From the NCBI GenBank assembly GCA_030426845.1, contig JAUHXR010000011.1, positions 1 to 63,353 of the forward strand: a stretch of DNA of 63,353 nt, given 5' to 3'. Under the pieces are notes generated by a model. The model searched no databases. It was not told the DNA's origin and was given only the letters and a program-made list of their open reading frames with translations. The translations under genes were made by a program, and so were the position numbers. This document shows, one piece after another, positions 1-63,353 of the stretch (positions are counted from its first letter, which is position 1; every line of letters begins with the position of its first letter). This DNA comes from Polyangia bacterium (GTDB taxonomy: Bacteria; Myxococcota_A; Polyangia; Polyangiales; Sandaracinaceae).

Positions 1-817
1 GCAGGTCCGCCTCGAAGGCGTCGAGCTGAACCCAGAGCGTGTCGAGATCGGCCACCCGGTAGAGCGGGGCGCCAGGCGTCACGTAGGCGCCCTCGGTGGT
101 GAGGCGCTCGAGGACCGTACCCGCGACCGGGCTCCGGATGGCGACGCGGCGCGCCGCGTCGTCGCGCGCCTGCATCCGATCGATCTCGGCCGCGGGCACC
201 CCGAGCAGCCGCAGGCGCTCCCGCGTCGAGGCGAGCGTGGCCTCGGCCGCGGTGCGCGCGAGCGCGGTGCCGCCGCTCAGCCGCTCGAGCTGCTGCGCCG
301 CCGCCCGCAGGTCGCGCGCCGCCGCGTAGATCTCGGGGCTGTAGAGCGTCGCCACCGTCTGGCCGCGCCGCACGGGCGCGCCGGTCACGCGGACGTGGAG
401 GCGCTCGATGCGCCCGCCGATCCACGCGGTGACGAGGCGCTCGGAGGTCTCGTCGAGCGCGACCCGCCCCGACAGGCGAAGCCCGCCGGCCCGCGCGGAC
501 GCCCGGGCGACGCGCACGGTGCGCACCCCCGCGAGGGCCCTCGCGCGCGGGCTGAGCGCGACCTGGTTGGCCGCGAGCGGCTCGCCCGCCTGGAGCGAGG
601 AGACCAGCACCAGGTCCATGCCGCAGATGGGGCACTCCCCCGGCTCGGGCCGCAGGATCTGCGGGTGCATCGAGCACGTGTAGCTGTCGTCGGCCGCGGC
701 GCCGTCCGGGCCGCCCCCGGGCGTCGGCGCGGCGGTGCACCGACCGAGGCCGAACGCGGCCGTGACGAGGAGGAGGGCCGCCACGAGCGCCGCGGCGCGG
801 GTCGCGCGGGCGCTCAT
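1..817 (-). CDS. cusB: CusB-type RND efflux periplasmic adaptor (partial, C-terminus outside window)
   Basis: Membrane-fusion adaptor of a tripartite RND heavy-metal pump, linking the inner-membrane pump to the outer-membrane channel encoded just upstream. The first 272 residues are visible. A hydrophobic N-terminus (about residues 9-25) is followed by a heavy-metal-binding module with Cys48, His51, Cys62, Cys65 and Met67 (YTCSMHPQ...CPICGMDL), typical of Cu/Ag-type adaptors. Barrel-sandwich and coiled-coil sequence follows (RRGQTVATLYSPE, then a charged helical hairpin). The ATG overlaps the stop of the TolC gene (ATGA), implying translational coupling. The pump gene (cusA) is expected further left. 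The exact metal cannot be told from sequence. Confidence 0.9.
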   Translation of the reverse strand, partial: MSARATRAAALVAALLLVTAAFGLGRCTAAPTPGGGPDGAAADDSYTCSMHPQILRPEPGECPICGMDLVLVSSLQAGEPLAANQVALSPRARALAGVRTVRVARASARAGGLRLSGRVALDETSERLVTAWIGGRIERLHVRVTGAPVRRGQTVATLYSPEIYAAARDLRAAAQQLERLSGGTALARTAAEATLASTRERLRLLGVPAAEIDRMQARDDAARRVAIRSPVAGTVLERLTTEGAYVTPGAPLYRVADLDTLWVQLDAFEADL

Positions 818-2160
818 CGGGACGCCTCCAGCGCGATCGGGCGACCGACGATCGCCTCGAGGCGCGCGAGCCGCTCGCCGTGGTCGCGCCGCGCCTCGAT
901 CGCGTCGAGCGCGATCTCGAGCTGGGCCCGCACGGCGAGCACCACGTCGGGCAGCGACGCCTCACCCACCGCGTAGGCGCCGGTGACCGACTCGAGCGCG
1001 GCCTCCGCCTGAGGCAGGAGCGTCGCGTCGTAGAGCGCGAGGCGTCGAGACGCGTCGCTCGCACCGGCCCACGCCTCGGTGAGCGCGGCGACCGCCGCGT
1101 CCTCGGCCGCGCGGCGATCGGCCCGCGCCGCCGCCCCCTCGGCTTCGGCCGCGCGCTGCGCCTCGCCCGCCGCGTCCTGACCGAAGATCGGCACGCTCAC
1201 CCCGACGCTGACGAGGAGCGCGTCGTCGCCGCTCCCCGGCACCGGCGTGGCGGCGTCCCCGGTCTCGATCCAGTCGACCCCCAGGACGAACGAGGGGAAG
1301 CGCCCCGCCTCGGCCGCCCCGGCCGCCGCGTCGTGGGCCCGCGCCCTCGCCTCGAGCGCCTCTAGCCGCGGGTGCGCGCGCGCCTCCGAGGTGAGCGTGG
1401 CGAGGGACTCGGCGGGCCGCGCCGCGATCGGCGCCTCGTCCGCGATGGGCAGCGCGAGGTCCGCCGGCGCGCCGACCGCCGCCCGCAGCGCGGCGAGGGC
1501 CGCGACCTCGCGCTCGTCCAGGCCCGCGCGCTGATCCGCGAGCCGGGCCCGCGCGAGCTCGAGCTGGGAGACGTCCGCGAGCGAGCCCCGGCCGATCTCG
1601 AGGCGGGCGCGCGCCGCGTCGACCAGCGACGCCAGGAGCGCGAGCTGATCGTCGAGGACCGCGCGGCGCCGGCGGATCGACCACGCGGCCCACCACGCGC
1701 GCCCCACCCGCTCGCGCACCGCGAGGGCCTCGGCCTCGAAGGCGCGTTGGGCGGCGCGAGCCTCGTGACCGCGCGCGTCCGCCGCCTGCGTGAGCGCGGT
1801 CGGCCAGGGGATCGCCTGCCGGACGCCGAGGCGATGGCGCTGCGGACCCACCCGTGTCTGCACGGGGAGCGCGTAGAACGCGTAGGTCACCATCGGGTCG
1901 GGCATCCGGCGCGCCGGCGCGATGCGGTGGACCGCGGCGCGCCACCGCTCGTAGCCGGCGCGGATGGCGGGGCTGCCCTCGAGCGCGAGGCGCACGTAGC
2001 CCGCCAGCGCGCCGTCGGGCGGGTCCGAGGGCGCCGCGTCCGGCTCGCGGAGCTCCCGCTCGACCCTCGCGAGGTCGGCGCGCAGCGCGTCTTCGTGGGC
2101 CGCGGCGCAGCCCAGGGTCACCAGCGCGAGGGCGCCGGCGCTCAGTCTTGTCGTGAGCAC
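814..2160 (-). CDS. TolC-family outer-membrane efflux lipoprotein (CusC-like)
   Basis: Outer-membrane channel component of the metal efflux system, 448 residues, the usual TolC-family length. The GTG start gives a lipoprotein signal ending LVTLGC, so the N-terminus is probably lipidated as in CusC/OprM. Two long Ala/Glu/Arg-rich helical repeats (about 130-230 and 330-440) with ARLEIGRGSLADVSQLE and AYAVGEASLPDVVLA are the paired coiled-coil repeats of OEP proteins. It lies between a small Cys protein and cusB and overlaps cusB by 4 nt. The ATG at 2170 is out of frame, which supports the GTG start. Confidence 0.88.
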   Translation of the reverse strand: MLTTRLSAGALALVTLGCAAAHEDALRADLARVERELREPDAAPSDPPDGALAGYVRLALEGSPAIRAGYERWRAAVHRIAPARRMPDPMVTYAFYALPVQTRVGPQRHRLGVRQAIPWPTALTQAADARGHEARAAQRAFEAEALAVRERVGRAWWAAWSIRRRRAVLDDQLALLASLVDAARARLEIGRGSLADVSQLELARARLADQRAGLDEREVAALAALRAAVGAPADLALPIADEAPIAARPAESLATLTSEARAHPRLEALEARARAHDAAAGAAEAGRFPSFVLGVDWIETGDAATPVPGSGDDALLVSVGVSVPIFGQDAAGEAQRAAEAEGAAARADRRAAEDAAVAALTEAWAGASDASRRLALYDATLLPQAEAALESVTGAYAVGEASLPDVVLAVRAQLEIALDAIEARRDHGERLARLEAIVGRPIALEASR

Positions 2161-2230
2161 GATCGATCATCTCCGAGGCGAGACAGCACACGCTGGGCGC
2201 ACGCATGCACGGCGCGCGGCCCGCCTCGGA

Positions 2231-2605
2231 TCAGATCAGGAGGATCGTGGTTCTCAGCCCGCGATCGGGTGGTCGCTCGGGCGCGTGGGCGACGCCGCGA
2301 ACCCGGCTCGCGGGGGGCGCGACCGCGACCGTGACCGGAGCGGGCAGCAGCGCCGCCGCCGCCGGGGGCACGCTCGGCCCGCTCGTCGACGCGCCGTGCT
2401 CGCGGTCCTCGACGCGCCCGTAGTCGCAGCAGTCCCCGCCCTCACGGCTCCAGCGCGTCTGGTTCGACATCGCGCAGCAGCCGCCGCGGTGGTCCTCCAT
2501 GGACCACACGTCCATGCACGCGTCCGGGTGGCCGACCCACGCGAAGAACAGCGCCCCGTGCGCGAGCACGGCGGCGAAGCCCAGGCGTCGGACCCAGCGA
2601 GGCAT
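2231..2605 (-). CDS. Small Cys-rich exported or membrane-anchored protein at the head of the Cus operon
   Basis: 124 residues from ATG 2605; a TTG three codons earlier is possible. One N-terminal hydrophobic segment (about residues 8-22) is followed by a Cys/Met/Asp-rich stretch with DACMD, GGCCAM and GDCCDYG. A Pro/Ala/Val-rich tail ending RGLRTTILLI resembles small proteins often found beside metal efflux genes. It sits 70 bp upstream of the TolC gene on the same strand. A periplasmic metal-binding or sensing role is inferred from Cys/Met content and context only; I cannot name a family with confidence. Confidence 0.6.
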   Translation of the reverse strand: MPRWVRRLGFAAVLAHGALFFAWVGHPDACMDVWSMEDHRGGCCAMSNQTRWSREGGDCCDYGRVEDREHGASTSGPSVPPAAAALLPAPVTVAVAPPASRVRGVAHAPERPPDRGLRTTILLI

Positions 2606-2662
2606 GACCCCCAAGTGATACGCGCCAGGGCTGCCGATGCCAACCCCCCGGAGCGGATGCGC

Positions 2663-3847
2663 TCAGGGAGCCGGACAAGCCGGCGACGGCCGGGCGTGGC
2701 CGAACACGATCGTCCAGAGATAGTCGTTGTCGGTGCCGGTCGAGGTCGCCGCGGTCCAGCGCTCGGCGTCAGGGCTCGAGAAGAAGCGCTGCGCGTCGCG
2801 CGCGACCGCCACCCAGCCGAGGCCCGGGCCGTAGGCGATCGCGGCGAGGTCGACCCCCGCGTCGTGGGGCACCGCGCGCCACGTCACTCCGTCGGCGGAG
2901 TGGAACGACTCCCCGGTCCGCCCGATCCCGACGAACTCCGCGCCGTCCCACTCGATGGAGCGCATGGTCGTGGTGACCGGGGTGGCGCGCCAGGTGAGGC
3001 CGCGGTCGTCCGAGACGCAGACCGTCCCCCCGCGCCCGCCGACGAGGACGCGGTCCGCGGTCACGAGGTGCCTCCCTCCGCGCTGCACCGAGTCGGTGCA
3101 CGCGAGGTCGTAGCCGGTGCCGGAGTACCAGGTGGCGCCGCCGTCGTCGCTGAGGTGAGCCCGCGGGCCGCGCACGAAGACGAACAGCCCGTGGCCGCCG
3201 CCGAGCGCGCGCAGGTCTCCCTCGCCGCGCCCCGGGAGGGTAACGGACCGCCGCGTCCACACGCGACCGTCCGGGCTGGTGTGGAAGGCGCTCCCCGCGA
3301 TGATCCCGAACTGCGTCCCGTCCCAGGCGATCCCCGAGCAGCCGACGGGACGATCCACCGTTCCGTCCTCGTGAACGAAGTTTTCGTCCGGCATGTCCTC
3401 CCAGGTCACGCCGTCGTCGCTCCACACGACGCGGGCGGGGTTGCCCCAGCCCGCGCAGCCGACGAACTTCCCGTCGCCGTAGGCCATGCGGCCGAGCCCG
3501 GAGTACTCGGAGTGATCGTGGCCGTCGGGCTCGAACGAGTGCTCCGCGATCCACGTCGCGCCGCCGTCGCATGACGTGAGGGTCCGGGCCGCGTGCCCGT
3601 AGGCCACGAACATCGGGACGCGCGCGTCGCTCGGGGGACCCGCGTCCACCTCGGGCGGTCCGGCGTCGGAGGTCGCCTCCCCCGCGTCCGCGTCCGCCGT
3701 CGCCTCACCCGCGTCGTCCGCCGTCACCGCGCCCGCGTCGTCCGTCGCCTCGCCCGCGTCGTCCGTCGCCTCGCCCGCGTCGTCCGTCGCCGGCGCGCCG
3801 TCGCACGCCGCGAGCCCGAGGCCCAGGATCACCGCCAACACGCGCAT
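2663..3847 (-). CDS. Lipoprotein with acidic repeat linker and BNR/YCF48-like beta-propeller
   Basis: 394 residues. The signal MRVLAVILGLGLAAC gives a lipidated Cys15. A linker of DDAGEAT heptads (about 19-70) follows; three copies are exact 21-bp repeats at 3732-3794. The rest is a propeller-like domain with repeated Asp-box-type motifs (SCDGGATWIA, WSDDGVTWED, SDDGGATWYS, SDDRGLTWRA, HSADGVTWRA, SSPDAERWTA), about seven blades. Such folds bind ligands or assist assembly; no enzymatic residues can be assigned. Its ATG overlaps the stop of the DUF1552 gene (TGATG), so it is the third gene of that operon. Confidence 0.82.
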   Translation of the reverse strand: MRVLAVILGLGLAACDGAPATDDAGEATDDAGEATDDAGAVTADDAGEATADADAGEATSDAGPPEVDAGPPSDARVPMFVAYGHAARTLTSCDGGATWIAEHSFEPDGHDHSEYSGLGRMAYGDGKFVGCAGWGNPARVVWSDDGVTWEDMPDENFVHEDGTVDRPVGCSGIAWDGTQFGIIAGSAFHTSPDGRVWTRRSVTLPGRGEGDLRALGGGHGLFVFVRGPRAHLSDDGGATWYSGTGYDLACTDSVQRGGRHLVTADRVLVGGRGGTVCVSDDRGLTWRATPVTTTMRSIEWDGAEFVGIGRTGESFHSADGVTWRAVPHDAGVDLAAIAYGPGLGWVAVARDAQRFFSSPDAERWTAATSTGTDNDYLWTIVFGHARPSPACPAP

Positions 3848-5385
3848 CACGCCACCAGCATCGGCAGCGGGTCGCCGCCTGCGTCGACGATGCCCTGGTG
3901 GTAGCCCGCGGCGTGTCGCGCCTCGACCGTCATGTCGCCGTAGCCGGGGCCGGGCGTCGTGTCGCCGAAGTCCTGCGGGCGCAGACCCATCGCCATCAAG
4001 ACGTTGGCGAGGTACTGGTTCCACGACAGGCCCTCACGGAACTCGGCCTTCAGGCCGGACCAGTGCCGCGCGGGAAGGAGCGTGCTCTCGCGATAGCGGT
4101 AGTCGATGAAGCGCCCCGTGCGGAAGTGCCCCCCCGCGCTCCCCGCGGTCACGAGCGGCATCTCCAGGGAGAAGTGCGTGAGGAAGCCCGACTCCTGCGT
4201 GTACTGCACGAGCGAGTTGTCGAGGAAGGTGCGGCCGTCCATCTCCTCCACGTCCAGCTTGCTGACGAGATCGAGGAACACGTGCTCGAACACCCGCGAG
4301 GCCTGCTGACCGAGGGTCGCCGAGTCCCCGGCGTGCGCGACCGACTCGTGCCAGTCGGACTGGTTGACACCGTCAACGAGGATCGCGCGCGGGTAGATCG
4401 TGGCGACGCTGGTCACGTTGCACATGATCGCGGTCGCGAGGACGTCATTGAAGAGCGCGAACCACTGAGCGTTCTGGGCCTCGGCCACCGGGCGGACCTG
4501 GAGCCGCACGTCGTCGGCGCGGGTGAACCCGGCGCTGTTCCCGGGTCGGGTGAGCTGACCGCAGGAGACCGCCGCGCGGCTCTCGAGCCGGCGCTGCAGC
4601 TCGGAGATGCGCTGCATGTGCTCCTCGAGGCGCCGCCGATCGGCGGCCGAGAGCCGCTGCGCGTCCCCGAACCGACCGCTCGTCATCGCGCGGTAGTGAT
4701 CGAGCACGCGATCGACGACCGGCCGCCGGGGCTCGGAGGGGGCGGTCGCGCCGACGTCGCCGAACAGCCGGTCGAAGAGGCCGATCGAGCTCTGCTCGGC
4801 TGGCAGCCCGACGATCGCCCCGCTCCGGGTCGCCGGGTCGGTGAAGCCCCACGCGAGCCCGTTGCCGTTGCGGTCGCTGTCGATCTGGATCGAGCGCTCG
4901 AGGACCCCCGAGAGGTCGGGGTAGAAGCGGTCGCTCCACGCGAGCACCTGGTCGATCGTGGGCACACCCGTCTCGCCGATGCTCCCGAGGTGCCCCCCGT
5001 GGTGGTGCCCCATGTACTGCATGATCCCGAGGCCGCGCACGACGTTGAGCTTCGAGGCGAGGGCGGGGGTGAGCACGCCCTCCGAGCCCCGCAGCACCCG
5101 GGTGATCGACGCCACACCGCCGCTCGTCGAGTACGGCAGCGGGCCGTGGTGCGCGACGTGGCCGGGGAAGAGCGGCTCGGTCTGCGGCGCCGCGGCGTCC
5201 GGCGGGAACATGTCCGCCGCGGCCGCGCCCCCGTGCGTCGAGGCGATCGCGACGAAGCGCTTGTTCTGGCGCACCTGCGCCCGCGCGGTCTCGGTCAGCA
5301 GCGACGGGAGCACGGGGAGCGCGAGGGTGAAGCCGCCCGCCCCGAGGAGGAAGTGGCGACGTCCGAGCTTGCCGATCTTCTTCAT
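3847..5385 (-). CDS. DUF1552 protein with twin-arginine signal
   Basis: 512 residues, usual length for DUF1552, a family with no established activity common in myxobacteria and planctomycetes. The N-terminus has a Tat-type motif (GRRHFLLGAGGF) and an A-R-A cleavage region, predicting folded export, perhaps with a cofactor. Family-like blocks include FVAIASTHGG near residue 43, a DHYR helical region and the late NNSLVQYTQESGFLTHF-type segment. The start is supported by a GGGAGGAGAG ribosome-binding site lying across the end of the upstream DUF1592 gene; one base separates the two genes. Confidence 0.88.
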   Translation of the reverse strand: MKKIGKLGRRHFLLGAGGFTLALPVLPSLLTETARAQVRQNKRFVAIASTHGGAAAADMFPPDAAAPQTEPLFPGHVAHHGPLPYSTSGGVASITRVLRGSEGVLTPALASKLNVVRGLGIMQYMGHHHGGHLGSIGETGVPTIDQVLAWSDRFYPDLSGVLERSIQIDSDRNGNGLAWGFTDPATRSGAIVGLPAEQSSIGLFDRLFGDVGATAPSEPRRPVVDRVLDHYRAMTSGRFGDAQRLSAADRRRLEEHMQRISELQRRLESRAAVSCGQLTRPGNSAGFTRADDVRLQVRPVAEAQNAQWFALFNDVLATAIMCNVTSVATIYPRAILVDGVNQSDWHESVAHAGDSATLGQQASRVFEHVFLDLVSKLDVEEMDGRTFLDNSLVQYTQESGFLTHFSLEMPLVTAGSAGGHFRTGRFIDYRYRESTLLPARHWSGLKAEFREGLSWNQYLANVLMAMGLRPQDFGDTTPGPGYGDMTVEARHAAGYHQGIVDAGGDPLPMLVA

Positions 5386-5386
5386 C

Positions 5387-7189
5387 TCACTCTCCTCCCG
5401 CGCGCGTGCGCAGCTCCGGGCTCAGCGCGACCTCACGCATCAGCTCGCGCACCGAGGCGCCCCCCGCGAGGGCCTCGCGCATCCGCTCGAGCGCGCAGCC
5501 ATCGCGGTCGAGGTCCTCGACCCGCCGGTGCGTGAAGCGGAAGTAGTGACGCGCGAAGCACGCCTCGACCTTGCCGCTCGTCGCGAGCAAGGCGCTCAGC
5601 TCGACGCCGTCCGAGACCGTCTCGTCGTCGCCGCGCCCGATGGCCGGCCGGCTCGACGCGTCGATCGCGACCTCCCCGACCAGCGCGCCGTCCTCGTCGA
5701 GGAGCCGCTCCGTCGTGATGTAGCGGCCGAGCGCGTCGTAGTGGCTCAGCGCGTAGCCGAGCGCGTTGATGTCGCGGTGGCACGCCTGGCACGCCGCGGG
5801 AGAGGTGAGCACCTCGGCGGTCTCGCGGCTGCCCATCGCGCCGTCCACGTCGGGGATCTCGAGGTCCGGGGGCGGCGGGGGGAGCTCGTCGCAGATCACG
5901 TAGCGGCGCACCTCCACCCCGCGGAGGATCGGGTGCGGGCTCACCGACGGGACCGCGAGGGTGGCCGCCCGCGTGAGGAGGCCGGCGCGCTCGCGGGCAG
6001 GGAGCGCGACCGGCGCCTGCCCCGGCTCCCAGCGCGGGACGCCGTAGATCGACGCCAGCCCGTCGGTCCGCGGGAAGGCCGCGGTCGAGGTGAAGAGGTC
6101 ACCGAGCGTGCCCTCCGCGGCGAACACGGTGTGGACCGTGAAGTCGGCCAGCTCCCGCCGCATGTCCTCGTGCAGCGTCGCGTCGGGGACCAGGCCCCCG
6201 AAGAAGGCGTCGAAGCGCGGGCTGCCGACGCCGGTGTCGAGCGGCTCCAGCTCCGCGACCCCGAGCCACTCCTCGACGAAGCCGGCCATCACCTCTTCGG
6301 CGCGCGGGTCGTCGAGCATGCGATCGACCTGCACCTCGAGCCCGGCCGCGGTGGAGAGCTCGCCCGCCTCCGCCGCGGCGAAGAGCTCGGCGTCGGGCAT
6401 CGTGCCCCAGAGCTGGTAGCTGAGCCGCGTCGCGAGCTCGTGATCGCTGAGCGCGACTCGCCCCGCGTCCGGCGGCCCGGCCCCGAGCTCGACGCGGTAG
6501 AGGAAGCGCGGCGACATGAGGACGACCGCGATGAGCTCGCCGACGCCCTCGGGGCTCACCACGTCGCCGTCGATGTAGGCCTCGTCGCGCAGGAACGCGC
6601 GCTCGTCGGGGTCGAGCGGAGCGCGGAAGGCGGCCGACGCAAAGGAGTCGACGAGCCCGTCGAGGCAGGCCGCGTCGTTGGCGGGATCGGCGTCGGTGGC
6701 GCAACGACCCATGAGGGCCTCCAGGCGGGTCGGGTCCGACGCCAGCGCCCCGCCGACCGCGAGGGCGAGCTCGTAGTGGCCGTCCACCCGGGCCTGCGAG
6801 ACCGTCTGCACCAGGCGCCCGTAGCGGGCCTCCACCGCGCCGGCCCCCGCCGGCACGGGCTCGCTGCGCGCGTCCGCGGGGAGCCGCGTGAGCGCGTCAT
6901 CCACGTCCGCGAGCACCGCGCGGGCGGTCGCGTCGTCGGTCGTGAGCGCGAGGAGGTCGTGGAGGGTCCTACGGTGCTCCACCGCGCTGAGGCGCCGGAG
7001 CGGTCCATCGTCGGGCTGGGCCGCCTCGTCGCAGGTGAAGGTCTCGGCGGCTTCGCGCGGCCCAGGCACCTCCACGTCGGCGCCGCCGCCCGGCTCCGTG
7101 AGCGCGCCGACGCACCCCCCGAGCAGCCCCCCAGACAGCACAGCGGTCGCCCCCACGAGCGCCGGCCTCCACCATCGTTCGACGTCCAT
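5387..7189 (-). CDS. DUF1592/DUF1588-type cytochrome-like lipoprotein
   Basis: 600 residues with a lipobox (SGGLLGGC). In order it shows the DUF1587-like block (RRLSAVEHRRTLHDLL), DUF1595-like block (AAFRAPLDPDERAFL), DUF1592 core (LMSPRFLYRVELG), DUF1588 block (LTRAATLAVPSVSPHPI) and DUF1585 C-terminus (RFTHRRVEDLDRDG). A heme-c type C-x-x-C-H motif lies at Cys467-Cys470-His471, so it may carry covalent heme. These proteins almost always travel with DUF1552 partners, as here. It is first in a three-gene operon; the 95 bp upstream is the likely promoter. Function of the pair is unknown. Confidence 0.88.
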   Translation of the reverse strand: MDVERWWRPALVGATAVLSGGLLGGCVGALTEPGGGADVEVPGPREAAETFTCDEAAQPDDGPLRRLSAVEHRRTLHDLLALTTDDATARAVLADVDDALTRLPADARSEPVPAGAGAVEARYGRLVQTVSQARVDGHYELALAVGGALASDPTRLEALMGRCATDADPANDAACLDGLVDSFASAAFRAPLDPDERAFLRDEAYIDGDVVSPEGVGELIAVVLMSPRFLYRVELGAGPPDAGRVALSDHELATRLSYQLWGTMPDAELFAAAEAGELSTAAGLEVQVDRMLDDPRAEEVMAGFVEEWLGVAELEPLDTGVGSPRFDAFFGGLVPDATLHEDMRRELADFTVHTVFAAEGTLGDLFTSTAAFPRTDGLASIYGVPRWEPGQAPVALPARERAGLLTRAATLAVPSVSPHPILRGVEVRRYVICDELPPPPPDLEIPDVDGAMGSRETAEVLTSPAACQACHRDINALGYALSHYDALGRYITTERLLDEDGALVGEVAIDASSRPAIGRGDDETVSDGVELSALLATSGKVEACFARHYFRFTHRRVEDLDRDGCALERMREALAGGASVRELMREVALSPELRTRAGGE

Positions 7190-7284
7190 CTGTGTGCCTC
7201 CTCCGTCGCGCGCCTGGCGACTCGAAGACCCTACGGAGGGCTCGCGCGGTGGTCTGTTACCGGGTTAGCGCGGATCGCGCGCGG

Positions 7285-8787
7285 TCAGCGCCACCGGGTG
7301 GGCTCGGAGAACGTCGTGTCCTCCACGCGGTACTCGATGCGGCGCCCGACGCGCCGCCCCTCGACCGCGCCGCTCTCGGTCAGGCTCTGCAGCGCGGTCT
7401 GCGCGGTGCGAAGCGGGACGCCAAGCTCCTTGGCCGCGTCCCGCGCGCTCTGGTGCTCGGCCCGCGCGAGGAACCGCAGCATCCGATCCTCGAGGGACTC
7501 TTCGCAGCGAGGATCGGCGAGGAGCAGGGGCTCGACCAGGCGGAGCGCGAGCCGGTCACCGTCGACCTCCATCTCGCCGCGGACGCCCAGCCAGCGCCGC
7601 ATGCGGTGCTGGAGCGTGCGGAACGTGCCGTCGTGGAGCTCCGCGTCGAACCCGAACCCGTAGATGCGCCGGAAGAGCTCCTCGCGATCCAGTCCCGCGG
7701 GCCCGGCCGCGGCGAGGACGCCGATGGCGAGCTGGGTGCGGCCGGGCTTCAGCGGCTCGTGGCGGACGCCGAGCGCGCGCTGAGCGAGGGGCGCGGCGAG
7801 CCCGGCCACCCGACGCGCGGTGCCGTCGGGGCGGACCGCGACGAACACCCCGGCGGGGACGCCCTCGGCCGCGGTGCAGAGCCCGGCCATCGCCGGCGGC
7901 GTCGTGTGGACCTCGCCCTCGCAGAAGCGCCGAAGCGGTGGCGGCAGCGCGTCGAGGGGCGCGCGCGGGTCGAGCAGGGCGAGCGCCACCGTGAGCTCCG
8001 CGGCCTGGCGCGGCCAGTCACGCGTCGCGTCGACGAGTCGCGTGCGGGCCGACGCGAAGGCCTCCAGGTCCGCGGCGCGCGCCGCGCCGAGCAGCTCCGC
8101 CCAGGCCGCGGCCCGGTCCTCGGGCAGCGAGGGCGCGCGGCCGCCGATCGCCTGCTCCCACGCGAGCCGCGGCCACCAAGGCGACGACGCCACCTCCGCC
8201 AGCGCGTGCAGGATGCGCAGCGCGAGGTGCGGCGCGCCCTCGAGCCGGCGGACGCGCGCGAGGACCAGGTTCGAGAGGTACTGCGACTGCGGCAGGTCCT
8301 CGGTCCGGGCCATCCGGGAGGCCCGCCGCGCGAGGACGCGGGCGTCCCCGAGCTCGCCTCGATCCGCGTACGCGAGCGCTCGCAGGCTCGCCGCCTCGAC
8401 GCGGGTGGCGGGGAAGCTCGAGCGCTGCTCCGCCTCGGCGACCTGCGCGGCGCCCTCCGCGTCCCCCCGCGCGAGCCGCGCCCAACCGCGCGCGAGGCCC
8501 GCGGTCGGCGCCAGGGCCGCGTAGGCGTCGAGCCGCGCACGGTCACTCGCCAGCCAGGCCGCGCGGGCGTGCTCGTCGATCGCGTGGCCGCGCCCCTCGC
8601 CGCCGTCGGCGCCGAGGGCGGCCAGCGTGGCCGGCTCCTCGAGCGCCCCGACCTTCGGGTCCGCGAGCCAGCGCTGCGCCTGGATCGCCGCGCGCCACCA
8701 GCCTGACGGCGCGTTCGCGAGCCACGCGGAGGACGGCCGCAGGTCGCCGGCGAGGCCGCGCGCGAACACCTCCGCGGGATCGAGCAT
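7285..8787 (-). CDS. Helical-repeat transcriptional regulator with C-terminal winged-helix domains
   Basis: 500 residues from the ATG at 8787; the reading frame stays open far upstream but only as the shadow of the divergent gene. Residues 1-270 are Ala/Arg/Leu helical repeats of TPR-like character (RGELGDARVLARRASRMA). About 365-425 resembles an OmpR/SARP-type winged helix (LKPGRTQLAIGVLAAAG, then ELHDGTFRTLQHRMRRWL). The last 60 residues form a second HTH (SARDAAKELGVPLRTAQTAL...VEGRRVGRRIEYRVE). It may control the divergent lipoprotein-kinase operon or the DUF1592 operon; no target is proven. Confidence 0.72.
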   Translation of the reverse strand: MLDPAEVFARGLAGDLRPSSAWLANAPSGWWRAAIQAQRWLADPKVGALEEPATLAALGADGGEGRGHAIDEHARAAWLASDRARLDAYAALAPTAGLARGWARLARGDAEGAAQVAEAEQRSSFPATRVEAASLRALAYADRGELGDARVLARRASRMARTEDLPQSQYLSNLVLARVRRLEGAPHLALRILHALAEVASSPWWPRLAWEQAIGGRAPSLPEDRAAAWAELLGAARAADLEAFASARTRLVDATRDWPRQAAELTVALALLDPRAPLDALPPPLRRFCEGEVHTTPPAMAGLCTAAEGVPAGVFVAVRPDGTARRVAGLAAPLAQRALGVRHEPLKPGRTQLAIGVLAAAGPAGLDREELFRRIYGFGFDAELHDGTFRTLQHRMRRWLGVRGEMEVDGDRLALRLVEPLLLADPRCEESLEDRMLRFLARAEHQSARDAAKELGVPLRTAQTALQSLTESGAVEGRRVGRRIEYRVEDTTFSEPTRWR

Positions 8788-8865
8788 CGCGCCCCAGTAT
8801 GACCCGACTCGGCCGCGCACCGTCACGTCGGCCGCCCGCGCGGCGAGTGCTGCTACGATGGTGCC

Positions 8866-10491
8866 GTGCAGCGACGCTCCTCGCGGTTGGCGGCGTACGG
8901 ACTGCTCGCCGCCTCCCTCGTCGGGTGCCGAGTGGCCTCGGAGGAGACCGAGATCATCGTCGCGTTCGACGCCGCGGACGGGCTGCGCGAGCGGGTCGCC
9001 CGGATCCACGTGGACATCCTCGACGACCAGGCGGCGCCGCGCGGAGAGGCCGACTTCGACCTGGCGGACCCCGCCGCGGAGCTTCCTCTCTTCGCGCTGC
9101 GCCTCATCCCGACCGGAGGCAACGCGGACCGACGCTGGGGCGTCGTGGCGACAGCGTTCGACCGCGACGGCGCCACCCTCGGCGAGCAGCGCGTCGAGGG
9201 CACCTACGTCGCCGGCGAGGTGCGTGAGGTGTGGGTCGTCTTCGACCAGGAGTGCGAGGGCGCGGCGTGCCCCGACGGCTACCGCTGCCAGCTCGGCGAA
9301 TGCGTCGAGCGATGCGTGGAGGGGACGGTCCCCGACGGAGTGCGGCGCAGCGCGCCGGCCGCCTGCGCCGACCCGTGCGACGGCCCGGTGTGCGAGGGCG
9401 AGATCATCGCGCGCTGCGACCGCGGCGCGCGCGTGGTCGAGCGCGAGTGCCGGCTCGGGTGCGCCGACCCGACCGCGTGCCAGGAGGTCGTCGCGAGCAA
9501 CCTCGACGAGGTGGTCGGGGCGCCGTCGGCGGAGCTCGGCGACATGGTGATCGAGGATGGCTACACCTACATGCTCGGGGACGGCGCGATCAGTGACGGC
9601 GTGCGCGACGCGGGAGATCTCTCGAACGGGATCCGGTGGCGCGTCGTCGAGGTGGCGGGCCAGCGGTACGAGGTGTTCGAGATGCGGAACCTCCTCATCC
9701 GCCCGGGCTCGACCTTCTCGCTCACGCAGGGCCGCCCCTTCATCTTCCTCGTCCACGGCGAGGCGATCGTCGAGGGACGCATCCAGGCCTCCGCCCGGGC
9801 GGGCGGGGCGCCGCCGAGCGCGGGCGACGGCGGCGGGCCGGGCGGGGGTGGCGCGGGAGCGCGGGCCCCGAGCGGCTTCGGGGGCGGCGGGGGCGGAGGC
9901 TTCGGATCGTCGGGCGGCGCCGGCGGCGATGGGGACGTCGACGCACCGGGCGGCGCGGGCGGGGGCGTCTACGGCACGCCCGAGCTGATCCCCTTGGTGG
10001 CCGGCTCCGCGGGCGGCGGGGGCGCCGGCGGCGCGCTGGGCGGCGCAGGCGGCGGCGCCGTCCAGATCACCGCGCGGACGCGGATCGTGGTCCGCGGCGG
10101 GGGCTCCATCGAAGCCCGAGGCGGCCCGGGCGAGGTGATCGAGGGCGCCGCGGGGGGTGGCGGCGGCAGCGGCGGCGCGGTCCTGCTCGAGGCGCCGCGG
10201 ATCGAGCTGGCGCAGAGCGACGAAGCGCGCATCATCGCCGCGGGTCGCGGCGGCGCGCGCGGGCGGGACGCGGCGGGCGCCACGATCGAAGGTGGCCGCG
10301 GAGGCGACTCCTCGGCGCCAGGCGGTGACGGCGAGAGCGGGCTCGAGGCGGGCGGCGGGGGCGGCGGCGCGGGGCGCGTGCGCGTCAACAACGCCGACGG
10401 AGACGGCCGCACGTCGTATGAGGGCCTGGTCGAGCCGACCGGCGCGTCGGTGTTCACGGTCGGTCGCGTGCAGGGCGGACCGCCACGATGA
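8866..10491 (+). CDS. Lipoprotein with Cys-rich module and long Gly-rich C-terminal domain
   Basis: 541 residues starting at GTG 8866. The signal ends AASLVGC, predicting a lipidated Cys21. Residues 125-200 contain paired cysteines ([22 protein letters not shown]) like extracellular disulfide modules. The second half alternates hydrophobic beta-strand-like stretches ([17 protein letters not shown]) with runs of Gly/Ala, resembling a beta-helical Gly-rich surface protein. The stop overlaps the ATG of the following kinase (ATGA). Translational coupling suggests the kinase and lipoprotein act together at the envelope. No family name can be assigned. Confidence 0.78.
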
Positions 10492-11837
10492 TCGGGTACC
10501 GGACGGTGCGCGCGCTCGCCAAGGGCGGGATGGGTCGCGTGGAGCTGGTCGTCCGCCAGGAGGGCGAGTTCCGCCGCGCCTACGCCCGCAAGCGGCTACA
10601 CGCGGCGCTGGCGGGCGACCCGGAGGCGCGCGCGATGTTCACGGAGGAGGCGCGCATCGCGGGCCTGCTCCACCACCCGAACGTGGTGAGCGTGATCGAC
10701 GTCGGCGAAGACGAGGAAGGCCCGTTCCTCGTGATGAGCTACGTGCAGGGCGTCAGCATCTCCGAGCTGCTCCGGGAGCTCGCGCGACGCGAGGAGCTCC
10801 TGTCCCAGCAGGTCGCCTTGCGCATCTTCATCGAGGTCGCGCGTGGGCTCCACGCGGCGCACGAGCTGGTCGGCCACGACGGCGAGCGCCTCGACATCGT
10901 GCACCGTGACGTCTCTCCACAGAACATCCTCGTCGGCTTCGACGGCGTCGCGCGCCTCACCGACTTCGGCATCGCCAAGGCGCGCGTGCGCGACGGACGC
11001 ACGAGCGCGGGCGTGCTCAAGGGCAAGCTCGGCTACTTCGCGCCCGAGCAGCTCCGCTTCCAGCCGGTCACCCCGCGCACCGATCTGTTCGCGCTGGGCG
11101 TCGTCCTCTTCGAGGCGCTCTCCGGCCGGCGGCTCTACGGGGACGCCTCGACCGAGGAGGTCGCGCGGCGGATCCTCGACGAGCCTCCACCGGACCTCTA
11201 CGACGTGCGGCAGGACCTCCACCCTGCGCTCAGCGAGCTGCTCTTCCGGCTCCTCGCGAAGCGCCCGGAGAAGCGCCCCGCGGACGCCGACGAGGTCGCC
11301 GACGCGCTCGAAGCGATCCTCGTCGAGGTGCTCGCCGAGGAGGAGCCCACGTCGGTTCGCGCGTACCTGAAGCATCGCTTCGCCGGACGTGAGGAGGCCG
11401 AGCGGACGCTCATCGAAGCGGCCACGACCCAGGTCGGTCCGCCCTCGCGGCGGCGCTGGATCGTCGCGGCAGTGGCCAGCCTGGCGCTGGGCGGCGCGGT
11501 CGCCGGGGGCCTCGCCGTTCGAGCCCACTTCGCGGCCGTCGACGCGCCTGCACGCCCGGTCGCCGCCGCCAGCCCCGCCCCGACCGCGACGGGGCCCCGG
11601 GAGGCGGCGGAGGACGCGCGCGCCGCCGAAGAGGCGCCCGAGCCGATCGCGGAGCCCACCCCCCCGACCGAGGAGCCCCCTCCCCTGCCCCCGCCGCCCC
11701 GCGCGGCGAGAGGTCGGCGCTCCGGCCGCGCCCGACGCGCCGCGCCCACACCGGCGGCGGCGCCGCCGACCGCGCCCGCGCCGACCACGCCCACGCGCCC
11801 CGCGCCGGACGATGAGCTGATGGGGTGGGGACGATGA
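10488..11837 (+). CDS. Membrane-anchored Ser/Thr protein kinase (PknB-like)
   Basis: 449 residues. Kinase domain about 1-285 with glycine loop ([10 protein letters not shown]), Lys35 of the ATP site, catalytic loop HRDVSPQN (His139-Arg-Asp141), DFG at 159-161, and APEQL in the activation segment: all core catalytic residues are present. HRDVSPQN is a common myxobacterial variant. A transmembrane helix at about 324-346 is followed by an Ala/Pro/Arg-rich extracytoplasmic tail without a recognisable sensor domain. It is coupled to both neighbours by ATGA overlaps, forming a lipoprotein-kinase-TPR operon. Substrates are unknown. Confidence 0.93.
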
Positions 11838-12643
11838 GGCTCGCCCTCGCATGGCTGCTCGGCCTCGCGGTCGCAGGGCCCGCGACCGCGCGCGCCCAGC
11901 CCTTGAACGCTCAGCCCTCGAACGGCCGGCCCTCGAACGCTCAGCCCCCGAACGGCCGGCCCTCGAACGAGGAGGCCGACGTCTCGATGGTCACGATGCG
12001 CGCTCGCGCGCTGTTCGAGCAGGCGCTCGAGGAGCTCCGCGAGGGCCGCGCGGCCGCGGGCCGCGATCTGCTCCGGCGCTCGCTCGCGATCCTCCCGACG
12101 GTCGCGACCCGGTACAACCTGGCGGTGGCGCTGCGGCGCACCGGCGAGGTGACCGAGGCGCAGTTCGTCCTTCAGCGTCTCCTCGAGGAGGGGCTCGAGG
12201 AGCCGGAGCGCGCGCGGATCGAGGCGCAGCTCGAGGCGGTCCGAGCCCAGATCGCGACGCTCGTCATCACGGTGAGCGGCGGCGCGGCGGCCGCGCAGAT
12301 CGAGGTCGACGGCGTCGAGGTCGGGCAGAGCGGCCCGCGCCCGCTGCGTGTGCAGGTCGACCCGGGGCGCCATCGGGTGGCGGCGCTCGAGGGGACGCTG
12401 CGAGGGACGGCGGACGCCGAGGTAGACGCGGGTGACGCGCGGCCGATCGCGCTGCGCCTGGCGCCGTTCGCCGATCCGGCGGCGGAGGGCGTCGATCCCT
12501 GGCCGTGGGTCGTGACCGCGATCGCGGTGGTCGCGGCCGGGGTCGCGGTCGGGCTGGGGCTCTACTTCACGATCGGGCAGACGCCCGAGGATCCCTACCC
12601 GACCGCGCGCACCTTCGAGACGCTCGGCGAGGTGCGCTTCTGA
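11834..12643 (+). CDS. Exported TPR/PEGA-like membrane protein of the kinase operon
   Basis: 269 residues; the ATG overlaps the kinase stop. A cleavable signal (LLGLAVAGPATARA) is followed by a Pro/Asn/Ser linker built from 15-bp DNA repeats. A TPR-like helical region (about 50-140, with LLRRSLAILPTVATRYNLAV) and a PEGA-like beta domain (IEVDGVEVGQSGPRPLRVQV, DPGRHRVAA) come next. A C-terminal transmembrane helix (about 222-246) ends in a short tail. In myxobacteria such proteins commonly follow HRDVSPQN kinases; a scaffold or envelope-sensing role is inferred. No catalytic motif. Confidence 0.8.
   Translation: MRLALAWLLGLAVAGPATARAQPLNAQPSNGRPSNAQPPNGRPSNEEADVSMVTMRARALFEQALEELREGRAAAGRDLLRRSLAILPTVATRYNLAVALRRTGEVTEAQFVLQRLLEEGLEEPERARIEAQLEAVRAQIATLVITVSGGAAAAQIEVDGVEVGQSGPRPLRVQVDPGRHRVAALEGTLRGTADAEVDAGDARPIALRLAPFADPAAEGVDPWPWVVTAIAVVAAGVAVGLGLYFTIGQTPEDPYPTARTFETLGEVRF
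11900..11974 (+). repeat. Five 15-bp tandem units inside the TPR/PEGA gene
   Basis: Units of the form CCCTCGAACGCTCAG and CCCTCGAACGGCCGG alternate at 11900, 11915, 11930, 11945 and 11960. They encode a Q/R-P-S-N pentapeptide linker directly after the signal peptide. The period is a multiple of three, so copy-number change would keep the frame and only alter linker length. Confidence 0.9.
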
Positions 12644-12647
12644 GAGG

Positions 12648-13190
12648 TTACGTGGGCTCGCTGGCCGGCTCGGGCGCGGCCGGATCTCGCCGCAGGCTGG
12701 TCACGAGAATCATCCCCACCCCGACCGCGACGAGGACGTCGGCCACGTTGAACGTCGGCCATGAGCCTCCCCAAGGGTAGTTGACGCGGATGAAGTCGAC
12801 GACGCCGGTGCCGCCGCCCGGCGCCTCGCGGAACAGCCGGTCGACGCCGTTGCCGATCGCGCCGCCCGCGATCATCCCCATCGCGAGCGGGCCGTAGAGG
12901 TCGCGCGCGCGCAGCGCCATCACGAGCAGGACGAGCACCATCGCGAGGGCGACCAGACCGAGGACCCACCGCGCCTCGCCGAGGTCGCCGACGAAGCTGA
13001 ACGCGGTGCCCCGGTTGTACGACAGCGCGAGCTCGAGGTACGGCTCGACGAGGCTCATTGTCCAGCCGGGCGCGTCTCGGAGCGTCTCCTCGGCCCAGTC
13101 CTTCGAACGGAGATCACAGCCGCCGCCGAAGAGGGTCATCACGACGAACACCGCGAGGCGCGCCATCCAGGTCCGGGGCTGGGTCGTCAC
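12648..13190 (-). CDS. lspA: Signal peptidase II (prolipoprotein signal peptidase)
   Basis: Inner-membrane aspartyl protease that removes signal peptides from diacylglyceryl-modified prolipoproteins. 180 residues from GTG 13190; an ATG at 13166 is an alternative. Conserved blocks are visible: SYNRGTAFSF (about 58-67), GAIGNGVDRLF with catalytic Asp117, and FNVADV with catalytic Asp151, on four hydrophobic helices. The first conserved block, normally D-x-x-(S/T)-K, is CDLRSK here. It is convergent with the kinase operon and only 4 bp from it. The many lipoproteins in this window would be its substrates. Confidence 0.93.
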   Translation of the reverse strand: MTTQPRTWMARLAVFVVMTLFGGGCDLRSKDWAEETLRDAPGWTMSLVEPYLELALSYNRGTAFSFVGDLGEARWVLGLVALAMVLVLLVMALRARDLYGPLAMGMIAGGAIGNGVDRLFREAPGGGTGVVDFIRVNYPWGGSWPTFNVADVLVAVGVGMILVTSLRRDPAAPEPASEPT

Positions 13191-13314
13191 GCCGGGAGTA
13201 TGGAGCTCGGCAAGGCGCGGCGCGAGGCGAGCGGGCCGCCAGCCGCGCCCTGTCAGCTTTGCTTTCTAGGTCAACTCCCTCGCATCCGACCGCCAGGTCC
13301 CCTACGCTGCGCTC

Positions 13315-13689
13315 GTGAGCTCGGAAGACCGACCCGTCGTCCTCCTGGTCGACGACGATCCGATGGTGCTGCGGGTCACCGCGCGCCTCCTCACGCACCG
13401 TGGCTTCGAGGTGCTCTCCACGAGCCACCCGTTCGAGGTCGGCTCGCTCGTGCGAGCCCATCACCCGGCGGCCGTCGTCCTGGACGTGAACATGCCCGGG
13501 CTCGGCGGCGAGGCCCTCTCGCGCTTCCTGCAGCAGCAGATCGGGCCGTCGCTGCCCATCGTCTTCTACTCGGGCGTCGACGACGCCGAGCTGCGGCGCC
13601 TCGCCGAGGCGAGCTCGCTCGCGAGCTACGTCACCAAGGCGGAGGGCGCCGACGCGCTCGCGACGCGACTCACCGAGCTCACCGGCTAG
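13315..13689 (+). CDS. Stand-alone CheY-like response regulator receiver
   Basis: 124 residues from GTG 13315: a single receiver domain with no output domain. Acidic pocket Asp13-Asp14-Asp15 (LVDDDP), phosphoacceptor Asp57 (VVLDVNMPG), Ser86 (FYSG) at the Thr/Ser switch position and Lys108 (YVTKAEG) are all present, so it should be phosphorylatable. No histidine kinase is adjacent, so its partner must be elsewhere. It lies alone between lspA (divergent) and DUF2330 (convergent). Confidence 0.92.
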   Translation: MSSEDRPVVLLVDDDPMVLRVTARLLTHRGFEVLSTSHPFEVGSLVRAHHPAAVVLDVNMPGLGGEALSRFLQQQIGPSLPIVFYSGVDDAELRRLAEASSLASYVTKAEGADALATRLTELTG

Positions 13690-13711
13690 CCGAGCTCAGC
13701 GCCAGTCGAGC

Positions 13712-14941
13712 TCAGCGGCGGCGACGCACCACGCCGAAGACCGCCAGACCGAGCACCGCGAAGGGCCAGACCGGCAGGGTCGCCATGCGAGTGTCCGACT
13801 CGGTGAGCGCGCCGCCCACCGAGGCGCTCGTCCAGTTCACGTCGTTCTCGACGAAGATCTGAGCCGGAAGCTCGCCCTGGGTGGACGCAGCCAGGATCAG
13901 GTCCTCCCGGAGCGCCTGCGCGGGCAGGTTCGCGCGCATCCGGGTGATCGTGGGGTTGGGGATGCTCTCGACGGCGACCGACCAGTCCGCGGCCGCGCTG
14001 TGCGGCTCACCCGCCTCGTCCCGGATGGTGAAGCCCACGACCGTGCCCCCGTCGGGCATCGCGTACTCGGTCAGCCAGGTCCGCCCCGCGTCCTGACGCA
14101 TCACCTCGTCAGCGAGCGCGTCGTAGTTGTACTCGTCGAGCGCCCAGTCGTAGACGAGCTCGCTCTGGTCGATGACGCCGTTCGGGAAGTTCGCCGCCTC
14201 GTAGCGGCCCTCGGCGATCACGAACAGCTCGAGGGAGACGAAGTCGCCCACCCCCGCCGCGACCATGCGCAGCGGGAAAGCCACGTTCATGCCGGGCGTG
14301 CTCACGCGGACCGGCTGGATGCGGTTGACGCCCTCGCCGGCGGAGAGCCGCAGCGCCACGAAGCTCATGCCCTGATCGACGTAGTGCTCGATCGTCGGCA
14401 GGAGCTCCTCGGGCACCTGGTAGCCTCGCTCGTTCATCCAGTCGTAGAGCGCCATCGCGTCCTCGCTGCCGATCGTCGCCGTCTCGTACGGGCCGACCGT
14501 CCCCTCGTGGAAGACCTGCACCGGCGGCGAGCGCGGGCCGTCCTCCGCCGCGAAGCCAGCGTCCGCCGCGCCGCAGCCGAAGCCGCCTCCGCCGCCCCCG
14601 CCCGTCGAGCGGAATGGGCCGGTGAGCTGGACCTGGGTGGTCTGCTGCAGCGCCTGGAAGAAGGCGTTGTCGGCGAGCTCGACGGTCGTGTTCTCGCCGC
14701 TGGCCACCGGGAGGACCCACACGAAGTCCTCGGGCGAGCCCGCGTACTCGAACTGGTCCCAGAGCACGGTGCGCCGCGTCCCGAGCGACACCGCCATCCG
14801 GTGCGCGGTGACCACGCTGGGCTGTCCGCTTGGCGCGAAGCAGCCGCCGCACGCGGCGGCCGGCGCGGGCGCGAGGGCGGGGAGGAGAAGACCCAGGCCG
14901 AGGGTGGTGACGAGGGCGGCGCGAGGAGAGAGGTGCGTCAT
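13712..14941 (-). CDS. DUF2330 secreted protein with C-terminal membrane anchor
   Basis: 409 residues from ATG 14941. It has a Sec signal (LVTTLGLGLLLPALAPAPAAA) followed directly by the family hallmark CGGCF, then W-D-Q-F-E-Y and WVLPVASG. A hydrophobic C-terminal helix ends in four arginines (VFGVVRRRR), a sorting-signal-like anchor typical of actinobacterial and myxobacterial surface proteins. DUF2330 has no known activity. The longer open frame upstream of 14941 runs into a repeat-containing intergenic stretch and is not supported. Confidence 0.88.
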   Translation of the reverse strand: MTHLSPRAALVTTLGLGLLLPALAPAPAAACGGCFAPSGQPSVVTAHRMAVSLGTRRTVLWDQFEYAGSPEDFVWVLPVASGENTTVELADNAFFQALQQTTQVQLTGPFRSTGGGGGGGFGCGAADAGFAAEDGPRSPPVQVFHEGTVGPYETATIGSEDAMALYDWMNERGYQVPEELLPTIEHYVDQGMSFVALRLSAGEGVNRIQPVRVSTPGMNVAFPLRMVAAGVGDFVSLELFVIAEGRYEAANFPNGVIDQSELVYDWALDEYNYDALADEVMRQDAGRTWLTEYAMPDGGTVVGFTIRDEAGEPHSAAADWSVAVESIPNPTITRMRANLPAQALREDLILAASTQGELPAQIFVENDVNWTSASVGGALTESDTRMATLPVWPFAVLGLAVFGVVRRRR

Positions 14942-15348
14942 GGCGGCTCCGGATTCTAGCGGCGGCCGCGGGACAGAGCGCGGCGCGGTGGCTCGCTGCG
15001 GAGCCTGCAACCGGTGTTCCAGCCTCGCGCCCGGTGGATCCCAGGACGGCTCGGCACGGGGCGGCACAAGGCGGGCGCCCACGCGCACGAAGTCGGTGGG
15101 CGAAATCGGCGCACGAAGTCGGCGCACGAAGTCGGCGCAGGGAGCCCGTCGCAGGGAGGTCATGCGAGAGATTGCACGCGCAGGGGTTCACCTCGGCGCG
15201 CGCCGCACCGTTGAGCATCCTCGAAGGCGGCCTCGCGTCGCCCTCGAAGCACGGCGCCGGGCGGCCCGCCCTCCTCGTCCCCCCCCCCCCGCATTCGGTG
15301 TGCGGGCCGCCTGGCGACCCCTTCTCACTCCGCGCTCTCGCTCCTGTC
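14942..15348. other. Intergenic region without a supported gene
   Basis: This 407-bp stretch separates the starts and ends of two leftward genes. It contains a four-unit 13-bp repeat near 15083 and a C-run (about ten C) near 15284. The frames open here have no recognisable domain and run antisense or out of frame to nothing conserved. It is the likely promoter region for the DUF2330 gene. Confidence 0.6.
15083..15135 (+). repeat. Four-unit 13-bp tandem repeat
   Basis: Units GCGCACGAAGTCGG recur with exact 13-bp spacing at 15083, 15109 and 15122, with a decayed copy at 15096. The period is not a multiple of three, so this is not a coding repeat. It lies in the promoter-side intergenic DNA of the DUF2330 gene. 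Confidence 0.85.
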
Positions 15349-17187
15349 TCACGGCGCGGAGAGCAGCCGCTCGACCTCGCGCTCAAGGCGATCTGCGTCG
15401 AGCCCCCCCGGGTCCATCGCCGCCCCCGCCACCACCCGCACGCGGGAGTAGAACCGGCGCGGGAGCTTCTTGAGGGGCGGGCCACCCGCGTAGCTGAAGA
15501 CGCTCCCCCACAGCCCGTCGAGGGCGACCGGGATCACCGGGGCGGGGGTACGCGCGAGGATGCGCTCGATGCCGGGGCGGAAGGGGTTCATGTCGCCGTC
15601 CCGGGTGAGGCGGCCCTCGGGGAAGATCCCCACGACCTCGCCGTCCTCGAGCGCGCGCGCGATCTCCTCCATCGCCGCGTCCAGCCGCGCCGGGTCCTCG
15701 CCGCGGGACGCGATGGGGATCGCGCGGCACAGCCGGAAGAACCACCGGAGCGGCCACGCGTCGTGGATCCGGTGGTCCATCACGAACCGCACCGGCCGCG
15801 CGCAGAGCCCGCCGAGGATCGCCGCGTCCATGTAGGAGACGTGGTTCGCGGCCACGATCGCCGGGCCGTGCCGGGGCAGCGCGTCGAGCCCGGACACGTC
15901 GGTGCGGTACATCAGGCGGACGACGACCGAGACGATCGCGCGGACCACGAAGTCGCGCGTCCAGGCGGTCGCGATCGCGGCCGTCGCGAGCGCGAAGACC
16001 GCCGCCGCGAGCATGAGCTGAGGGAGCGTCCCGCCGAGCGCGCGGAGCCCCACCGCGAAGAGCGCCGCCGCCACCATGAACGCCGCGTTGACGATGTTGT
16101 TGGCCCCGACGATGCGCGAGCGCTCCGACGGCTCGCTCCGCTCCTGCATGAGCGCGTAGAGCGGCACGATGAACAGGCCGCCCGCGAGCCCGAGGCCGAA
16201 CAGGTCGAGGCCGAGGCGCCAGCCGATCGCGCCGTCGGCCGGGGCGACCGCGAGGGAATGGGCCAGATCGGCCAGCAGCGCCGCGATCGCCAAGGCCGCC
16301 GGCGCGACCGCGCCCAGCTCGATCCGACCGCGCCCGAGCTTCTCGCTCAGCACCGAGCCGACGCCGATCCCGACCGAGAAGATCGCGAGGAGCGCGGTGA
16401 TCGTCCGCTCGTCGCCGCCGAGCACGTCGGTCGCGATGAGCGGGAGCTGGGCGAGGATCAGCGCGCCGAGGAACCAGAACGCGCTCGCCCCGAGGATCGA
16501 CTTGAAGGCGGGCCGGTTGGCGCGCGCGAGCTGCAGGGTCTGCCACGTCCCGCGCGCCAGGTTGAAGTCGAGCGCGAGCTCAGGAGCGCTCGGCGGCGCG
16601 GCGGGGATCGCCCGGGCGCCGAGCCAGCCCGCGACGGCCACGACGAGGAGCAGCCCCCCGAGGAGCGTCGGCCCGAGCGCAGGGACGGCGACGACCAGCC
16701 CGCCGAGGAGGCTGCCGGCGAGGATCGCGAGGAACGTCCCCATCTCCACCAGCCCGTTGCCCGCCATGAGCTCGTCGGCGTCGAGGTGCTGCGGGAGGAT
16801 CCCGTACTTCAGCGGCCCGAAGAACGCCGACTGGGTGCCCATCAGGAAGAGCGCGCCGAACAGGAGGGGCAGGCTCTCGAGCTTAAAGCCCACCACCGCG
16901 AGGCCCATCACGAGCAGCTCGGTGACCTTGAGGGCCTGGATCAGCCGGGCCTTGTCGAGCTTGTCGGCGAGCTGCCCAGCGAGCGCGCTGAACAGGAAGA
17001 ACGGCAGGATCAGGGCGGCCGAGGCCAGGTTCACCAGCGCGTCGACCCCGAGCCCGGTCCGGGTCGCCGCCCCCACCGTGAGGGCCACGATCAGCCCGCT
17101 CTTGAACAGGTTGTCGTTGAGCGCGCCCAGGAGCTGGGTCGCGAACAGGGGGAAGAAGCGGCGGGAGGCGAGCAGCCGGCGGTTCAT
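15349..17187 (-). CDS. MFS lysophospholipid transporter fused to PlsC acyltransferase
   Basis: 612 residues from ATG 17187. Residues 1-410 are an LplT-like major facilitator domain with about 12 hydrophobic helices (FFPLFATQLLGALNDNLFKS start). Residues 420-612 form a PlsC/GPAT acyltransferase with the catalytic H-x4-D motif (NHVSYMD, 448-454) and FPEG (522-525). It probably flips lysophospholipid inward and re-acylates it in one polypeptide. Related fusions usually carry a third acyl-ACP synthetase (AMP-binding) domain; that domain is absent here, so the acyl donor must come from elsewhere. Confidence 0.9.
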   Translation of the reverse strand: MNRRLLASRRFFPLFATQLLGALNDNLFKSGLIVALTVGAATRTGLGVDALVNLASAALILPFFLFSALAGQLADKLDKARLIQALKVTELLVMGLAVVGFKLESLPLLFGALFLMGTQSAFFGPLKYGILPQHLDADELMAGNGLVEMGTFLAILAGSLLGGLVVAVPALGPTLLGGLLLVVAVAGWLGARAIPAAPPSAPELALDFNLARGTWQTLQLARANRPAFKSILGASAFWFLGALILAQLPLIATDVLGGDERTITALLAIFSVGIGVGSVLSEKLGRGRIELGAVAPAALAIAALLADLAHSLAVAPADGAIGWRLGLDLFGLGLAGGLFIVPLYALMQERSEPSERSRIVGANNIVNAAFMVAAALFAVGLRALGGTLPQLMLAAAVFALATAAIATAWTRDFVVRAIVSVVVRLMYRTDVSGLDALPRHGPAIVAANHVSYMDAAILGGLCARPVRFVMDHRIHDAWPLRWFFRLCRAIPIASRGEDPARLDAAMEEIARALEDGEVVGIFPEGRLTRDGDMNPFRPGIERILARTPAPVIPVALDGLWGSVFSYAGGPPLKKLPRRFYSRVRVVAGAAMDPGGLDADRLEREVERLLSAP

Positions 17188-17312
17188 GCCCGGGTCCAAA
17201 GCGAGCGCCGTGCCGACGCACGAGAGCCCCGCGAAACCAGGGGCTTCACGGGGCTCTGTACATCCTGCGCGTGCCCGCGATCAGCGAGTGCGCATCGCGC
17301 GACCGAGGATCC

Positions 17313-18131
17313 TCAGCTGTCGCCGCCGCCCTGGGAGAGGTCGCCCTCGAGGCCCGACAGGTCGGGCAGCTCGTCGAGGTTCGGCAGCACGATGATCTCG
17401 ATCCGCCGGTTCTGGGCGCGGCCCTCCTCGGAGCTGTTGGAGGCCACCGGCTGGGTGTCGGCGTAGCCCGCGGCCGCGAGGCGCTCGGGGGTCATCCCGT
17501 GCTCGGCCAGGAATCGCACGACCGCCACGCCGCGCGCGGCCGAGAGCTCCCAGTTGCTGTCGTAGCGGCTGCGCCGGCCGACGGGGACGTTGTCGGTGTG
17601 ACCGGCCACGAGGAAGCTCCGGTTCGGCACGTTCTGGAGGACCTCCGCCACGCGCTGGAGCGTGTCGTTGGCCGCCTCGCGCAGCTCGGCTCGCCCCGAG
17701 TCGAAGAGCACGCCCTCGGGCAGCTCGACCACCATGTTGCCGCGGACGATGCGGACGCGGAGCTGGCCCGCGGCGACCATGTCGCGGAACTGGCGGGCCA
17801 TCGCGCGCAGGGCCGACAGGCGGGCCTGGTTGGCCGCCTCGCGCTGGCGCGCCGCCTCGAGCTGCGCCTGGAGCTGCTCCCGCATCGTCTCGGCGTTGCT
17901 CAGGTCGGCGCCCTGCGCCTGGAGCACCCCGCGCAGCTGCTCGTTCTCCTGCTCGAGCTCGTGGATGCGCTCGTCCTGCTGGCGGACGCGCGCCTCCGTC
18001 TCGTCGAGCCGGGACTGCAGCTGCCCGTACTCCGTCTCCCAGTCGCGCCCGCCGCAGCCCGCGGTGACGTACCCGAGCCCGAGCACCACCGCGACCAGGG
18101 CGAGCCGCCCCATCCATGTCCGATTCGGCAT
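17313..18131 (-). CDS. OmpA-family peptidoglycan-binding lipoprotein with coiled coil
   Basis: 272 residues from ATG 18131, chosen because it gives a lipobox (GLGYVTAGC). Residues 30-115 are a Gln/Glu/Arg coiled coil (RLDETEARVRQQDERIHELE); the C-terminal OmpA domain (about 130-250) has LFDSGRAEL, VAGHTDNVPV and NRRIEIIV with the expected Asp and Arg of diaminopimelate binding. The layout is MotB/Pal-like. It probably ties the outer membrane to peptidoglycan. It is divergent from the PilZ gene across 62 bp. Confidence 0.88.
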   Translation of the reverse strand: MPNRTWMGRLALVAVVLGLGYVTAGCGGRDWETEYGQLQSRLDETEARVRQQDERIHELEQENEQLRGVLQAQGADLSNAETMREQLQAQLEAARQREAANQARLSALRAMARQFRDMVAAGQLRVRIVRGNMVVELPEGVLFDSGRAELREAANDTLQRVAEVLQNVPNRSFLVAGHTDNVPVGRRSRYDSNWELSAARGVAVVRFLAEHGMTPERLAAAGYADTQPVASNSSEEGRAQNRRIEIIVLPNLDELPDLSGLEGDLSQGGGDS

Positions 18132-18193
18132 GGGGCCTAGGTAGATCGACGAGGCCTCTCTCCGCAAGGGCGCGTTTGGTAGCATGCGCCGCC

Positions 18194-18529
18194 ATGAGCG
18201 AAGAGCGCCGCGCCGCCAGACGCCACGTCCTCTGGATCCCCGTGCAGGTCGAGACCGGGGAGGACACCCAGCTGGCGATCAGCCGCAACATCAGCCTCTC
18301 CGGGGTGCTGGTCATCGTCGGCGCGAGCCTCGACATCGGCCAGCGCGTGACCCTCACGCTCTCGGTGCCCGAGGCGGGCGAGCGGGTGCTCGGGGGCGAG
18401 ATCGTGCGGGTGGACGAGAACGCCGAGGACCCGGACGGGCTCTGGCGGTACAAGGTCGCGGTCGCCTTCGACGAGGACGTCGAGGACCTGGTCCCGACCT
18501 TCGAGCGGCTCGAGAAGGCCCAGCCGTGA
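18194..18529 (+). CDS. PilZ-domain protein, probable c-di-GMP receptor
   Basis: 111 residues from ATG 18194. The two PilZ signature parts are present: an Arg-rich start (RRAARRHV) and NISLSG (the D/N-x-S-x-x-G part), followed by beta-barrel-like strands. It should bind cyclic di-GMP and act as a small adaptor. The stop overlaps the GTG of the downstream CaCA exchanger, so c-di-GMP control of that membrane protein is a reasonable but untested idea. Confidence 0.87.
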   Translation: MSEERRAARRHVLWIPVQVETGEDTQLAISRNISLSGVLVIVGASLDIGQRVTLTLSVPEAGERVLGGEIVRVDENAEDPDGLWRYKVAVAFDEDVEDLVPTFERLEKAQP

Positions 18530-19716
18530 GCGGCGGCGGCGGGGGCGGGGGCAACACCTGGATCTACATCCTGGTCGCGGGCATCGTCCTCTGCGGCGCC
18601 GGCTACGGCCTCGAGGCGGCCGAGGCGGGGCCGCACTGGCTCGTGATCGTCTGCCTCGCGCTCGGCGGGCTCGGCGTCGTCTTCGGCTCGTGCGAGGCGA
18701 TGATCAAGTGCGTCGAGGGGATCGGCGAGCGGCTCGGCTGGAACCAGTTCGTCGCCGGGACGCTGGCCGGCCTGGCGAGCAACATCCCCGAGATCGTGAT
18801 GCTCGGCTTCGTGGTCGCGGCCGCGCCCCGGGTCGCCTTCGTGGTCGTCGCGCTGACCCTGCATGTCAACGCGCTGATGTTCGGCATCTACAGCGGGCTG
18901 CTGCCGCGCGACGCCTCGGGCCAGGCGCGGCTCCCCGCCCCGCTCGTCAAGATCTCGACCGACCTCTACGCGGCGGGCGGCGGGGTGTTCCTCGCGACCG
19001 GCTGCCTCATGGTGCTGATGAAGATCTTCGACTCGGGCGAGCACTCGGGCGAGGGCTTTGGCGTCGTGGACCTCTACGTGCTCGGCGCGTGCCTGCTGCT
19101 CGTGCAGGTCGTGGCCACCACCCAGCTCGTGAAGCGCTTCTCCAAGGACGAGCCCGCGGCCGAGGAGGAGATGGAGCTGCCGCCGGAGGAGCCCGAGCCC
19201 GCCGCCCCGCCGCCGTCCTGGGCGAAGATCGCGGGCTTCGGCGTGCTCGGCACCGTGACCTCGCTCCTCGGCGGCCACGCGGTGGGCGACTTCGCCGACG
19301 CGCTGGTCGGCGCGCTCAACGAGGCCGGCTACCCCGAGATGGTCGGCGCGATCATCCTCAGCCTCTTCGCCGGCGCGGGCGCCTACGTGATGATCGCGAC
19401 CGCGCACTTCAAGAAGATGTACGACATCGCGCTCGCGAACGTCTCCGGCTCGATCACCCAGGTGCCGTTCGTCGTGCTCCCGGCGGTGATGATCCTGATC
19501 GCGGTGCTCGCGCAGACCGGGGTCATCCCGCACCTGCCCGGCGGCGCGGTCCTCGCGGTCGACCTCGAGACGACGAGCGTCGTACTGCTCGCGTTCCCGC
19601 CGATGCTGATGCTCTGGAAGAGCGTGCAGGACGACGGGACGGTCAACTGGGTGGAGACGGCCGGCATGGTCGCAGTGTTCGGCCTGACCATCTATTTCCT
19701 CGCGCTCCACGGCTAG
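18526..19716 (+). CDS. Sodium/calcium exchanger-like (CaCA) membrane protein
   Basis: 396 residues; the GTG overlaps the PilZ stop (GTGA). About ten hydrophobic helices are arranged as two homologous halves joined by an acidic loop (about 205-230, EEEMELPPEEPEP). The first half has LASNIPEIVML and the second ANVSGSITQVPFVVLP, corresponding to the alpha-1 (G-x-x-x-S-x-P-E) and alpha-2 ion-binding repeats of cation/Ca2+ antiporters; the key Glu is present in alpha-1 only as far as I can see. An N-terminal Gly run precedes the first helix. Ion specificity is inferred. Confidence 0.82.
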   Translation: MSGGGGGGGNTWIYILVAGIVLCGAGYGLEAAEAGPHWLVIVCLALGGLGVVFGSCEAMIKCVEGIGERLGWNQFVAGTLAGLASNIPEIVMLGFVVAAAPRVAFVVVALTLHVNALMFGIYSGLLPRDASGQARLPAPLVKISTDLYAAGGGVFLATGCLMVLMKIFDSGEHSGEGFGVVDLYVLGACLLLVQVVATTQLVKRFSKDEPAAEEEMELPPEEPEPAAPPPSWAKIAGFGVLGTVTSLLGGHAVGDFADALVGALNEAGYPEMVGAIILSLFAGAGAYVMIATAHFKKMYDIALANVSGSITQVPFVVLPAVMILIAVLAQTGVIPHLPGGAVLAVDLETTSVVLLAFPPMLMLWKSVQDDGTVNWVETAGMVAVFGLTIYFLALHG

Positions 19717-19889
19717 AGCGCCAATCGGTTTGAAACCGCCGCAAATCACGGGCGGGACAGCCGTCCGGCGCGGCCAGCCGCTCCTCGACGATGCCTGAGC
19801 GCCAGCCGTGGAGCCCGCGCCCTTGCCCGGCCCACCCGCACGAACACTTGCCCCCGACCCCAAGGCGCGAGCCCGCCAGACGAGCCGCG

Positions 19890-21596
19890 CTACCGCTCAG
19901 GCAGCCGCGCCGGCAGACACCCCGGCCGTGGCGCACCCACGCGGAGCTCGACCCGGCGGCTGCTCTGGCGATCGCGACGCGACTGCCCCTCGCCCTCGGG
20001 GTAGGCCTCGCCGCAGCCGACCGGCGACAGCCGCGCGCGATCGACCCCGCGCCGCATCAGCCACACGGCGACCCGCCGCGCGCGGCGACGGCTGAGGGCG
20101 ACGTTGTCGGGCTCGCTGCCGCGCAGGTCCGCGTGGCCCTCGACCACGACGGCGCCGGGGTGCGCTCGCAGGTACGTGAGCATCGCGTCGAGCGCGCCGG
20201 CCTCGCTGCGCCGGAGCGCCCACTCGTTCTCGTCGAACATCACCCGTGCACCGACCGACGCGGTCGCCGGCGCGGGCTCGGGAGCGGGCTCGGGCGTCGC
20301 GTCCGGCGCCCCCCCCTCGTCGCACGCGGGGCACCCCGTGCACTCCGGCCGCGGCGACAGCGCGGGCCCCGGCTCCGTTGGGCACCGGTCGACCTCGTCG
20401 GCCGCGCCGTCTCCGTCGTGGTCGACCTCGGGGCAGCCGTCCTCGTCGCCGAGCCCGTCGCGATCCTCGGCCTCCATCGGGCACGCGTCGGCCTCGTCGG
20501 GCACGCCGTCGTCGTCGTTGTCCGGGTCGGGGCAGCCGTCGTCGTCGCGGAAGCCGTCGCGGTCCTCGGGCTCGTCGGGGCACGCGTCCGCGTCGTCGTC
20601 GAGGCCGTCCTCGTCCGCGTCTCCGCCCGCCCCCTCGCCCTCGGTCGCGTAGCCCAGGCTCAGGATCGCGCGCAGATCCCCCGCGCCGTAGCCGCGCTGC
20701 AGCCCCGCCCCGATCGCGGCCCCGATCCGCAGGCCGCGCACCGGCCGCAGCGTCGCGCCGATCACCCCCTCGATCGGCGCGACCGGGCCCAGCCGCTCGC
20801 CGTCGCGCCGCGAGAGCGCCACCGCGCCCCAGGCCTCGACGCTCAGGTCGAGGAGCGAGGGCACGGCGTGGACCGTCACGCCGGCGGCCCAGGTCAGCTC
20901 GTGCTCGACCCGCAGGCTCCCGAAGTCCTGCTCGTCGCGGAGGAGGAAGCCCACGTTGCCCGCGACGTCGACGACCTCGGCGATCCTCGCCTCCATCAGC
21001 GCCTCGGGCGCGAAGGTCCAGCCGCCCTCCCCCGCGAAGCGGCTCGCGTAGCGCGCGGCCCGCGCGGTCGGCGCGGTGCCGGTGGCCTGGAGCGAGAGCG
21101 CGAAGGCGTCGCCCGCCTCGCCGAACAGGCGACCGCGCAGGCCGAAGCTCAGGTCGCCCAGGCTCGTCCCATCCGGGGGCGGCTGGCCGGAGATGCGCTC
21201 GCCGTCGATGACGAGGTTGAGCGGCAGGCCCGCGAAGATCACGAGACGATCGAACAGGCCGAAGCTCACCCCGAGCTGCGCCGCGAGCAGGTGCTCCACC
21301 ACCGACGCGACCTCGGTGTCCGGGTCGGTCCCGCGGAGCTGGTAGACGAGCGGATTGAGCGCGTAGTCGACGTCGAGCCGCGCGCCGAACGCGAGGTGGC
21401 CGAGGTCGTTGGGCCGGCTGACCGCGAAGCCGTCGGTCGGGGTCTCCGCCATGCGGTAGCCGTCGAGCCGGATGGACTGCGCGCGCGCCGAGCCGACCGG
21501 CGCGACGAGCGCAGCGAGGGCGAGCGTGGCGAGCAGGCGAGGCGAGCGCACGACCGGCAGAGTATGGACCACTCGAGGCCGAGGCGGGGCGCTCAC
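19890..21596 (-). CDS. OmpA-family outer-membrane protein with thrombospondin type-3 repeats
   Basis: 568 residues from GTG 21596, which overlaps the bestrophin stop (GTGA). A second GTG at 21551 would give a more compact signal peptide (RSPRLLATLALAALV). After the signal comes a beta-barrel-like region (about 45-330). Calcium-binding type-3 repeats follow (DADEDGLDDDADACP, DNDDDGVPDEADACP, DHDGDGAADEVDRCP). The OmpA C-domain has VVVEGHADLRG, LSRRRARRV and SRRVELRV. It likely bridges outer membrane and peptidoglycan with a Ca2+-rigidified stalk. Confidence 0.88.
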   Translation of the reverse strand: MSAPPRPRVVHTLPVVRSPRLLATLALAALVAPVGSARAQSIRLDGYRMAETPTDGFAVSRPNDLGHLAFGARLDVDYALNPLVYQLRGTDPDTEVASVVEHLLAAQLGVSFGLFDRLVIFAGLPLNLVIDGERISGQPPPDGTSLGDLSFGLRGRLFGEAGDAFALSLQATGTAPTARAARYASRFAGEGGWTFAPEALMEARIAEVVDVAGNVGFLLRDEQDFGSLRVEHELTWAAGVTVHAVPSLLDLSVEAWGAVALSRRDGERLGPVAPIEGVIGATLRPVRGLRIGAAIGAGLQRGYGAGDLRAILSLGYATEGEGAGGDADEDGLDDDADACPDEPEDRDGFRDDDGCPDPDNDDDGVPDEADACPMEAEDRDGLGDEDGCPEVDHDGDGAADEVDRCPTEPGPALSPRPECTGCPACDEGGAPDATPEPAPEPAPATASVGARVMFDENEWALRRSEAGALDAMLTYLRAHPGAVVVEGHADLRGSEPDNVALSRRRARRVAVWLMRRGVDRARLSPVGCGEAYPEGEGQSRRDRQSSRRVELRVGAPRPGCLPARLPER

Positions 21597-22513
21597 ATGA
21601 GGACGGCGTAGCTGCCCGTGGGCTCGAGGAGCGGCGGCAGGTCGTCGTCGCCGAGCCGCTGGCGGACGTTGACCTCGATCATCCGGCTGATCGCGCTGAG
21701 CGGCAGCCCGTTGAAGAACATCGTGAACGGGTCCTCCAGCACACGCCCCGCCTCCGCGATGAGCGAGAATGCGGTGCACACCAGCAGGTTGATCGGGACG
21801 GCCCACCAACCGAGGTCGTGCACCACCCCGAGCGGGAACAGGAAGGCGTAGAACTGCACGATCCGGGTCGAGAGCAGCCCGTAGATCGGGGGCACCGGCG
21901 TCTTCTTGATGCGCTCGCAGCCGCCCTGGATGTCGAGGAGGTGCCTGATCGACTCGTCCATCGACTGCAGCCGGAAGTCGTCCAGCGCCCCGCCACGGTT
22001 GAGCTCGACCAGGTCGTCGAGCTGCCGCTGGAGCAGCGCGTGGGTCAGGTTCGACTCCCCGCGCAGCGCGTCCTCGTCCGGCTCGAGGTGCGCGCGGAAG
22101 TCCGGGTCCTCGAACGGGTCCTGCTGACGGAGCAGGCAGCGGAGGGCGTGCACGTAGGTCACGTGGCGAAGCACCAGCCGGCGCTGCTCGGCGCTCGCGG
22201 CCGCGCGCTCCCCCGACAGGTAGGCCATCACCTGGGTCGTCCAGTGGCGCGACGTGTTGATCATCCGGCCCCAGAGCTTTCGGCCCTCCCACCACCGGTC
22301 GTAGGCCTGGTTGGTCCGGAAGCTCACGAAGATGCCGAGCGCCGCGCCCACCACCGCGAGGGGCAGGGTCGGCAGCTCGAGGTAGTCCCGGATCCGGGGG
22401 AACAGCTCGTGCGCGCCCACCACGACCACGGCGGAGAGCGCGAAGAAGAGCGTGGAGCGCCACTGCCAGAGCAGGACGACGCGGGCGAAGGACCCCTGGC
22501 GGGCGACGATCAT
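21593..22513 (-). CDS. Bestrophin-family (UPF0187) ion channel
   Basis: 306 residues, normal for bacterial bestrophins. Hallmarks include the first helix, FRTNQAYDRWWEGRKLWG (about 65-82), the central helical domain with RHLLDIQGGCERI, and the conserved late block EDPFTMFFNGLPLSAI corresponding to the family D-P-F...D-L-P-L segment. It probably conducts cations or anions across the inner membrane; selectivity cannot be read. It is the upstream gene of the TSP3/OmpA protein, overlapping by 4 nt, which hints at a joint envelope ion or Ca2+ role. Confidence 0.9.
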   Translation of the reverse strand: MIVARQGSFARVVLLWQWRSTLFFALSAVVVVGAHELFPRIRDYLELPTLPLAVVGAALGIFVSFRTNQAYDRWWEGRKLWGRMINTSRHWTTQVMAYLSGERAAASAEQRRLVLRHVTYVHALRCLLRQQDPFEDPDFRAHLEPDEDALRGESNLTHALLQRQLDDLVELNRGGALDDFRLQSMDESIRHLLDIQGGCERIKKTPVPPIYGLLSTRIVQFYAFLFPLGVVHDLGWWAVPINLLVCTAFSLIAEAGRVLEDPFTMFFNGLPLSAISRMIEVNVRQRLGDDDLPPLLEPTGSYAVLM

Positions 22514-22608
22514 GGCCCGAGAGCATAGGGAATCGGGCCGGCGCCTGGCATCCCCCCCGGGCCCCGCGGATCGCCCTTGATCGCCCGGGCCTGTGGTATT
22601 CAGCGCGC

Positions 22609-23781
<1,173 letters not shown>

Positions 23782-23797
23782 GCCGGCCGGCGACGGC

Positions 23798-24226
23798 CTA
23801 CTGGAAGCCTCCGGCGCCCCCCGCGCCGGAGGCGAAGAACAAGGCGGCGAAGCCGCCGTAGATCGCGATGACGAAGGCGAACACCGCGCACACGAACACG
23901 AGGTGGAGGTAGCCGAGGACGAGGCCGGCGATCGCGAGGTTGTCCCCCTCCTCGCCGGTCTTGCGGATCTCGTTGCGCGCCATGTGACCGGTGACGATCG
24001 CGATCACCGACGCCGCGATCGGCACCGCGAACCAGCCGAGCGCGCCCGCGATCACGCTGACGAGCGCGAGCTGGTTCGTCTTGGGCTTCGCCGGGGCGCC
24101 ACCGAACGGCGCCTGCGGGGGAGGCTGACCGAACGGCGTCCCCGGCGGCGGCTGCCCGAACGACGGGCCGGACGGCGGAGGGCCCTGCCCGAAGGGCGGA
24201 CCGGGAGGCTGCGCGGGAGGCTGCAC
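23798..24226 (-). CDS. DUF4190-type small membrane protein
   Basis: 142 residues from GTG 24226. A Pro/Gly/Phe-Gln N-terminal tail of PFGQPPP repeats is followed by two hydrophobic helices flanking a conserved polar turn (GHMARNEIRKTGEEGDNLAI), the DUF4190 signature in which two helices frame a G-H-x-A-x-x-x-I motif. Function is unknown. The gene begins 29 bp after the prs stop on the same strand and is probably cotranscribed with it. Confidence 0.8.
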   Translation of the reverse strand: MQPPAQPPGPPFGQGPPPSGPSFGQPPPGTPFGQPPPQAPFGGAPAKPKTNQLALVSVIAGALGWFAVPIAASVIAIVTGHMARNEIRKTGEEGDNLAIAGLVLGYLHLVFVCAVFAFVIAIYGGFAALFFASGAGGAGGFQ

Positions 24227-24255
24227 GTCGACAAGGATAGCAGCCCCCGCGCTGG

Positions 24256-25161
24256 CTACAGGTGGGCGGCGAAGACCGACGCCACGCTCGTGAGGCGGAG
24301 GAACGGCTCGGCCTCCGCGAGCTGGCGCGCGCGCGGGTGGCTGTCGGTGATCACGACGTGCTCGAAGAGCCCCGAGTCGCGGATCCGCGCGAGCGCGTCC
24401 CCGGGGAAGAGCCCGTGGGTCGCGATCGCGATCATCTTCGCCGCGCCCGCCTCGCGGTAGGCCTCGCCCGCCTTGATGAGCGAGCCGCCCGTCCGGATCA
24501 TGTCGTCGTAGATCACGACCGCCCGGCCCTCGACCTGGGCGCTCGTGCTGAGCACCTCCGTCTCGCTCCCGCTGAGCCGGCGCTTGAAGATGAACGCCGC
24601 CGTGACCCCGAGGTCGTTCGCGAGCGACTCGACCCACTTGGCGCGGCCCGCGTCGGTGCAGGCCATCACGAAGTCGTTCGCGCCGAACGCGCGCGCGGCC
24701 TGACGGACGAGCTCCTTGGCGTAGACGTGGAACGCGCGGAGGTCGCCCTCGACGTAGTGCGGGATGCCCTCGCTGTGGAGGTCGAGCATCAGCATGCGGT
24801 TGCCGTAGCTCGCGGGCGGGATCGACGAGAGCAGCCGCGCGCGCGCCTTGGCGGTCACGATCTCGCCCGGCCGCGTGGAGCGCTCCATCGTGGAGTAGCC
24901 GAAGTACGGCACGACGAGGGTGAGCCGTCGGGCGCCGTGCGTGACGAGGCCGGTCGCGAGGTCATAGAGCTCGAGCGTGCTCGAGTCGTCGGTCGTGCCG
25001 CCGACGAGCACCACCTCCTCACCGTCGACGTCCTCGACGATCCGGAGCAGGCGCTCGCCGTCGGGGAAGTCCACGCGGGCTACGTTGCCGGCCCGCCGAT
25101 CTTCCCCGATCAGCGCGTCGCGGAGGTACGTGTACTCGGCGGTCGAGTAGAGGATGGCCAT
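24256..25161 (-). CDS. prs: Ribose-phosphate pyrophosphokinase-like protein
   Basis: Makes PRPP from ribose 5-phosphate and ATP for nucleotide, His and Trp synthesis. 301 residues from ATG 25161. The flexible loop with YFGYSTMERSTRPGE, the ribose-5-phosphate/PRPP loop VVIYDDMIRTGGSL and CTDAGRAKWVESL are clear. The N-terminus lacks the usual G-N-x-x-x-x-L-A start and the protein is somewhat shorter than classic Prs (about 315), so it belongs to a divergent PRPP-synthetase subgroup. A second canonical prs elsewhere in the genome is possible. Confidence 0.85.
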   Translation of the reverse strand: MAILYSTAEYTYLRDALIGEDRRAGNVARVDFPDGERLLRIVEDVDGEEVVLVGGTTDDSSTLELYDLATGLVTHGARRLTLVVPYFGYSTMERSTRPGEIVTAKARARLLSSIPPASYGNRMLMLDLHSEGIPHYVEGDLRAFHVYAKELVRQAARAFGANDFVMACTDAGRAKWVESLANDLGVTAAFIFKRRLSGSETEVLSTSAQVEGRAVVIYDDMIRTGGSLIKAGEAYREAGAAKMIAIATHGLFPGDALARIRDSGLFEHVVITDSHPRARQLAEAEPFLRLTSVASVFAAHL

Positions 25162-25310
25162 TGCGAATCCTACCGAAATTTTTCTTCGGAACCTGCCGAA
25201 CCTCGGGCTGTCGGAATGCCAGACACGATGAACGCGAGGGCCGCGGAGCGAAGCCACGCTCCCCCCGAACCCACGATGGGCGCGGCGTGTCCGAGGGAGG
25301 AGTCCGTCCG

Positions 25311-26747
25311 ATGAGCACGAACACCGAGAACACGCGTTGGGGTATCGCGGCGTCCACGCCGCCGCTCAACCCGGCCGAGGTCGAGAGCCACCACCGCGCG
25401 ATCGAGGTGGTCGTGATGTGGGGCCAGAACGTCCTCGCGGTGGAGCACGCCAGCCCGCCGCGCGACGTCCGGGTGGAGACCCGCGGCGCGACCTACCCGG
25501 TCGTCGTCGAGCGCGACGGCCGCCTCCTCTGCGTCCTCCCCGAGGGCGCCGAGGGCGACGTCGAGGTCGACGGACAGAAGGCCTCCCTCGAGGAGCTGCG
25601 CGGCCGCGGGCTCGCGTCCTTCGACGAGCTGGCCGGCGCCCTGCTCTACCCCCTGCCCGACGGCGCGAGCGCCCGGGTGAGCCACGACGGCCTCACCTTC
25701 CTCGTGCGTCCCACCCACGCGGGCAAGGAGCTCGGCACCGGGGCCGAGGTCCGGTGGAACCGCTACGGCTGGGTCGCCGCCTCGCTCGGGGTCCACGCCA
25801 TCGTCCTCGGGATGTTCTACTTCCTGCCGCCGAGCACCCAGGCGCTGAGCCTCGACCAGATCACCGCGCAGGACCGGATGGTCGAGTACCTCGACACCGC
25901 CAACGCGGTCGAGGACCCGGACGAGCCCGAGTGGGCCAACGAGGCCGGCCCCGAGGGCGGCACCGGGCAGCGCGCGGCCGACGAGGAGGGCGCAGCCGGC
26001 GATCCCGAGGAGGCGGTCACCGGGCGCCGGATGGCGGTCCAGGGCCGCGCGGACAACCCGAGCCCGACCATGCCGCGCGAGAGCATCCGCGAGAACATGG
26101 CCAACATCGGCGCGATCGGCGCGGTGGCGAGCCTGATGGGCACCTTCAACGCGCCGACCTCGCCCTACGGCGCGGACAACGCGGAGGGCCTCGACGCGAT
26201 GAGCGCGATCGGTCAGCTCATGGGCGACGACATCGGCAACAGCTTCGGCTACGGCGGCCTCGGGATGAACGGCACCGGCCGCGGCGCGGGCGGCACCGGC
26301 CTCGGGACCTACGGCCTCGGCCGGCTCGGGACCCTCGGCCACGGGGACGGTGACGGCGACCGCAACGGCTACGGCAACTCGGTCGGCGGCCTGCGGGGCG
26401 AGCGCCGCACCCGGGTTCCCCGCGTCCGCCCGTCCAACTTCTCGACCACCGGGAGCATCTCGCGCGAAGCCATCCGCCGGGTCGTCCAGCGCAACCTCAG
26501 CCAGGTCCGCTTCTGCTACGAGCAGGGCCTGCAGCAGAACCCGAGCATCGAGGGCCGCGTCACCATCAGCTGGATCATCACGCCGACCGGCGCCGTCCAG
26601 GCCTCGTCGGTGCAGAGCAGCACGCTGAACAACGCCCGGGTCGAGACCTGCATCGCGAACGCGGTCAGCCGCTGGAGCTTCCCGAGCCCCGACGGCGGCG
26701 GCGTGGTGGGCGTCAACTACCCCTTCCTCCTCCAGTCGCCCAACTGA
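25311..26747 (+). CDS. AgmX/PglI-type TonB-like envelope protein
   Basis: 478 residues. ATG 25311 is chosen because a GAGGGAGGAG ribosome-binding site lies 10 bp upstream. Cytoplasmic N-terminal beta-rich region (1-140), one transmembrane helix (about 150-172, WVAASLGVHAIVLGMFYF), an acidic Gly/Glu stretch, a Gly-rich region (about 305-370), and a TonB-like C-terminal domain with QVRFCYEQGL and GRVTISWIITPTG typical of the AgmX/PglI C-terminus. AgmX/PglI proteins are linked to adventurous gliding in Myxococcus; here an envelope force- or energy-coupling role is inferred. Confidence 0.88.
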   Translation: MSTNTENTRWGIAASTPPLNPAEVESHHRAIEVVVMWGQNVLAVEHASPPRDVRVETRGATYPVVVERDGRLLCVLPEGAEGDVEVDGQKASLEELRGRGLASFDELAGALLYPLPDGASARVSHDGLTFLVRPTHAGKELGTGAEVRWNRYGWVAASLGVHAIVLGMFYFLPPSTQALSLDQITAQDRMVEYLDTANAVEDPDEPEWANEAGPEGGTGQRAADEEGAAGDPEEAVTGRRMAVQGRADNPSPTMPRESIRENMANIGAIGAVASLMGTFNAPTSPYGADNAEGLDAMSAIGQLMGDDIGNSFGYGGLGMNGTGRGAGGTGLGTYGLGRLGTLGHGDGDGDRNGYGNSVGGLRGERRTRVPRVRPSNFSTTGSISREAIRRVVQRNLSQVRFCYEQGLQQNPSIEGRVTISWIITPTGAVQASSVQSSTLNNARVETCIANAVSRWSFPSPDGGGVVGVNYPFLLQSPN

Positions 26748-26767
26748 TCTCGGGCGGTCCCTCGAGC

Positions 26768-26797
26768 GAGCCCCGTCGGCCTCGGCCGGCGGGGCTC
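26768..26797 (+). terminator. GC-rich hairpin downstream of the AgmX/PglI-like gene
   Basis: A 14-bp stem with a 2-nt apex: GAGCCCCGTCGGCC pairs with GGCCGGCGGGGCTC (one G-T pair), starting 20 bp after the stop codon. There is no U-run, as is common in very GC-rich bacteria. Confidence 0.7.
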
Positions 26798-26868
26798 CTC
26801 TGCGTTGGCGACGCCCATCGCGCAAGCACGGAAGGAAGAAACCCACGCCGGCGGGTGTCGCGCTGGCC

Positions 26869-27441
26869 ATGCATCCCGACTCGAACCTGCGCGCCGCCGC
26901 GCTGGCGGCCGCGGCCGGCACCGCCACGACCGGCGCCCTCCTCTTCCATCAGGTCGGCCTCGGCGGCGCCCTCGCCGTGCTGCCGCTCGCGATCGGCCTC
27001 GGCGGCCTGACCCGCGAGCGCACCTTCGGGGGCTTCGCGGCCCTCGCGGGCGCGGTCTTCCTCGGCGCGCTCGCGTGGCTCGGGCTCGTCCCCTCGTGGG
27101 CCGGGCTGGTCGCCGCCGGCAGCCTCGCGGTCGCGATCCCCGCGCTCGTCCGCGCCTTCCGCTACGACTGGGCGGCCGCGCTCGTGTGGGTCGCGCTCGG
27201 CGGCTTCAGCGCGTCGGGTGGCGCGGTCGCGGTGAGCGAGCTCGGCGCCAGCGCCGACAAAGACCATCTGGTCGTGCGGCTCACCAAGGACGCGCCCACC
27301 CCGTTCGACCTCGCGCCGTGGCCGGCGCCGGCGTGGCGACCGCGGGTCGAGGTGGACTTCCGGGTGGATGCTCGCCCCGAGCCGCGGTGCGATCACCGGC
27401 GAGGCCGGCCCCACCGCCGCCACTTCCGCTGGACCTACTGA
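26869..27441 (+). CDS. Small polytopic membrane protein, unknown function
   Basis: 190 residues with about five hydrophobic helices between residues 8 and 125 (AVLPLAIGLGGL, AALAGAVFLGALAWLGL, AGSLAVAIPALV, AALVWVALGGFSASG) and a soluble C-terminal tail. Codon bias matches the neighbouring genes. The last 25 residues are Arg/His-rich and look unlike the rest, so a late frameshift or sequencing slip near 27370 is possible. No family recognised. It is convergent with the acyl carrier protein gene. Confidence 0.55.
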   Translation: MHPDSNLRAAALAAAAGTATTGALLFHQVGLGGALAVLPLAIGLGGLTRERTFGGFAALAGAVFLGALAWLGLVPSWAGLVAAGSLAVAIPALVRAFRYDWAAALVWVALGGFSASGGAVAVSELGASADKDHLVVRLTKDAPTPFDLAPWPAPAWRPRVEVDFRVDARPEPRCDHRRGRPHRRHFRWTY

Positions 27442-27521
27442 TCCACGAACGCCCGGCGGCCGCGAAGCCTACCGACCCGTGCTCGTCGCCCGGCCCGCGC
27501 CGATCACGCGGGCGGCGCCGA

Positions 27522-27827
27522 TCACTCGGGCGGCGTCGAGCCGTCGGGGAGCTGGACGTCCGGCTCCGGGTCGCCGCGCTCCGCCGCCGCGAGCTCCTCC
27601 TCGACGAACGTGATGAGCTCGTCGACGGTGCGGATCTCCTTGGCCTTGGCCGGGTCGGGCCGGCGGCCGGTCACCGAGCGGAGCTGCACGAAGATGTCGA
27701 CGGCGTCGATGCTGTCGAGATCGAGATCCTCGTAGAGGGTCGACTCGAGCTTGATGTCGGCGCGGTCCAGCTCGAAGGAGTCGCTCAGGATCTCGACCAC
27801 CGTGTCATGGATCTCATCGCGGGTCAT
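27522..27827 (-). CDS. Acyl carrier protein of the halogenase island
   Basis: 101 residues. The 4'-phosphopantetheine attachment Ser39 lies in the DLDLDSIDAVD motif, with the usual helix II acidic face after it. A 15-residue acidic/Pro tail (about 86-101) extends beyond a typical ACP of about 80 residues. It is the last gene of a four-gene leftward operon (FAD2, ketosynthase, FAD1, ACP), 35 bp after FAD1. It most likely carries the acyl chain on which the ketosynthase and flavoenzymes act, rather than being the housekeeping AcpP. Confidence 0.92.
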   Translation of the reverse strand: MTRDEIHDTVVEILSDSFELDRADIKLESTLYEDLDLDSIDAVDIFVQLRSVTGRRPDPAKAKEIRTVDELITFVEEELAAAERGDPEPDVQLPDGSTPPE

Positions 27828-27862
27828 GGCGTCCTCGGTGAAGGAAGAGGCGGGCGCTCTTT

Positions 27863-29659
27863 CTACGCGCGCGCCTGGAGGCCGGGCGCTTCGACGCGTC
27901 GGCCCAGAGCTTGTTCAAGGAGGCGGGCGAGCGGGGTGCCGTTGCCCGGAGGGTGGCCCATCAGGCGCTCGAGGTCGCGCGCGACGCGGCTGAAGCCGCC
28001 CCGCCGGGCGACGCGCGAGCCCTCCTGGAGCGCGACGCGGGCGCCGTCGAGCGGCAGGTCCCAGCTCGCGAGGTCCACGCGGCGCGCGAGCTCGGCCGCG
28101 TTCTCGGGGCCGACGCCGATCAGCGCGCGGTAGAGCACCTCGGCCGCGAACTCCTTGGCGCCCTCGAGGTCCTCGCGCATCCGCGCCTCGGCCGCGTCGG
28201 GGTCCTTCTGGACGTCGAGCTGCATGTGGAGGTCGGTGATCACCGAGAGCGTGTCTGGCAGGCCCACGTGGGTGCGCGCCTTCCAGCCGTCGTGCTGGCG
28301 GAGCTCCGCCCAGGCGCGCGCCGTCTCCTGGATGTACCGGCTGACCCGCGCGTACTCGTCACCGAGCGCGAGGAAGCGTCGTTGACGCTCCACGTCCATC
28401 GCGTAGACCCGGTTGAAGTACCAGGCCGCCATGAACGCCCAGTAGTAGTAGTAGTCCCAGAGCAGCTTGGTCCCGAACACGTCCGCGTGGCGGAACACGT
28501 TCCCCGAGCGCGCGAGGATGTCCTCGTTGGCCTCGAAGAGGCGCAGCATGAACTGGTTCGCGAGGCTGACGAGCTCCTCGCTCAGCGTGCCCTCGCGGTC
28601 CTCGCGGATCGCCCGCGCGGTGTAGGTGTTCGCGAAGGTGATGTAGTCGGTGCCCTGGCTGTAGAGCGGGTCGGTGAAGAACGCCGCCTCGCCCACCGCC
28701 GCCCAGCGGTCGGTCGAGAGGAACCGCTTGCCCGAGTAGCTGTACTGCTTGCGCACGAGGAAGTCGCTCGCCTCGACTCCCTCGAGCCGCTTGGCGAGCG
28801 CCGGCTCGTGCTCGGCGAGCCACTCGAGCGACTTCTCGAGGGTGTGGAACGTCTCGAACGGGTGGTGCTCGGTCTCGGCGACGATGCCGATGCTCGTGTG
28901 GTCGCCCGCGAGCGGGATGATCCAGACCCAGTAGCCGGGGCCCGTGAGGTGGTTGGTGCTCAGCCAGCGGTTGCCGTGGTTGTCGCGCGTGTGCCAGCGC
29001 TCCTCGCTGGCGTCGACCAGCTCGGCCACGTCGACCTTCTCGGGGACGCGGAACCAGCTCGAGCTCGCGTCGATGCGGCTCGGCGCGCCGAGGTCGAGCT
29101 GGCGGCGCAAGAGGTGCCGCCGCCCGGTCGCGTCGACGACCCAGCGGGTCGAGAGCGTCTGTTCGCCGTCGTCGCCCTCGATCACCACGCGGTGCGGGTC
29201 GTCGGAGCCGCTCTCGGCGAGCTCGACCCGCGAGACCTTAACCCCCTCGCGCAGGTCGACGTGCTCCTCGACCATCGCGCGCAGGTCGTTCTCGAGCTTG
29301 CCGCGGTCGAGCTGGTAGCTCGGCACGGGCGGGAACTCGAACGGGCCGAACTCCACCCGGTCCACGAAGGGGCCGCGGTTGTCGCCGCTGAAGAAGCGCA
29401 GGCCGTTCTTCGGCAGGTGCTCGGCGTCGAGGTAGGGCTTCAGCCCGAGGGTGTGGGCGAGGTAGTTCGTCCCGACCTCGACCGTCGACTCGCCGACCTT
29501 GTGGGTCACCATCGGGAGCGGCCGCCGCGACGGCTCGACCACCGCCACACGGAGCTCCGGCTGCTCACGGCCGAGCTGCCGCGCCAGCGTGAGGCCGGCG
29601 AGGCCTCCGCCACAGATGACGACGTCGTGCGTGGTGCTGCTGCGAGGGTTGTTGCTCAT
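27863..29659 (-). CDS. Flavin-dependent halogenase-like oxygenase (FAD1)
   Basis: 598 residues. ATG 29659 is preferred over the ATG at 29695 because a GGGGAG ribosome-binding site sits 8 bp before it. FAD-binding GGGLAG (17-22), KVGESTVEVG (54-63), halogenase-type Lys84 in LPKNGLRF (matching the K-x-G-I-K-F segment around catalytic Lys79 of PrnA), W-x-W-x-I-P as WVWIIP (244-249), and F-x-D-P-x-x-S-x-G as FTDPLYSQG (328-336). The C-terminal 250 residues are helical and specific. Whether it chlorinates, brominates or only hydroxylates cannot be read. The adjacent ACP suggests a carrier-bound substrate. Confidence 0.85.
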   Translation of the reverse strand: MSNNPRSSTTHDVVICGGGLAGLTLARQLGREQPELRVAVVEPSRRPLPMVTHKVGESTVEVGTNYLAHTLGLKPYLDAEHLPKNGLRFFSGDNRGPFVDRVEFGPFEFPPVPSYQLDRGKLENDLRAMVEEHVDLREGVKVSRVELAESGSDDPHRVVIEGDDGEQTLSTRWVVDATGRRHLLRRQLDLGAPSRIDASSSWFRVPEKVDVAELVDASEERWHTRDNHGNRWLSTNHLTGPGYWVWIIPLAGDHTSIGIVAETEHHPFETFHTLEKSLEWLAEHEPALAKRLEGVEASDFLVRKQYSYSGKRFLSTDRWAAVGEAAFFTDPLYSQGTDYITFANTYTARAIREDREGTLSEELVSLANQFMLRLFEANEDILARSGNVFRHADVFGTKLLWDYYYYWAFMAAWYFNRVYAMDVERQRRFLALGDEYARVSRYIQETARAWAELRQHDGWKARTHVGLPDTLSVITDLHMQLDVQKDPDAAEARMREDLEGAKEFAAEVLYRALIGVGPENAAELARRVDLASWDLPLDGARVALQEGSRVARRGGFSRVARDLERLMGHPPGNGTPLARLLEQALGRRVEAPGLQARA

Positions 29660-29698
29660 GCTGCTCTCCCCACCGGTCCCGGACCCACTCGACATGGC

Positions 29699-30934
29699 CT
29701 ACTCGACATGGCCGAGCAAGATGGACGTGTTGATGCCACCAAAGGCGAAGTTGTTGGTCATGACGACCGACGGCCGCGCCTCGCGCGTCTCCCGCACGTA
29801 GTCGAGCTCCGCGCAGCGCGGGTCGACCTCGGTGAGGTTGCGGCACGCGGCGAGGAAGCCCGTCCGCATCATCTCGACGCACCACGCGGCCTCGATCGCG
29901 CCGCAGGCGCCGAGGGTGTGGCCGACGTAACCCTTGAGGCTCGCGATCGGCACCGGCCGCTCGAAGACCGCGCGCGTCGCCTGGCTCTCCGCGATGTCGC
30001 CGATCTCCGTGCCGGTGCCGTGCCCGCACACGTAGTCGACCGCCGACGGGGCGAGGCCCGCGTCGTCGAGGGCGAGCTTCATCACCCGGCGCATGCCCTC
30101 CTCGTGCGGGGCGCTGATGTGCGCGCCGTCGCAGTTGGTCGCGTAGCCGAGGATCTCGGCGAGCACGGTCGCCCCGCGGGCCCGCGCGCCCTCGAGGGTC
30201 TCGAGCACCACCGCGCCGGCGCCCTCGCCGGTGATCAGCCCGTTCCGCTTGGCGTCGAACGGCCGCGGCGTCTCGGTCGGCCGGTCGTTGTAGCCCCAGC
30301 TCGTCGCCATCAAGAGGTCGAAGGTGCACGCGCTCGTGAAGTGCATCTCCTCGCTGCCGCCCGCGAGCATGACGTCCTGCCGCCCGCTCTTGATCTCCTC
30401 GTAGGCCGTGCCGATCGCCATCGAGCCCGAGGTGCACGCGGTGCACGTCGAGGCGATGCGCCCGCGCACACCGTAGAACTGCGCGACGTTGACCGCGCAG
30501 GTGTGGGTCATGAGCTTGAAGTAGGCGTTCGGATCGAGCCCCGCGATGGTCCGCATCTGGGTCATCCGGGTGCTGTACTTCTCGAGCGCGTCGCTCGAGC
30601 CGGAGGTCGACCCGAACGCCACGCCGACGCGGTCGCTCTTGAGGAGCTCTCGGTCGATCCCCGCCTGCTCGACCGCCTGCTCCATCGCGTGGACCGCGAG
30701 GAGCGCGACGCGGCCCATCGTGCGGCGGCGCTTCCGCGGGAAGACCTTTTGCAGATCGAGGCCGGTCACGCAGGCCGCGACCTTGCACTGGAGGTCCTCG
30801 ATGTCGTCCCACTCGGGCATGAACTGGGCGCCCGAGCGCCCAGCCTTGAGGCCCTCGACGGACTCCTCGACGCTGTTCCCGATCGGGCTCGTCACCCCGA
30901 TCCCGGTGATCACCACGCGGCGCTGGTCGGTCAT
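29699..30934 (-). CDS. Beta-ketoacyl-ACP synthase (KAS I/II-like)
   Basis: 411 residues, standard single-module length. The condensing triad is complete: Cys167 (TACTSGS), His305 (CGHGTGTEIGD) and His339 (SLKGYVGHTLGACG) with Lys334, and the C-terminal FAFGGINTS. It extends an ACP-bound acyl chain with malonyl-ACP. It lies 7 bp after FAD2 and 39 bp before FAD1, so it is embedded in the flavoenzyme operon rather than in a fab cluster. No ketoreductase or enoyl reductase is in the island; those steps would borrow primary-metabolism enzymes. Confidence 0.93.
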   Translation of the reverse strand: MTDQRRVVITGIGVTSPIGNSVEESVEGLKAGRSGAQFMPEWDDIEDLQCKVAACVTGLDLQKVFPRKRRRTMGRVALLAVHAMEQAVEQAGIDRELLKSDRVGVAFGSTSGSSDALEKYSTRMTQMRTIAGLDPNAYFKLMTHTCAVNVAQFYGVRGRIASTCTACTSGSMAIGTAYEEIKSGRQDVMLAGGSEEMHFTSACTFDLLMATSWGYNDRPTETPRPFDAKRNGLITGEGAGAVVLETLEGARARGATVLAEILGYATNCDGAHISAPHEEGMRRVMKLALDDAGLAPSAVDYVCGHGTGTEIGDIAESQATRAVFERPVPIASLKGYVGHTLGACGAIEAAWCVEMMRTGFLAACRNLTEVDPRCAELDYVRETREARPSVVMTNNFAFGGINTSILLGHVE

Positions 30935-30941
30935 GGGGTCC

Positions 30942-32507
30942 TCAGCCGGCCGAGAGCTGCGTCCAGGCGTCGTACATCTCGCGGCTGTCGTCCATGAGGC
31001 TCTTCATCGTCTGCTCGCCGAGCAGGTCGCTGACGCGCCGCTTGGTCTCGGCGAACACCCACTCGTTCTGCTCGCGGATCTCGCGCCGGGTCCGCGGCGC
31101 GCCGACGGTGAGGAACAGGCCGTAGGCCTCCACCGCGTCGTGCGTCGCGTGGCCGAGGTTCTGCGCGTGGTACTCGCCGCGCGCCTTCAGCTCCTCGCCC
31201 GCGGCGCGGAACATGCGGCGGAAGTTCTCGAGGAACTGCATCGAGAAGTCGCGGCGCCGCACCTCGCTGCGGATCCACTTCAGGTCGCGGTGCTTGTCCT
31301 GCCAGTACGGGTCGTAGAGGACGTTGTAGTAGAGCCCCGTGTCGAAGAAGAGCTTCGAGCGGAACAGGCCGTAGCTGCCGAAGGTCGGGTAGAGGCCCTC
31401 GTAGATGACCATCGTCGAGTCGAGGCGGTACTGCATGAACGACTCGAACGCCTCGGTCGCGGCCGCGTAGTCGTCGTCCTGGACGTCGCGGCGGATGAGG
31501 TCGACGACGAAGTCGTTCTCGAGCGCGATGAAGTCCGAGCCCGGGCTGTAGAAGGGGTCGGCGAAGGCCGCCGCGTCGCCCACGCAGGCCCACCGCTCGC
31601 GCCCGAAGAAGCGCTCGGTGCGGAACGCGAGCTGCGTGAACGCGGAGTAGTCGACCGCCTCGGCCTCGCCGATCAGCTCGCGCACCGCGCGGTGCTCACG
31701 CAGCGCCGCGAGGAAGCCGTCGACCTTCTGCTTGCTCGCGTCCCAGCGGCTCGCCTCCTGGACCAGGCCGAGCGAGGTGAGCCCGTCGCGCAGCGGGATG
31801 AACCAGATCCACTGGCCCTCGCTCATGAAGTGGTTGGTCGACAGGACCCGGCTCACCCAGTTGACGCGCTCGTGCCACTCGTCGTGGCCGCGCAGCGAGT
31901 CGATGTCCGTGACCCCGCGGAAGCGCCCCCAGCCGGCCGCGATGCGGTGCTTCTTCTCCGGCACGCGCAGGCCCTTGAGCTTGGCGACGATGCCCTCGCG
32001 CCCGCCCGCGTCGATCACCCAGCGGGCCTGGACCTCCACCCGCTCGCCGTCCGAGACGGCCGCGAAGCGGTGCGGGCCCTCGTCCTCGAGCGAGAGATCG
32101 CTCACGCGAACCCCGACGTTCACCTCCACGCCGTCGGCCTCGTTCATCGCGAGCAGATCGGCCTCGAGGCGGGCGCGGTCGAGCTGGAAGCTCGGGTAGG
32201 CGGCCGGCCACTTGGGGCCGATCTCGCTCATCCGAGGCAGCTCGGCGTCGCGCTCCGGGGTGTCGAAGAAGTAGCGGAGCCCGTGCTTGGGGAGGTGGTT
32301 CTTGTGCAGGTAGGTCGAGAGCTGCTGACGCCGCAGGAGGTAGTGGCTGGCCACCTCCACGGTCGACTCGCCGACCTTGTAGGCGCGCTCCCGCGAGCGC
32401 TCGTAGACGGCAACCGAGAGGTCGGGCAGCTCGCGCCGGATCTGTCGGGCGAGGAGGTTGCCGGCGAGTCCGCCGCCGATGATCGCTACGTCGACTGAGC
32501 GCTGCAC
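30942..32507 (-). CDS. Second flavin-dependent halogenase-like oxygenase (FAD2)
   Basis: 521 residues. GTG 32507 is chosen because AGGAGC lies just upstream and the GGGLAG motif follows 11 residues in. Motifs: GGGLAG (11-16), KVGESTVEV (44-52), candidate catalytic Lys74 in LPKHGLRY, WIWFIP (233-238, W-x-W-x-I-P), and FADPFYSPG (315-323). It is clearly related to but well diverged from FAD1, with a different C-terminal half (many Tyr/Phe, LYYNVLYDPYWQDK). First gene of the leftward operon. The two enzymes may act at different positions of one product or as a heteromer. Confidence 0.85.
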   Translation of the reverse strand: MQRSVDVAIIGGGLAGNLLARQIRRELPDLSVAVYERSRERAYKVGESTVEVASHYLLRRQQLSTYLHKNHLPKHGLRYFFDTPERDAELPRMSEIGPKWPAAYPSFQLDRARLEADLLAMNEADGVEVNVGVRVSDLSLEDEGPHRFAAVSDGERVEVQARWVIDAGGREGIVAKLKGLRVPEKKHRIAAGWGRFRGVTDIDSLRGHDEWHERVNWVSRVLSTNHFMSEGQWIWFIPLRDGLTSLGLVQEASRWDASKQKVDGFLAALREHRAVRELIGEAEAVDYSAFTQLAFRTERFFGRERWACVGDAAAFADPFYSPGSDFIALENDFVVDLIRRDVQDDDYAAATEAFESFMQYRLDSTMVIYEGLYPTFGSYGLFRSKLFFDTGLYYNVLYDPYWQDKHRDLKWIRSEVRRRDFSMQFLENFRRMFRAAGEELKARGEYHAQNLGHATHDAVEAYGLFLTVGAPRTRREIREQNEWVFAETKRRVSDLLGEQTMKSLMDDSREMYDAWTQLSAG

Positions 32508-32643
32508 AGATGCTCCTATGGAGGCGCCTTTTGGGCAGCCGGTGTTGTAGGTCGCCGCGGGCCGGGTGTCCACCGTCCGCGGGGCGCTGGACGCGCCGAG
32601 AATGCTGTGTAAATCAACGCCGTTGAGCCCCGTCGGATTCAAC
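32508..32643. promoter_or_regulatory. Divergent promoter region of the halogenase island
   Basis: 136 bp separating the FAD2 start (leftward) from the dehydratase start (rightward); it must hold promoters for both arms. It includes the AGGAGC ribosome-binding site of FAD2 and a locally AT-richer GTGTAAATC at 32607-32615. No operator dyad is convincing by eye. Confidence 0.5.
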
Positions 32644-33066
32644 GTGAGCCACCCCGAGATCACCCAGCTCGTCCCCCACCGCCGGCCGATGCTCCTCGTC
32701 GACGAGGTCGTCGCCCGCGAGGGGACCAAGGTCGTCTGCCGGACGACCCTCCGCGAGGACACGCTCTTCGTGAAGGACGGCCAGGCGCCGCTCCTGCTCG
32801 CGATCGAGCTGTTCGCTCAGAGCGCGGCCGTGCTGACGTCGATCCTCGCGATCAAGACCGGGGTCGCGATCAACGCCGGCGCCCTCCTCGGCACCCGAGA
32901 GATCGTCTTCGAGGGTGACGCGCTGCGAGCCGGCGACGTGCTCGACATCCACGTCGAGCAGACGATGGCGATGGGCATGATGGCCCACGTGGACTGCGCG
33001 CTCTTCCGCGACGGGGTCCGGCTCGCCCATGGCTCGGTCCAGGTCATGGCCGGGGAGCCGCGGTGA
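32644..33066 (+). CDS. FabZ/ApeP-like hotdog 3-hydroxyacyl-ACP dehydratase
   Basis: 140 residues from GTG 32644, chosen because ten residues then precede the conserved block; the frame is open to GTG 32566 and ATG 32602. PHRRPMLLVDEV matches the FabZ/ApeP PHR-x-P-x-L-L-x-D signature, and IELFAQSAAV holds the Glu of the catalytic helix. The sequence looks closer to aryl-polyene ApeP-type dehydratases than to FabZ. It would dehydrate the 3-hydroxyacyl-ACP intermediate. The stop overlaps the GTG of the PlsC gene (GTGA). Confidence 0.78.
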   Translation: MSHPEITQLVPHRRPMLLVDEVVAREGTKVVCRTTLREDTLFVKDGQAPLLLAIELFAQSAAVLTSILAIKTGVAINAGALLGTREIVFEGDALRAGDVLDIHVEQTMAMGMMAHVDCALFRDGVRLAHGSVQVMAGEPR

Positions 33067-34010
33067 ACGCGGCCGCGGCGAGCGTCGGCGCGGAGCCGGC
33101 CGCGCGTTCGCCCGAGCCCGCGCTGGCCCTCTCGAGCGAGGGCGAGGTCGCGACCGTCCACCCGCTCCGCCGCGCCTCGCGCCTCGCCTACATGCCGCGC
33201 CGGCTGCGCCAGGCGTTCACCTTCGTGGCGTTCGCCTACTTCTTCGGGGTCTCGCTCCTCCTCGGGACGCTGTTCTTGCCGCTGCTGTTGCTGTGGATGC
33301 GGCGCAACCCCGAGCAGAACCTCCTCACCCACCGGCTCAACCACAACATGCGCGCGTTCAGCGGGTTCATGCGCGACATGGGGCTCATCCACTACTGGCC
33401 CATGGTCCTGCCGCCGGAGCTCGAGGGCCGGCCGTTCCTGCTCATCAGCAACCACCCGAGCCTCATCGACGTCGTCCTCACGATGGCGTCGCTGCCGCAG
33501 GTGAGCTGCGTGGTGAAGAGCGCCTGGTACCGCTCGCTCCTCATGGGCCCGATGCTCCGGCGCACCACTTACGTGCCGGGCCCCGGGATGCCGGGCGACG
33601 AGGACGCGCCGCCGGGCGAGATCCCGGCCGTGACCCGGATCGAGCAGACCCTGCGCTCGGGCGTCCCGGTCGTCGTCTACCCGGAGGGCACGCGCTCGGC
33701 GGTCGACTCGCTCCGGCGCTTCCGGCGCGGCGCGATCGAGGCCGCGATCCGCGCCGAGGTGCCGATCGTCCCCCTCTTCATCGGGGTCGACATCCCCATG
33801 CTGATGAAGGGACAACCCTGGTACGACGTGCCGCGCGCGACCGCCCTCTACCACTTCGAGTGGCTGCCGGTCGTCGAGACCGCCGGCCGCGGCCTCGACT
33901 CGCGCGCCCTCACGCGCCAGCTCCAGGCGATGTACGAGGCGCGCTTCGCGCGGCACCTCGCGCATCGGGAGTCGCTCTTCGCCGCGCTCGACGCCGGCGA
34001 GCGCGTCTGA
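33063..34010 (+). CDS. PlsC-like acyltransferase of the halogenase island
   Basis: 315 residues. One strong transmembrane segment (about 55-80, FVAFAYFFGVSLLLG), then a PlsC/LPLAT domain with NHPSLID (H-x4-D), YPEGTRS and VPIVPLFIGVD. Such acyltransferases in aryl-polyene-type clusters transfer the finished chain from ACP to a membrane lipid. Coupling to the dehydratase gene by GTGA overlap puts it in the same pathway. A housekeeping 1-acylglycerol-3-phosphate role is less likely given context and the long N-terminal extension. Confidence 0.87.
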   Translation: MNAAAASVGAEPAARSPEPALALSSEGEVATVHPLRRASRLAYMPRRLRQAFTFVAFAYFFGVSLLLGTLFLPLLLLWMRRNPEQNLLTHRLNHNMRAFSGFMRDMGLIHYWPMVLPPELEGRPFLLISNHPSLIDVVLTMASLPQVSCVVKSAWYRSLLMGPMLRRTTYVPGPGMPGDEDAPPGEIPAVTRIEQTLRSGVPVVVYPEGTRSAVDSLRRFRRGAIEAAIRAEVPIVPLFIGVDIPMLMKGQPWYDVPRATALYHFEWLPVVETAGRGLDSRALTRQLQAMYEARFARHLAHRESLFAALDAGERV

Positions 34011-34017
34011 GCCGCCG

Positions 34018-35829
34018 TCACTCCACCGGGACGACCTGGCCGTCTCGGTAGACGAGCTCCACCCGCGCCTCACCGTCGACGAACGTGAACGCGCCGCCGT
34101 CGCCGACCTCGAGGCGCTCGTTGCGGCCGAGCGGGCGCGTGAACACGGCGTCCTCCGACCCCGGGCCGTACACGTGGATGCGCGAGTCCCTCCGCTGCCG
34201 AACCGCGAGGACGAGCGCGCCGTCCACCAGGGTCGGGTAGATCGCGATCGGCTCCGCCCGCAGCACGTGCTCGCGCGCCTCGGCCTCGCGGAGCGCGCAG
34301 CCGTCCATCGGCACGACCGCGAGCCGATAGCCGAGCATCCCGCGGTTCCGGTAGACGTACCAGGCGTAGGGCGTGGCTCCCTCGACCCGCCCGCGGAGCG
34401 CGAGGCGCCTACGGTCCAGCTCGCGCGGCGGCGCTACGCACGAGCGCGTCGACGCCGCCGCGAGGCGATCGGCCGGCACCCAGCCGCGGTGGTTCGCCGA
34501 GAAGCCCACGTAGGTGAACCCGCGCTCGGGGCTGGTCACCGCCTGGTTGAGCCAGCCGCGCACCGCGGGCACGAGCGTCCCCGCCGGCAGGTGGCCCGCG
34601 AGCTCGCCCCCGGTCCCCGGCCGCACGTAGACGTCGGTCGCCTCGTTGACAACCCACGCCTCGATGCGCGACCGCGCGCCGGCGAGGAGCCCCTCGCCGG
34701 TCCCCACCCCGGCGCTCGTCTCGTTGTCACGGAACGCGGGCCGCAGCGCCTCGAGGTCGGTCCCCGGCGGGAACAGGAGCCCGGCCGCGGAGAGCTCACC
34801 CGAGGTCACGAGCGTGACCCGATCGCGGAGGTCCTCCGGCAGGCCCATCCACCCGTGGATCAGCAGCGGGATCCCCCGCACCGGCCCGACCCACAGCGCG
34901 GGCACCGGGGTCGGCAGCGGGGGGAGGCGGGCGTCCGGTGACGAGAGCGGCACCTCGCGCTCGCGCAGCTCGGCCGCGATCGTGGAGTCGGGCCGCAGGT
35001 AGGGCGCGATGGCCCGCCAGCCGAACACCGCCGGGCGCGCCGATGCGTAGCCGGGGGCGTTCAGCTCGAGCCCCTCCTGGGTCCAGACCGCGAGGTGGAC
35101 GCGCTGCTCTGGCCGACGAAAGAGCAGGCTCGTGAGCGCCTGGTCGGAGTGACCCGGCAGGAACAGGGACGACCACGTGACTTGCTCGAGGGAGCCGTCG
35201 TCCTGGATCACGACGTGCCGGATCGCCTCGCCGCGCTGGAGCGCCGACGCGGTCGAGCCCTGCCGCACGGTGGTGCACCGAACCGAGACGAAGCGCTCGA
35301 GCGCCAGCGGCACCTCGCAGGCTCGCTGCCCCTCGGCGAGCTCCTCGATGAGCGCGTCGAGCCGCGCGCGGACCTCGGCGTCCGGCAGCGCGACCGTCGG
35401 GAGCTGCCGACCGTCCACCGACCGGTTGGTGACCCGAAGGCCGCGGAGCCGGATCGCGTTGCCAGGCGCGATCGCGGCGAGCGGTCCCGCCTCGCCCTCC
35501 TCCGACGCCTGCAGGTCGGCTGCGCCCTCCTCGGTGGGCTGCTCCCCGCCCGCCGGGTCAGCGGCGGCCGATCCGTCATCTCCGGACGTCTCGTCCGCCG
35601 AGCCCTCGCCCGCCGAGCCCTCGTCCGCCGAGCCCTCGCCCGCCGAGCCCTCGCCCGCCGAGCCCTCGTCCGCCGAGCCCTCGCCCGCCGAGCCCTCGCC
35701 CGCCGGACCTTCGGCGGACGGCTCACCCGTCGCCGGATCGGCCGGCGCCCCGGCCCCCTCGCCACAGGCCAGCGCGCCGAGCGCGAGCCCCACCACGATC
35801 CACCCGGTGCACCTCGACGCTCGCGTCAT
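34018..35829 (-). CDS. Lipoprotein with GEGSA/DEGSA repeats and SH3-like domain
   Basis: 603 residues from ATG 35829. Lipobox ALGALAC, then a repeat linker of (A/D)EGSAG units (about 38-75) encoded by 15-bp DNA repeats, then a long beta-rich ectodomain. About residues 390-450 (ATDVYVRPGTGGELAGHLPAG...GWLNQAV...GWVPADRL) look like a bacterial SH3 domain, usually a wall- or ligand-binding module. The remainder is unrecognised. It is convergent with the PlsC gene, 7 bp apart. Confidence 0.78.
   Translation of the reverse strand: MTRASRCTGWIVVGLALGALACGEGAGAPADPATGEPSAEGPAGEGSAGEGSADEGSAGEGSAGEGSADEGSAGEGSADETSGDDGSAAADPAGGEQPTEEGAADLQASEEGEAGPLAAIAPGNAIRLRGLRVTNRSVDGRQLPTVALPDAEVRARLDALIEELAEGQRACEVPLALERFVSVRCTTVRQGSTASALQRGEAIRHVVIQDDGSLEQVTWSSLFLPGHSDQALTSLLFRRPEQRVHLAVWTQEGLELNAPGYASARPAVFGWRAIAPYLRPDSTIAAELREREVPLSSPDARLPPLPTPVPALWVGPVRGIPLLIHGWMGLPEDLRDRVTLVTSGELSAAGLLFPPGTDLEALRPAFRDNETSAGVGTGEGLLAGARSRIEAWVVNEATDVYVRPGTGGELAGHLPAGTLVPAVRGWLNQAVTSPERGFTYVGFSANHRGWVPADRLAAASTRSCVAPPRELDRRRLALRGRVEGATPYAWYVYRNRGMLGYRLAVVPMDGCALREAEAREHVLRAEPIAIYPTLVDGALVLAVRQRRDSRIHVYGPGSEDAVFTRPLGRNERLEVGDGGAFTFVDGEARVELVYRDGQVVPVE
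35597..35701 (-). repeat. Seven 15-bp coding repeats in the SH3-like lipoprotein
   Basis: Units GCCGAGCCCTCGCCC (variant ...TCGTCC) recur every 15 bp, encoding the E/D-G-S-A-G pentapeptide linker on the minus strand. Variation between units is mainly one codon position (GEGSA versus DEGSA). Confidence 0.9.
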
Positions 35830-35944
35830 CGTCCCTCCGCCGCCCGAGGATCGCGCACCTGGCCGCGCGCGGTAAACCCGCCGCCGACGCCGCTCCCCCT
35901 TTTTGTCGGTGCTCGGCGCCGCGAGTCGGTAGGATCCGTCCCGC

Positions 35945-36628
35945 ATGGCCGCGTTCGGCGCATACATCCCGTGGATCTTGTTCGGGGTCATGGCGTTCTT
36001 CGGGATCGTGTTCGCCGCGCTCGCCTGGTCGGCGACGCGCAGGCGGCACGCGGCGGAGGACGCGGCGGAGGGCGCGGTCGCGCGAGCCGCGGCCGCAGAG
36101 CAGCGCGCCAAGGCAGCGGAGGACGCGCTCGCGGCCCTCGAGCGACGCGCGAGCTCGGCCGAGGCGCAGGTCTCGGCGTCCGAGCGGCGGGCCGCTGACG
36201 CCCAGCGGGCTGCGCGCGAGCTGGAGGAGCGGGCCGCGGCGGAGGCGAGGCGAGCCGAGGAGGCGCGCCAGGACGCGCTCCGCGCCGATCAGGAGCTGCG
36301 CGAGCGACGCGACGCGGCGAGCGAGATGACGCGCAAGGCCGAGGCGCGCGCGCGCTCGCTCCTCAGCTGGGCCAAGGCCGAGTGGGAGAAGCGCCGCGAG
36401 CCCGACCGCCAGAAGGCGCAGGCCGTCCAGGGCTCGTTCCAGGCGCAGCTCGACGCCTACCTCGAGCACCGCCGCGCGCCCATCACCTTCCGGGCCGACT
36501 CCGAGGTCGACCGCCTCGCCGCGCCGATCGTCGTCCAGATCGCGGAGGCCGATCAGCGCGTCGAGCGCGACGGCGACCTGGTCCGCGTGAGCTTCCCCGT
36601 CGATCCGTCGCTGGGCTTCCGCGCCTGA
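35945..36628 (+). CDS. Single-pass membrane coiled-coil protein
   Basis: 227 residues. One N-terminal transmembrane helix (about 8-28, IPWILFGVMAFFGIVFAALAW) is followed by about 110 residues of Ala/Glu/Arg heptad-like coiled coil, then a small C-terminal globular region (RAPITFRADSEVDRL...VRVSFPVDPSLGF). No family name recognised. It lies 16 bp upstream of fdhD on the same strand and may be cotranscribed, though a functional link is not obvious. Confidence 0.75.
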   Translation: MAAFGAYIPWILFGVMAFFGIVFAALAWSATRRRHAAEDAAEGAVARAAAAEQRAKAAEDALAALERRASSAEAQVSASERRAADAQRAARELEERAAAEARRAEEARQDALRADQELRERRDAASEMTRKAEARARSLLSWAKAEWEKRREPDRQKAQAVQGSFQAQLDAYLEHRRAPITFRADSEVDRLAAPIVVQIAEADQRVERDGDLVRVSFPVDPSLGFRA

Positions 36629-36644
36629 TGGTCGGCCGCGCCCG

Positions 36645-37460
36645 ATGAGCGGCGTCGAGGATCGGCCGATCGCGCGCTACGACGGCCCCGCCGGCGCGTC
36701 GGCGCTGGACCGCGTCGCGGTGGAGGAGCCGCTCGAGATCCGCATCGCCGGCGAGCCGATGGTCGTCACCATGCGGACGCCCGGCGAGGACCGGGAGCTC
36801 ACGCTCGGCTTCCTCCTCGCGGAGGGCGTCATCGACGGGCTCGGCTCCGTCGGCTCGGTCGCTCACTGCGGCCGCCCCACCGACGACGGGTTCGGCAACG
36901 TCATCGACGTGCTCCCCGCGCCCGGCGTCACCCTCGACCCCGACACGCTCGAGGGCGCGCGCCGCGGCACGCTCACGACCGCGTCCTGCGGCACGTGCGG
37001 TCGCCGCTCGATCGACGACCTGCTCGCCCGCGTCCGCCCCGCCCCCGACGGCCCGCCGCTCCCCCGCGAGCTGCTCGCCCGCTCGACCGAGCAGCTCCGC
37101 GCCGTCCAGCCGCGCTTCGCGCAGACCGGGGGCGTGCACGCGGCCGCGATGCTCGACGCGGGCGGCGGCATCCTCGCGTCGGCGGAGGACGTCGGGCGCC
37201 ACAACGCGGTCGACAAGGTGGTGGGCCGCCTCCTGATCGACGGCGCGCTCGATCGGTCCGCGATCCTCGCGGTGAGCGGCCGCGTGAGCTTCGAGATCGT
37301 GCAGAAGGCCGCGGTCGCGGGGGCGCGCGCGGTCACCGCGGTGAGCGCGCCGACCACCCTCGCGATCGACCTCGCCGACCGCGCCGCGATCACCCTGCTC
37401 GGCTTCGTCCGCGGCGGCCGCTTCAACGCCTACGCGGGCGCCGATCGCGTCGCCGAGTGA
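36645..37460 (+). CDS. fdhD: Formate dehydrogenase accessory sulfurtransferase FdhD
   Basis: 271 residues. FdhD moves sulfur from IscS to the molybdenum cofactor to activate formate dehydrogenases. The essential CGTCG motif is present (Cys115 and Cys118, TASCGTCGRRS), as are LGFLLAEGVI near the start and TGGVHAAAM...ASAEDVGRHNAVDKV...VSGRVSFE in the cofactor-binding half. No formate dehydrogenase gene is in this window, so its client is elsewhere. A strong hairpin follows immediately after the stop. Confidence 0.94.
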   Translation: MSGVEDRPIARYDGPAGASALDRVAVEEPLEIRIAGEPMVVTMRTPGEDRELTLGFLLAEGVIDGLGSVGSVAHCGRPTDDGFGNVIDVLPAPGVTLDPDTLEGARRGTLTTASCGTCGRRSIDDLLARVRPAPDGPPLPRELLARSTEQLRAVQPRFAQTGGVHAAAMLDAGGGILASAEDVGRHNAVDKVVGRLLIDGALDRSAILAVSGRVSFEIVQKAAVAGARAVTAVSAPTTLAIDLADRAAITLLGFVRGGRFNAYAGADRVAE

Positions 37461-37461
37461 G

Positions 37462-37496
37462 CGAGGTTCATCCTGCGCTGGCAGGGGTGAACCTCG
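37462..37496 (+). terminator. Long hairpin between fdhD and the GMC oxidoreductase gene
   Basis: CGAGGTTCATCCTGC pairs with GCAGGGGTGAACCTCG around a GCTG loop, with one bulge and one wobble. It begins one base after the fdhD stop codon, so it fits a terminator. Confidence 0.72.
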
Positions 37497-37569
37497 TTCC
37501 GGATTGAGGCTATGCTCCGTCGAGCCGCGCCCCTCGAGGCCGGCTTCTGGACGGGATGGAGCAGTAGCC

Positions 37570-39195
37570 TTGGTCAAGCTCAAGCAAGGGCGCTTTCGCG
37601 TCGGGCGCCGCCACTTCGTGCGCCTCACCACCGCCGGCGCGGCCGGCGTCTACCTCACCGGCTGCGACGGCGACGCGCCGCGCGAGGACGCCGGCATCGA
37701 CGCGGGCCAGCGCCTCGAGCAGGTGCGCGCGCTCGTGATCGGCAGCGGGTTCGGCGGCTCGATCGCCGCCCTCCGCCTCGCCGAGGCGGGCGTGCCCTCG
37801 ACGATCCTCGAGCGCGGCCGCCGCTGGGAGCTCACCGACGACTTCGACACCTTCACCACCACGCAGACCCCCGACCGGCGCTGCGTGTGGGGCCACCGCA
37901 ACCCGATCCTCCCGGGCCTTCCGCCGACGCGCCTCCCCGGCACCCCGTACGTCGGCCTGCTCCAGCGCGTCCCCGGCGCCAACATCGACGCGGTCTGCGC
38001 GGCCGCGGTGGGCGGCGGCTCGCTCGTCTACAGCGGCATCATGATCCAGCCGCCGCGCAACCACTTCGAGTCGGTCTTCCCGACCGGCGTCGACTACACC
38101 GAGCTCGACTCGGTCTACTACCCGCGGGTCCGCGCGATCATGCAGCCGCAGACCCTGCCCGACGACGTGCTCGCCGCGCCCGAGTACGTCTCGAGCCGCA
38201 TCTTCATCCGCGACGCCGAGATGGCCGGCTTCGACGTCGGCCCGGTGCCGTGCGCGTTCAACTTCGAGCGCATCCGCGAGGAGCTCGCCGACGCGTTCCC
38301 CTTCCGGCAGACGACCCGCGGCGACTACCTCTACGGCCTCAACAACGGCGCCAAGCACTCCATCGATCGCGTCGGCTACCTCACGATGGCCGAGTCGACC
38401 GGCATGGTCACCGTCGCGCCGCAGCACCAGGTCGTCGAGGTCGGCGCGAAGGACGGCGGCGGCTACTACGCGATCGCCGAGATCATCGACGAGAACCTCA
38501 ACCCCATGGAGACGGTCCGCTACGAGGCGGACCTCCTGTTCCTCGCCGCCGGCTCGCTCAACACGACCAAGCTCCTGCTCAGGGCCCAGCGCGACGGCAC
38601 GCTGCCGATGCTCAACGATCAGGTCGGCAAGAACTGGGGCAACAACGGCCAGCGGATCATCGCGCGCGGCAACCTCTCCGAGGACACCCTCGCCGAGCAG
38701 GGCGGCCCGGCGTGCATCCTCATCCAGGACCCGGACGGCCCCGACGGCCCGATCGGGATGGAGTTCGGCCCCGCGCCGATCGGCTTCGAGCACAACTGCC
38801 TGGTCAGCGCGACCCAGGGCGTCCCCGACCGCCTCGGCGAGCTCGCGCTCGACGAGGACGGCGAGATCACGCCGGTGTGGGACCGCGCCTACGACGCGTC
38901 GGCCGGCGCCGCCGCGCGCAACACGCTCCAGCGCGTCGCCGACGCGACCGAGGGCCAGGTCATGAACCTCCCCGGCCTCGCCGAGGACCCCTCGATCACC
39001 TTCCACCCGCTCGGCGGCGCGACGCTCGGCACCGCGTGCGACCTGCACGGCCGCGTCCAGGGCTACGAGCACCTCTACGTCGTCGACAGCGCGCTCATCC
39101 CGGGCTCGACCCCCGGCGGCAACCCCTTCTGGACGATCTCGGCGATCGCGGAGCGCTGCATGGACACCATCGTGGCCGAGGACCTGAACCCGTGA
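37570..39195 (+). CDS. Cholesterol-oxidase-like GMC oxidoreductase with Tat signal
   Basis: 541 residues from TTG 37570; an earlier TTG at 37504 is possible but leaves the Tat motif deep inside. Twin-arginine RRHFVRLTTAG and a lipobox-like YLTGC predict export and possibly lipidation. FAD-binding GSGFGGS follows, and the C-terminus has HPLGGATLG and VVDSALIPGSTPGGNPFWT, the GMC catalytic region of cholesterol-oxidase-type enzymes. It should oxidise an alcohol, perhaps a sterol. It is coupled by GTGA to the next lipoprotein. Confidence 0.87.
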   Translation: MVKLKQGRFRVGRRHFVRLTTAGAAGVYLTGCDGDAPREDAGIDAGQRLEQVRALVIGSGFGGSIAALRLAEAGVPSTILERGRRWELTDDFDTFTTTQTPDRRCVWGHRNPILPGLPPTRLPGTPYVGLLQRVPGANIDAVCAAAVGGGSLVYSGIMIQPPRNHFESVFPTGVDYTELDSVYYPRVRAIMQPQTLPDDVLAAPEYVSSRIFIRDAEMAGFDVGPVPCAFNFERIREELADAFPFRQTTRGDYLYGLNNGAKHSIDRVGYLTMAESTGMVTVAPQHQVVEVGAKDGGGYYAIAEIIDENLNPMETVRYEADLLFLAAGSLNTTKLLLRAQRDGTLPMLNDQVGKNWGNNGQRIIARGNLSEDTLAEQGGPACILIQDPDGPDGPIGMEFGPAPIGFEHNCLVSATQGVPDRLGELALDEDGEITPVWDRAYDASAGAAARNTLQRVADATEGQVMNLPGLAEDPSITFHPLGGATLGTACDLHGRVQGYEHLYVVDSALIPGSTPGGNPFWTISAIAERCMDTIVAEDLNP

Positions 39196-39896
39196 GGCGC
39201 GCGTCGCTCCTGCTGGCCGCGCTCGCGGCCCTCACCACCGGGTGCTTCGAGGACATCGACACGCCCTTCCCTGACGCGGGCCCCGACGCCGGCCCGGTCG
39301 CCGACGCCGGCCCCTGCCCCGCGCAGCTCTCGGCGTGGGAGGAGAACACCGCGGAGTTCCCCGCGGCCGAGGGCGACGAGATGTTCCCCGAGCGCATCAA
39401 CTACGTGCGCACGCGCTGGATCCGCGGCGCCAACGGGATGCACGCCCGGGCCTACGTGCACGCGGACATCCGCACCACCTTCGAGGCGGTACGCAACCCG
39501 CTCGCCGGGGCGGACCGCCGCGAGTCGGTGACCTTCACCTTCGAGGAGATGGTCGAGCCGAGCGTGCGCTGGAGCCACCAGAGCCACCTGATCATCCCCG
39601 ACGTCGTGACGGTCGAGTTCGACCTGCGCTGGCTCAGCGACGTCTGCCAGGGCACGCCCGAGATCCCCACGCTGACGTCGACGCGCTGGCAGAAGGTCTT
39701 CGGCACCAGCGCGATCCCGCTGCTCGAGGGCAACATCCAGTGCGTGCCGATCACCGCCGACGTCACCGGCCTCGAGATCCAGTACCACCTCGACTCCTTC
39801 GCCGCCGATCACCAGACGATCGAGGACTACCTCCAGGGCTACTACGACTCGATCGTGGCCCTCGCCCACGGCGACCCGCTGCCCGTCCAGGAGTAG
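39192..39896 (+). CDS. Lipoprotein partner of the GMC oxidase, unknown family
   Basis: 234 residues from GTG 39192, overlapping the GMC stop. Lipobox ALTTGC, an Asp-Ala-Gly-Pro linker (PDAGPDAGPVADAGP), then a beta-rich domain with conserved-looking Trp and aromatic residues (RTRWIRGANGMHARAYVHAD, WSHQSHLIIPD). Two later Cys may form a disulfide (DVCQGT, IQCVPI). Coupling implies function with the oxidase, as a substrate-delivery or electron-accepting partner; that is inference. No homologous family recognised. Confidence 0.75.
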   Translation: MRRASLLLAALAALTTGCFEDIDTPFPDAGPDAGPVADAGPCPAQLSAWEENTAEFPAAEGDEMFPERINYVRTRWIRGANGMHARAYVHADIRTTFEAVRNPLAGADRRESVTFTFEEMVEPSVRWSHQSHLIIPDVVTVEFDLRWLSDVCQGTPEIPTLTSTRWQKVFGTSAIPLLEGNIQCVPITADVTGLEIQYHLDSFAADHQTIEDYLQGYYDSIVALAHGDPLPVQE

Positions 39897-39907
39897 CGAG
39901 CCGCGCG

Positions 39908-40939
39908 TCAGCTCGACCTCCGGCGGCCGCGTCGACGGATCCGCTCCCCGTTCCGGTAGCCCCCGTCGTAGCGCCCGCCGTCGGCGCTCACGTAGACGCC
40001 GTCGCCGTGGCGGCGGCCCCGGTGGAACTCGCCGAAGTAGACGTCGCCGTTGCGGTAGACCTGGACGCCGCGCCCTTCGAAGCGCCCGTCGCGCCACGCG
40101 CCCTGGTAGCTGCCGCCGCCGGCGTAGCGCATCTCGCCGCGCCCGTGCCGGTCGCCGAAGCGGTAGCCGCCGTCGTAGGCCGCGCCGCTCCGCCACCGCG
40201 TCGTGCCCTGGCCGTGCGGGTCCCCGAACAGCAGCTCGCCCACGTACACCCGGTCGGTGAAGACGCGCGTGGTGCGGTAGAGCAGCGGGTGCCCCGGGCC
40301 GACCTCGTCGAGCGGATCCAGGTCGTAGCGGACGCAGCGCGCGCGCCCGAGCTCCCGCGTCCGCGCCATCCGCTCGGCCGCCCGCCGGACGGCGCGCGCC
40401 TCGGAGCGCGTCAGCCGGGTCGGGGTCCGCAGGTTGGGCGAGCTCGAGTGCATCACGTGCCGCGCGTCGTCGACGTGCGCGAGGCCGAAGAGGTGACCGA
40501 GCTCGTGGGCCAGGGTCCGGTCTCCCGCGCGCGTGCGCGAGAGGCTCACCGCGGCCCCTCGCGGGCTGGTGCGCACCGTCCCCGCGAAGGGCTCGCCGTC
40601 GAGCCGCAGGTCGTGAGGGACGCCCACCGGGAGCGGCCCGCGCGCGGTCGCGAGCCGCGCGTGGAGGACGTCAAAGTCGACCGGGACGGGACCCACCGCG
40701 ACGTCTGCGATCGCCACGCACACCCCCGCCGGGGCGAGCCAGCGGTTGGCCTTCTCGACGACCCACGCCAGGTAGGCGTCCGACGCGATCGGGCGGCCGC
40801 GGTCGGCGTCGACGTGGAAGGCGAGCGGGACGACGACGCGATCGCCGCCACGGCGGGGCTGCGCGCGCGCGGACGCGCTCACGAGGCAGAGGAGCGCCGC
40901 GACGAGCAGCGCGAGGAGAGGCCGGGTGTCTTGCGTCAT
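39908..40939 (-). CDS. Secreted matrixin-like metalloprotease fused to MORN repeats
   Basis: 343 residues. Signal peptide LLVAALLCLVSASARA. A compact metzincin domain (about 35-200) has the zinc motif HELGHLFGLAH (His145, Glu146, His149, His155) and a Met-turn Met163 (RHVMHSS), so it should be an active zinc endopeptidase. Residues 225-330 are five or so MORN-type repeats (YVGELLFGDPHGQG, YDGGYRFGDRHGRG, YQGAWRDGRFEGRG, YFGEFHRGRRHGDG, YDGGYRNGE). MORN repeats bind lipid or act as scaffolds. The fusion is unusual. Confidence 0.88.
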   Translation of the reverse strand: MTQDTRPLLALLVAALLCLVSASARAQPRRGGDRVVVPLAFHVDADRGRPIASDAYLAWVVEKANRWLAPAGVCVAIADVAVGPVPVDFDVLHARLATARGPLPVGVPHDLRLDGEPFAGTVRTSPRGAAVSLSRTRAGDRTLAHELGHLFGLAHVDDARHVMHSSSPNLRTPTRLTRSEARAVRRAAERMARTRELGRARCVRYDLDPLDEVGPGHPLLYRTTRVFTDRVYVGELLFGDPHGQGTTRWRSGAAYDGGYRFGDRHGRGEMRYAGGGSYQGAWRDGRFEGRGVQVYRNGDVYFGEFHRGRRHGDGVYVSADGGRYDGGYRNGERIRRRGRRRSS

Positions 40940-41002
40940 GCAGGTGGGACGGAGTCGCCACCCACCCGCGTCAAACCGGAACCATACAGTGACTGATTCC
41001 CG

Positions 41003-41614
41003 TCAGGCGGCCGCGAACTCCGCCCGCACCGCCGGGCGCCGGAGGTAGAGCAGCGCGCCCGCGTAGAACGCGAGCTTCGCGACGAGCCAGCCGGCCGCGA
41101 AGCAGATCCCGAAGGTGCCGCTCGCTCGAAAGACGCCTTGCGCCACGCGGTCCGCCTGCGGGTCCCCCGATCCGCCCAGCAGCGCGGCCATGGCCTCGGC
41201 GGACTCCTGCTGCACGAGCACCCCCACGACCCCCACGATCACGTCGGCGAGCGCCGACCCGACGCAGGCCGCGGCGATCACCGCGAAGGTCGAGGGGCTC
41301 CAGCGGAACAGCAAGATCGCGCCGATGATCAGCGCGAAGGAGCTCACGAGGTTCAGGAGCTGCCCGCTCATCGTGGGGACGCGGTAGCGACGCGCGATCT
41401 CCACCGAGATGCGCTGGATCTCGAGCTGCCGTTGCGCCTGCTCGTCGGTCTGCCCCACCCGGTCGAGGAGATCCTGCTGCGCCGCGAGCACCGAGTCCTG
41501 GAGCAGCGGGCCGCCGATGCCGAAGAGCCCGCCGCAGCTCCCGAGCATCCCCAGCAGGATCGCCAGGATGCCGACCACCCACAGCGCGGGCGCGCGCGTC
41601 CGATCGTCGCTCAT
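41003..41614 (-). CDS. Polytopic membrane protein, unknown function
   Basis: 203 residues with four hydrophobic helices (about 11-33, 88-103, 108-133, 172-193) and a polar helical loop after the first (QQDLLDRVGQTDEQAQRQLE). Its ATG overlaps the stop of the upstream zinc-ribbon membrane gene (ATGA), so the two are coupled and probably form a complex. No family recognised. Confidence 0.75.
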   Translation of the reverse strand: MSDDRTRAPALWVVGILAILLGMLGSCGGLFGIGGPLLQDSVLAAQQDLLDRVGQTDEQAQRQLEIQRISVEIARRYRVPTMSGQLLNLVSSFALIIGAILLFRWSPSTFAVIAAACVGSALADVIVGVVGVLVQQESAEAMAALLGGSGDPQADRVAQGVFRASGTFGICFAAGWLVAKLAFYAGALLYLRRPAVRAEFAAA

Positions 41615-42240
41615 CGGCGCGTGGTAGCAGGTGGCACGCGAACGCGGAAGCGGGCCTTCACGTCGTCACGGCTCAGCACCCAGGCGCCGTAGCCGACCAG
41701 CACCAGCGCGGTGGGGAAGCAGTAGCAGCCGCACAGGCTCAGCACGCCCACCGCGAGCGCGAGCCAGCCGAGCTCGAGCCGGCGCAGCCTCAGCACCTCG
41801 AAGCCGCCCCAGAGCTGGAGCGCGCCGGGGATCACGTTGAACAGCCCCATCAGCCCGAGCGACGCCCCCATCAGCTCCGCGAAGTACGGCAGCTCGCCGC
41901 CGAGCTCCGGGTCGCTCGGCATGTTGGCGAGCTCGTCGACCATCACCCCGCCGAACACCATGTAGTAGAGCCCCGCCGCGGCCATCAGCCCGCCGTGCAC
42001 CATCACGAGCACCCCGAGCACCCGCGCGTGCGACAGGTGCGGCCCGCGGTCGAGCCGCTTGAGGCAGGGCGCGCAGATCGGCGGCGCGGCTCCGTCCACG
42101 AAGCACTCGGCGCACACGAACGTCCCGCAGCGCTCGCACGTCCCCCCGTCGGCCGGCCGATCCGGGTGGTGCCCGCACGCCGGCCCGCGCCCCGCCTCCG
42201 GCGCCGCCTCGACCTCCGCGGACGTGGCCTCCTCGCTCAT
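41611..42240 (-). CDS. Membrane protein with N-terminal B-box-like zinc-binding module
   Basis: 209 residues. The N-terminal 65 residues carry a Cys/His cluster (CGHHPDRP...CERCGTFVCAECF...ICAPCLKRL) resembling a B-box zinc finger. Four hydrophobic helices follow (about 74-97, 120-140, 155-175, 172-190). Such fusions are frequent in myxobacteria but uncharacterised. Coupled to the next membrane protein by ATGA. Confidence 0.78.
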   Translation of the reverse strand: MSEEATSAEVEAAPEAGRGPACGHHPDRPADGGTCERCGTFVCAECFVDGAAPPICAPCLKRLDRGPHLSHARVLGVLVMVHGGLMAAAGLYYMVFGGVMVDELANMPSDPELGGELPYFAELMGASLGLMGLFNVIPGALQLWGGFEVLRLRRLELGWLALAVGVLSLCGCYCFPTALVLVGYGAWVLSRDDVKARFRVRVPPATTRR

Positions 42241-42401
42241 CGGCCCGGGATATCACGCCCCACCCCGCCCGTCGCGGAGGGGACGGTCCGAAGTCTTGGA
42301 GCTTTCGGGCGGGTTCCCCCACTCATCCGGCCGGGCAGCCCGCATCCCGATGGGGACGGTCCGAGCGCCTCGCACGTTCGGGCGCCGCGGACGCCCCCGG
42401 C

Positions 42402-42998
42402 TCAGCCGGCCCGGCGGTACGTGAGCGAGAACCGGAGCGGCTGGGGCATCATGTCGCCGTTGGTCGTCGCGTCGACGCGGAGTCGGCCGTCGGGGAGCGG
42501 GCGGTACACGTTCCAGCGCGTGCCCTGGTCGGCCTCGAAGACCTGCTCGAGCCCGCCGTCGTTGTAGCGCTGGGTGACCCGCAGCGTGTCGCCGTCGAGG
42601 GTCTGCCCGTTGCGCGTCCCGCCGAGCGGCGTCGTGTAGCTCGCGCCCGTGTCGAAGCGGCAGTGGATCGCGTCGACCGAGCGGAGCTCGAAGGTGATCG
42701 AGCGGTTGATCGGCGTGTTGTCGCGGAGCATCGGCCGGGCGACGCCGCGCATGATCATGTTCATCGCGTTGACCGCGCGCTCGATCGCCGCGTCCACCGT
42801 GCGCTGCGCCGAGGCCTGCGGGACCGCGAGGACCCAGCGCCCGTTCAGCCGCTCGCGCAGCTCCTCGAACTGCCGCCCGCGCGCGCTGTCCTGCACCGAC
42901 GCCCGGCTCGGCGCGCCGACCGCCCCCGCGCCGAGGAGCGCGAAGGCGGCGAGCCCAGCGAGGGCGAGGCGAGCGAGGCGCGTGCGACTGAGCGGCAT
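42402..42998 (-). CDS. Secreted protein of unknown function
   Basis: 198 residues from ATG 42998, chosen because it gives a clean signal peptide (LARLALAGLAAFALLGAGAVGA); the frame also opens at 43049. The mature part is beta-rich and begins with helix ARGRQFEELRERLNGRW, then FELRSVDAIHCRFDTGASYTT and FRLTYRR-type strands (FSLTYRRAG at the end). It looks like a small lipocalin-like or calycin-like sheet but I cannot place it. Leftward, divergent from the steroid-reductase-like gene. Confidence 0.7.
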   Translation of the reverse strand: MPLSRTRLARLALAGLAAFALLGAGAVGAPSRASVQDSARGRQFEELRERLNGRWVLAVPQASAQRTVDAAIERAVNAMNMIMRGVARPMLRDNTPINRSITFELRSVDAIHCRFDTGASYTTPLGGTRNGQTLDGDTLRVTQRYNDGGLEQVFEADQGTRWNVYRPLPDGRLRVDATTNGDMMPQPLRFSLTYRRAG

Positions 42999-43098
42999 CG
43001 AAGAGCTCGGCATCCGAGTCGGACAAGACGGCGGGCGGGGCCGATCCATTCACCGCGGACTCTACCATCCGTCGCAGGTCCGTTTATCCTCGCCCCCG

Positions 43099-43857
43099 GT
43101 GCCCGAGCGGACCCTCCACTTCTACCTGGCGTTGACCGAGATCGGGATCGCGATCCCGACCGCGATCGCCCTCCTCTGGATCAGCGCGCCCTACGGCCGC
43201 CACGTGCGCGACGGCTGGGGTCCCACGATCCCCAACCGCGCCGGCTGGATCCTCATGGAGCTGCCGGCCTGCGTCCTCTACGCGGCCATCTTCTTCCTCG
43301 GCGATCACCGCTTCGAGGTCGTCCCGCTCGTGTTCCTCGGCTTCTGGCAGCTCCACTACGTGCACCGCACGTTCGTCTTCCCGTTCCGGCTGCGGGCCAA
43401 GGGCAAGCGGATGCCGCTGTCGATCCCGCTGATGGCGATCGTCTTCAACTCCCTCAACGCCTACGTCAACGCGCGCTGGATCTCGCACCTCGGCAGCTAC
43501 GACGAGGCGTGGCTCACCGACCCGCGCTTCCTCGCCGGCGCGGGCGTCTTCCTGATCGGCATGGCCATCAACCTCCACGCCGACACCGTCCTCATCCACC
43601 TGCGCAAGCCGGGCGAGACCGGCTACAAGATCCCGCAGGGTGGCCTCTACCGCTGGCTGAGCTGCCCCAACTACTTCGGCGAGATCGTCGAGTGGTGCGG
43701 CTGGGCGCTGATGACCTGGTCCCTCGCGGGCGCCGCCTTCGCCATCTACACCGCGGCCAACGTCGGCCCGCGCGCGCTCACCAACCACCGCTGGTACCGC
43801 GAGAAGTTCGACGACTACCCGAAGGAGCGGCGGGCCGTCATCCCGTTCCTGCTGTGA
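43099..43857 (+). CDS. Steroid 5-alpha-reductase-like (SRD5A/DUF1295) membrane enzyme
   Basis: 252 residues from GTG 43099. Six or seven hydrophobic helices; the C-terminal NADPH/sterol motifs LRKPGETGYKIPQGGLY, LSCPNYFGEIVEWCGWAL and ALTNHRWYREKF are those of 3-oxo-5-alpha-steroid 4-dehydrogenases. It would reduce a C=C double bond conjugated to a ketone, in a steroid or isoprenoid-like lipid. In bacteria the physiological substrate is seldom known. Its stop overlaps the next gene's GTG. Confidence 0.9.
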   Translation: MPERTLHFYLALTEIGIAIPTAIALLWISAPYGRHVRDGWGPTIPNRAGWILMELPACVLYAAIFFLGDHRFEVVPLVFLGFWQLHYVHRTFVFPFRLRAKGKRMPLSIPLMAIVFNSLNAYVNARWISHLGSYDEAWLTDPRFLAGAGVFLIGMAINLHADTVLIHLRKPGETGYKIPQGGLYRWLSCPNYFGEIVEWCGWALMTWSLAGAAFAIYTAANVGPRALTNHRWYREKFDDYPKERRAVIPFLL

Positions 43858-44390
43858 CGGAGGCGCCCCCCGACGCGCCGTCTCCCGACACGCCGCCGCC
43901 CGACGCGCCTGCCCAGACCACGTCCGCCGAGCCCACGGCGCTGCGATCCGCCTCGACGTCGGTCGAGGCACCTGCGGGCCCGCTGTCGGAGAGCCCCGAC
44001 GACGAGGCCCCGACCGAGCCTCCGGAGCGCCTCCGCGACGCGGTCCTCCGCGCGCTCCTCGGGATGCTCAAGCTCGCGGGCCTCCTCCTCCCGGAGCTGG
44101 TCGTGGGACTGCTCGGCGCGGTCGTCGGGCTGATCGTCGGCCTCGCGATCGGCGTCGATCTCACCTCCGAGCTGTTCTCCGGCCCCGGGGTCTGGGCGCG
44201 CGCCGGCCCCATCGCGCTGATCCTCCCGGCAATCACCGCCCTCGGCCCGCCCCTCGTCGGCCTCCTGGTCGGCCTGCTCGCCCCGCCCGTGCTCGCGATC
44301 CTGCCGCACGCCGCGATCCTCGCCGTCGTCGCGTGGAGCGAGTGGCGCGACCGGTACGCGGTGGTGTTCGCGGTCGCGATCCTCGCCTAG
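43854..44390 (+). CDS. Membrane protein, 5' part of a gene cut by an in-frame TAG
   Basis: 178 residues from GTG 43854 (GTGA overlap with the upstream reductase). A Pro/Ala/Asp-rich cytoplasmic tail (1-60) is followed by about three hydrophobic helices (LLPELVVGLLGAVVGLIVGL; IALILPAITALGPPLVGLLV; ILAVVAWSEW). It stops at TAG 44388-44390, yet the same frame continues for 140 codons with identical composition and further helices. Family unknown. The true product may be the 319-residue full-length protein if the TAG is an error or is read through. Confidence 0.7.
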   Translation: MTEAPPDAPSPDTPPPDAPAQTTSAEPTALRSASTSVEAPAGPLSESPDDEAPTEPPERLRDAVLRALLGMLKLAGLLLPELVVGLLGAVVGLIVGLAIGVDLTSELFSGPGVWARAGPIALILPAITALGPPLVGLLVGLLAPPVLAILPHAAILAVVAWSEWRDRYAVVFAVAILA

Positions 44391-44813
44391 ATCCCCCCGC
44401 TGACCCACCTCGGGGACGGCTTCGGCTCGGCCCTCGCGGCGTCGCTCATCGGCTCGGCCCCGCTCGCCGCGCTCGGCTTCCTCGGCGCCGCGCTCTTCGT
44501 GGCCACCCGGGGTCTGCTCCGCGGCCGGACCCTCGCCGGGTTCTGGCGCGACGCGGACGGCTCGATGGTCCTCGGGGTCGTCGTCCTGTCCGTCTTCGGC
44601 TGGGTCGTCGTCGGGTTCCCCTGCGTCTTCTTCTGCTTCCTGCCCGCCGCGCCCCCCGCGCTCCTCCTCGCGATGGCCGGCTGCGCGCGCCTCGCGACGG
44701 CGGGTGGCCGCCACCGCCGGCTCGCGATCGTGGTGGGCGTCCTCGACGTGCTGCCGCTGATCGTGCTCGCGGCGGCGATCGTGATGTTGGCGGTCGGCCC
44801 GCCGGAGCGTTGA
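44391..44813 (+). pseudogene. 3' continuation of the interrupted membrane gene
   Basis: The same frame after the amber codon encodes 140 residues with three or four hydrophobic helices (ALAASLIGSAPLAALGFLG; VLGVVVLSVFGWVVVGF; AIVVGVLDVLPLIVLAAAI), ending VGPPER. No ribosome-binding site or convincing start is visible at its head; GTG 44499 and ATG 44563 are weak candidates. Codon bias is still intact, so the interruption, if real, is recent. Confidence 0.65.
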
Positions 44814-44860
44814 CGCTCGCGGCCCCGCGGGGAGCCGGAACGGGCCGCTCAGACCAGGTC

Positions 44861-45028
44861 TCAGAACAGGTCGATGATCGCGACCCCGCGCTCGACCCCT
44901 TCGGCCGGGGTCACGCTGCGCTCGCGCGGAGGCAGGGGCAGCTCGAGGCGCGGCTGCTCGCGGCTCTCCTCCTCGCGACGCATCTCCTCACGACGGCGCA
45001 GGTGCTCGATGATGTAGGCGGGCAGCAT
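44861..45028 (-). CDS. Small 55-residue charged protein
   Basis: From ATG 45028, with GAGGGAG three bases upstream supporting it. It begins MLPAYIIEHLRRREEMRREE, a helix rich in Arg and Glu, followed by a Pro/Leu stretch (RLELPLPPRE) and a hydrophobic end (GVAIIDLF). I recall very similar short proteins in many myxobacteria, with the YIIE-helix start and L-x-L-P-L-P motif, but no function. The regular composition and ribosome-binding site argue it is real. Confidence 0.6.
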   Translation of the reverse strand: MLPAYIIEHLRRREEMRREEESREQPRLELPLPPRERSVTPAEGVERGVAIIDLF

Positions 45029-45390
45029 GCTCCCTCGTGGATGCACGCCGCGTGCCCTCGAGGCGCCGTCACGAAATCACGACGGTTTTCGCGAACCGGC
45101 CCTCCGCGCGGTGTCTCGGGTGCCTCAGGCTGTACGCACCGGTTCGCGGCGGGTCCGTCGCACCATGACTCGGCTGTCGTGGTGCCCTGACCCCATCGTG
45201 GGTCGCGGCCGCCAGATCCCCGCGCCGATGGCCGGCCCGAAATACCGCCACACGCTCGACCATACGAGCAGGGTCTCCCCAGCAGGCACAGGGTTCCCCT
45301 CGGGGCACAGGGTCTCCCCGGCAGGCACAGGGTCTCCCCGGCAGGCACAGGGTTCCCCTGGGGGCACATTGTGCGATCCTCCGCGAGCCC
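45029..45390. other. Intergenic region upstream of the SLC12-like transporter
   Basis: 362 bp with no supported gene. Its right end is occupied by a five-unit 19/20-bp repeat that ends 22 bp before the transporter start codon. A near-palindromic CATGACTCGGCTGTCG segment lies near 45163. It must contain the promoters of both the small leftward gene and the transporter. Confidence 0.6.
45271..45368 (+). repeat. Five-unit 19/20-bp repeat just upstream of the SLC12-like gene
   Basis: Two alternating unit types: A, GGGTCTCCCCGGCAGGCACA (45271, 45310, 45330) and B, GGGTTCCCCTCGGGGCACA (45291, 45350), in the order A B A A B. Type B contains a small hairpin (CCCC loop GGGG). The array fills the 5' leader or core promoter region, with the GTG start at 45391. 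Confidence 0.9.
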
Positions 45391-47646
45391 GTGGCGAAAC
45401 CCTCCGACAAGAACACCCCGCCCCCGACCGAGGGAGGCGGCGGGCGGTTCGGGACCTTCAGCGGGGTCTTCACGCCGTCGATCCTGACGATCCTCGGCGT
45501 CGTCATGTACATGCGCCTCGGCTGGGTCACCGGCCAGGCGGGCCTCGGGATGGCGCTCGGGATCGTGGTGGTCGCCCACCTCATCTCGCTCGCCACCGGG
45601 CTGAGCGTCTCGAGCATCGCGACCAACCGCACGGTCGGCGCGGGCGGCGCCTACTTCATGATCAGCCGCGCGCTCGGCGGCCCGGCCGGCGCCGCGATCG
45701 GCATCCCGCTGTTCTTCGCCCAGGCGCTGAGCGTCACCTTCTACATCGTCGGCTTCAGCGAGTCGCTCCTGCAGCTGATCCCCGAGGCCTACCACGGCTA
45801 CGCGCCGCCCTGGCTCATCGGCACGATCATCAACGTCCTGATCAGCGGCCTCGCGCTCAAGAGCGCGGACCTCGCGATCAAGGCGCAGTACGTCGTGATG
45901 GTCGCGATCATCGCGTCGCTCGTCGCGGTCTTCACCGGTCGCGTCGACGGCTTCCCGGCCGAGATCGAGTGGCTCAACACGTCCGAGGGCGTGGAGACGC
46001 CGCAGTTCATCTTCGCCGCGTTCTTCCCCGCCGTGACCGGGATCATGGCCGGCGTGTCGATGTCGGGGGACCTCAAGGACGCGCGCAAGTCGCTCCCCGT
46101 CGGCACGCTGCTCGCGATCCTCGTCGGGTTCATCGTCTACATGGCGATCCCGATCTGGCTCGCGCTCAACTACTCGAACGAGTTCCTGATCGAGCACAGC
46201 GACGCGATCTTCCAGCTCGCGAGCGTCCCCGCGCTGATCTACGTCGGCGTCTGGGGCGCAACCCTCTCGAGCGCGCTCGGCAGCGTCCTGACGGCCCCGC
46301 GCACCCTCCAGGCCCTCGCCCAGGAGGGGCTCATGCCCCGCTTCCTCGGCAAGGGTTACGGCAAGGACAACGAGCCGCGCATCGGCTACGCGCTCACGTT
46401 CCTCCTCGCGCAGACCGGCATCGTCCTCGGGGACCTCGACGCGATCGCGCCGGTCCTCACGATGTTCTTCCTCGCGACCTACGGCGTGACCAACATCGCG
46501 TGCGGCCTCCAGCGCTGGGCCGCGAGCCCGAGCTTCCGCCCGACCTTCAAGGTCCCCGCGTGGATCAGCCTCGCGGGCGGCGCGGCCTGCTTCTACGTGA
46601 TGAGCATGATCGACGTCGTGTCGATGATCGCCGCGCTCGTCATCTGCGGCCTCATCTTCGCGATCGCCCAGCGCCGCGCGCTCGGCGCCACCTACGGCGA
46701 CGCGCGCCACGGCATCTGGAGCGCGCTGGTCCGGAGCGCGCTGCACCGCCTGCGCCGCGTCGAGTTCCACGCCCTCAACTGGCGCCCCAACCTCATCATC
46801 TTCGGCGGCGACCCGGAGAAGCGCCCGCACCTCCTGCACATCGGCAGCTCGCTCGTGCAGGACCGCGGCGTGGTGACCTACTTCAACCTGCTCAAGGGCA
46901 AGATCGCCGATCTCGCGGACCGCCGCCGCGCGATCTTCAACGAGGTCGAGCCGACGATCGCCGACCGGTTCGCGAACGTCTTCTTCAAGGTCGACATCGT
47001 CGACGACATCTTCCGCGGCACGGTCACCACCGCCCAGAGCTACGGCGTCGGCGCGTTCGAGGCGAACGCGGTGATGCTCGGCTGGTCCGAGAAGAAGGAG
47101 CGCGCCGGCGAGTACCTGCGGATGCTCCGCGACCTCGTCCTCCTCGACCGCGCGCTCCTCGTCGTCCGCTACCACCCCGACAAGAAGCTCGGCGAGGGCA
47201 AGGAGCTCCACGTCTGGCTCGGCGGCGATGAGCGGACCGAGGCGATGCTGCTGCTGTTCTCGACCCTCCTGACCGCGCACTACCGCTGGTCGAAGATGAA
47301 GATCACCGTCTTCGCGGTTGCGGAGACCGACGAGGATCGCTCCAGGACCCAGGCTCACCTCAACGACCTGCTCGCCGAGGCGCGCATCGAGGCCACCACC
47401 CGCGTCGTCCTCCGCCAGGGCCGCACCCTCCCGCAGCTCATGCACGTCGAGTCGGAGGACGCCGACTTCGCCCTCGTCGGCTTCGCCCTCCCGGACATCG
47501 AGGAGGAGGCCGGCTACCGCGACCCGGCCCGCATCGCCCAGTGGGTCGACGAGACCAACGCGATCTTCGACGAGCTGCCGACCACGATCCTGATCCACAG
47601 CGCCTCGAGCTTCGAAGCCGAGCAGGTCCTGCTGGATCGGGAGTAA
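45391..47646 (+). CDS. SLC12-type cation-chloride cotransporter / APC-family permease
   Basis: 751 residues, including a 12-helix APC-fold domain (about 20-430, with TFSGVFTPSILTILGVVMYM, NRTVGAGGAYFMISRALG and GVWGATLSSALGSVLTAPR) and a large cytoplasmic C-domain (about 455-751, NWRPNLIIFGGDPEKRPHLL) as in bacterial and eukaryotic cation-chloride cotransporters. It should move K+/Na+ with Cl-, or amino acids, across the inner membrane. The GTG start has no clear Shine-Dalgarno sequence and is preceded by a repeat array. Confidence 0.88.
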   Translation: MAKPSDKNTPPPTEGGGGRFGTFSGVFTPSILTILGVVMYMRLGWVTGQAGLGMALGIVVVAHLISLATGLSVSSIATNRTVGAGGAYFMISRALGGPAGAAIGIPLFFAQALSVTFYIVGFSESLLQLIPEAYHGYAPPWLIGTIINVLISGLALKSADLAIKAQYVVMVAIIASLVAVFTGRVDGFPAEIEWLNTSEGVETPQFIFAAFFPAVTGIMAGVSMSGDLKDARKSLPVGTLLAILVGFIVYMAIPIWLALNYSNEFLIEHSDAIFQLASVPALIYVGVWGATLSSALGSVLTAPRTLQALAQEGLMPRFLGKGYGKDNEPRIGYALTFLLAQTGIVLGDLDAIAPVLTMFFLATYGVTNIACGLQRWAASPSFRPTFKVPAWISLAGGAACFYVMSMIDVVSMIAALVICGLIFAIAQRRALGATYGDARHGIWSALVRSALHRLRRVEFHALNWRPNLIIFGGDPEKRPHLLHIGSSLVQDRGVVTYFNLLKGKIADLADRRRAIFNEVEPTIADRFANVFFKVDIVDDIFRGTVTTAQSYGVGAFEANAVMLGWSEKKERAGEYLRMLRDLVLLDRALLVVRYHPDKKLGEGKELHVWLGGDERTEAMLLLFSTLLTAHYRWSKMKITVFAVAETDEDRSRTQAHLNDLLAEARIEATTRVVLRQGRTLPQLMHVESEDADFALVGFALPDIEEEAGYRDPARIAQWVDETNAIFDELPTTILIHSASSFEAEQVLLDRE

Positions 47647-47763
47647 GCCCCCGCAACTTCCCGTGCCCGTGCCGTGCCCGGCCCGTGCCCGTACAGGACG
47701 CCCCAGCGACCACCCGAGGGGCTGGGCCGAACGACTCGAGCTCTCGCTCCCCGCGCGGCCCCG

Positions 47764-48834
47764 TCACGCCGTCGCGAGATAGAACCCCCCGCTGTGCCGC
47801 GTCAGCGCCTCCCCGATCGGCGCGTTCGCCGGCGTCCCGCCGACCATGTTGCGGATGCGCCACCCGACGCAGAGACACTCCGCCGCGCTCCGCTGCGGCG
47901 GACGGATGTCGTTCGCCTCGGCGATCAGGACCCCGTCCATGTACGTCCGGTACGCCCCGCTCCGCGGGCCCCCCGTGCCGAGGTCGGCGACCACGTCGTA
48001 GGTCACCCAGCGCCCGAGCGGGTTGAGCGTGCGCTCGCCGGAGAGCGTGTGCCCGAAGCTGCTCGTCTGGGTCGCGAAGCTCCCGAGCATGCGCAAATAG
48101 TTCTCTCCGCTCGAAGTCTCCGGACGCATCATGTTGACCCCCCACCCGTCGGTCGAGCCGAGCGCGCGCGACACGCTCAGGTTGCTCGACGCCGACTCCA
48201 CGTAGCCGCGCGCGATCCAGGCGCGCCCGCCGAACAGGTGGTGCCGCTTGCCGCCCGCGTAGCGGTCCAGGCTCGCGTCCCACGCGCGCGTGTGCCCGGT
48301 CGTCCACTCGTGGTAGCGGAGGTGGTAGTAGCGCGTGGTCGAGTTGTCGTGCGCGATGATCGTGGACCACAGCCCGATCGGCTCGCAGATGTCTCCCACC
48401 CCGAGCCGCTCAGTGAACGCCGCGCGCCCGTCCGGCGCGGCCTCCATCGACGCCCGGCGCCACGGGTAGGTCCCGCTGCCGCTCCGCGCCCGGTCCCAGT
48501 TGTCCTCGATCACCGCCTCCGTGACCTCGCCCGTGTCGTGCGAGTGCAGCACGTTCCACGCGCGCCCCTCGGGGGCCGGCTGAAACCGCTCGTAGGCCCA
48601 CCCCGTCGACGGTCCCGCGTCCGCCCCCGCGCCCGCGTCCGCGCCGGCCCCCGCGTCGCCCACCGGCGCCCCGCCGTCGATCGACACCCCGCCCGCGTCG
48701 CCGGTCCCCCCGTCGAATCCCCCGACCCCCGACCCGCCGTCGCCCGCCCCCGCGTCGTCCGCGCCGCCCGGCGCACCGACGCACCCCGCGAGCGCCCCCG
48801 CGCCCAGCAGCCCCAACACCTTCCGTCGCCTCAT
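47764..48834 (-). CDS. Lipoprotein with ConA-like polysaccharide-lyase-type domain
   Basis: 356 residues. Lipobox GAGALAGC, then a long Gly/Ala/Asp linker (about 20-75, GADAGAGADAG-type) as on other surface lipoproteins here. The domain (about 80-350) has RYYHLRYHEW and GRWVTYDVVAD...GAYRTYMDGVL, resembling the jelly-roll of family-14-like polysaccharide lyases or ConA-like lectins/glucanases. Catalytic residues cannot be assigned. Convergent with the transporter gene. Confidence 0.68.
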   Translation of the reverse strand: MRRRKVLGLLGAGALAGCVGAPGGADDAGAGDGGSGVGGFDGGTGDAGGVSIDGGAPVGDAGAGADAGAGADAGPSTGWAYERFQPAPEGRAWNVLHSHDTGEVTEAVIEDNWDRARSGSGTYPWRRASMEAAPDGRAAFTERLGVGDICEPIGLWSTIIAHDNSTTRYYHLRYHEWTTGHTRAWDASLDRYAGGKRHHLFGGRAWIARGYVESASSNLSVSRALGSTDGWGVNMMRPETSSGENYLRMLGSFATQTSSFGHTLSGERTLNPLGRWVTYDVVADLGTGGPRSGAYRTYMDGVLIAEANDIRPPQRSAAECLCVGWRIRNMVGGTPANAPIGEALTRHSGGFYLATA

Positions 48835-48913
48835 CGCGCCCAGGCTACGTCGGCGTGTCCGCGCGGACGGTTGGATGTTTTGCGCGCATCTCCACGAGCC
48901 CCGCCGCGCGCCG

Positions 48914-50536
48914 TCACCCCTTGTTCCACGGCGTCAGATCGCCGAGCTCATCGAACCGCGGCAGCTCGCCCTCGATCCGCAGCGCCCGGTCGTCGATCAC
49001 CAGGAACGCCCGCGGCGCCCGCACCGGGAAGCGGAGCCTCGCCAGCGCCGCGTCGCTGAGCCCGTGCCGCGACAGCCACCCGCGCATCGCCGCGATCGCG
49101 CCCGGGTAGGCGCTGCGGACCGAGCGAACCGCCGTCGGGAAGCGCCCGCTCATCTCCTCGAGCCACGCGATCGCTCCGTCCACCGGCGGATCGACGATCC
49201 GCGTCGGCCCGCGCCAGCCCGACGTGTAGGCGTGCAGCACTCCGTCGAAGTCGACCACGAGGTGGGCCACGTCCTCGAGCGCCTCGTCCGGCGCCTCCGC
49301 GAACAGCCGCGCCTTGGCCGCCGCGAGCTCCGCGTCGTCGATCGCCCCGCGGTCGTGGAGGGCCACCACCGCCTCGAGCGCGTCCACCAGCGAGCCGACC
49401 CGCCGCCGCTCGAGCGCGTCGAGCGCAGCCGCGATCCGCGCCGCGACGCCCGCGTCCCAGCGCGCCGCATCGGACGCAACCTCGCTTGCGACATGCGGCC
49501 CCGGCTCCGGCTCCACCTCCGGCCCCGGCTCCACATCCGGCTCCGGCTCCGGCCCCGGCTCCGGCTCCACCTCCGGCCCCGGCTCCACCTCCATCAGCCC
49601 CGCCGCCGCCTTCGCCGCCGCCACGAGCTCGGGATCCGCCTCCCAGTCGAGCTCCTCCTCCCACGGCTCGTCGACGAAGTAGACCGCCTCGGGGTCGACG
49701 TGATCGATGTACTCCTTGTCCGGATCCTCGCCGCGGATCGCGCTCGGGATCCCCTCCGGCGGCCGCCGCGGCGCGAGATCGAGCCGCGGCGCGCGGGCGA
49801 TGATCCCCTCCGCCACCGGATCGAGGATCGCCCCCGGCCGGCTGAACGCCTCGCGCGGCCAGTCGCGGTGCGGCACCGCGGGCAGCGCGTAGGTCGCGGC
49901 CGGGCTCTTCATCGACGGATCGATCGTGAAGTGCGCGTGCGCCTCGGCCCAGCTCCAGACCCGCGCCCAGTCCTCGGCCGCGACCGGCGTCGCGAGCGGC
50001 ATGCACAGCCGGAAGCGCGGGTGGTCTGGCCGGTGCGACCACGTCGTGTACACGAGGTGGAACCACGCGCTCCACGTCGTGCTCGCCTCGCGGATCGACG
50101 TGCCGTCGTCGTAGTCGAGCACCAGGCACGACACGTGGGTCACCCCCGCCGCGCCGCGGTGATCGGCGCCCGGCCGGTAGAGCGCGGGCGACCACAGCCT
50201 CAGGTCGCGCTTCGCGCTCTTGTAGGCCTCGGTCACCATCTGCTCGGCCTCCTCGACGAGCGCGCGCGCGGGGTCCTCGCCCGCCCGCCGGGCCGCGTCC
50301 ATCGCCTTGGCGAGCTTGCCCATGAACTTGCCGCGCGGCGCGGCGCCGCCCTCGAGCCCGCGCTGCGCCTGACGGATCCGCGCGACCTCGCGCTCGATCT
50401 TCGCCGCCGTCTCGAGCTTCACCTCGAAGCGCCGGAGCGCCGCCGTGAGCTCCGGCAGCGTCAAGACCTCGTTCTCGGGCGTGGTGTCGAACACCCGCAG
50501 GAACGTGCACACCGGCAGGAGCAGCGGGCCCGTCAC
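48914..50536 (-). CDS. PrimPol-like domain fused to HAD phosphatase domain
   Basis: 540 residues from GTG 50536 (GTGA overlap). About 130-235 resemble archaeo-eukaryotic primase-polymerase folds of replication initiators: Asp141/Asp143 in LVLDYDDG, TTWSHRPDHPRFRL with His168, and TYALPAVP near 220. A Glu/Pro linker (about 325-360, PEPEPD) leads to a HAD domain (427-540): catalytic DFDGVLHAYTSGW (Asp429, Asp431), a Ser/Arg region (VRSVRS) and IDDRALRIEG, ending LTPWNKG, close to phage-type polynucleotide phosphatases. No helicase domain. An unusual pairing; nucleic-acid repair or plasmid-like replication is inferred. Confidence 0.68.
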   Translation of the reverse strand: MTGPLLLPVCTFLRVFDTTPENEVLTLPELTAALRRFEVKLETAAKIEREVARIRQAQRGLEGGAAPRGKFMGKLAKAMDAARRAGEDPARALVEEAEQMVTEAYKSAKRDLRLWSPALYRPGADHRGAAGVTHVSCLVLDYDDGTSIREASTTWSAWFHLVYTTWSHRPDHPRFRLCMPLATPVAAEDWARVWSWAEAHAHFTIDPSMKSPAATYALPAVPHRDWPREAFSRPGAILDPVAEGIIARAPRLDLAPRRPPEGIPSAIRGEDPDKEYIDHVDPEAVYFVDEPWEEELDWEADPELVAAAKAAAGLMEVEPGPEVEPEPGPEPEPDVEPGPEVEPEPGPHVASEVASDAARWDAGVAARIAAALDALERRRVGSLVDALEAVVALHDRGAIDDAELAAAKARLFAEAPDEALEDVAHLVVDFDGVLHAYTSGWRGPTRIVDPPVDGAIAWLEEMSGRFPTAVRSVRSAYPGAIAAMRGWLSRHGLSDAALARLRFPVRAPRAFLVIDDRALRIEGELPRFDELGDLTPWNKG

Positions 50537-52155
50537 TCTCGCCGCGCCTCCGCGAGCGCGCCCCAGAGGTGCCCGCCCTCGGCGTCCACCACCGCGAGCG
50601 CGTGGCCGATGCGCGCGGCCACCACGTAGCGCCCCGGGCGCCCCTCGAGGAACACCACCGCACCCGGCCCGAGCTCCTGCGCGCGCACCTCGTCCTCGTC
50701 GACCCACTGGTCGACCCCGTCGCTCCGGGCCACCCGCACCCGGCCGGGCTCGCTCTCCACCGCGAGCCCGGGCCGCCACGCGCCCTCGCTGCGGACGTCG
50801 ACCCACGCCCCCGGCGGGATCTCGTAGCGCCTCCCTTCGCCCTCGCGGTGGGCTCCGTCGATCGCGATCCGCACCCGCGCCGCGCTCGTCCAGCGCGAGT
50901 CGAGCCCGTCGACCTTCAAGGCCGGCCCCACCCGCGCGAGCACGGTGGCCGGCCGGTAGCGCGCCCCGTCGAACACCTCGACCGCGTCGCCCTCGGCGAG
51001 CTCGGGCGCGAGCACGTCCCGCCGGCCGACCCAGTCCGCGGCGCCGTCCGCGTAGATGACGAAGGCGCGCCCGCGCCGCACCCGCGCGACGACCGCGAGC
51101 TGGAACCAGCGAGAGCCCTCGCCGAGCCGCGCGAGGACCTGGGTGCCGACGTAGAGCGGCGCGTAGGGTCGGCTCGGCGCTCCCGGCGGTGGCTCCGTGG
51201 CCGCGTCGCTCGCGCGCGCGGTGCCCTCCCCCCGGTGCTCGAGCTGCGGCTCCTCGTGCACCACCCCGAGCGGAGCCTGCAGCGCCCCCGGCGGCGCGAG
51301 CGGCACCCCGACGAGGTAGAGCGTCGCGATCGCGAGGCCCCCCGCGCCGAGCCAGGTCATCCCCGCGAGGCTCCACCCCGAGGCGCGCGGCCGCACCCTC
51401 GCGCGGGCCCTCCCCCGCCAGCGGCTCGCGCGCACCGCCGGGTCGCTCGACGCCGCGATGATCAGCCCCGCCGCCTCGAGGAGCCGCCCGCCGCACCGAC
51501 CGCAGTCCCGCTCGGCAGCCTCGTCGGCCTCGCGCGCGAGCAGCGGCGCGTCGCACCGCGGGCAACGCTCGCTGACACGCCGCTCACGCGCCTCGGCCAC
51601 GTCCGCCTGGATCGCCCGCCGCGCCCTCCGCCAGGCGAGCGCGGGCCCGAGGAGCAGCAGCGCCGCGAGGGCGCCGGAGACCCCCCACGCCACGACCGGC
51701 GCCTCGAGCGCCCCGCCGACCCGCACCCCGAGCGCGACCATCGTCCCGGCGACGACCAGCGACGCGACCGCGAGCAGCCCCTCCTCCGCGAGCGTCGGCC
51801 CCGCCCGACGCCCGGCCTCGCGCCAGCCCCGCAGAGCCTCCGCGCGCCAGGCGTCAGCGCGCCTTGCGACCTCGCGCGGTGGCGACCCGGACCCGGACCC
51901 GGACCCGGACCCGGACCCGGACCCGGACCCGGACCCGGACCCGGACCCGGACCCGGACCCGGACCCGGACCCGGACCCGGACCCGGACCCCGACCCGGAC
52001 CCGGACCCGGACCCGGACCCGGACCCGGACCCGGACCCGGACCCGGACCCGGACCCGGACCCGGACCCGTCACGCGAAGACGCTTCGCGCGACGCCCCCG
52101 AGGGCGCGGCCTCCTCGCGCGCGGCCGCCTCGCGCGGAGGCGTCGGCTCGCTCAC
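50533..52155 (-). CDS. Membrane protein with (GS)n tract, zinc ribbon and SH3-like repeats
   Basis: 540 residues from GTG 52155, overlapping the VanY gene stop (GTGA). An N-terminal Ser/Gly-rich tail (about 30-91) is a perfect Gly-Ser alternation from DNA hexamers. Two hydrophobic helices (about 110-165) follow, then a zinc-ribbon (CPRCDAPLL...CGRCGGRL), a third helix (about 245-268) and a C-terminal series of Tudor/SH3-like strands (VLARLGEGSRWFQLAVV, VFDGARYRPATVLARVG, ASVDVRSEGAWRPGLAV-type). Neighbours are a PrimPol-HAD gene and a VanY gene, all overlapping. Role unknown. Confidence 0.68.
   Translation of the reverse strand: MSEPTPPREAAAREEAAPSGASREASSRDGSGSGSGSGSGSGSGSGSGSGSGSGSGSGSGSGSGSGSGSGSGSGSGSGSGSGSGSGSGSGSPPREVARRADAWRAEALRGWREAGRRAGPTLAEEGLLAVASLVVAGTMVALGVRVGGALEAPVVAWGVSGALAALLLLGPALAWRRARRAIQADVAEARERRVSERCPRCDAPLLAREADEAAERDCGRCGGRLLEAAGLIIAASSDPAVRASRWRGRARARVRPRASGWSLAGMTWLGAGGLAIATLYLVGVPLAPPGALQAPLGVVHEEPQLEHRGEGTARASDAATEPPPGAPSRPYAPLYVGTQVLARLGEGSRWFQLAVVARVRRGRAFVIYADGAADWVGRRDVLAPELAEGDAVEVFDGARYRPATVLARVGPALKVDGLDSRWTSAARVRIAIDGAHREGEGRRYEIPPGAWVDVRSEGAWRPGLAVESEPGRVRVARSDGVDQWVDEDEVRAQELGPGAVVFLEGRPGRYVVAARIGHALAVVDAEGGHLWGALAEARRE
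51884..52069 (+). repeat. 31 tandem copies of a GACCCG hexamer
   Basis: An uninterrupted 186-bp run of the hexamer GACCCG with a single G-to-C change at 51991. On the minus strand it reads GGG-TCC, giving an exact Gly-Ser alternation. The one change is synonymous (Ser TCC to TCG). Length variation would alter only the linker and keep the frame. Confidence 0.95.
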
Positions 52156-53603
52156 GGCGCGCGCCCGCGGAACAGCGCGCGCGCCCGGCGGCCCTCCGCG
52201 AGCCCCACCCGCACGCGGGTCCCCGGCGCGACTCCGTCGAGCGGCACCCGCACCGTCAGCTCGCCCGGCGCGGCCACGATCCGCTCCGCGAGCCCGTTGG
52301 CGATCCCCGTACGCGACGGCGCGACGAGGGCCGCGCTCCACGGCCAGTCGTCGCGGTCGTCGAACCCGATGACTAGGCGGTGTGCACCCTCCAGCGGCGT
52401 GAAGGTCCGCGGCCCGATCCCCGGCAGCTCGGCCCCGCGCCGCCCGCGCCGGTAGCGCACGCCCGACGCCTCGGTGATCACCGGCGGCTGGGTGAACGTG
52501 TTGGCCGGCACCGCGACCCGCGCCTCCACGATCAGCGCCTCGCCCTCGCGGAGCAGCCGCGCAGACACGAACCGCGGCGGCCCCTCCGCCCCACGCGGCG
52601 CGCCGTCTTCCCCGAGCGCGAGGGCGGGCGCCTCGCACGGCCCCTCCGCCGCCTCGAGGGTCGCGCAGCGATCGCAGTTGCAGCCGTCGCACACCGGGGC
52701 CGTGACCCGCGCCTCGGCCGATGACGACCGCTGCCCGAGCCACTGCCCGAGCGTGAGCTCGCCGAGCGTCCCCGGCCCGCTCGCCTCGCGCGCCGCCTCA
52801 AACCGTGCCGCCGCCTCGACCCCGACGAAGCGTAGGTGCCATGGCTCGTAGCGGTAGCCGGTGCGCGGATCGATCCGCGCCTCCTCGCCCGCGCAGCTCG
52901 AGCCTTCGCGCCGGTAGTCGGGGTGGAGTGGGTAGCTCAGCACGAACCCGTGCTCGGCCGCGTGCTCCGCGATCCACTGCCCGCCGGGCGAGCACCCGTA
53001 GCCCTCGCGCCACTTGTCGCCGTCGTTGGTCCACGCGTAGGTGAACAGATCGATCGTCGTCCCGAGCTGATGCTCGCTGTGCCCCGGCAGCGCGCTGCTC
53101 GTCGTCGCGTCGCAGAACCCTCCGTCGGCGGCCCAGCCGAGGAACGTCGAGCACTGCACCCGGTAGTCACGGAACGCCGAGCCCACGTGCGGCCGGTGCC
53201 CGTCCTCCCGCATCGCCGTCGCGAGCGCGCGGTAGGCCCGGGCCGCCTCGCGCCGCAGACACTGATGCGCCGGCGGCGTGCAGCGGTGGGGACGCGCCGG
53301 CCGCATCGTCTCGAGGTCCACCAGATCGCGCGGCGCGTAGTCCGGCGGCAGCGCCCCGGCCGGCGTCCGATCGACCCGCGCCAGCAGATCGTCCCCGTCC
53401 ACCGCGCCCTCGGGCCGGAACACGTCGGACAGCGCCACGAAGTGCCCCGCGCGGTTGGCCCGGCACAGCCCCGTGCACCGCGACGGCAGGTCCTGCGCCG
53501 ACGCGGCCAGCCCGACGAGCAGCAGCCCCACCGCGCCGAGCGCGAGCGCCACCCCCGCGCGGGGAGGAGCCCAGGAGAGCCAGCCGATCCTGCGACGCGC
53601 CAT
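52152..53603 (-). CDS. VanY-type D-Ala-D-Ala carboxypeptidase with extra C-terminal domain
   Basis: 483 residues from ATG 53603. Signal or anchor helix (about 16-36). The zinc peptidase domain (about 90-290) shows SAFRDYRVQ, SALPGHSEHQLGTTIDL (zinc His and Asp) and EPWHLRFV (catalytic Glu, zinc His), the VanY/DacY pattern. A Cys-rich link (VCDGCNCDRC) follows, then a beta-rich domain (about 340-480) of unknown type. It would trim the terminal D-Ala of peptidoglycan stem peptides. Upstream gene of the three-gene overlapping set. Confidence 0.87.
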   Translation of the reverse strand: MARRRIGWLSWAPPRAGVALALGAVGLLLVGLAASAQDLPSRCTGLCRANRAGHFVALSDVFRPEGAVDGDDLLARVDRTPAGALPPDYAPRDLVDLETMRPARPHRCTPPAHQCLRREAARAYRALATAMREDGHRPHVGSAFRDYRVQCSTFLGWAADGGFCDATTSSALPGHSEHQLGTTIDLFTYAWTNDGDKWREGYGCSPGGQWIAEHAAEHGFVLSYPLHPDYRREGSSCAGEEARIDPRTGYRYEPWHLRFVGVEAAARFEAAREASGPGTLGELTLGQWLGQRSSSAEARVTAPVCDGCNCDRCATLEAAEGPCEAPALALGEDGAPRGAEGPPRFVSARLLREGEALIVEARVAVPANTFTQPPVITEASGVRYRRGRRGAELPGIGPRTFTPLEGAHRLVIGFDDRDDWPWSAALVAPSRTGIANGLAERIVAAPGELTVRVPLDGVAPGTRVRVGLAEGRRARALFRGRAP

Positions 53604-54096
53604 CGCGGCACTGAGTGGACCACCGGGTCGGGGGCCGCGCAAGAACCCGCGCCGGGAGGCCCGGAGCGGCCGCCATCCCGAGCACGCGGGCCCATCCCGC
53701 CTCGTGCACGTCCACTTCCTCGTGCACCTGCAGGTACTCCGTGCGCCTCCTCGTCCTGCGCTGGGGCGGCCTGGCGTGGGCCTGCGTGTACCCGGGAGGA
53801 CAGGAGGCCGGGAGCTCCTGTGCGCGGAAGCTTCGGAGAGCTCTCCCCCCGTTGACCGCACCACACCGAGCGCGGGGTCGGTCACACCTCACGTGCACGG
53901 GACGCGAGGAGGCCCGGAGAGAGGAGCGTGCACCAATCGCGGGGACCGTGGTCGCGCAGTCCGTGGCCGCACAGTCCGTGGTCGCACAGTCCGTGGTCGC
54001 ACAGTCCGTGGTCGCACAGTCCGTGGTCGCACAGTCCGTGGCCGCACAGTCCGTGGTCGCACAGCCCGCAAGACACATCTCGGCTGCACCTCGGGC
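53604..54096. other. Intergenic region between LysR and VanY genes
   Basis: 493 bp with no credible gene. It holds a CTCGTGCAC-rich stretch around 53700-53745, the likely promoter of the VanY operon, and an eight-unit 15-bp array at 53951-54070 just beyond the LysR gene end. Frames opened by the 15-bp repeat encode only Cys/Thr/Asp pentapeptides and are not supported. Confidence 0.6.
53951..54070 (+). repeat. Eight-unit 15-bp intergenic tandem array
   Basis: Units GTCGCACAGTCCGTG (GCC variants in two, and diverged edge units) repeat eight times with exact 15-bp period between the ends of the LysR gene (54097) and the VanY operon. No spacers, so not CRISPR. Confidence 0.92.
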
Positions 54097-55026
54097 TCAG
54101 GCGCCGGGGATCTCCCCGCGCGGTGGCTCCGGCCGCCAGAGGAACGAGCGCTCGTCCCGCTCGAGCAGGCCGCGGAGCAGCGGGTGGGGGTAGCGGCGCT
54201 CGGCGGTGATCGCGAAGAAGTTCTCGTAGAGGTCCGGCACCACCGCGTGCTCGCGGAGCACCCCCGAGGTGATCTCGTCGCGCACCACGACCGACGGCAG
54301 CAGCGCGACCGCGCCCGCGTCGATCGCGAGCAGCCGGAGCATCGCCATGTCGTCGACCTCGGCGAACACCCGCACCGTGATCCCGAGCCGCGCGCAGGCC
54401 GCATCGAACGCGGTCCGGATGTCGCTTCGGCCGCTCGGCAGGACGAGCCGCGTCCCCGCGACGTCGTCGGGCCAGACGAACGGCTCGCTCCGAGGCCGCC
54501 CGATGAGGCTCACCCGCTGCCGCGCGAGCTGCCAGCACCGGAGCGACGACGCCATCGCCGGGCTCAGCGGTCGGTTCGTCAAGACGACGTCCAGCGCGTG
54601 ATCCGCGAGCCGACCGACCAGCTCGTCGGCCCCGCCGCTCTCCATGCTGATGCGCACGTCCTCGCGACGGAGCAGCGGCGCGACGAACGAGTCCTGGAAG
54701 TTGCGCGACAGCGTCGCGACCGCGCCGATCCGGAGCACGTGTCGGCCCGAGCGTCCGTCGCCCAGCGTGGTGAGCAGCTCGCTGCCCGCGGCGAAGATGT
54801 CGTCGGCGTACTCGAGCGCGATCTTGCCCGCCTCGGTGAGCTCCAGCCGGCGGCCAGCCCGCGCGAAGAGCGGCTGGCCGAGCTGGTCCTCGAGGGCCCG
54901 GATCTGCTTCGACAGCGCGGACTGCGAGACCCGCAGCCGACGCGCCGTCCGCGTCAGGTTGCCGTCCAGGGCGACGGCCCAGAAGTAGCGCAGGTGGTGG
55001 AAGTTGAGCTCGGTCAGCCGCGACAT
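54097..55026 (-). CDS. NhaR-like LysR-family transcriptional regulator
   Basis: 309 residues. The N-terminal winged helix is distinctive: LNFHHLRYFWAVALDGNLT, VSQSALSKQIRALEDQLGQ and LELTEAG match the NhaR branch of LysR regulators, followed by the two-lobed effector domain. It is divergent from dabB across 74 bp, and a 5-bp dyad lies at its start, so it most likely regulates the inorganic-carbon operon and itself. The effector (bicarbonate, Na+ or pH) is unknown. Confidence 0.9.
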   Translation of the reverse strand: MSRLTELNFHHLRYFWAVALDGNLTRTARRLRVSQSALSKQIRALEDQLGQPLFARAGRRLELTEAGKIALEYADDIFAAGSELLTTLGDGRSGRHVLRIGAVATLSRNFQDSFVAPLLRREDVRISMESGGADELVGRLADHALDVVLTNRPLSPAMASSLRCWQLARQRVSLIGRPRSEPFVWPDDVAGTRLVLPSGRSDIRTAFDAACARLGITVRVFAEVDDMAMLRLLAIDAGAVALLPSVVVRDEITSGVLREHAVVPDLYENFFAITAERRYPHPLLRGLLERDERSFLWRPEPPRGEIPGA

Positions 55027-55045
55027 CGTTCACCTCAGACGAACG
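55027..55045. promoter_or_regulatory. Candidate LysR operator dyad
   Basis: CGTTC-N9-GAACG, a perfect 5-bp inverted repeat containing the T-N11-A LysR box, immediately before the LysR start codon and 56 bp before dabB. It suits autoregulation plus control of the divergent dab operon. Confidence 0.5.
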
Positions 55046-55100
55046 AAGCGTAGCCCATTTTGTCTTTTTCAAGAACTATCGGGCGACCTAGAACCGCGGC

Positions 55101-56690
55101 GTGGAAACGGAGATGCTTCTGGGGGCGCTGAGCGCCGCATCGGTCGGCGCGCTCGCGCTGGGCACTTTGGGAGTGGGGTCTCGCGAGCCCCTGGGTCGCG
55201 GGGCGCAGGTGACCGCGCTCGCCGCCGCGCTCGCGGTGCTGGCGGTCGCCGCGTGGGGGCTCGGGGGCGCGGGGACGGTGATCGTCCGCGGGCCCGACGG
55301 GCCGCTGAGCCCGATCCTCCCCTCGCTGCGGTTCGACGCGGTGACCGCGGTCGTCCTGTCGCTCGTCGCGCTGATCGGCGTCGTCGTCACCCGCTACTCG
55401 CGCCGCTACCTCGACGGCGCGCCCGGCCAGGCGCGCTACGCGCGGGCGATGCTCGCGACGCTGGCCTCGGTGGTCGCGCTCGTCCTCTCGAACAGCCTCC
55501 TCTTCGTCGGCCTCGCCTGGGTCGGCGCGAGCCTCGGACTGCATCAGCTCCTGACCTTCTTCCCCGAGCGGCCCCGGGCGATGGCCGCGGCGCAGAAGAA
55601 GTTCGTCTTCAGCCGCGTCGCGGATCTCTGCCTCGCGGTGGCGACCGGGATCGTCGGGGTGTCGGTCCACGACCTCGAGCTCGACGCGATCTACGCCTGG
55701 AGCGCGCAAGCCCCGGAGCTCGACCTGGCCATGCAGGTCGCGACCGTCCTGTTCGTCGTCGGGGCCGCGCTGAAGTGCGCGCAGCTCCCCTTCCACGGCT
55801 GGCTGGTGCAGGTGATGGAGGCGCCGACCCCCGTGTCGGCGCTCCTCCACGCCGGCGTGGTGAACATCGGCGGCTTCCTGATGATCCGCCTGGCGCCGCT
55901 GATGGCGCACGCCGACGTCGCCCAGACGGTGCTGCTCGGGATCGGCATCGCGACCACCGTCAGCGCCGCGCTCGTCATGAGCGCGCAGACCAGCGTCAAG
56001 GTGACTCTCGCGTGGTCCACCGCCGCGCAGATGGGCTTCATGCTCGTCCAGTGCGCGCTCGGCGCCTACTCGCTCGCGCTTCTCCACCTGGTCGCGCACT
56101 CGCTCTACAAGGCGCACGCCTTCCTCAGCTCGGGCAGCGCGGTGGAGCAGCGGCGCGTCGCGAGCCTTCGCCCGTCCCCCGCCCCGGCCCGGCTGCGCGA
56201 CTGGATCGGCGCGCTCGCGGTCGGCGGCCTCGTGGTCACCCTCGTCGCGCTCGCGCTCGGCGTCGAGCCCACCGAGGAGCCGGCGCTCCTCGCGTTCGGC
56301 CTGGTGCTGTCGATGGCGATCGCCCCCCTCGTCCTCGCCGAGCGCGGCCGCGGCGCCACCCGCGTCGGGCTGACGACCGCGCTCGGGGTCGGCGTCGTCG
56401 CGCTCTACTTCGGCTGGCACCTGAGCTTCGGCGCGCTCGTGGACGCGCCCGCCGTGCCGCTCGAGCGCCTCGCCCCGCGGCTCGCGATCGCGGCCGCCGG
56501 CTTCGCGACGCTGCTCGGCCTCCAGCTCGCGCTCCTCCTGCGCCCGCGCGGCGCGCTGGCCCTCGCGCTCGAGCCCCGGCTCGCGGCCGGGCTGCACCTC
56601 GACGAGCTGCTCACCCGCGCGCTCCTCCGACGCGGAGCCCCGCGCTCGGGGACCCGCGACGAGCCCATCAAGGCGGAGATTGCCCGATGA
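55101..56690 (+). CDS. dabB: DabB: proton-conducting subunit of the DAB inorganic-carbon transporter
   Basis: 529 residues from GTG 55101; ATG 55113 is an alternative. About 13 hydrophobic helices of the NADH-quinone oxidoreductase subunit 5/antiporter family, with FFPERPRAMAAAQKKFVFSR, CAQLPFHGWLVQVMEAPTPV (conserved Lys and His region) and LVAHSLYKAHAFLSSGSAV. In the DAB complex this subunit lets protons drive the cytoplasmic carbonic-anhydrase-like partner. The stop overlaps the dabA ATG (ATGA), with an AAGGCGGAG ribosome-binding site. Confidence 0.92.
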   Translation: METEMLLGALSAASVGALALGTLGVGSREPLGRGAQVTALAAALAVLAVAAWGLGGAGTVIVRGPDGPLSPILPSLRFDAVTAVVLSLVALIGVVVTRYSRRYLDGAPGQARYARAMLATLASVVALVLSNSLLFVGLAWVGASLGLHQLLTFFPERPRAMAAAQKKFVFSRVADLCLAVATGIVGVSVHDLELDAIYAWSAQAPELDLAMQVATVLFVVGAALKCAQLPFHGWLVQVMEAPTPVSALLHAGVVNIGGFLMIRLAPLMAHADVAQTVLLGIGIATTVSAALVMSAQTSVKVTLAWSTAAQMGFMLVQCALGAYSLALLHLVAHSLYKAHAFLSSGSAVEQRRVASLRPSPAPARLRDWIGALAVGGLVVTLVALALGVEPTEEPALLAFGLVLSMAIAPLVLAERGRGATRVGLTTALGVGVVALYFGWHLSFGALVDAPAVPLERLAPRLAIAAAGFATLLGLQLALLLRPRGALALALEPRLAAGLHLDELLTRALLRRGAPRSGTRDEPIKAEIAR

Positions 56691-59131
56691 CCCCGACCCC
56701 CACCGCGCTCCGAGACACCCCCACCGCGGTCGACGACGCGATCGCGATCGCGCTCTGCCGCATCGCCCCGAGCTGGCCCCTCGACCGACTCGCCGCGGTG
56801 AACCCGTACTGGGGCTTCCGCGACCTCCCCGTCCCCGAGGCGTCGGGCGCGCTCGCCGCGCTGTGCGGCAGCTCCCTCCTGATGCCTCGCGCCTACTACC
56901 GCGCGCAGCTCCGCGACGGCGGCTTCACGACGGATGACCTCGCGCGGGTCGTCGGCGCGAAGGCCGCCGCGCGGGTCGCCGCCGAGCTCGCCGAGGATCG
57001 CGCCCCGCGCGCCCGGCGCCCCTTGGTCAGCGACCTCGCGGACGCCGACCGCGACCCCGAGGAGCCGTCCTTCGTCGACTCGGTCGTCGACCACCTGAGC
57101 CGCACCTGCGCGGCCTACTTCGACCAGGGGCAGCGCCGCGTGCCGAGCGTCGACGAGAGCCTCTTCGGTGCGTTCCGGCGGCGCGGCGCGGTCGACCTCG
57201 GGCCCGCGATCACCCTGGGCCTGCGCGGGTTCGCGGCGAGCGTCGCGCGCCTGCCCGCGGACCCCGTCGCCACGATCGCGGAGTGCCTCGCGCGCGCCGA
57301 CGTCGGCGACGAGGCGCCCGCCTACCTCACCGCGCTGCTCCTCGACGTCGGCGGCTGGGCCTCGTACTGCGCCTACCTCCGCCACGTGGCCCAGCTCGAC
57401 GGGGGCGACGACCCGCACCTCCTCGAGCTGCTCGCGGCCCGCGCCGCGTGGGAGCTCGCGATCCGCGACGGCGCCCCGCGCGCAGACACGCGGTGGCGGC
57501 GCGAGTCGCGGCGCTGGGCCGACATGGCCCGCGACGCGGTGGCCGCGGAGTCCGCCGACTGGGCGGCGCACCGCGCGATGGAGCTCGCGTACCAGCGCGG
57601 CCTGGTCGACGGCCTCGCGCGCCCGCCCGCGCCGGACGCGACGGAGCCCTCGGCGCGCGCGGTGTTCTGCATCGACGTGCGCTCCGAGCCCCTACGGCGC
57701 GCGCTCGAGCAGGCCGCGCCCGACGTCCGCACCCACGGCTTCGCGGGCTTCTTCGGCCTGCCCGCCGAACACCTGCCGCTCGCGGGACACGTCGCGCAGC
57801 CGCAGCTCCCCGGCCCCCTCGCGCCGCGCGTGCGGGTCGTGGACACCGCGCCCCCGGACGCCGCGCAGCGCCGCGCGGCCCGGCTCGATCTCGGCGCGGC
57901 CTGGTCGACGTTCAAGTCGACCGCGTCCTCGAGCTTCTCGTTCGTCGAGGGGCTCGGCCTCTTCTACGCGGGCAAGCTCCTCACCGACGGCCTCGGGTGG
58001 ACGCGCCCCACCACCGCGCCCGACGCCGCGGGGCTCTCCGCGCGCGAGCGCGCGGCGCTCAAGCCGCGGCTCGAACAGCTCCGCGGCGGCGGCCCGGTCC
58101 CGCACGAGACGCGCGTGGATCTCGCCGAGGGGATCCTCCGGGGCATGGGCTTGATCGGCGCCCACTGTCGGCTCGTCGCCCTCGTCGGCCACACCAGCCG
58201 CACGACCAACAACCCGCACGCGGCGGGCCTCGACTGCGGCGCGTGCTGCGGCCACAGCGGCGAGGTCAACGCGCGCGCGGTCGCGGCGCTGCTCAACGAG
58301 CCGGCGGTGCGCGAGGGCCTCGCGGCCCGCGGGCTCTCCGTCCCGACAACCACCCACTTCGTCCCTGGCCTCCACGACACGATGACGGACGAGGTCACGC
58401 TGCTCGACCTCGACGAGGTGCCCGCGAGCCACGACGACGACGCGCGCCGGCTCACCGACGCGCTCGGGCGGGCGAGCGCCGCGGCCCGCGACCGGCGCGC
58501 CGCCTCGCTCGGCCTCAGCGAGCGAGGCGACGCGCTGCGCGCGACCCTCGAGCGCCGCACGCGCGAGTGGTCGGAGGTGCGGCCCGAGTGGGGGCTCGCG
58601 AACAACGCCGCGTTCGTGGTCGCGCCGCGGAGCCGCACCGAGGCCCTCGACCTCGGCGGCCGGGTGTTCCTCCACGACTACCGGTGGAGAGACGACGAGG
58701 GCTTCGCGACGCTCGAGCTCATCATGACCGCGCCGATGATCGTCACGCACTGGATCAACCTCCAGTACCTGGCGTCCACGGTGGACAACCGGCGCTTTGG
58801 CGCCGGCGACAAGGTGCTGCACAACGTGGTCGCGGGCGGCCTCGGCGTCCTCGAGGGCAACGGCGGCGACCTGCGCGTCGGGCTGCCGCTCCAGTCGGTC
58901 CACGACGGCGAGCTCCCGGTGCACACGCCCCTGCGCCTCGCGGTGGCGATCGCGGCCCCGCCCGGGCCGATCCTCGACGTGATCGCGCGCCACGCGACGG
59001 TGCGCGAGCTGGTCGACCACGGCTGGCTCGATCTGCTGCGGCTCGACGACGACGGACACGTCGAGCGCTACCGGGCCGGCACGTTCGTGCGAGAGCAACC
59101 CAGCGCGCCGACGAGCGCGGAAGGAGAGTAG
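56687..59131 (+). CDS. dabA: DabA: zinc-dependent CO2-hydrating subunit of the DAB transporter
   Basis: 814 residues (DUF2309/UPF0753), normal length. The beta-carbonic-anhydrase-like site has Cys328 and Asp330 (VFCIDVRSE) plus His502 and Cys517 (GHTSRTTNNPHAAGLDCGAC). The His-to-Cys spacing of 15 equals that reported for the Halothiobacillus enzyme (His524, Cys539), so all four key residues are retained. With DabB it forms an energy-coupled pump that converts CO2 to bicarbonate inside the cell. Two bases separate it from the IDH-like gene. Confidence 0.94.
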   Translation: MTPTPTALRDTPTAVDDAIAIALCRIAPSWPLDRLAAVNPYWGFRDLPVPEASGALAALCGSSLLMPRAYYRAQLRDGGFTTDDLARVVGAKAAARVAAELAEDRAPRARRPLVSDLADADRDPEEPSFVDSVVDHLSRTCAAYFDQGQRRVPSVDESLFGAFRRRGAVDLGPAITLGLRGFAASVARLPADPVATIAECLARADVGDEAPAYLTALLLDVGGWASYCAYLRHVAQLDGGDDPHLLELLAARAAWELAIRDGAPRADTRWRRESRRWADMARDAVAAESADWAAHRAMELAYQRGLVDGLARPPAPDATEPSARAVFCIDVRSEPLRRALEQAAPDVRTHGFAGFFGLPAEHLPLAGHVAQPQLPGPLAPRVRVVDTAPPDAAQRRAARLDLGAAWSTFKSTASSSFSFVEGLGLFYAGKLLTDGLGWTRPTTAPDAAGLSARERAALKPRLEQLRGGGPVPHETRVDLAEGILRGMGLIGAHCRLVALVGHTSRTTNNPHAAGLDCGACCGHSGEVNARAVAALLNEPAVREGLAARGLSVPTTTHFVPGLHDTMTDEVTLLDLDEVPASHDDDARRLTDALGRASAAARDRRAASLGLSERGDALRATLERRTREWSEVRPEWGLANNAAFVVAPRSRTEALDLGGRVFLHDYRWRDDEGFATLELIMTAPMIVTHWINLQYLASTVDNRRFGAGDKVLHNVVAGGLGVLEGNGGDLRVGLPLQSVHDGELPVHTPLRLAVAIAAPPGPILDVIARHATVRELVDHGWLDLLRLDDDGHVERYRAGTFVREQPSAPTSAEGE

Positions 59132-59133
59132 AC

Positions 59134-60537
59134 ATGAAGATCAGCGTAGCGAGAGGCGATGGCGTCGGCCCCGAGATGATGGACGCGGTGCTCGAGGTGC
59201 TCGAAGCGGCCGGCGTGCCGCTCACCTTCGAGGCGGTCGAGATGGGCGCGGCTGCGGTGCGCGCCGGGGCGACCGACGGGATCGGGGCCGAGGCGCGGCG
59301 CTCGGTCGAGTCCACCGGGGTGCTCCTCAAGGGCCCGATGCAGGGCGCGACCGACGAGCGCTGCGACCCGGTGAGCGTCGCCGCGCGCAAGCTGTGGGGC
59401 ACCTACGCGAGCAAGCGGATCTACCGCGCGGTGCCGGGCGTCCCGTGCGAGGCGCGCGGCCGCCGCCTGAGCCTCACCCTCGTCTGCGACACCGCGGAGG
59501 ACGCGGCCGGCGCGATCGAGCACGTCTCGCCGCAGGGCGTCGCGCAGTGCCGCCGCCTCATCAGCCGGGCGGGCGCGGCGCAGGTGCACCGCTACGCGTT
59601 CGAGCTCGCCGCGCGCAAGGGCGCCACGCGGATCACCTGCGCGCACCGCGCCGACGTGATGCCCGTCACCGACGGCGTCTTCCTCGAGGAGTTCTACGCG
59701 GTCGCGCGCGACTACCCGCAGATCACCGCCGACGACGACCTCGTCGGCTCGCTCGCGCTGCGGCTGATGTCGCAGCCCGACGCGCTCGAGGTGCTGGTCG
59801 CGCCGAGCCTCCACGGCGATCTCCTCGGCGACATCGCGGCGGGCCTCGTCGGCGGCCGCGCCTACGCGCCGTCGGCCAACGTGGGCGACGGCATCGCGAT
59901 CTTCGAGCCGGTGCACGGGCCGATGCCGGAGCTCGTGGGTCGCGACCGCGCGAACCCGACCGCGCTCCTCCTCAGCGCGACGATGATGCTGCGCCACCTC
60001 GGCCTGCTCGAGCCCTCGCGCCGCATCGAGGCCGCGCTCAAGTGGGTGCTCCACGACATGCACCGCCGGCCCGATCTCGCGCAGCCGATCCCGCCGTTCT
60101 CGACGAGCCTCTTCGTCTCGCTCATGCGCGAGCAGCTCGCCGAGGCGCCGCCGCGAGAGAGCGCGGCGCCGCAGCGCCCCTTCCCCGTACGCCTCGAGCC
60201 CAAGGTCCGCGCGCTGCGCGAGGCCGCGCCGGGCGAGGTGACGGGGCTCGACGTCTTCCTCGAGTCGTCCCTGCCCCCGGCCGCGATCGCGGAGCAGCTC
60301 GCGAAGCTCGGCGGACCCGCGCGGATGAGCGCCCTGCTCAACCGCGGCATCGAGGTGTGGCCGAACGGATCCGTCTACACCGATTGCATCCCGCACTACT
60401 GCGCGCGCTTCGAGGCGGACGCCCCGCTCCCCCGCGACGCGCAGCTCGCGCTCATCGCGAGCGTCGAGGAGCGCTTCACCCTCTCGGGCGTGGAGTGGGT
60501 GAGGACCGGCGAAGCGGCCCTCCGCAAGACGGCGTAG
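59134..60537 (+). CDS. Isocitrate dehydrogenase-fold protein with degenerate active site
   Basis: 467 residues; AAGGAGA lies before the ATG. It has the IDH/isopropylmalate dehydrogenase fold, including MLRHLG and the C-terminal extension of Thermus-type IDH (ending in the NRGIEVWPNGS block). Aligned by eye to E. coli Icd, key residues differ: Ser113 is Pro79, Asn115 is Ser81, Arg153 is Cys118, Tyr160 is Ala125, Lys230 is Arg172 and Asp283 is Gly205; Arg119, Arg129, Asp307 and Asp311 are kept. Probably not a classical IDH; perhaps a regulatory or altered-substrate member. Third gene of the dab operon. Confidence 0.8.
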   Translation: MKISVARGDGVGPEMMDAVLEVLEAAGVPLTFEAVEMGAAAVRAGATDGIGAEARRSVESTGVLLKGPMQGATDERCDPVSVAARKLWGTYASKRIYRAVPGVPCEARGRRLSLTLVCDTAEDAAGAIEHVSPQGVAQCRRLISRAGAAQVHRYAFELAARKGATRITCAHRADVMPVTDGVFLEEFYAVARDYPQITADDDLVGSLALRLMSQPDALEVLVAPSLHGDLLGDIAAGLVGGRAYAPSANVGDGIAIFEPVHGPMPELVGRDRANPTALLLSATMMLRHLGLLEPSRRIEAALKWVLHDMHRRPDLAQPIPPFSTSLFVSLMREQLAEAPPRESAAPQRPFPVRLEPKVRALREAAPGEVTGLDVFLESSLPPAAIAEQLAKLGGPARMSALLNRGIEVWPNGSVYTDCIPHYCARFEADAPLPRDAQLALIASVEERFTLSGVEWVRTGEAALRKTA

Positions 60538-60550
60538 CAGCGGCCGCGCG

Positions 60551-60580
60551 CCGAGGTCGCCCCGTCTGGGGCGGCCTCGG
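60551..60580 (+). terminator. Hairpin terminator of the dab operon
   Basis: CCGAGGTCGCCCC pairs with GGGGCGGCCTCGG (one G-T pair) around a GTCT loop, 13 bp after the IDH-like stop. No poly-T. Confidence 0.78.
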
Positions 60581-60635
60581 GCGGGCTTGAGGCCCCCGAC
60601 CCAAGCCACGCGGGCTGCAGGACCGAGGCGGCCGC

Positions 60636-60959
60636 TCAGCCACACCACACCTCGTCGATCCACTCGAGGAGATCCCACTCCGGGTCCACGATCGTCCCCT
60701 CCATCGCGAGCCCGTAGAGCAGCTCGTAGATCTGCTCCCGCGCCTCGGTCCGCTCGACCGACCCCGCCGCCGCGACCGGGTCGGCGCCCGCGCGGACCGC
60801 CTCGTCCCACACCGCCTCCCACTGCCCCGGCGTCAGGTCGAGCTTCGCCGCGAAGCCGGCCACCGCCTCGAACTCCTCATCGTCGAGCGCGCCGTCGGCG
60901 GTCATCAGGTGGCGCGCCGCGGTGGCGAGCGCGAGCAGCTCGGGGTGAGTCAGCGGCAT
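60636..60959 (-). CDS. TerB-like small helical protein
   Basis: 107 residues from ATG 60959, chosen because GGAGG lies 6 bp upstream; an in-frame ATG at 60971 exists. Alpha-helical, with ATAARHLMTADGALDDEEFEAV near the start and a second acidic helix later, resembling TerB/DjlA-type metal-binding helical bundles (A-D-G-x-x-x-x-x-E pattern). Function unknown. The upstream DNA is the repeat-rich region. Confidence 0.68.
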   Translation of the reverse strand: MPLTHPELLALATAARHLMTADGALDDEEFEAVAGFAAKLDLTPGQWEAVWDEAVRAGADPVAAAGSVERTEAREQIYELLYGLAMEGTIVDPEWDLLEWIDEVWCG

Positions 60960-61044
60960 TCGGTCCTCCATGGGCTCCAGGTTCGCGCGAGCGCGCCTCC
61001 GCCGGAAGCCCCCACACAGAGAATCACCACGCCGCCGCCCCCGT

Positions 61045-61122
61045 CGTCCACGTACTCGTCCACGTACCCGTCCACGTACCCGTCCACGTGCACGTGCACA
61101 TACACGTTGACGTCCACGTACC
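61045..61122 (+). repeat. 12-bp-period CGTCCACGTACC repeat
   Basis: Exact or near-exact 12-bp units CGTCCACGTACC from 61045 to 61092, then a decayed CGTGCACATACACGTTGA segment and a final CGTCCACGTACC ending at 61122. Many units contain the ACGT core. Confidence 0.85.
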
Positions 61123-61163
61123 CGGCCGCTCGCCCGAGAACGCGCCCCCACAGGCACCTTCGG

Positions 61164-61800
61164 TTAGGTGCATCCCCCCGACCCCGCTTGGTGGGACGGG
61201 GCCGGGGAGACGCTTTGGGATGGAGAGCTCCTGCGCGGCCGAACGCCACGCAGGCAAGTCGTCGGTTGATGACCTCCCCGGCCCCGCTGAGTCGGACGGG
61301 ACCGGGGAGGTGCTGGCCTGTGGGTTCGAAGAATCACCGCGCGGCGCACCGCGCAGGGGAGACGGCTCGGGTTGATGACCTCCCCGGCCCCGCTGTGTCG
61401 GACGAGGCCGGGGAGGTGCTGGTCTGACTGGGTTCGAAGAATCACCGCGCGGCGCACCGCGCAGGGGAGACGGCTCGGGTTGATGACCTCCCCGGCCTCG
61501 CGATCGATAGAACGAGGCCGGGGAGGTGCTGGTCTGACTGGGTTCGAGGAATCACCACGCGGCGACAAGAAACCGCGCGGGGGAGACGGTTCGGGTTGAT
61601 GACCTCCCCGGCCTCGCGATCTCGGAGACGAGGCCGGGGAGGTGCTGGTCTGACTGGGTTCGAGGAATCACCACGCGGCGACAAGAAACCGCGCGGGGGA
61701 GCTGGTCGGCGTTAGGTGCCCCTCCCCGGCCTCGCGCCTCTGAAACGAGGCCGGGGAGGTGCGATTGGAACGGAGAGCTCACCGCGCGGCCGCCAAACCA
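61164..61800. repeat. Array of six 100-118-bp units with long palindromes
   Basis: Each unit has a main inverted repeat with stem CCTCCCCGGCCTCG / CGAGGCCGGGGAGG (left arms at about 61174, 61273, 61379, 61487, 61603, 61721) and 10-12-nt loops, followed by a smaller CGCGG/CCGCG hairpin. Units 4-6 have perfect 14-bp stems. Stem pair 12 is C-G in unit 2, C-A in unit 3 and T-A in units 4-6. Units 1 and 6 share variant flanks (GTTAGGTGC, GGAGAGCTC); units 2-5 share others (GTTGATGAC, GGGTTCGA). Confidence 0.9.
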
Positions 61801-61815
61801 CGCGGAGAAGTGTCG

Positions 61816-62625
61816 TCAGACGACCGCGGGGATCGGCGCGTCGGGCGCCGGGTCGTCGCTGGCGTCGGGCTCGTCGAGGCTGAGCTCGTCGAGGCTGAGC
61901 TCGTCGAGGCTGGGCTCGTCGAGGCTGGGCCGGTCGAGGCTGGGGTCATCGGCGTCGACGTCGTCCCCCGCGTCGTCGCGCGGGCCGCCCTGGCGGAAGC
62001 CGAGCAGCCGGAGGAGGCGGCCGTCGTGGATGCCGACGCGCGCGATGCGCGACCACTCGAGGTAGTAGTCCCAGAGCGCGTCCTCGGCCGCCTGCGCCTC
62101 CTCGGGGCTGACGGGCGGGCGCGCGTCCTCTTCGTCGAACGTCCCGAGCCGCGCGAGGAGCGAGCGCCCTCGCGCCAGCTCCGCCGCGTCGAGCCCGCGC
62201 TGCGCGAGGATGTCGCGCGCCGCGACGCCCTCCTCGCCGAGGCCGCCCTCGGCCTCCGGCTTCGTGATCGCCTGGAGCCGGTCGAGCAGCGTCGTCACCG
62301 TCACCACCACCTCGGGCCCGCTCGACTGCGCGAGGTTCGCGAACACCCGCGCGTGGGCCTCGGGGTAGCGCACGCGGAGGACGACCTCGGCGATGGGGAA
62401 CCAGCGGTTCTCGAACGCGTCGATGTTGGCGAGGACCGAAGGATCCTGCGCGGGTCCCGTGTACGCGAGCCGCCCGTTGGTGAGGCCCTGCAGGAGCGCC
62501 CAGCCGCGCTGAAGCTCCGCCTCGTCGAACCCGAAGGACGCCATGGTGCGCGCCACCCTCGGCTCGCGCAGCCCGAGGAGGAGCCTCATCACCCGCGTCG
62601 CCTTCTGCCCGATGCTCATCGCCAT
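61816..62625 (-). CDS. Hypothetical helical protein with SLDEP/SLDEL tail
   Basis: 269 residues from ATG 62625 with AGGA upstream; ATG 62619 is possible. Mostly alpha-helical (MRLLLGLREPRVARTMASFG, FPIAEVVLRVRYPEAHARVF), ending in an acidic tail (about 215-269) with SLDEPSLDELSLDEL pentapeptides from a 15-bp DNA repeat (about 61870-61945). Similar helical proteins in multiple copies are known to me from myxobacteria, but I cannot name a family. The palindromic array lies directly downstream of its stop. Confidence 0.7.
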   Translation of the reverse strand: MAMSIGQKATRVMRLLLGLREPRVARTMASFGFDEAELQRGWALLQGLTNGRLAYTGPAQDPSVLANIDAFENRWFPIAEVVLRVRYPEAHARVFANLAQSSGPEVVVTVTTLLDRLQAITKPEAEGGLGEEGVAARDILAQRGLDAAELARGRSLLARLGTFDEEDARPPVSPEEAQAAEDALWDYYLEWSRIARVGIHDGRLLRLLGFRQGGPRDDAGDDVDADDPSLDRPSLDEPSLDELSLDELSLDEPDASDDPAPDAPIPAVV

Positions 62626-63353
62626 CGCTCGATCCTGTTCTCCCCGATGTCCGGGGGGTGTTGGTTGCTCGTCGGCGCGCGGCGCCCGGCGTCTGAGGCC
62701 GGTCTCCTTGCGCTTACGTGGTCTTCCATCGCCCTCGGTCCGGGGTGGTTTCCGATTTTCTTTCGTCGGTAGCGATTTCTTCTCGGCACCCGCGCCTTGG
62801 AGCCGAGCGCCCGCGCCTCGAAGGACCGCACCCCGCGCGCACACGGTCACGCCCTCGGCCCGCGCGACCTCACCCGAGGCTCGACGACCACTCACCCGCG
62901 CGACGGGCCAACGCGCCCGCGCCTTCGAGGGACGCACCCTCGGCCCCGGTAGACCCACCCGAGCATCGCGTCGATGCGTCCGCGCGCGGCGGGGCTCGCC
63001 GGAGCCGCGGGTCGCATCGTTGGAGCCAAGGGTCGCGTCGCCCGAGCCGCGGGCGTGACCGTCCGACCCTCGGGTTGGTCGCGCGCACCCTCGGGTGGCT
63101 CGTCGACCCCCCGAGGGTCCATCGAGAAGAGGCTCGGGTTCATCTCGCGGACCCTCGGGTTCATCGCCGGGACCCTCGGGTTCATCTCCCGGAGCGTCGG
63201 GTGACCCGCGTCGGAGCCCTCATGGGGCGCCAGGAGGGCTCAGCGAGAGGGCCGCCTTCGCGGGCGCCCGCCGGGTCTATGCCAGATTTTTCGTTTAGTT
63301 CTGTAGCGTTGCCGGCATTATGTATTCATTATTGCTGACATAGTGACTCAGTC
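62626..63353. other. Right-edge intergenic region
   Basis: 728 bp with no supported gene: an upstream region for the leftward hypothetical gene, a 21-bp periodic array (63002-63212) and a terminal AT-rich stretch from about 63278 to the window edge. Open frames here are low-complexity Arg/Pro/Ser and are rejected. Confidence 0.6.
63002..63212 (+). repeat. 21-bp periodic array, about ten units
   Basis: Units beginning GAGCCGCGGG or GACCCTCGGG start at 63002, 63023, 63044, 63065, 63086, then (after a 1-bp slip near 63107) 63129, 63150, 63171 and 63192. The best-conserved units read GACCCTCGGGTTCATC. The period equals seven codons, though no credible gene carries it. Confidence 0.85.

What the first reader, a model, noticed from the sequence alone, without database searches (positions are those of the whole stretch)
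59134..60537. Probable pseudo-isocitrate dehydrogenase as third gene of a dab operon
Ungapped local comparison by eye shows loss of Icd Ser113, Asn115, Arg153, Tyr160, Lys230 and Asp283 equivalents (Pro79, Ser81, Cys118, Ala125, Arg172, Gly205) while fold motifs and Asp229/Asp233 stay. The catalytic Lys and Tyr and a metal Asp are changed together. Coupled 2 bp after dabA, it could sense a metabolite or CO2/HCO3- status, or use a new substrate.
Basis: partly seen in the sequence, partly recalled or inferred. Interest (0 to 1): 0.76.

Follow-up and report, generated by a model that had tools for sequence, protein, structure and literature searches.

The report
Catalytically dead isocitrate dehydrogenase in DAB operon
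The third gene of a bacterial CO2-uptake (DAB) operon is a relative of the citric-acid-cycle enzyme isocitrate dehydrogenase that keeps the enzyme's fold but has lost most of its catalytic residues, so it is probably a non-enzymatic protein tied to carbon supply; the arrangement has been seen only once, while separate evidence shows that the DAB regulator also sits next to intact isocitrate dehydrogenase genes.

Summary
The 467-aa ORF at 59134-60537 starts 2 nt after dabA in a divergent lysR / dabB-dabA-orf locus and is a Thermus-type isocitrate dehydrogenase (PF00180 + PF18324). R85, R95, D229 and D233 remain. Of 80 relatives from public genomes, 79 keep the whole set. Isocitrate oxidative decarboxylation is therefore very unlikely, and the genome has an intact E. 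coli-type Icd elsewhere. Fold constraint persists: 110 of 144 family-invariant columns and 119 of 123 hydrophobic columns are kept, and codon-position GC matches dabA. Its branch is long (1.47 versus 0.23-0.67 in its nearest relatives). Linkage does not recur: none of 26 other dabA loci in the order carries idh. But two other genomes have an intact Thermus-type idh beside a dab-type LysR with the same GTTC-N9-GAAC box. Best reading: a pseudo-IDH captured by the DAB regulon and kept as a folded non-catalytic protein; its molecular role is inferred. A decaying gene is the main rival.

The parts
59134..60537 (+). Degenerate Thermus-type isocitrate dehydrogenase paralogue, 467 aa (PF00180 domain aa 2-318; PF18324 C-terminal domain aa 368-458)
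56687..59131 (+). dabA, inorganic-carbon transporter subunit, 814 aa; zinc-site residues C328-x-D330-x-R332, H502, C517 intact
   Evidence: Pfam PF10070 E 2e-244; residues matched to those of DabA2 in PMC13144422
55101..56690 (+). dabB, NuoL/Mrp-like membrane subunit; start could be GTG 55101 or ATG 55113; overlaps dabA by 4 nt
   Evidence: PF00361, PF00662; NCBIfam NuoL-like
54097..55026 (-). lysR, divergent LysR-type regulator of the dab-linked subfamily
   Evidence: PF00126 + PF03466; 46-61% identical to LysR divergent from dabB in 17 other loci; tree
55028..55044 (.). Predicted LysR operator GTTC-N9-GAAC between lysR and dabB
   Evidence: Exact box in the window, in 8 of 17 other lysR-dabB intergenics and in 2 of 2 lysR(dab-type)-idh intergenics; shuffles rarely reach it
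55065..55076 (.). Second conserved T-rich element TTTTTCAAGAAC between lysR and dabB
   Evidence: Same or near-same element in most lysR-dabB intergenics

Best explanation
The gene encodes a catalytically dead paralogue of Thermus-type NAD-dependent isocitrate dehydrogenase that was captured as the third cistron of a LysR-controlled dabBA operon and is kept as a folded, non-catalytic protein. Shown: gene order, tight spacing, loss of the catalytic residues, retention of core and fold, an intact DabA zinc site, and a separate intact Icd in the genome. Supported by comparison: dab-type LysR and its GTTC-N9-GAAC box also lie next to intact Thermus-type idh genes in two other genomes, so idh can belong to the DAB regulon, which would explain how an idh copy came to be in the operon. 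Inferred: once a housekeeping Icd covered the TCA step, catalysis was no longer selected. The protein is then made together with the DAB complex, where it most likely works by binding (to a partner protein, or to a residual nucleotide or carboxylate ligand) as an accessory or regulatory factor of carbon supply.
For: Six of ten catalytic or ligand residues are changed where 79 of 80 relatives keep all ten. Relative to ten Myxococcota orthologues, 34 of 144 invariant columns differ, including R118-E119-N120-I121, T124-Y125 and T71-P72-G74-K78-S79, yet 110 are kept. Catalytic columns are hit more often than other invariant columns (6/10 versus 33/143, Fisher p 0.018), and 119/123 hydrophobic columns stay hydrophobic. 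GC at codon positions is 0.748/0.513/0.970, like dabA. AlphaFold gives an IDH fold (pLDDT 78; best PDB match 2d1c), with lower confidence at loop 71-80 than in an intact orthologue (55 versus 82). Intact E. coli-type Icd at G000:C22 and no other Thermus-type IDH. LysR tree and operator sharing.
Against: No close relative with the same gene was found, so current purifying selection could not be measured directly. The end branch is long (1.47), as expected of relaxed constraint too. Linkage to dab occurs once. Nothing shows binding to DabA, DabB or LysR. The dab-type LysR beside intact idh was seen in only two genomes, whose idh genes are sister sequences.
Confidence: 0.5

Rival explanations
1. 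The gene is a decaying relic: an idh copy that fell into the dab operon, lost its function because another Icd is present, and is drifting while still open because high GC makes stop codons rare.
For: Very long branch (1.47 versus 0.23-0.67 in its nearest relatives); 34 invariant columns lost and the C-terminal YSLAQGQ tail gone; long antisense ORFs in the same stretch show that an open frame means little at this GC; linkage seen once.
Against: Codon-position GC contrast is intact along both domains (GC2 0.51, GC3 0.97); 119 of 123 hydrophobic columns kept, and 75% identity at invariant columns versus 46% at variable columns; ribosome-binding-like sequence and tight spacing.
Confidence: 0.3
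2. It is a neofunctionalised enzyme that still uses the metal pair D229/D233, the two arginines R85/R95 and part of the NAD loop (HGxxP...N274) on a different substrate.
For: These residues are kept.
Against: The general acid/base Lys and Tyr and the third metal Asp are gone together with the Ser, Asn and Arg that hold the substrate; the T-P-x-G loop is scrambled; the D-I pair at the NAD-selecting position becomes E-L.
Confidence: 0.13
3. It is an inactive partner subunit that forms a heteromer with an active IDH, as IDH3 beta and gamma do with alpha.
For: Precedent of regulatory IDH subunits (PMC5241874).
Against: The genome shows no other Thermus-type or IDH3-type IDH: only E. coli-type Icd and LeuB-like copies. 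K172 and D205, the residues a partner subunit lends across the dimer, are both lost, unlike IDH3 gamma.
Confidence: 0.05
4. It is an active isocitrate dehydrogenase and the changes are tolerated.
For: Family membership and fold.
Against: Six of ten active-site residues changed, including Lys, Tyr and a metal ligand.
Confidence: 0.02

Closest known systems
Thermus thermophilus isocitrate dehydrogenase (PDB 2d1c) and the PF00180+PF18324 family
   Same: Two-domain architecture, fold, many invariant positions, R85/R95 and D229/D233 equivalents
   Different: Ser, Asn, Arg, Tyr, Lys and one Asp of the active site replaced; C-terminal YSLAQGQ tail of its own subfamily lost; third gene of a dab operon
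Regulatory subunits of eukaryotic NAD-IDH (IDH3 beta/gamma, yeast IDH1)
   Same: IDH paralogue without catalysis of its own
   Different: No catalytic partner of the same type in the genome; has lost the cross-subunit Lys and Asp; prokaryotic; linked to a CO2 pump
DAB (DabA-DabB) inorganic carbon pumps with divergent LysR
   Same: lysR / dabB-dabA order; DabA zinc-site residues C-x-D-x-R, H, C present
   Different: Extra third cistron, an IDH homologue, absent from the 26 other dabA loci examined in the order
Cyanobacterial LysR regulators of Ci uptake (CcmR/NdhR)
   Same: LysR control of inorganic-carbon uptake; CcmR reported to use alpha-ketoglutarate (the IDH product) and NADP+ as co-repressors (PMC3401165)
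   Different: Analogy only; ligand of the window LysR unknown and homology to CcmR not tested here

Membership tests
Thermus-type isocitrate dehydrogenase (enzyme) | PF00180 catalytic domain followed by PF18324 C-terminal domain | tested here: met
   best PDB hit 2d1c by sequence and by fold
Thermus-type isocitrate dehydrogenase (enzyme) | Active-site set Ser, Asn, Arg, Arg, Arg, Tyr, Lys, Asp, Asp, Asp | tested here: not met
   Six of ten replaced; 79 of 80 relatives keep all
Thermus-type isocitrate dehydrogenase (enzyme) | Isocitrate turnover | not testable with these tools
   Needs protein and assay
DAB operon | dabB (PF00361) and dabA (PF10070) adjacent on one strand | tested here: met
DAB operon | DabA zinc/active-site residues C-x-D-x-R, His, Cys | tested here: met
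   C328, D330, R332, H502, C517 against DabA2 C351, D353, R355, H524, C539
DAB operon | Divergent LysR of the dab-linked subfamily with shared operator | tested here: met
DAB operon | IDH as a regular component | tested here: not met
   No idh in 26 other dabA loci of the order, most with about 4 kb downstream
IDH3-like regulatory subunit | Active partner subunit of the same type in the genome | tested here: not met
   Only E. coli-type Icd and LeuB-like hits; genome 95% complete
IDH3-like regulatory subunit | Lys and Asp lent to the partner's active site retained | tested here: not met
   R172, G205 versus Lys182 and Asp215 of human gamma

The most novel reading that the evidence does not exclude
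A non-catalytic IDH is a third, regulatory component of a DAB CO2 pump, coupling central metabolism (NAD(H) or a TCA acid, or the LysR type that also controls idh genes elsewhere) to inorganic carbon uptake in a myxobacterium.
Probability: 0.15. Interest if true: 0.75.

Novelty: new variant of a known kind. Interest (0 to 1): 0.48.

Why it matters
DAB pumps are widespread, but how they are regulated and why many heterotrophs have them is poorly known. An IDH fold with a ruined active site made with a DAB pump, together with a dab-type LysR and operator found beside intact idh genes, suggests that these bacteria tie CO2 supply to the 2-oxoglutarate branch of the TCA cycle. The regulatory link is testable in any of the genomes named. 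The pseudo-enzyme itself is a clean case for studying what a central-metabolism fold does after losing catalysis.

Tried and rejected
Recurring dab-idh linkage: looked for in 184 genomes of the order (dabA search, 26 loci fetched), in the Myxococcota orthologues and in the 80 genome-contig loci; not found. Active partner IDH in the same genome: none. Literature on IDH with DUF2309/DabA: no paper in the held library; a search for IDH pseudoenzymes gave nothing; a loose search for 'DabA' returned mostly unrelated words. Low AlphaFold confidence in the clasp (121-142) was considered as a sign of lost dimerisation and rejected as evidence because the intact orthologue is equally low there, although clasp strands are drawn only in the intact one. 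The second degenerate orthologue (G040: N81D, K172N, D229G) was considered as part of a common pseudo-IDH clade; its substitutions differ from those in the window and it sits after purE-purK, so it looks like an independent event (or, in a low-coverage MAG, possibly error). The idea that the window LysR came along with idh was rejected: it groups with dab-linked LysRs, apart from the LysR that normally accompanies these idh genes.

Full report
What is there. The window carries lysR (54097-55026, minus), then dabB (55101 or 55113-56690), dabA (56687-59131) and an ORF of 467 codons (59134-60537) on the plus strand. dabB and dabA overlap by 4 nt; the ORF starts 2 nt after dabA with AAGGAG just before it. 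Pfam calls DabA (PF10070), the NuoL/Mrp-like DabB, a LysR regulator, and for the third ORF Iso_dh (PF00180, aa 2-318) plus the bacterial IDH C-terminal domain PF18324 (aa 368-458). The best match among solved structures is Thermus thermophilus IDH 2d1c, by sequence (E 1e-84) and by fold of an AlphaFold model. NCBIfam equivalog models for IDH match but score far below their cut-offs (311 bits versus 509 for the best). DabA itself looks functional: the zinc-site residues described for DabA2 (PMC13144422) are present as C328-x-D330-x-R332, H502 and C517.

The columns agree with the isocitrate-binding residues listed for human NAD-IDH in PMC5241874. A scan of public genomes gave 80 relatives at 40-56% identity; 79 keep the full set S-N-R-R-R-Y-K-D-D-D. 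The exception is a Myxococcota MAG (G040, L071) with N81D, K172N and D229G, different from the window's changes.

Degenerate but still constrained. Compared with ten Myxococcota orthologues, the window protein departs from 34 of 144 invariant columns, among them the loop T71-P72-x-G74...K78-S79, the R118-E119-N120-I121...T124-Y125 stretch and D205; the ten others depart at 0-19 each. Catalytic columns are enriched among the lost ones (6/10 versus 33/143, Fisher p 0.018), but 119 of 123 hydrophobic columns stay hydrophobic, and identity to the nearest orthologue is 75% at invariant and 46% at variable columns. GC by codon position (0.748, 0.513, 0.970) equals that of dabA and dabB and holds in both domains. 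The terminal branch is 1.47 changes per site against 0.23-0.67 in its nearest relatives, while the window's DabA branch (0.93) is within the range of its relatives. This is what a folded protein without catalytic selection would show; it is also what the early part of a decline could show. AlphaFold confidence in loop 71-80 is 55 in the window protein and 82 in an intact orthologue modelled the same way; the clasp region is low in both and is not used as evidence.

Not needed for the TCA cycle. The same genome has an intact E. coli-type Icd (G000:C22) and LeuB-like copies (C394, C142), and no other Thermus-type IDH. An inactive-subunit role with a like partner is therefore unlikely.

Linkage survey. 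Searching the order (184 genomes) for DabA and fetching 26 loci showed lysR divergent from dabB in 17 of them and idh in none; genes after dabA differ from locus to locus. Orthologues of the window IDH elsewhere in Myxococcota are not next to dab genes. The 80 public loci also lack dab genes. Instead 8 of 10 orthologues have a LysR beside them or in the same small cluster: divergent in five; downstream on the same strand in one; with a SulP-family transporter in between in G043; upstream of purE-purK-idh in G040. These LysRs form their own clade (100/100), separate from the dab LysRs, and the window LysR belongs with the dab set.

A regulatory link between dab and idh. Two genomes (G045 and G167) have an intact Thermus-type idh divergent from a LysR that falls inside the dab-LysR clade. 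The lysR-dabB intergenics carry an inverted repeat GTTC-N9-GAAC, exact in the window (55028-55044) and in 8 of 17 others, usually followed about 37 bp later by a T-rich element such as TTTTTCAAGAAC; both lysR-idh intergenics of G045 and G167 carry the exact box close to the lysR start, and none of five idh-type LysR intergenics does. In G000 the box followed by G occurs only 12 + 15 times on the two strands of 9.4 Mb, palindromic sites counted twice. So idh genes came under the dab type of LysR without a neighbouring dab operon in G045/G167, and by joining the operon in the window. That gives a simple origin for the window arrangement. By analogy, the cyanobacterial LysR CcmR that controls Ci uptake was reported to use alpha-ketoglutarate, the IDH product, and NADP+ as co-repressors (PMC3401165); whether the window LysR does so is unknown.

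Verdict. The most likely state is a folded non-catalytic protein made with the DAB pump (0.5), then a decaying gene (0.3), then a new enzyme (0.13). The finding is a single occurrence, which keeps the interest moderate; the recurrent part is the regulator and operator shared between dab and idh.

Noticed in passing
L034 (G040:C75) 5138-8281: purE-purK-idh run in which the IDH of the same subfamily has lost Lys (K172N), a metal Asp (D229G) and N81 (to D) but keeps Tyr and Arg: a second, independent degenerate IDH beside CO2/HCO3--using genes.
   Followed up: partly
L038 (G011:C77), L066 (G124:C203), L120 (Sphingobacteriaceae MAG): purE and purK lie next to or near intact Thermus-type idh in further genomes, so an IDH-purEK neighbourhood recurs.
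   Followed up: no
L035 (G043:C53) 10836-14689: Intact idh divergent from a SulP-family transporter (possible bicarbonate transporter) followed by an idh-type LysR.
   Followed up: partly
L063 7338-9836 and L064 37-2529: Intact Thermus-type idh divergent from dab-type LysR with the GTTC-N9-GAAC box; no DabA hit in G167.
   Followed up: yes
L055, L056, L059 intergenic regions upstream of idh: A different inverted repeat, TGT-A/C-GG-N5-CC-x-ACA-like, in three of five idh-type LysR/idh intergenics.
   Followed up: no
window 51884-52069: Hexamer array (GACCCG) x 31, 98% matches, open in several frames on both strands.
   Followed up: no
window 53946-54068: 15-bp repeat CCGTGGTCGCACAGT, 8.2 copies.
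   Followed up: no
window 61264-61762: 116-bp tandem repeat, 4.5 copies, 88% matches, downstream of the operon.
   Followed up: no

Follow-up and report, generated by a model that had tools for sequence, protein, structure and literature searches.

A tandem array of six two-hairpin units behind a conserved gene of a Polyangia bacterium, a possible amplified 3'-end RNA hairpin

The locus

The window considered here is the whole 63,353-nucleotide stretch of DNA from a Polyangia bacterium of the family Sandaracinaceae (assembly GCA_030426845.1, contig JAUHXR010000011.1). Close to its right end two genes on the minus strand, gene A and gene B, flank an array of six tandem units at about 61160-61815, each 100-116 bp long, which bears out the earlier note's description of a six-unit palindromic array. 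Gene A (61816-62625, minus; start codon inferred from the reading frame) encodes a conserved protein, and the end of the array at 61815 directly adjoins its stop codon (61816-61818). Homologues of gene A are found in six of nine other genomes of the family (best 53% identity; 51% over 200 aa to the homologue at locus L036); in the genome_contigs collection none was confirmed. The protein has no Pfam match above the cut-off, and its NCBIfam match is sub-threshold only. The C-terminal tail of gene A is a 15-bp tandem repeat (61867-61944, SLDEP-like) right before the array.

Gene B (60636-60959, minus) follows the array on that strand after about 200 bp. It encodes a 107-aa protein with a weak TerB-like match (Pfam TerB, E 0.0028, below the cut-off) and with no match in PADLOC or NCBIfam, and homologues occur in seven of the nine other family genomes. 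In relatives that have both genes, a long distance separates A from B or they sit on separate contigs; because they are not neighbours in the relatives examined, an operon role of the pair is not conserved. The minus strand is the sense strand of both genes, and with the array directly behind gene A, a transcript running on from gene A would carry the minus-strand sequence of the array. The neighbouring isocitrate-dehydrogenase-like gene on the plus strand is convergent.

Several other features occur in the region. A DabA-type inorganic carbon transporter gene (PF10070, E 1e-243), followed by the isocitrate-dehydrogenase-like gene, is found at 55004-59131 (plus), and the hexamer GACCCG is repeated 31 times with 98% matches at 51884-52069. 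The intergenic stretch between genes A and B holds two unrelated tandem repeats, the array and a 12-bp repeat, CGTCCACGTACA, in about six copies at 61045-61119 between the array and gene B. A possible degenerate remnant of a unit, GCGGCGTGGTGATTCT (61020-61035, minus), is identical at 14 of 16 bases to unit positions (family D7) and may be due to chance. ARAGORN finds no tRNA in the window, and a tRNA-like reading of GGGTTCGAA (plus strand) was rejected. In the relative G003, the gene B homologue is directly behind a tRNA-Arg(CCT) gene (L079:1838-1912, minus); tRNA genes are a common kind of integration site.

Architecture of the units

Tandem Repeats Finder (TRF) reports a repeat at 61264-61762 (period 116, 4.5 copies, score 603). 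Read on the minus strand, each unit consists of a small hairpin, a loose linker, a big hairpin, and a short tail. In minus-strand folds the small hairpin has 8 bp (10 bp in unit 1), and the big hairpin has 15-18 bp, wobble pairs included, with a loop of 8-12 nt. The earlier note had proposed a stem of up to 14 bp plus a small hairpin; both elements exist, with the dimensions just given, and both are best read on the minus strand. The big hairpins are followed by CATCAACC or CACCTAAC and by no U-tract.

The boundaries of the units, all on the minus strand, come from alignment and folds, and each unit was scored with the covariance model R1. In minus-strand order the series opens with unit 6, of the outer type (61706-61815, 110 bp, 84.5 bits), which has its small hairpin at 61782-61805 and its big hairpin at 61718-61762. 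Four units of the inner type follow: unit 5 (61590-61705, 116 bp, 116.2 bits; small 61671-61696, big 61602-61643), unit 4 (61474-61589, 116 bp, 118.3 bits; small 61555-61580, big 61486-61527), unit 3 (61366-61473, 108 bp, 119.4 bits; small 61445-61464, big 61378-61417), which has a U-G intermediate in its big stem, and unit 2 (61260-61365, 106 bp, 108.2 bits; small 61337-61356, big 61272-61311). Unit 1, again of the outer type and last on the minus strand (61160-61259, 100 bp, 84.9 bits), carries the 10-bp small hairpin at 61230-61254 and an 18-bp big hairpin with G-U pairs at 61170-61213.

The unit lengths are not all multiples of three and reading frames fail to persist, so a coding repeat was rejected and the open reading frames in the array region are taken as chance. 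Rfam has no match at its gathering score anywhere in the window; one match at E 0.83 is far below its gathering score. Among 41 TRF rows with periods of 45-300 (from 819 kb comprising a sample of the bacterium's own genome, one relative, and the window), only the array holds a palindrome scoring at least 12. Hairpins with a stem score of at least 14 number 0 in a 356-kb sample of the own genome versus 9 in 400 kb of the genome G001.

Pairing and strand

In one alignment structure of 24 pairs across the six units, 143 of 144 cells hold standard pairs on the minus strand versus 126 of 144 on the plus strand, a count that favours the structure, as the structure was read from the same six sequences. 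When the partners are slid by 1-3 columns, 45-56% of the cells pair, versus 99.3% in place. Changes on one side of a stem leave G-U on the minus strand in all eight affected pairs and A-C in none (binomial p 0.004, one-tailed). Three of the 24 pairs differ on both sides between these six related units: columns 12-35 in the small stem (U-A, U-G, or C-G), 65-104 in the big stem (U-A or C-G), and 76-93. The last is the stem change from C-G (units 1 and 2) through C-A (unit 3) to T-A (units 4-6) that the earlier note had reported; the change is present, and what reads as a C-A mismatch on the plus strand is a G-U wobble on the other one, namely the U-G step in 76-93. The other two double-sided changes go beyond those that the note had listed. 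In unit 6 the bases of pair 64-105 do not pair.

Of 500 shuffles of the 3' letters, 6 attain the covariation score and 34 attain the count of double-changed pairs; taken by itself, with six related units, the covariation is moderate. Variable columns show transitions only in 12 of 13 paired cases versus 18 of 44 unpaired ones (p 0.0012). In unpaired columns pyrimidine transitions (12/39) and purine transitions (6/24) are about equally frequent, so mutational strand bias does not obviously explain the G-U pattern.

Folding depends on the strand as well. With a span limit of 60 nt, the local fold has z -10.4 on the minus strand versus -4.4 on the plus strand, and the energy behind the former is reached by none of 100 shuffles. 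Single units give z of -3.0 to -5.8 on minus versus -0.7 to -2.7 on plus. When the whole array is folded with no limit on span, the two strands hardly differ in energy (-372.2 and -375.2). As single-stranded DNA, units 1 and 2, the two of the six that were folded in this way, have z of -3.6 and -2.9 on minus and -0.7 and -2.1 on plus; a role as single-stranded DNA may be compatible with folding alone. The strand indicated by the flanking genes is the one found independently by pairing. One-sided changes that always leave a wobble pair, the compensatory changes, the dependence of folding on the strand, and the fact that the minus strand is the sense strand of both flanking genes together make a structured RNA of the minus strand a well-supported reading of the array, and of the roles raised in the earlier note it is the structured transcript that these sequence features favour.

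Divergence among the units

Unit 1 and the inner units agree in 25-26 of 32 bases of the big stem and 12-14 of 16 bases of the small stem; in the linker the agreement falls to 9-10 of 25-27 bases, and in the tail/head to 7-8 of 23. It follows that the stems are old and have been retained, the remainder having drifted or been replaced. Units 2-5 share their linkers (23-27 of 27 bases) and look recently homogenised. Units 4 and 5 are alike elsewhere (3 differences in 58 other unpaired columns) and differ in 6 of 10 columns of the big loop (p 0.00014).

The outer units have a linker and a tail in common that differ from those of units 2-5, and both contain GTTAGGTGC and TTGGRAYGGAGAGCTC (families D10 and D11), which are absent from the inner four. 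In a MAFFT alignment the linkers of units 1 and 6 are identical at 5 of 21 positions; the program shifts them relative to each other, so this figure understates a similarity that by eye amounts to 14 of 16 bases over GAGCTCTCC...CCAA. The earlier note had likened the outer units to array caps. The shared flanks are real, and the findings show no boundary function; the outer units are better read as copies that escaped homogenisation while the inner type was amplified.

Distribution

A search of the own genome (9.4 Mb) by DNA comparison and covariance model finds the six units at 84-119 bits and no copy outside the array. A DNA search of 56 genomes yields, outside the locus, only short GC-rich pieces (best E 9.5e-4). 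With the covariance model, 19 of 53 genomes, the own genome included, have matches at E <= 0.1 (best elsewhere 29 bits), as do 3 of 183 at E <= 0.001 and 3 of 377 at E <= 0.0001. The model finds no other array among the first-look candidates of these overlapping sets of 53, 183, and 377 genomes; it scored 71, 20, or 10 such candidates per genome, of often thousands, so that a diverged copy could be missed. The search of genome and relatives for the unit that the earlier note had suggested therefore returns no copies beyond the array among the candidates scored.

The strongest foreign matches (L049:1501-1591 and L068:281-370, both minus; 29-30 bits) resemble one unit of the array. They are single two-hairpin sites right after the stop codon of a gene that we take to be MarR-like, in two genomes of one genus, and one of them has a U-tract; we read both as ordinary terminators. 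Exact-pattern scans of the genome_contigs and viral_contigs collections give no match, an 18-base linker pattern matches one viral contig in which the covariance model finds nothing, and BLAST of plasmids and phages finds no relative of the unit. The searches made of open-licence papers listed no report of such an array.

Hairpins behind homologues of gene A

Fifteen gene A loci were fetched, and 13 3' ends, including the array's own, were tested; L039 and L045, which are short C-terminal matches, were left out. One of the 12 other ends runs off its contig, leaving 11 readable. A hairpin scoring at least 11 lies within 150 nt of the stop codon at 8 of these 11 ends, compared with 23 of 207 long-ORF ends (0.111) and 22 of 600 random windows (0.037), controls drawn from the G000 and G001 samples only, with counts derived from the fractions. 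A strong hairpin is missing at the other three ends. The homologues are not independent, as L037, L043, and L046 share sequence and so do L041 and L042; the eight ends with a hairpin perhaps represent four or five independent cases. Homology between these hairpins and those of the array is not clear. The hairpin just behind gene A at L036 is a weak match to the covariance model (17.9 bits) and is read as that gene's own terminator-like hairpin. In relatives neither the end of gene A nor the start of gene B was found to adjoin a syntenic array. On this comparison, a feature that is frequent at the end of gene A seems to have been amplified in the array.

Comparison with known elements

Like intrinsic terminators, the array places a GC-rich hairpin just behind a stop codon; unlike them, its big hairpins have no following U-tract, and the array has only two terminator-like matches, both weak, one at the small hairpin of unit 2 and one at that of unit 3. 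Type III toxin-antitoxin systems offer another likeness, in that the ToxI repeats are structured RNAs set in tandem before a gene of the same strand. The repeat unit of ToxI is roughly 36 nt, in contrast to about 110 nt here; the neighbouring gene B is weakly TerB-like and without a PADLOC match, and no ToxN-, CptN-, or TenpN-like toxin gene was found behind the array when gene B was compared with Pfam, PADLOC, and NCBIfam.

REP/BIME elements can be clustered. They share with the array a palindromic, extragenic position 3' of genes, and REP hairpins in RNA can block exonucleases and act as decay barriers (PMC12306157). The array differs from them in not being dispersed, in its longer stem and two hairpins per unit, and in that no Y1 (RAYT-type) transposase was found. 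In anatomy the array resembles a multiplied form of the intercistronic or 3'-UTR protective hairpins of differential operon decay, of which malE-malF is the well-studied case; these very stable hairpins without a U-tract sit behind the first gene of operons and protect the upstream gene of a same-strand pair, and sometimes several are consecutive (PMC5927463). The array likewise places stable hairpins immediately downstream of gene A on its sense strand, with no U-tract behind the big ones. The differences are that here six tandem units of about 110 nt carry two hairpins each and that the gene pair is not conserved.

Interpretation

The structure, strand, and position of the array, the constraint on its stems, and its uniqueness among the genomes searched are read from the sequence itself. 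From these we infer its transcription, its role in decay or termination, and its route of origin. The explanation that we favour, at about even confidence, is that a 3'-end RNA hairpin of gene A has been amplified in tandem and that the resulting array would block exonucleases and/or weaken read-through into gene B. Read-through from gene A would transcribe the array on the minus strand, and each unit is predicted to form two hairpins, one short and GC-rich, the other very stable, with 15-18 bp and no U-tract. In the mRNA these hairpins would stop 3'-to-5' exonucleases and so stabilise the gene A transcript, and they may pause or reduce the transcription that reaches gene B some 200 bp further on. 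Unequal crossing-over probably built the array out of one terminal hairpin like those behind the homologues of gene A; since its growth, selection on pairing would have kept the stems while the linkers drifted.

Because one hairpin suffices as a decay barrier, six units and a conserved second hairpin exceed what such a barrier needs, and this unexplained upkeep of six copies with two hairpins each is where small-RNA and scaffold readings draw their weight. The array could encode a small RNA of several units, processed out of the gene A transcript or made from its own promoter, whose big apical loops contact targets as a sponge, an antisense RNA, or a protein-binding scaffold. We consider this unlikely. 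The repeated units do keep both hairpins, units 4 and 5, otherwise nearly identical, vary most in the big apical loop, and small RNAs processed from mRNA 3' ends exist (PMC6393394); yet the loops change gradually along the array apart from that one pair of units, no promoter was found (a weak test in such a genome), there is no Rfam match, the array was not found in the relatives searched, and, as the linkers are not conserved, there is no recognisable processing site. A bolder form of the idea, distinctly improbable in our judgement, is a new type of tandem RNA gene in which six units in one transcript behind gene A would be cut into small RNAs, the stems serving as a fixed scaffold and the loops being exchanged between copies for different targets.

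It is rather unlikely that the array is a selfish or recombinational remnant, in which slippage would have multiplied a terminator hairpin into extra copies without a role. Its restriction to the own genome in the searches made, the similarity of the inner units, which recent duplication predicts, and the simple tandem repeat beside it (61045-61119) would all agree with such an origin. The outer units, however, are near-random in the linker and have stems that are still almost fully paired, which requires selection on pairing in old copies. A DNA-level array of dyad sites for a DNA-binding, nucleoid, partition, or replication protein, one of the earlier note's proposals, would suit the regular spacing, the perfect dyads in some units, and the intergenic position. 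We hold it to be quite unlikely: a double-stranded site does not predict that one-sided changes all keep G-U on one strand, varying loop lengths mean that the spacing of half-sites is not kept, and the genome has no further copies. A mobile palindrome family (REP/RAYT or MITE), also raised in the earlier note, or an integron attC array is largely refuted and retains only a very slight probability. The units are palindromic, and GTTAGGT in the outer units fits what we take to be the attC core consensus, GTTRRRY. Against this, the own genome has no dispersed copies and, at 95% completeness, no match to Y1_Tnp (PF01797), which 5 of 14 control genomes match; the best integron-integrase score is 86.2 bits versus a cut-off of 265, and the inner units have no attC core.

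The locus offers a small natural experiment in which a single genome holds six adjacent paralogous copies of an RNA element, and these have existed long enough for the linkers to be scrambled and for the stems to show wobble and compensatory steps. If the array does protect or end the transcript of gene A, then a 3' hairpin can be expanded into an array in a bacterium, and the units of the array would form a natural set of variants with which to test how the copy number of a hairpin sets the level of an mRNA.
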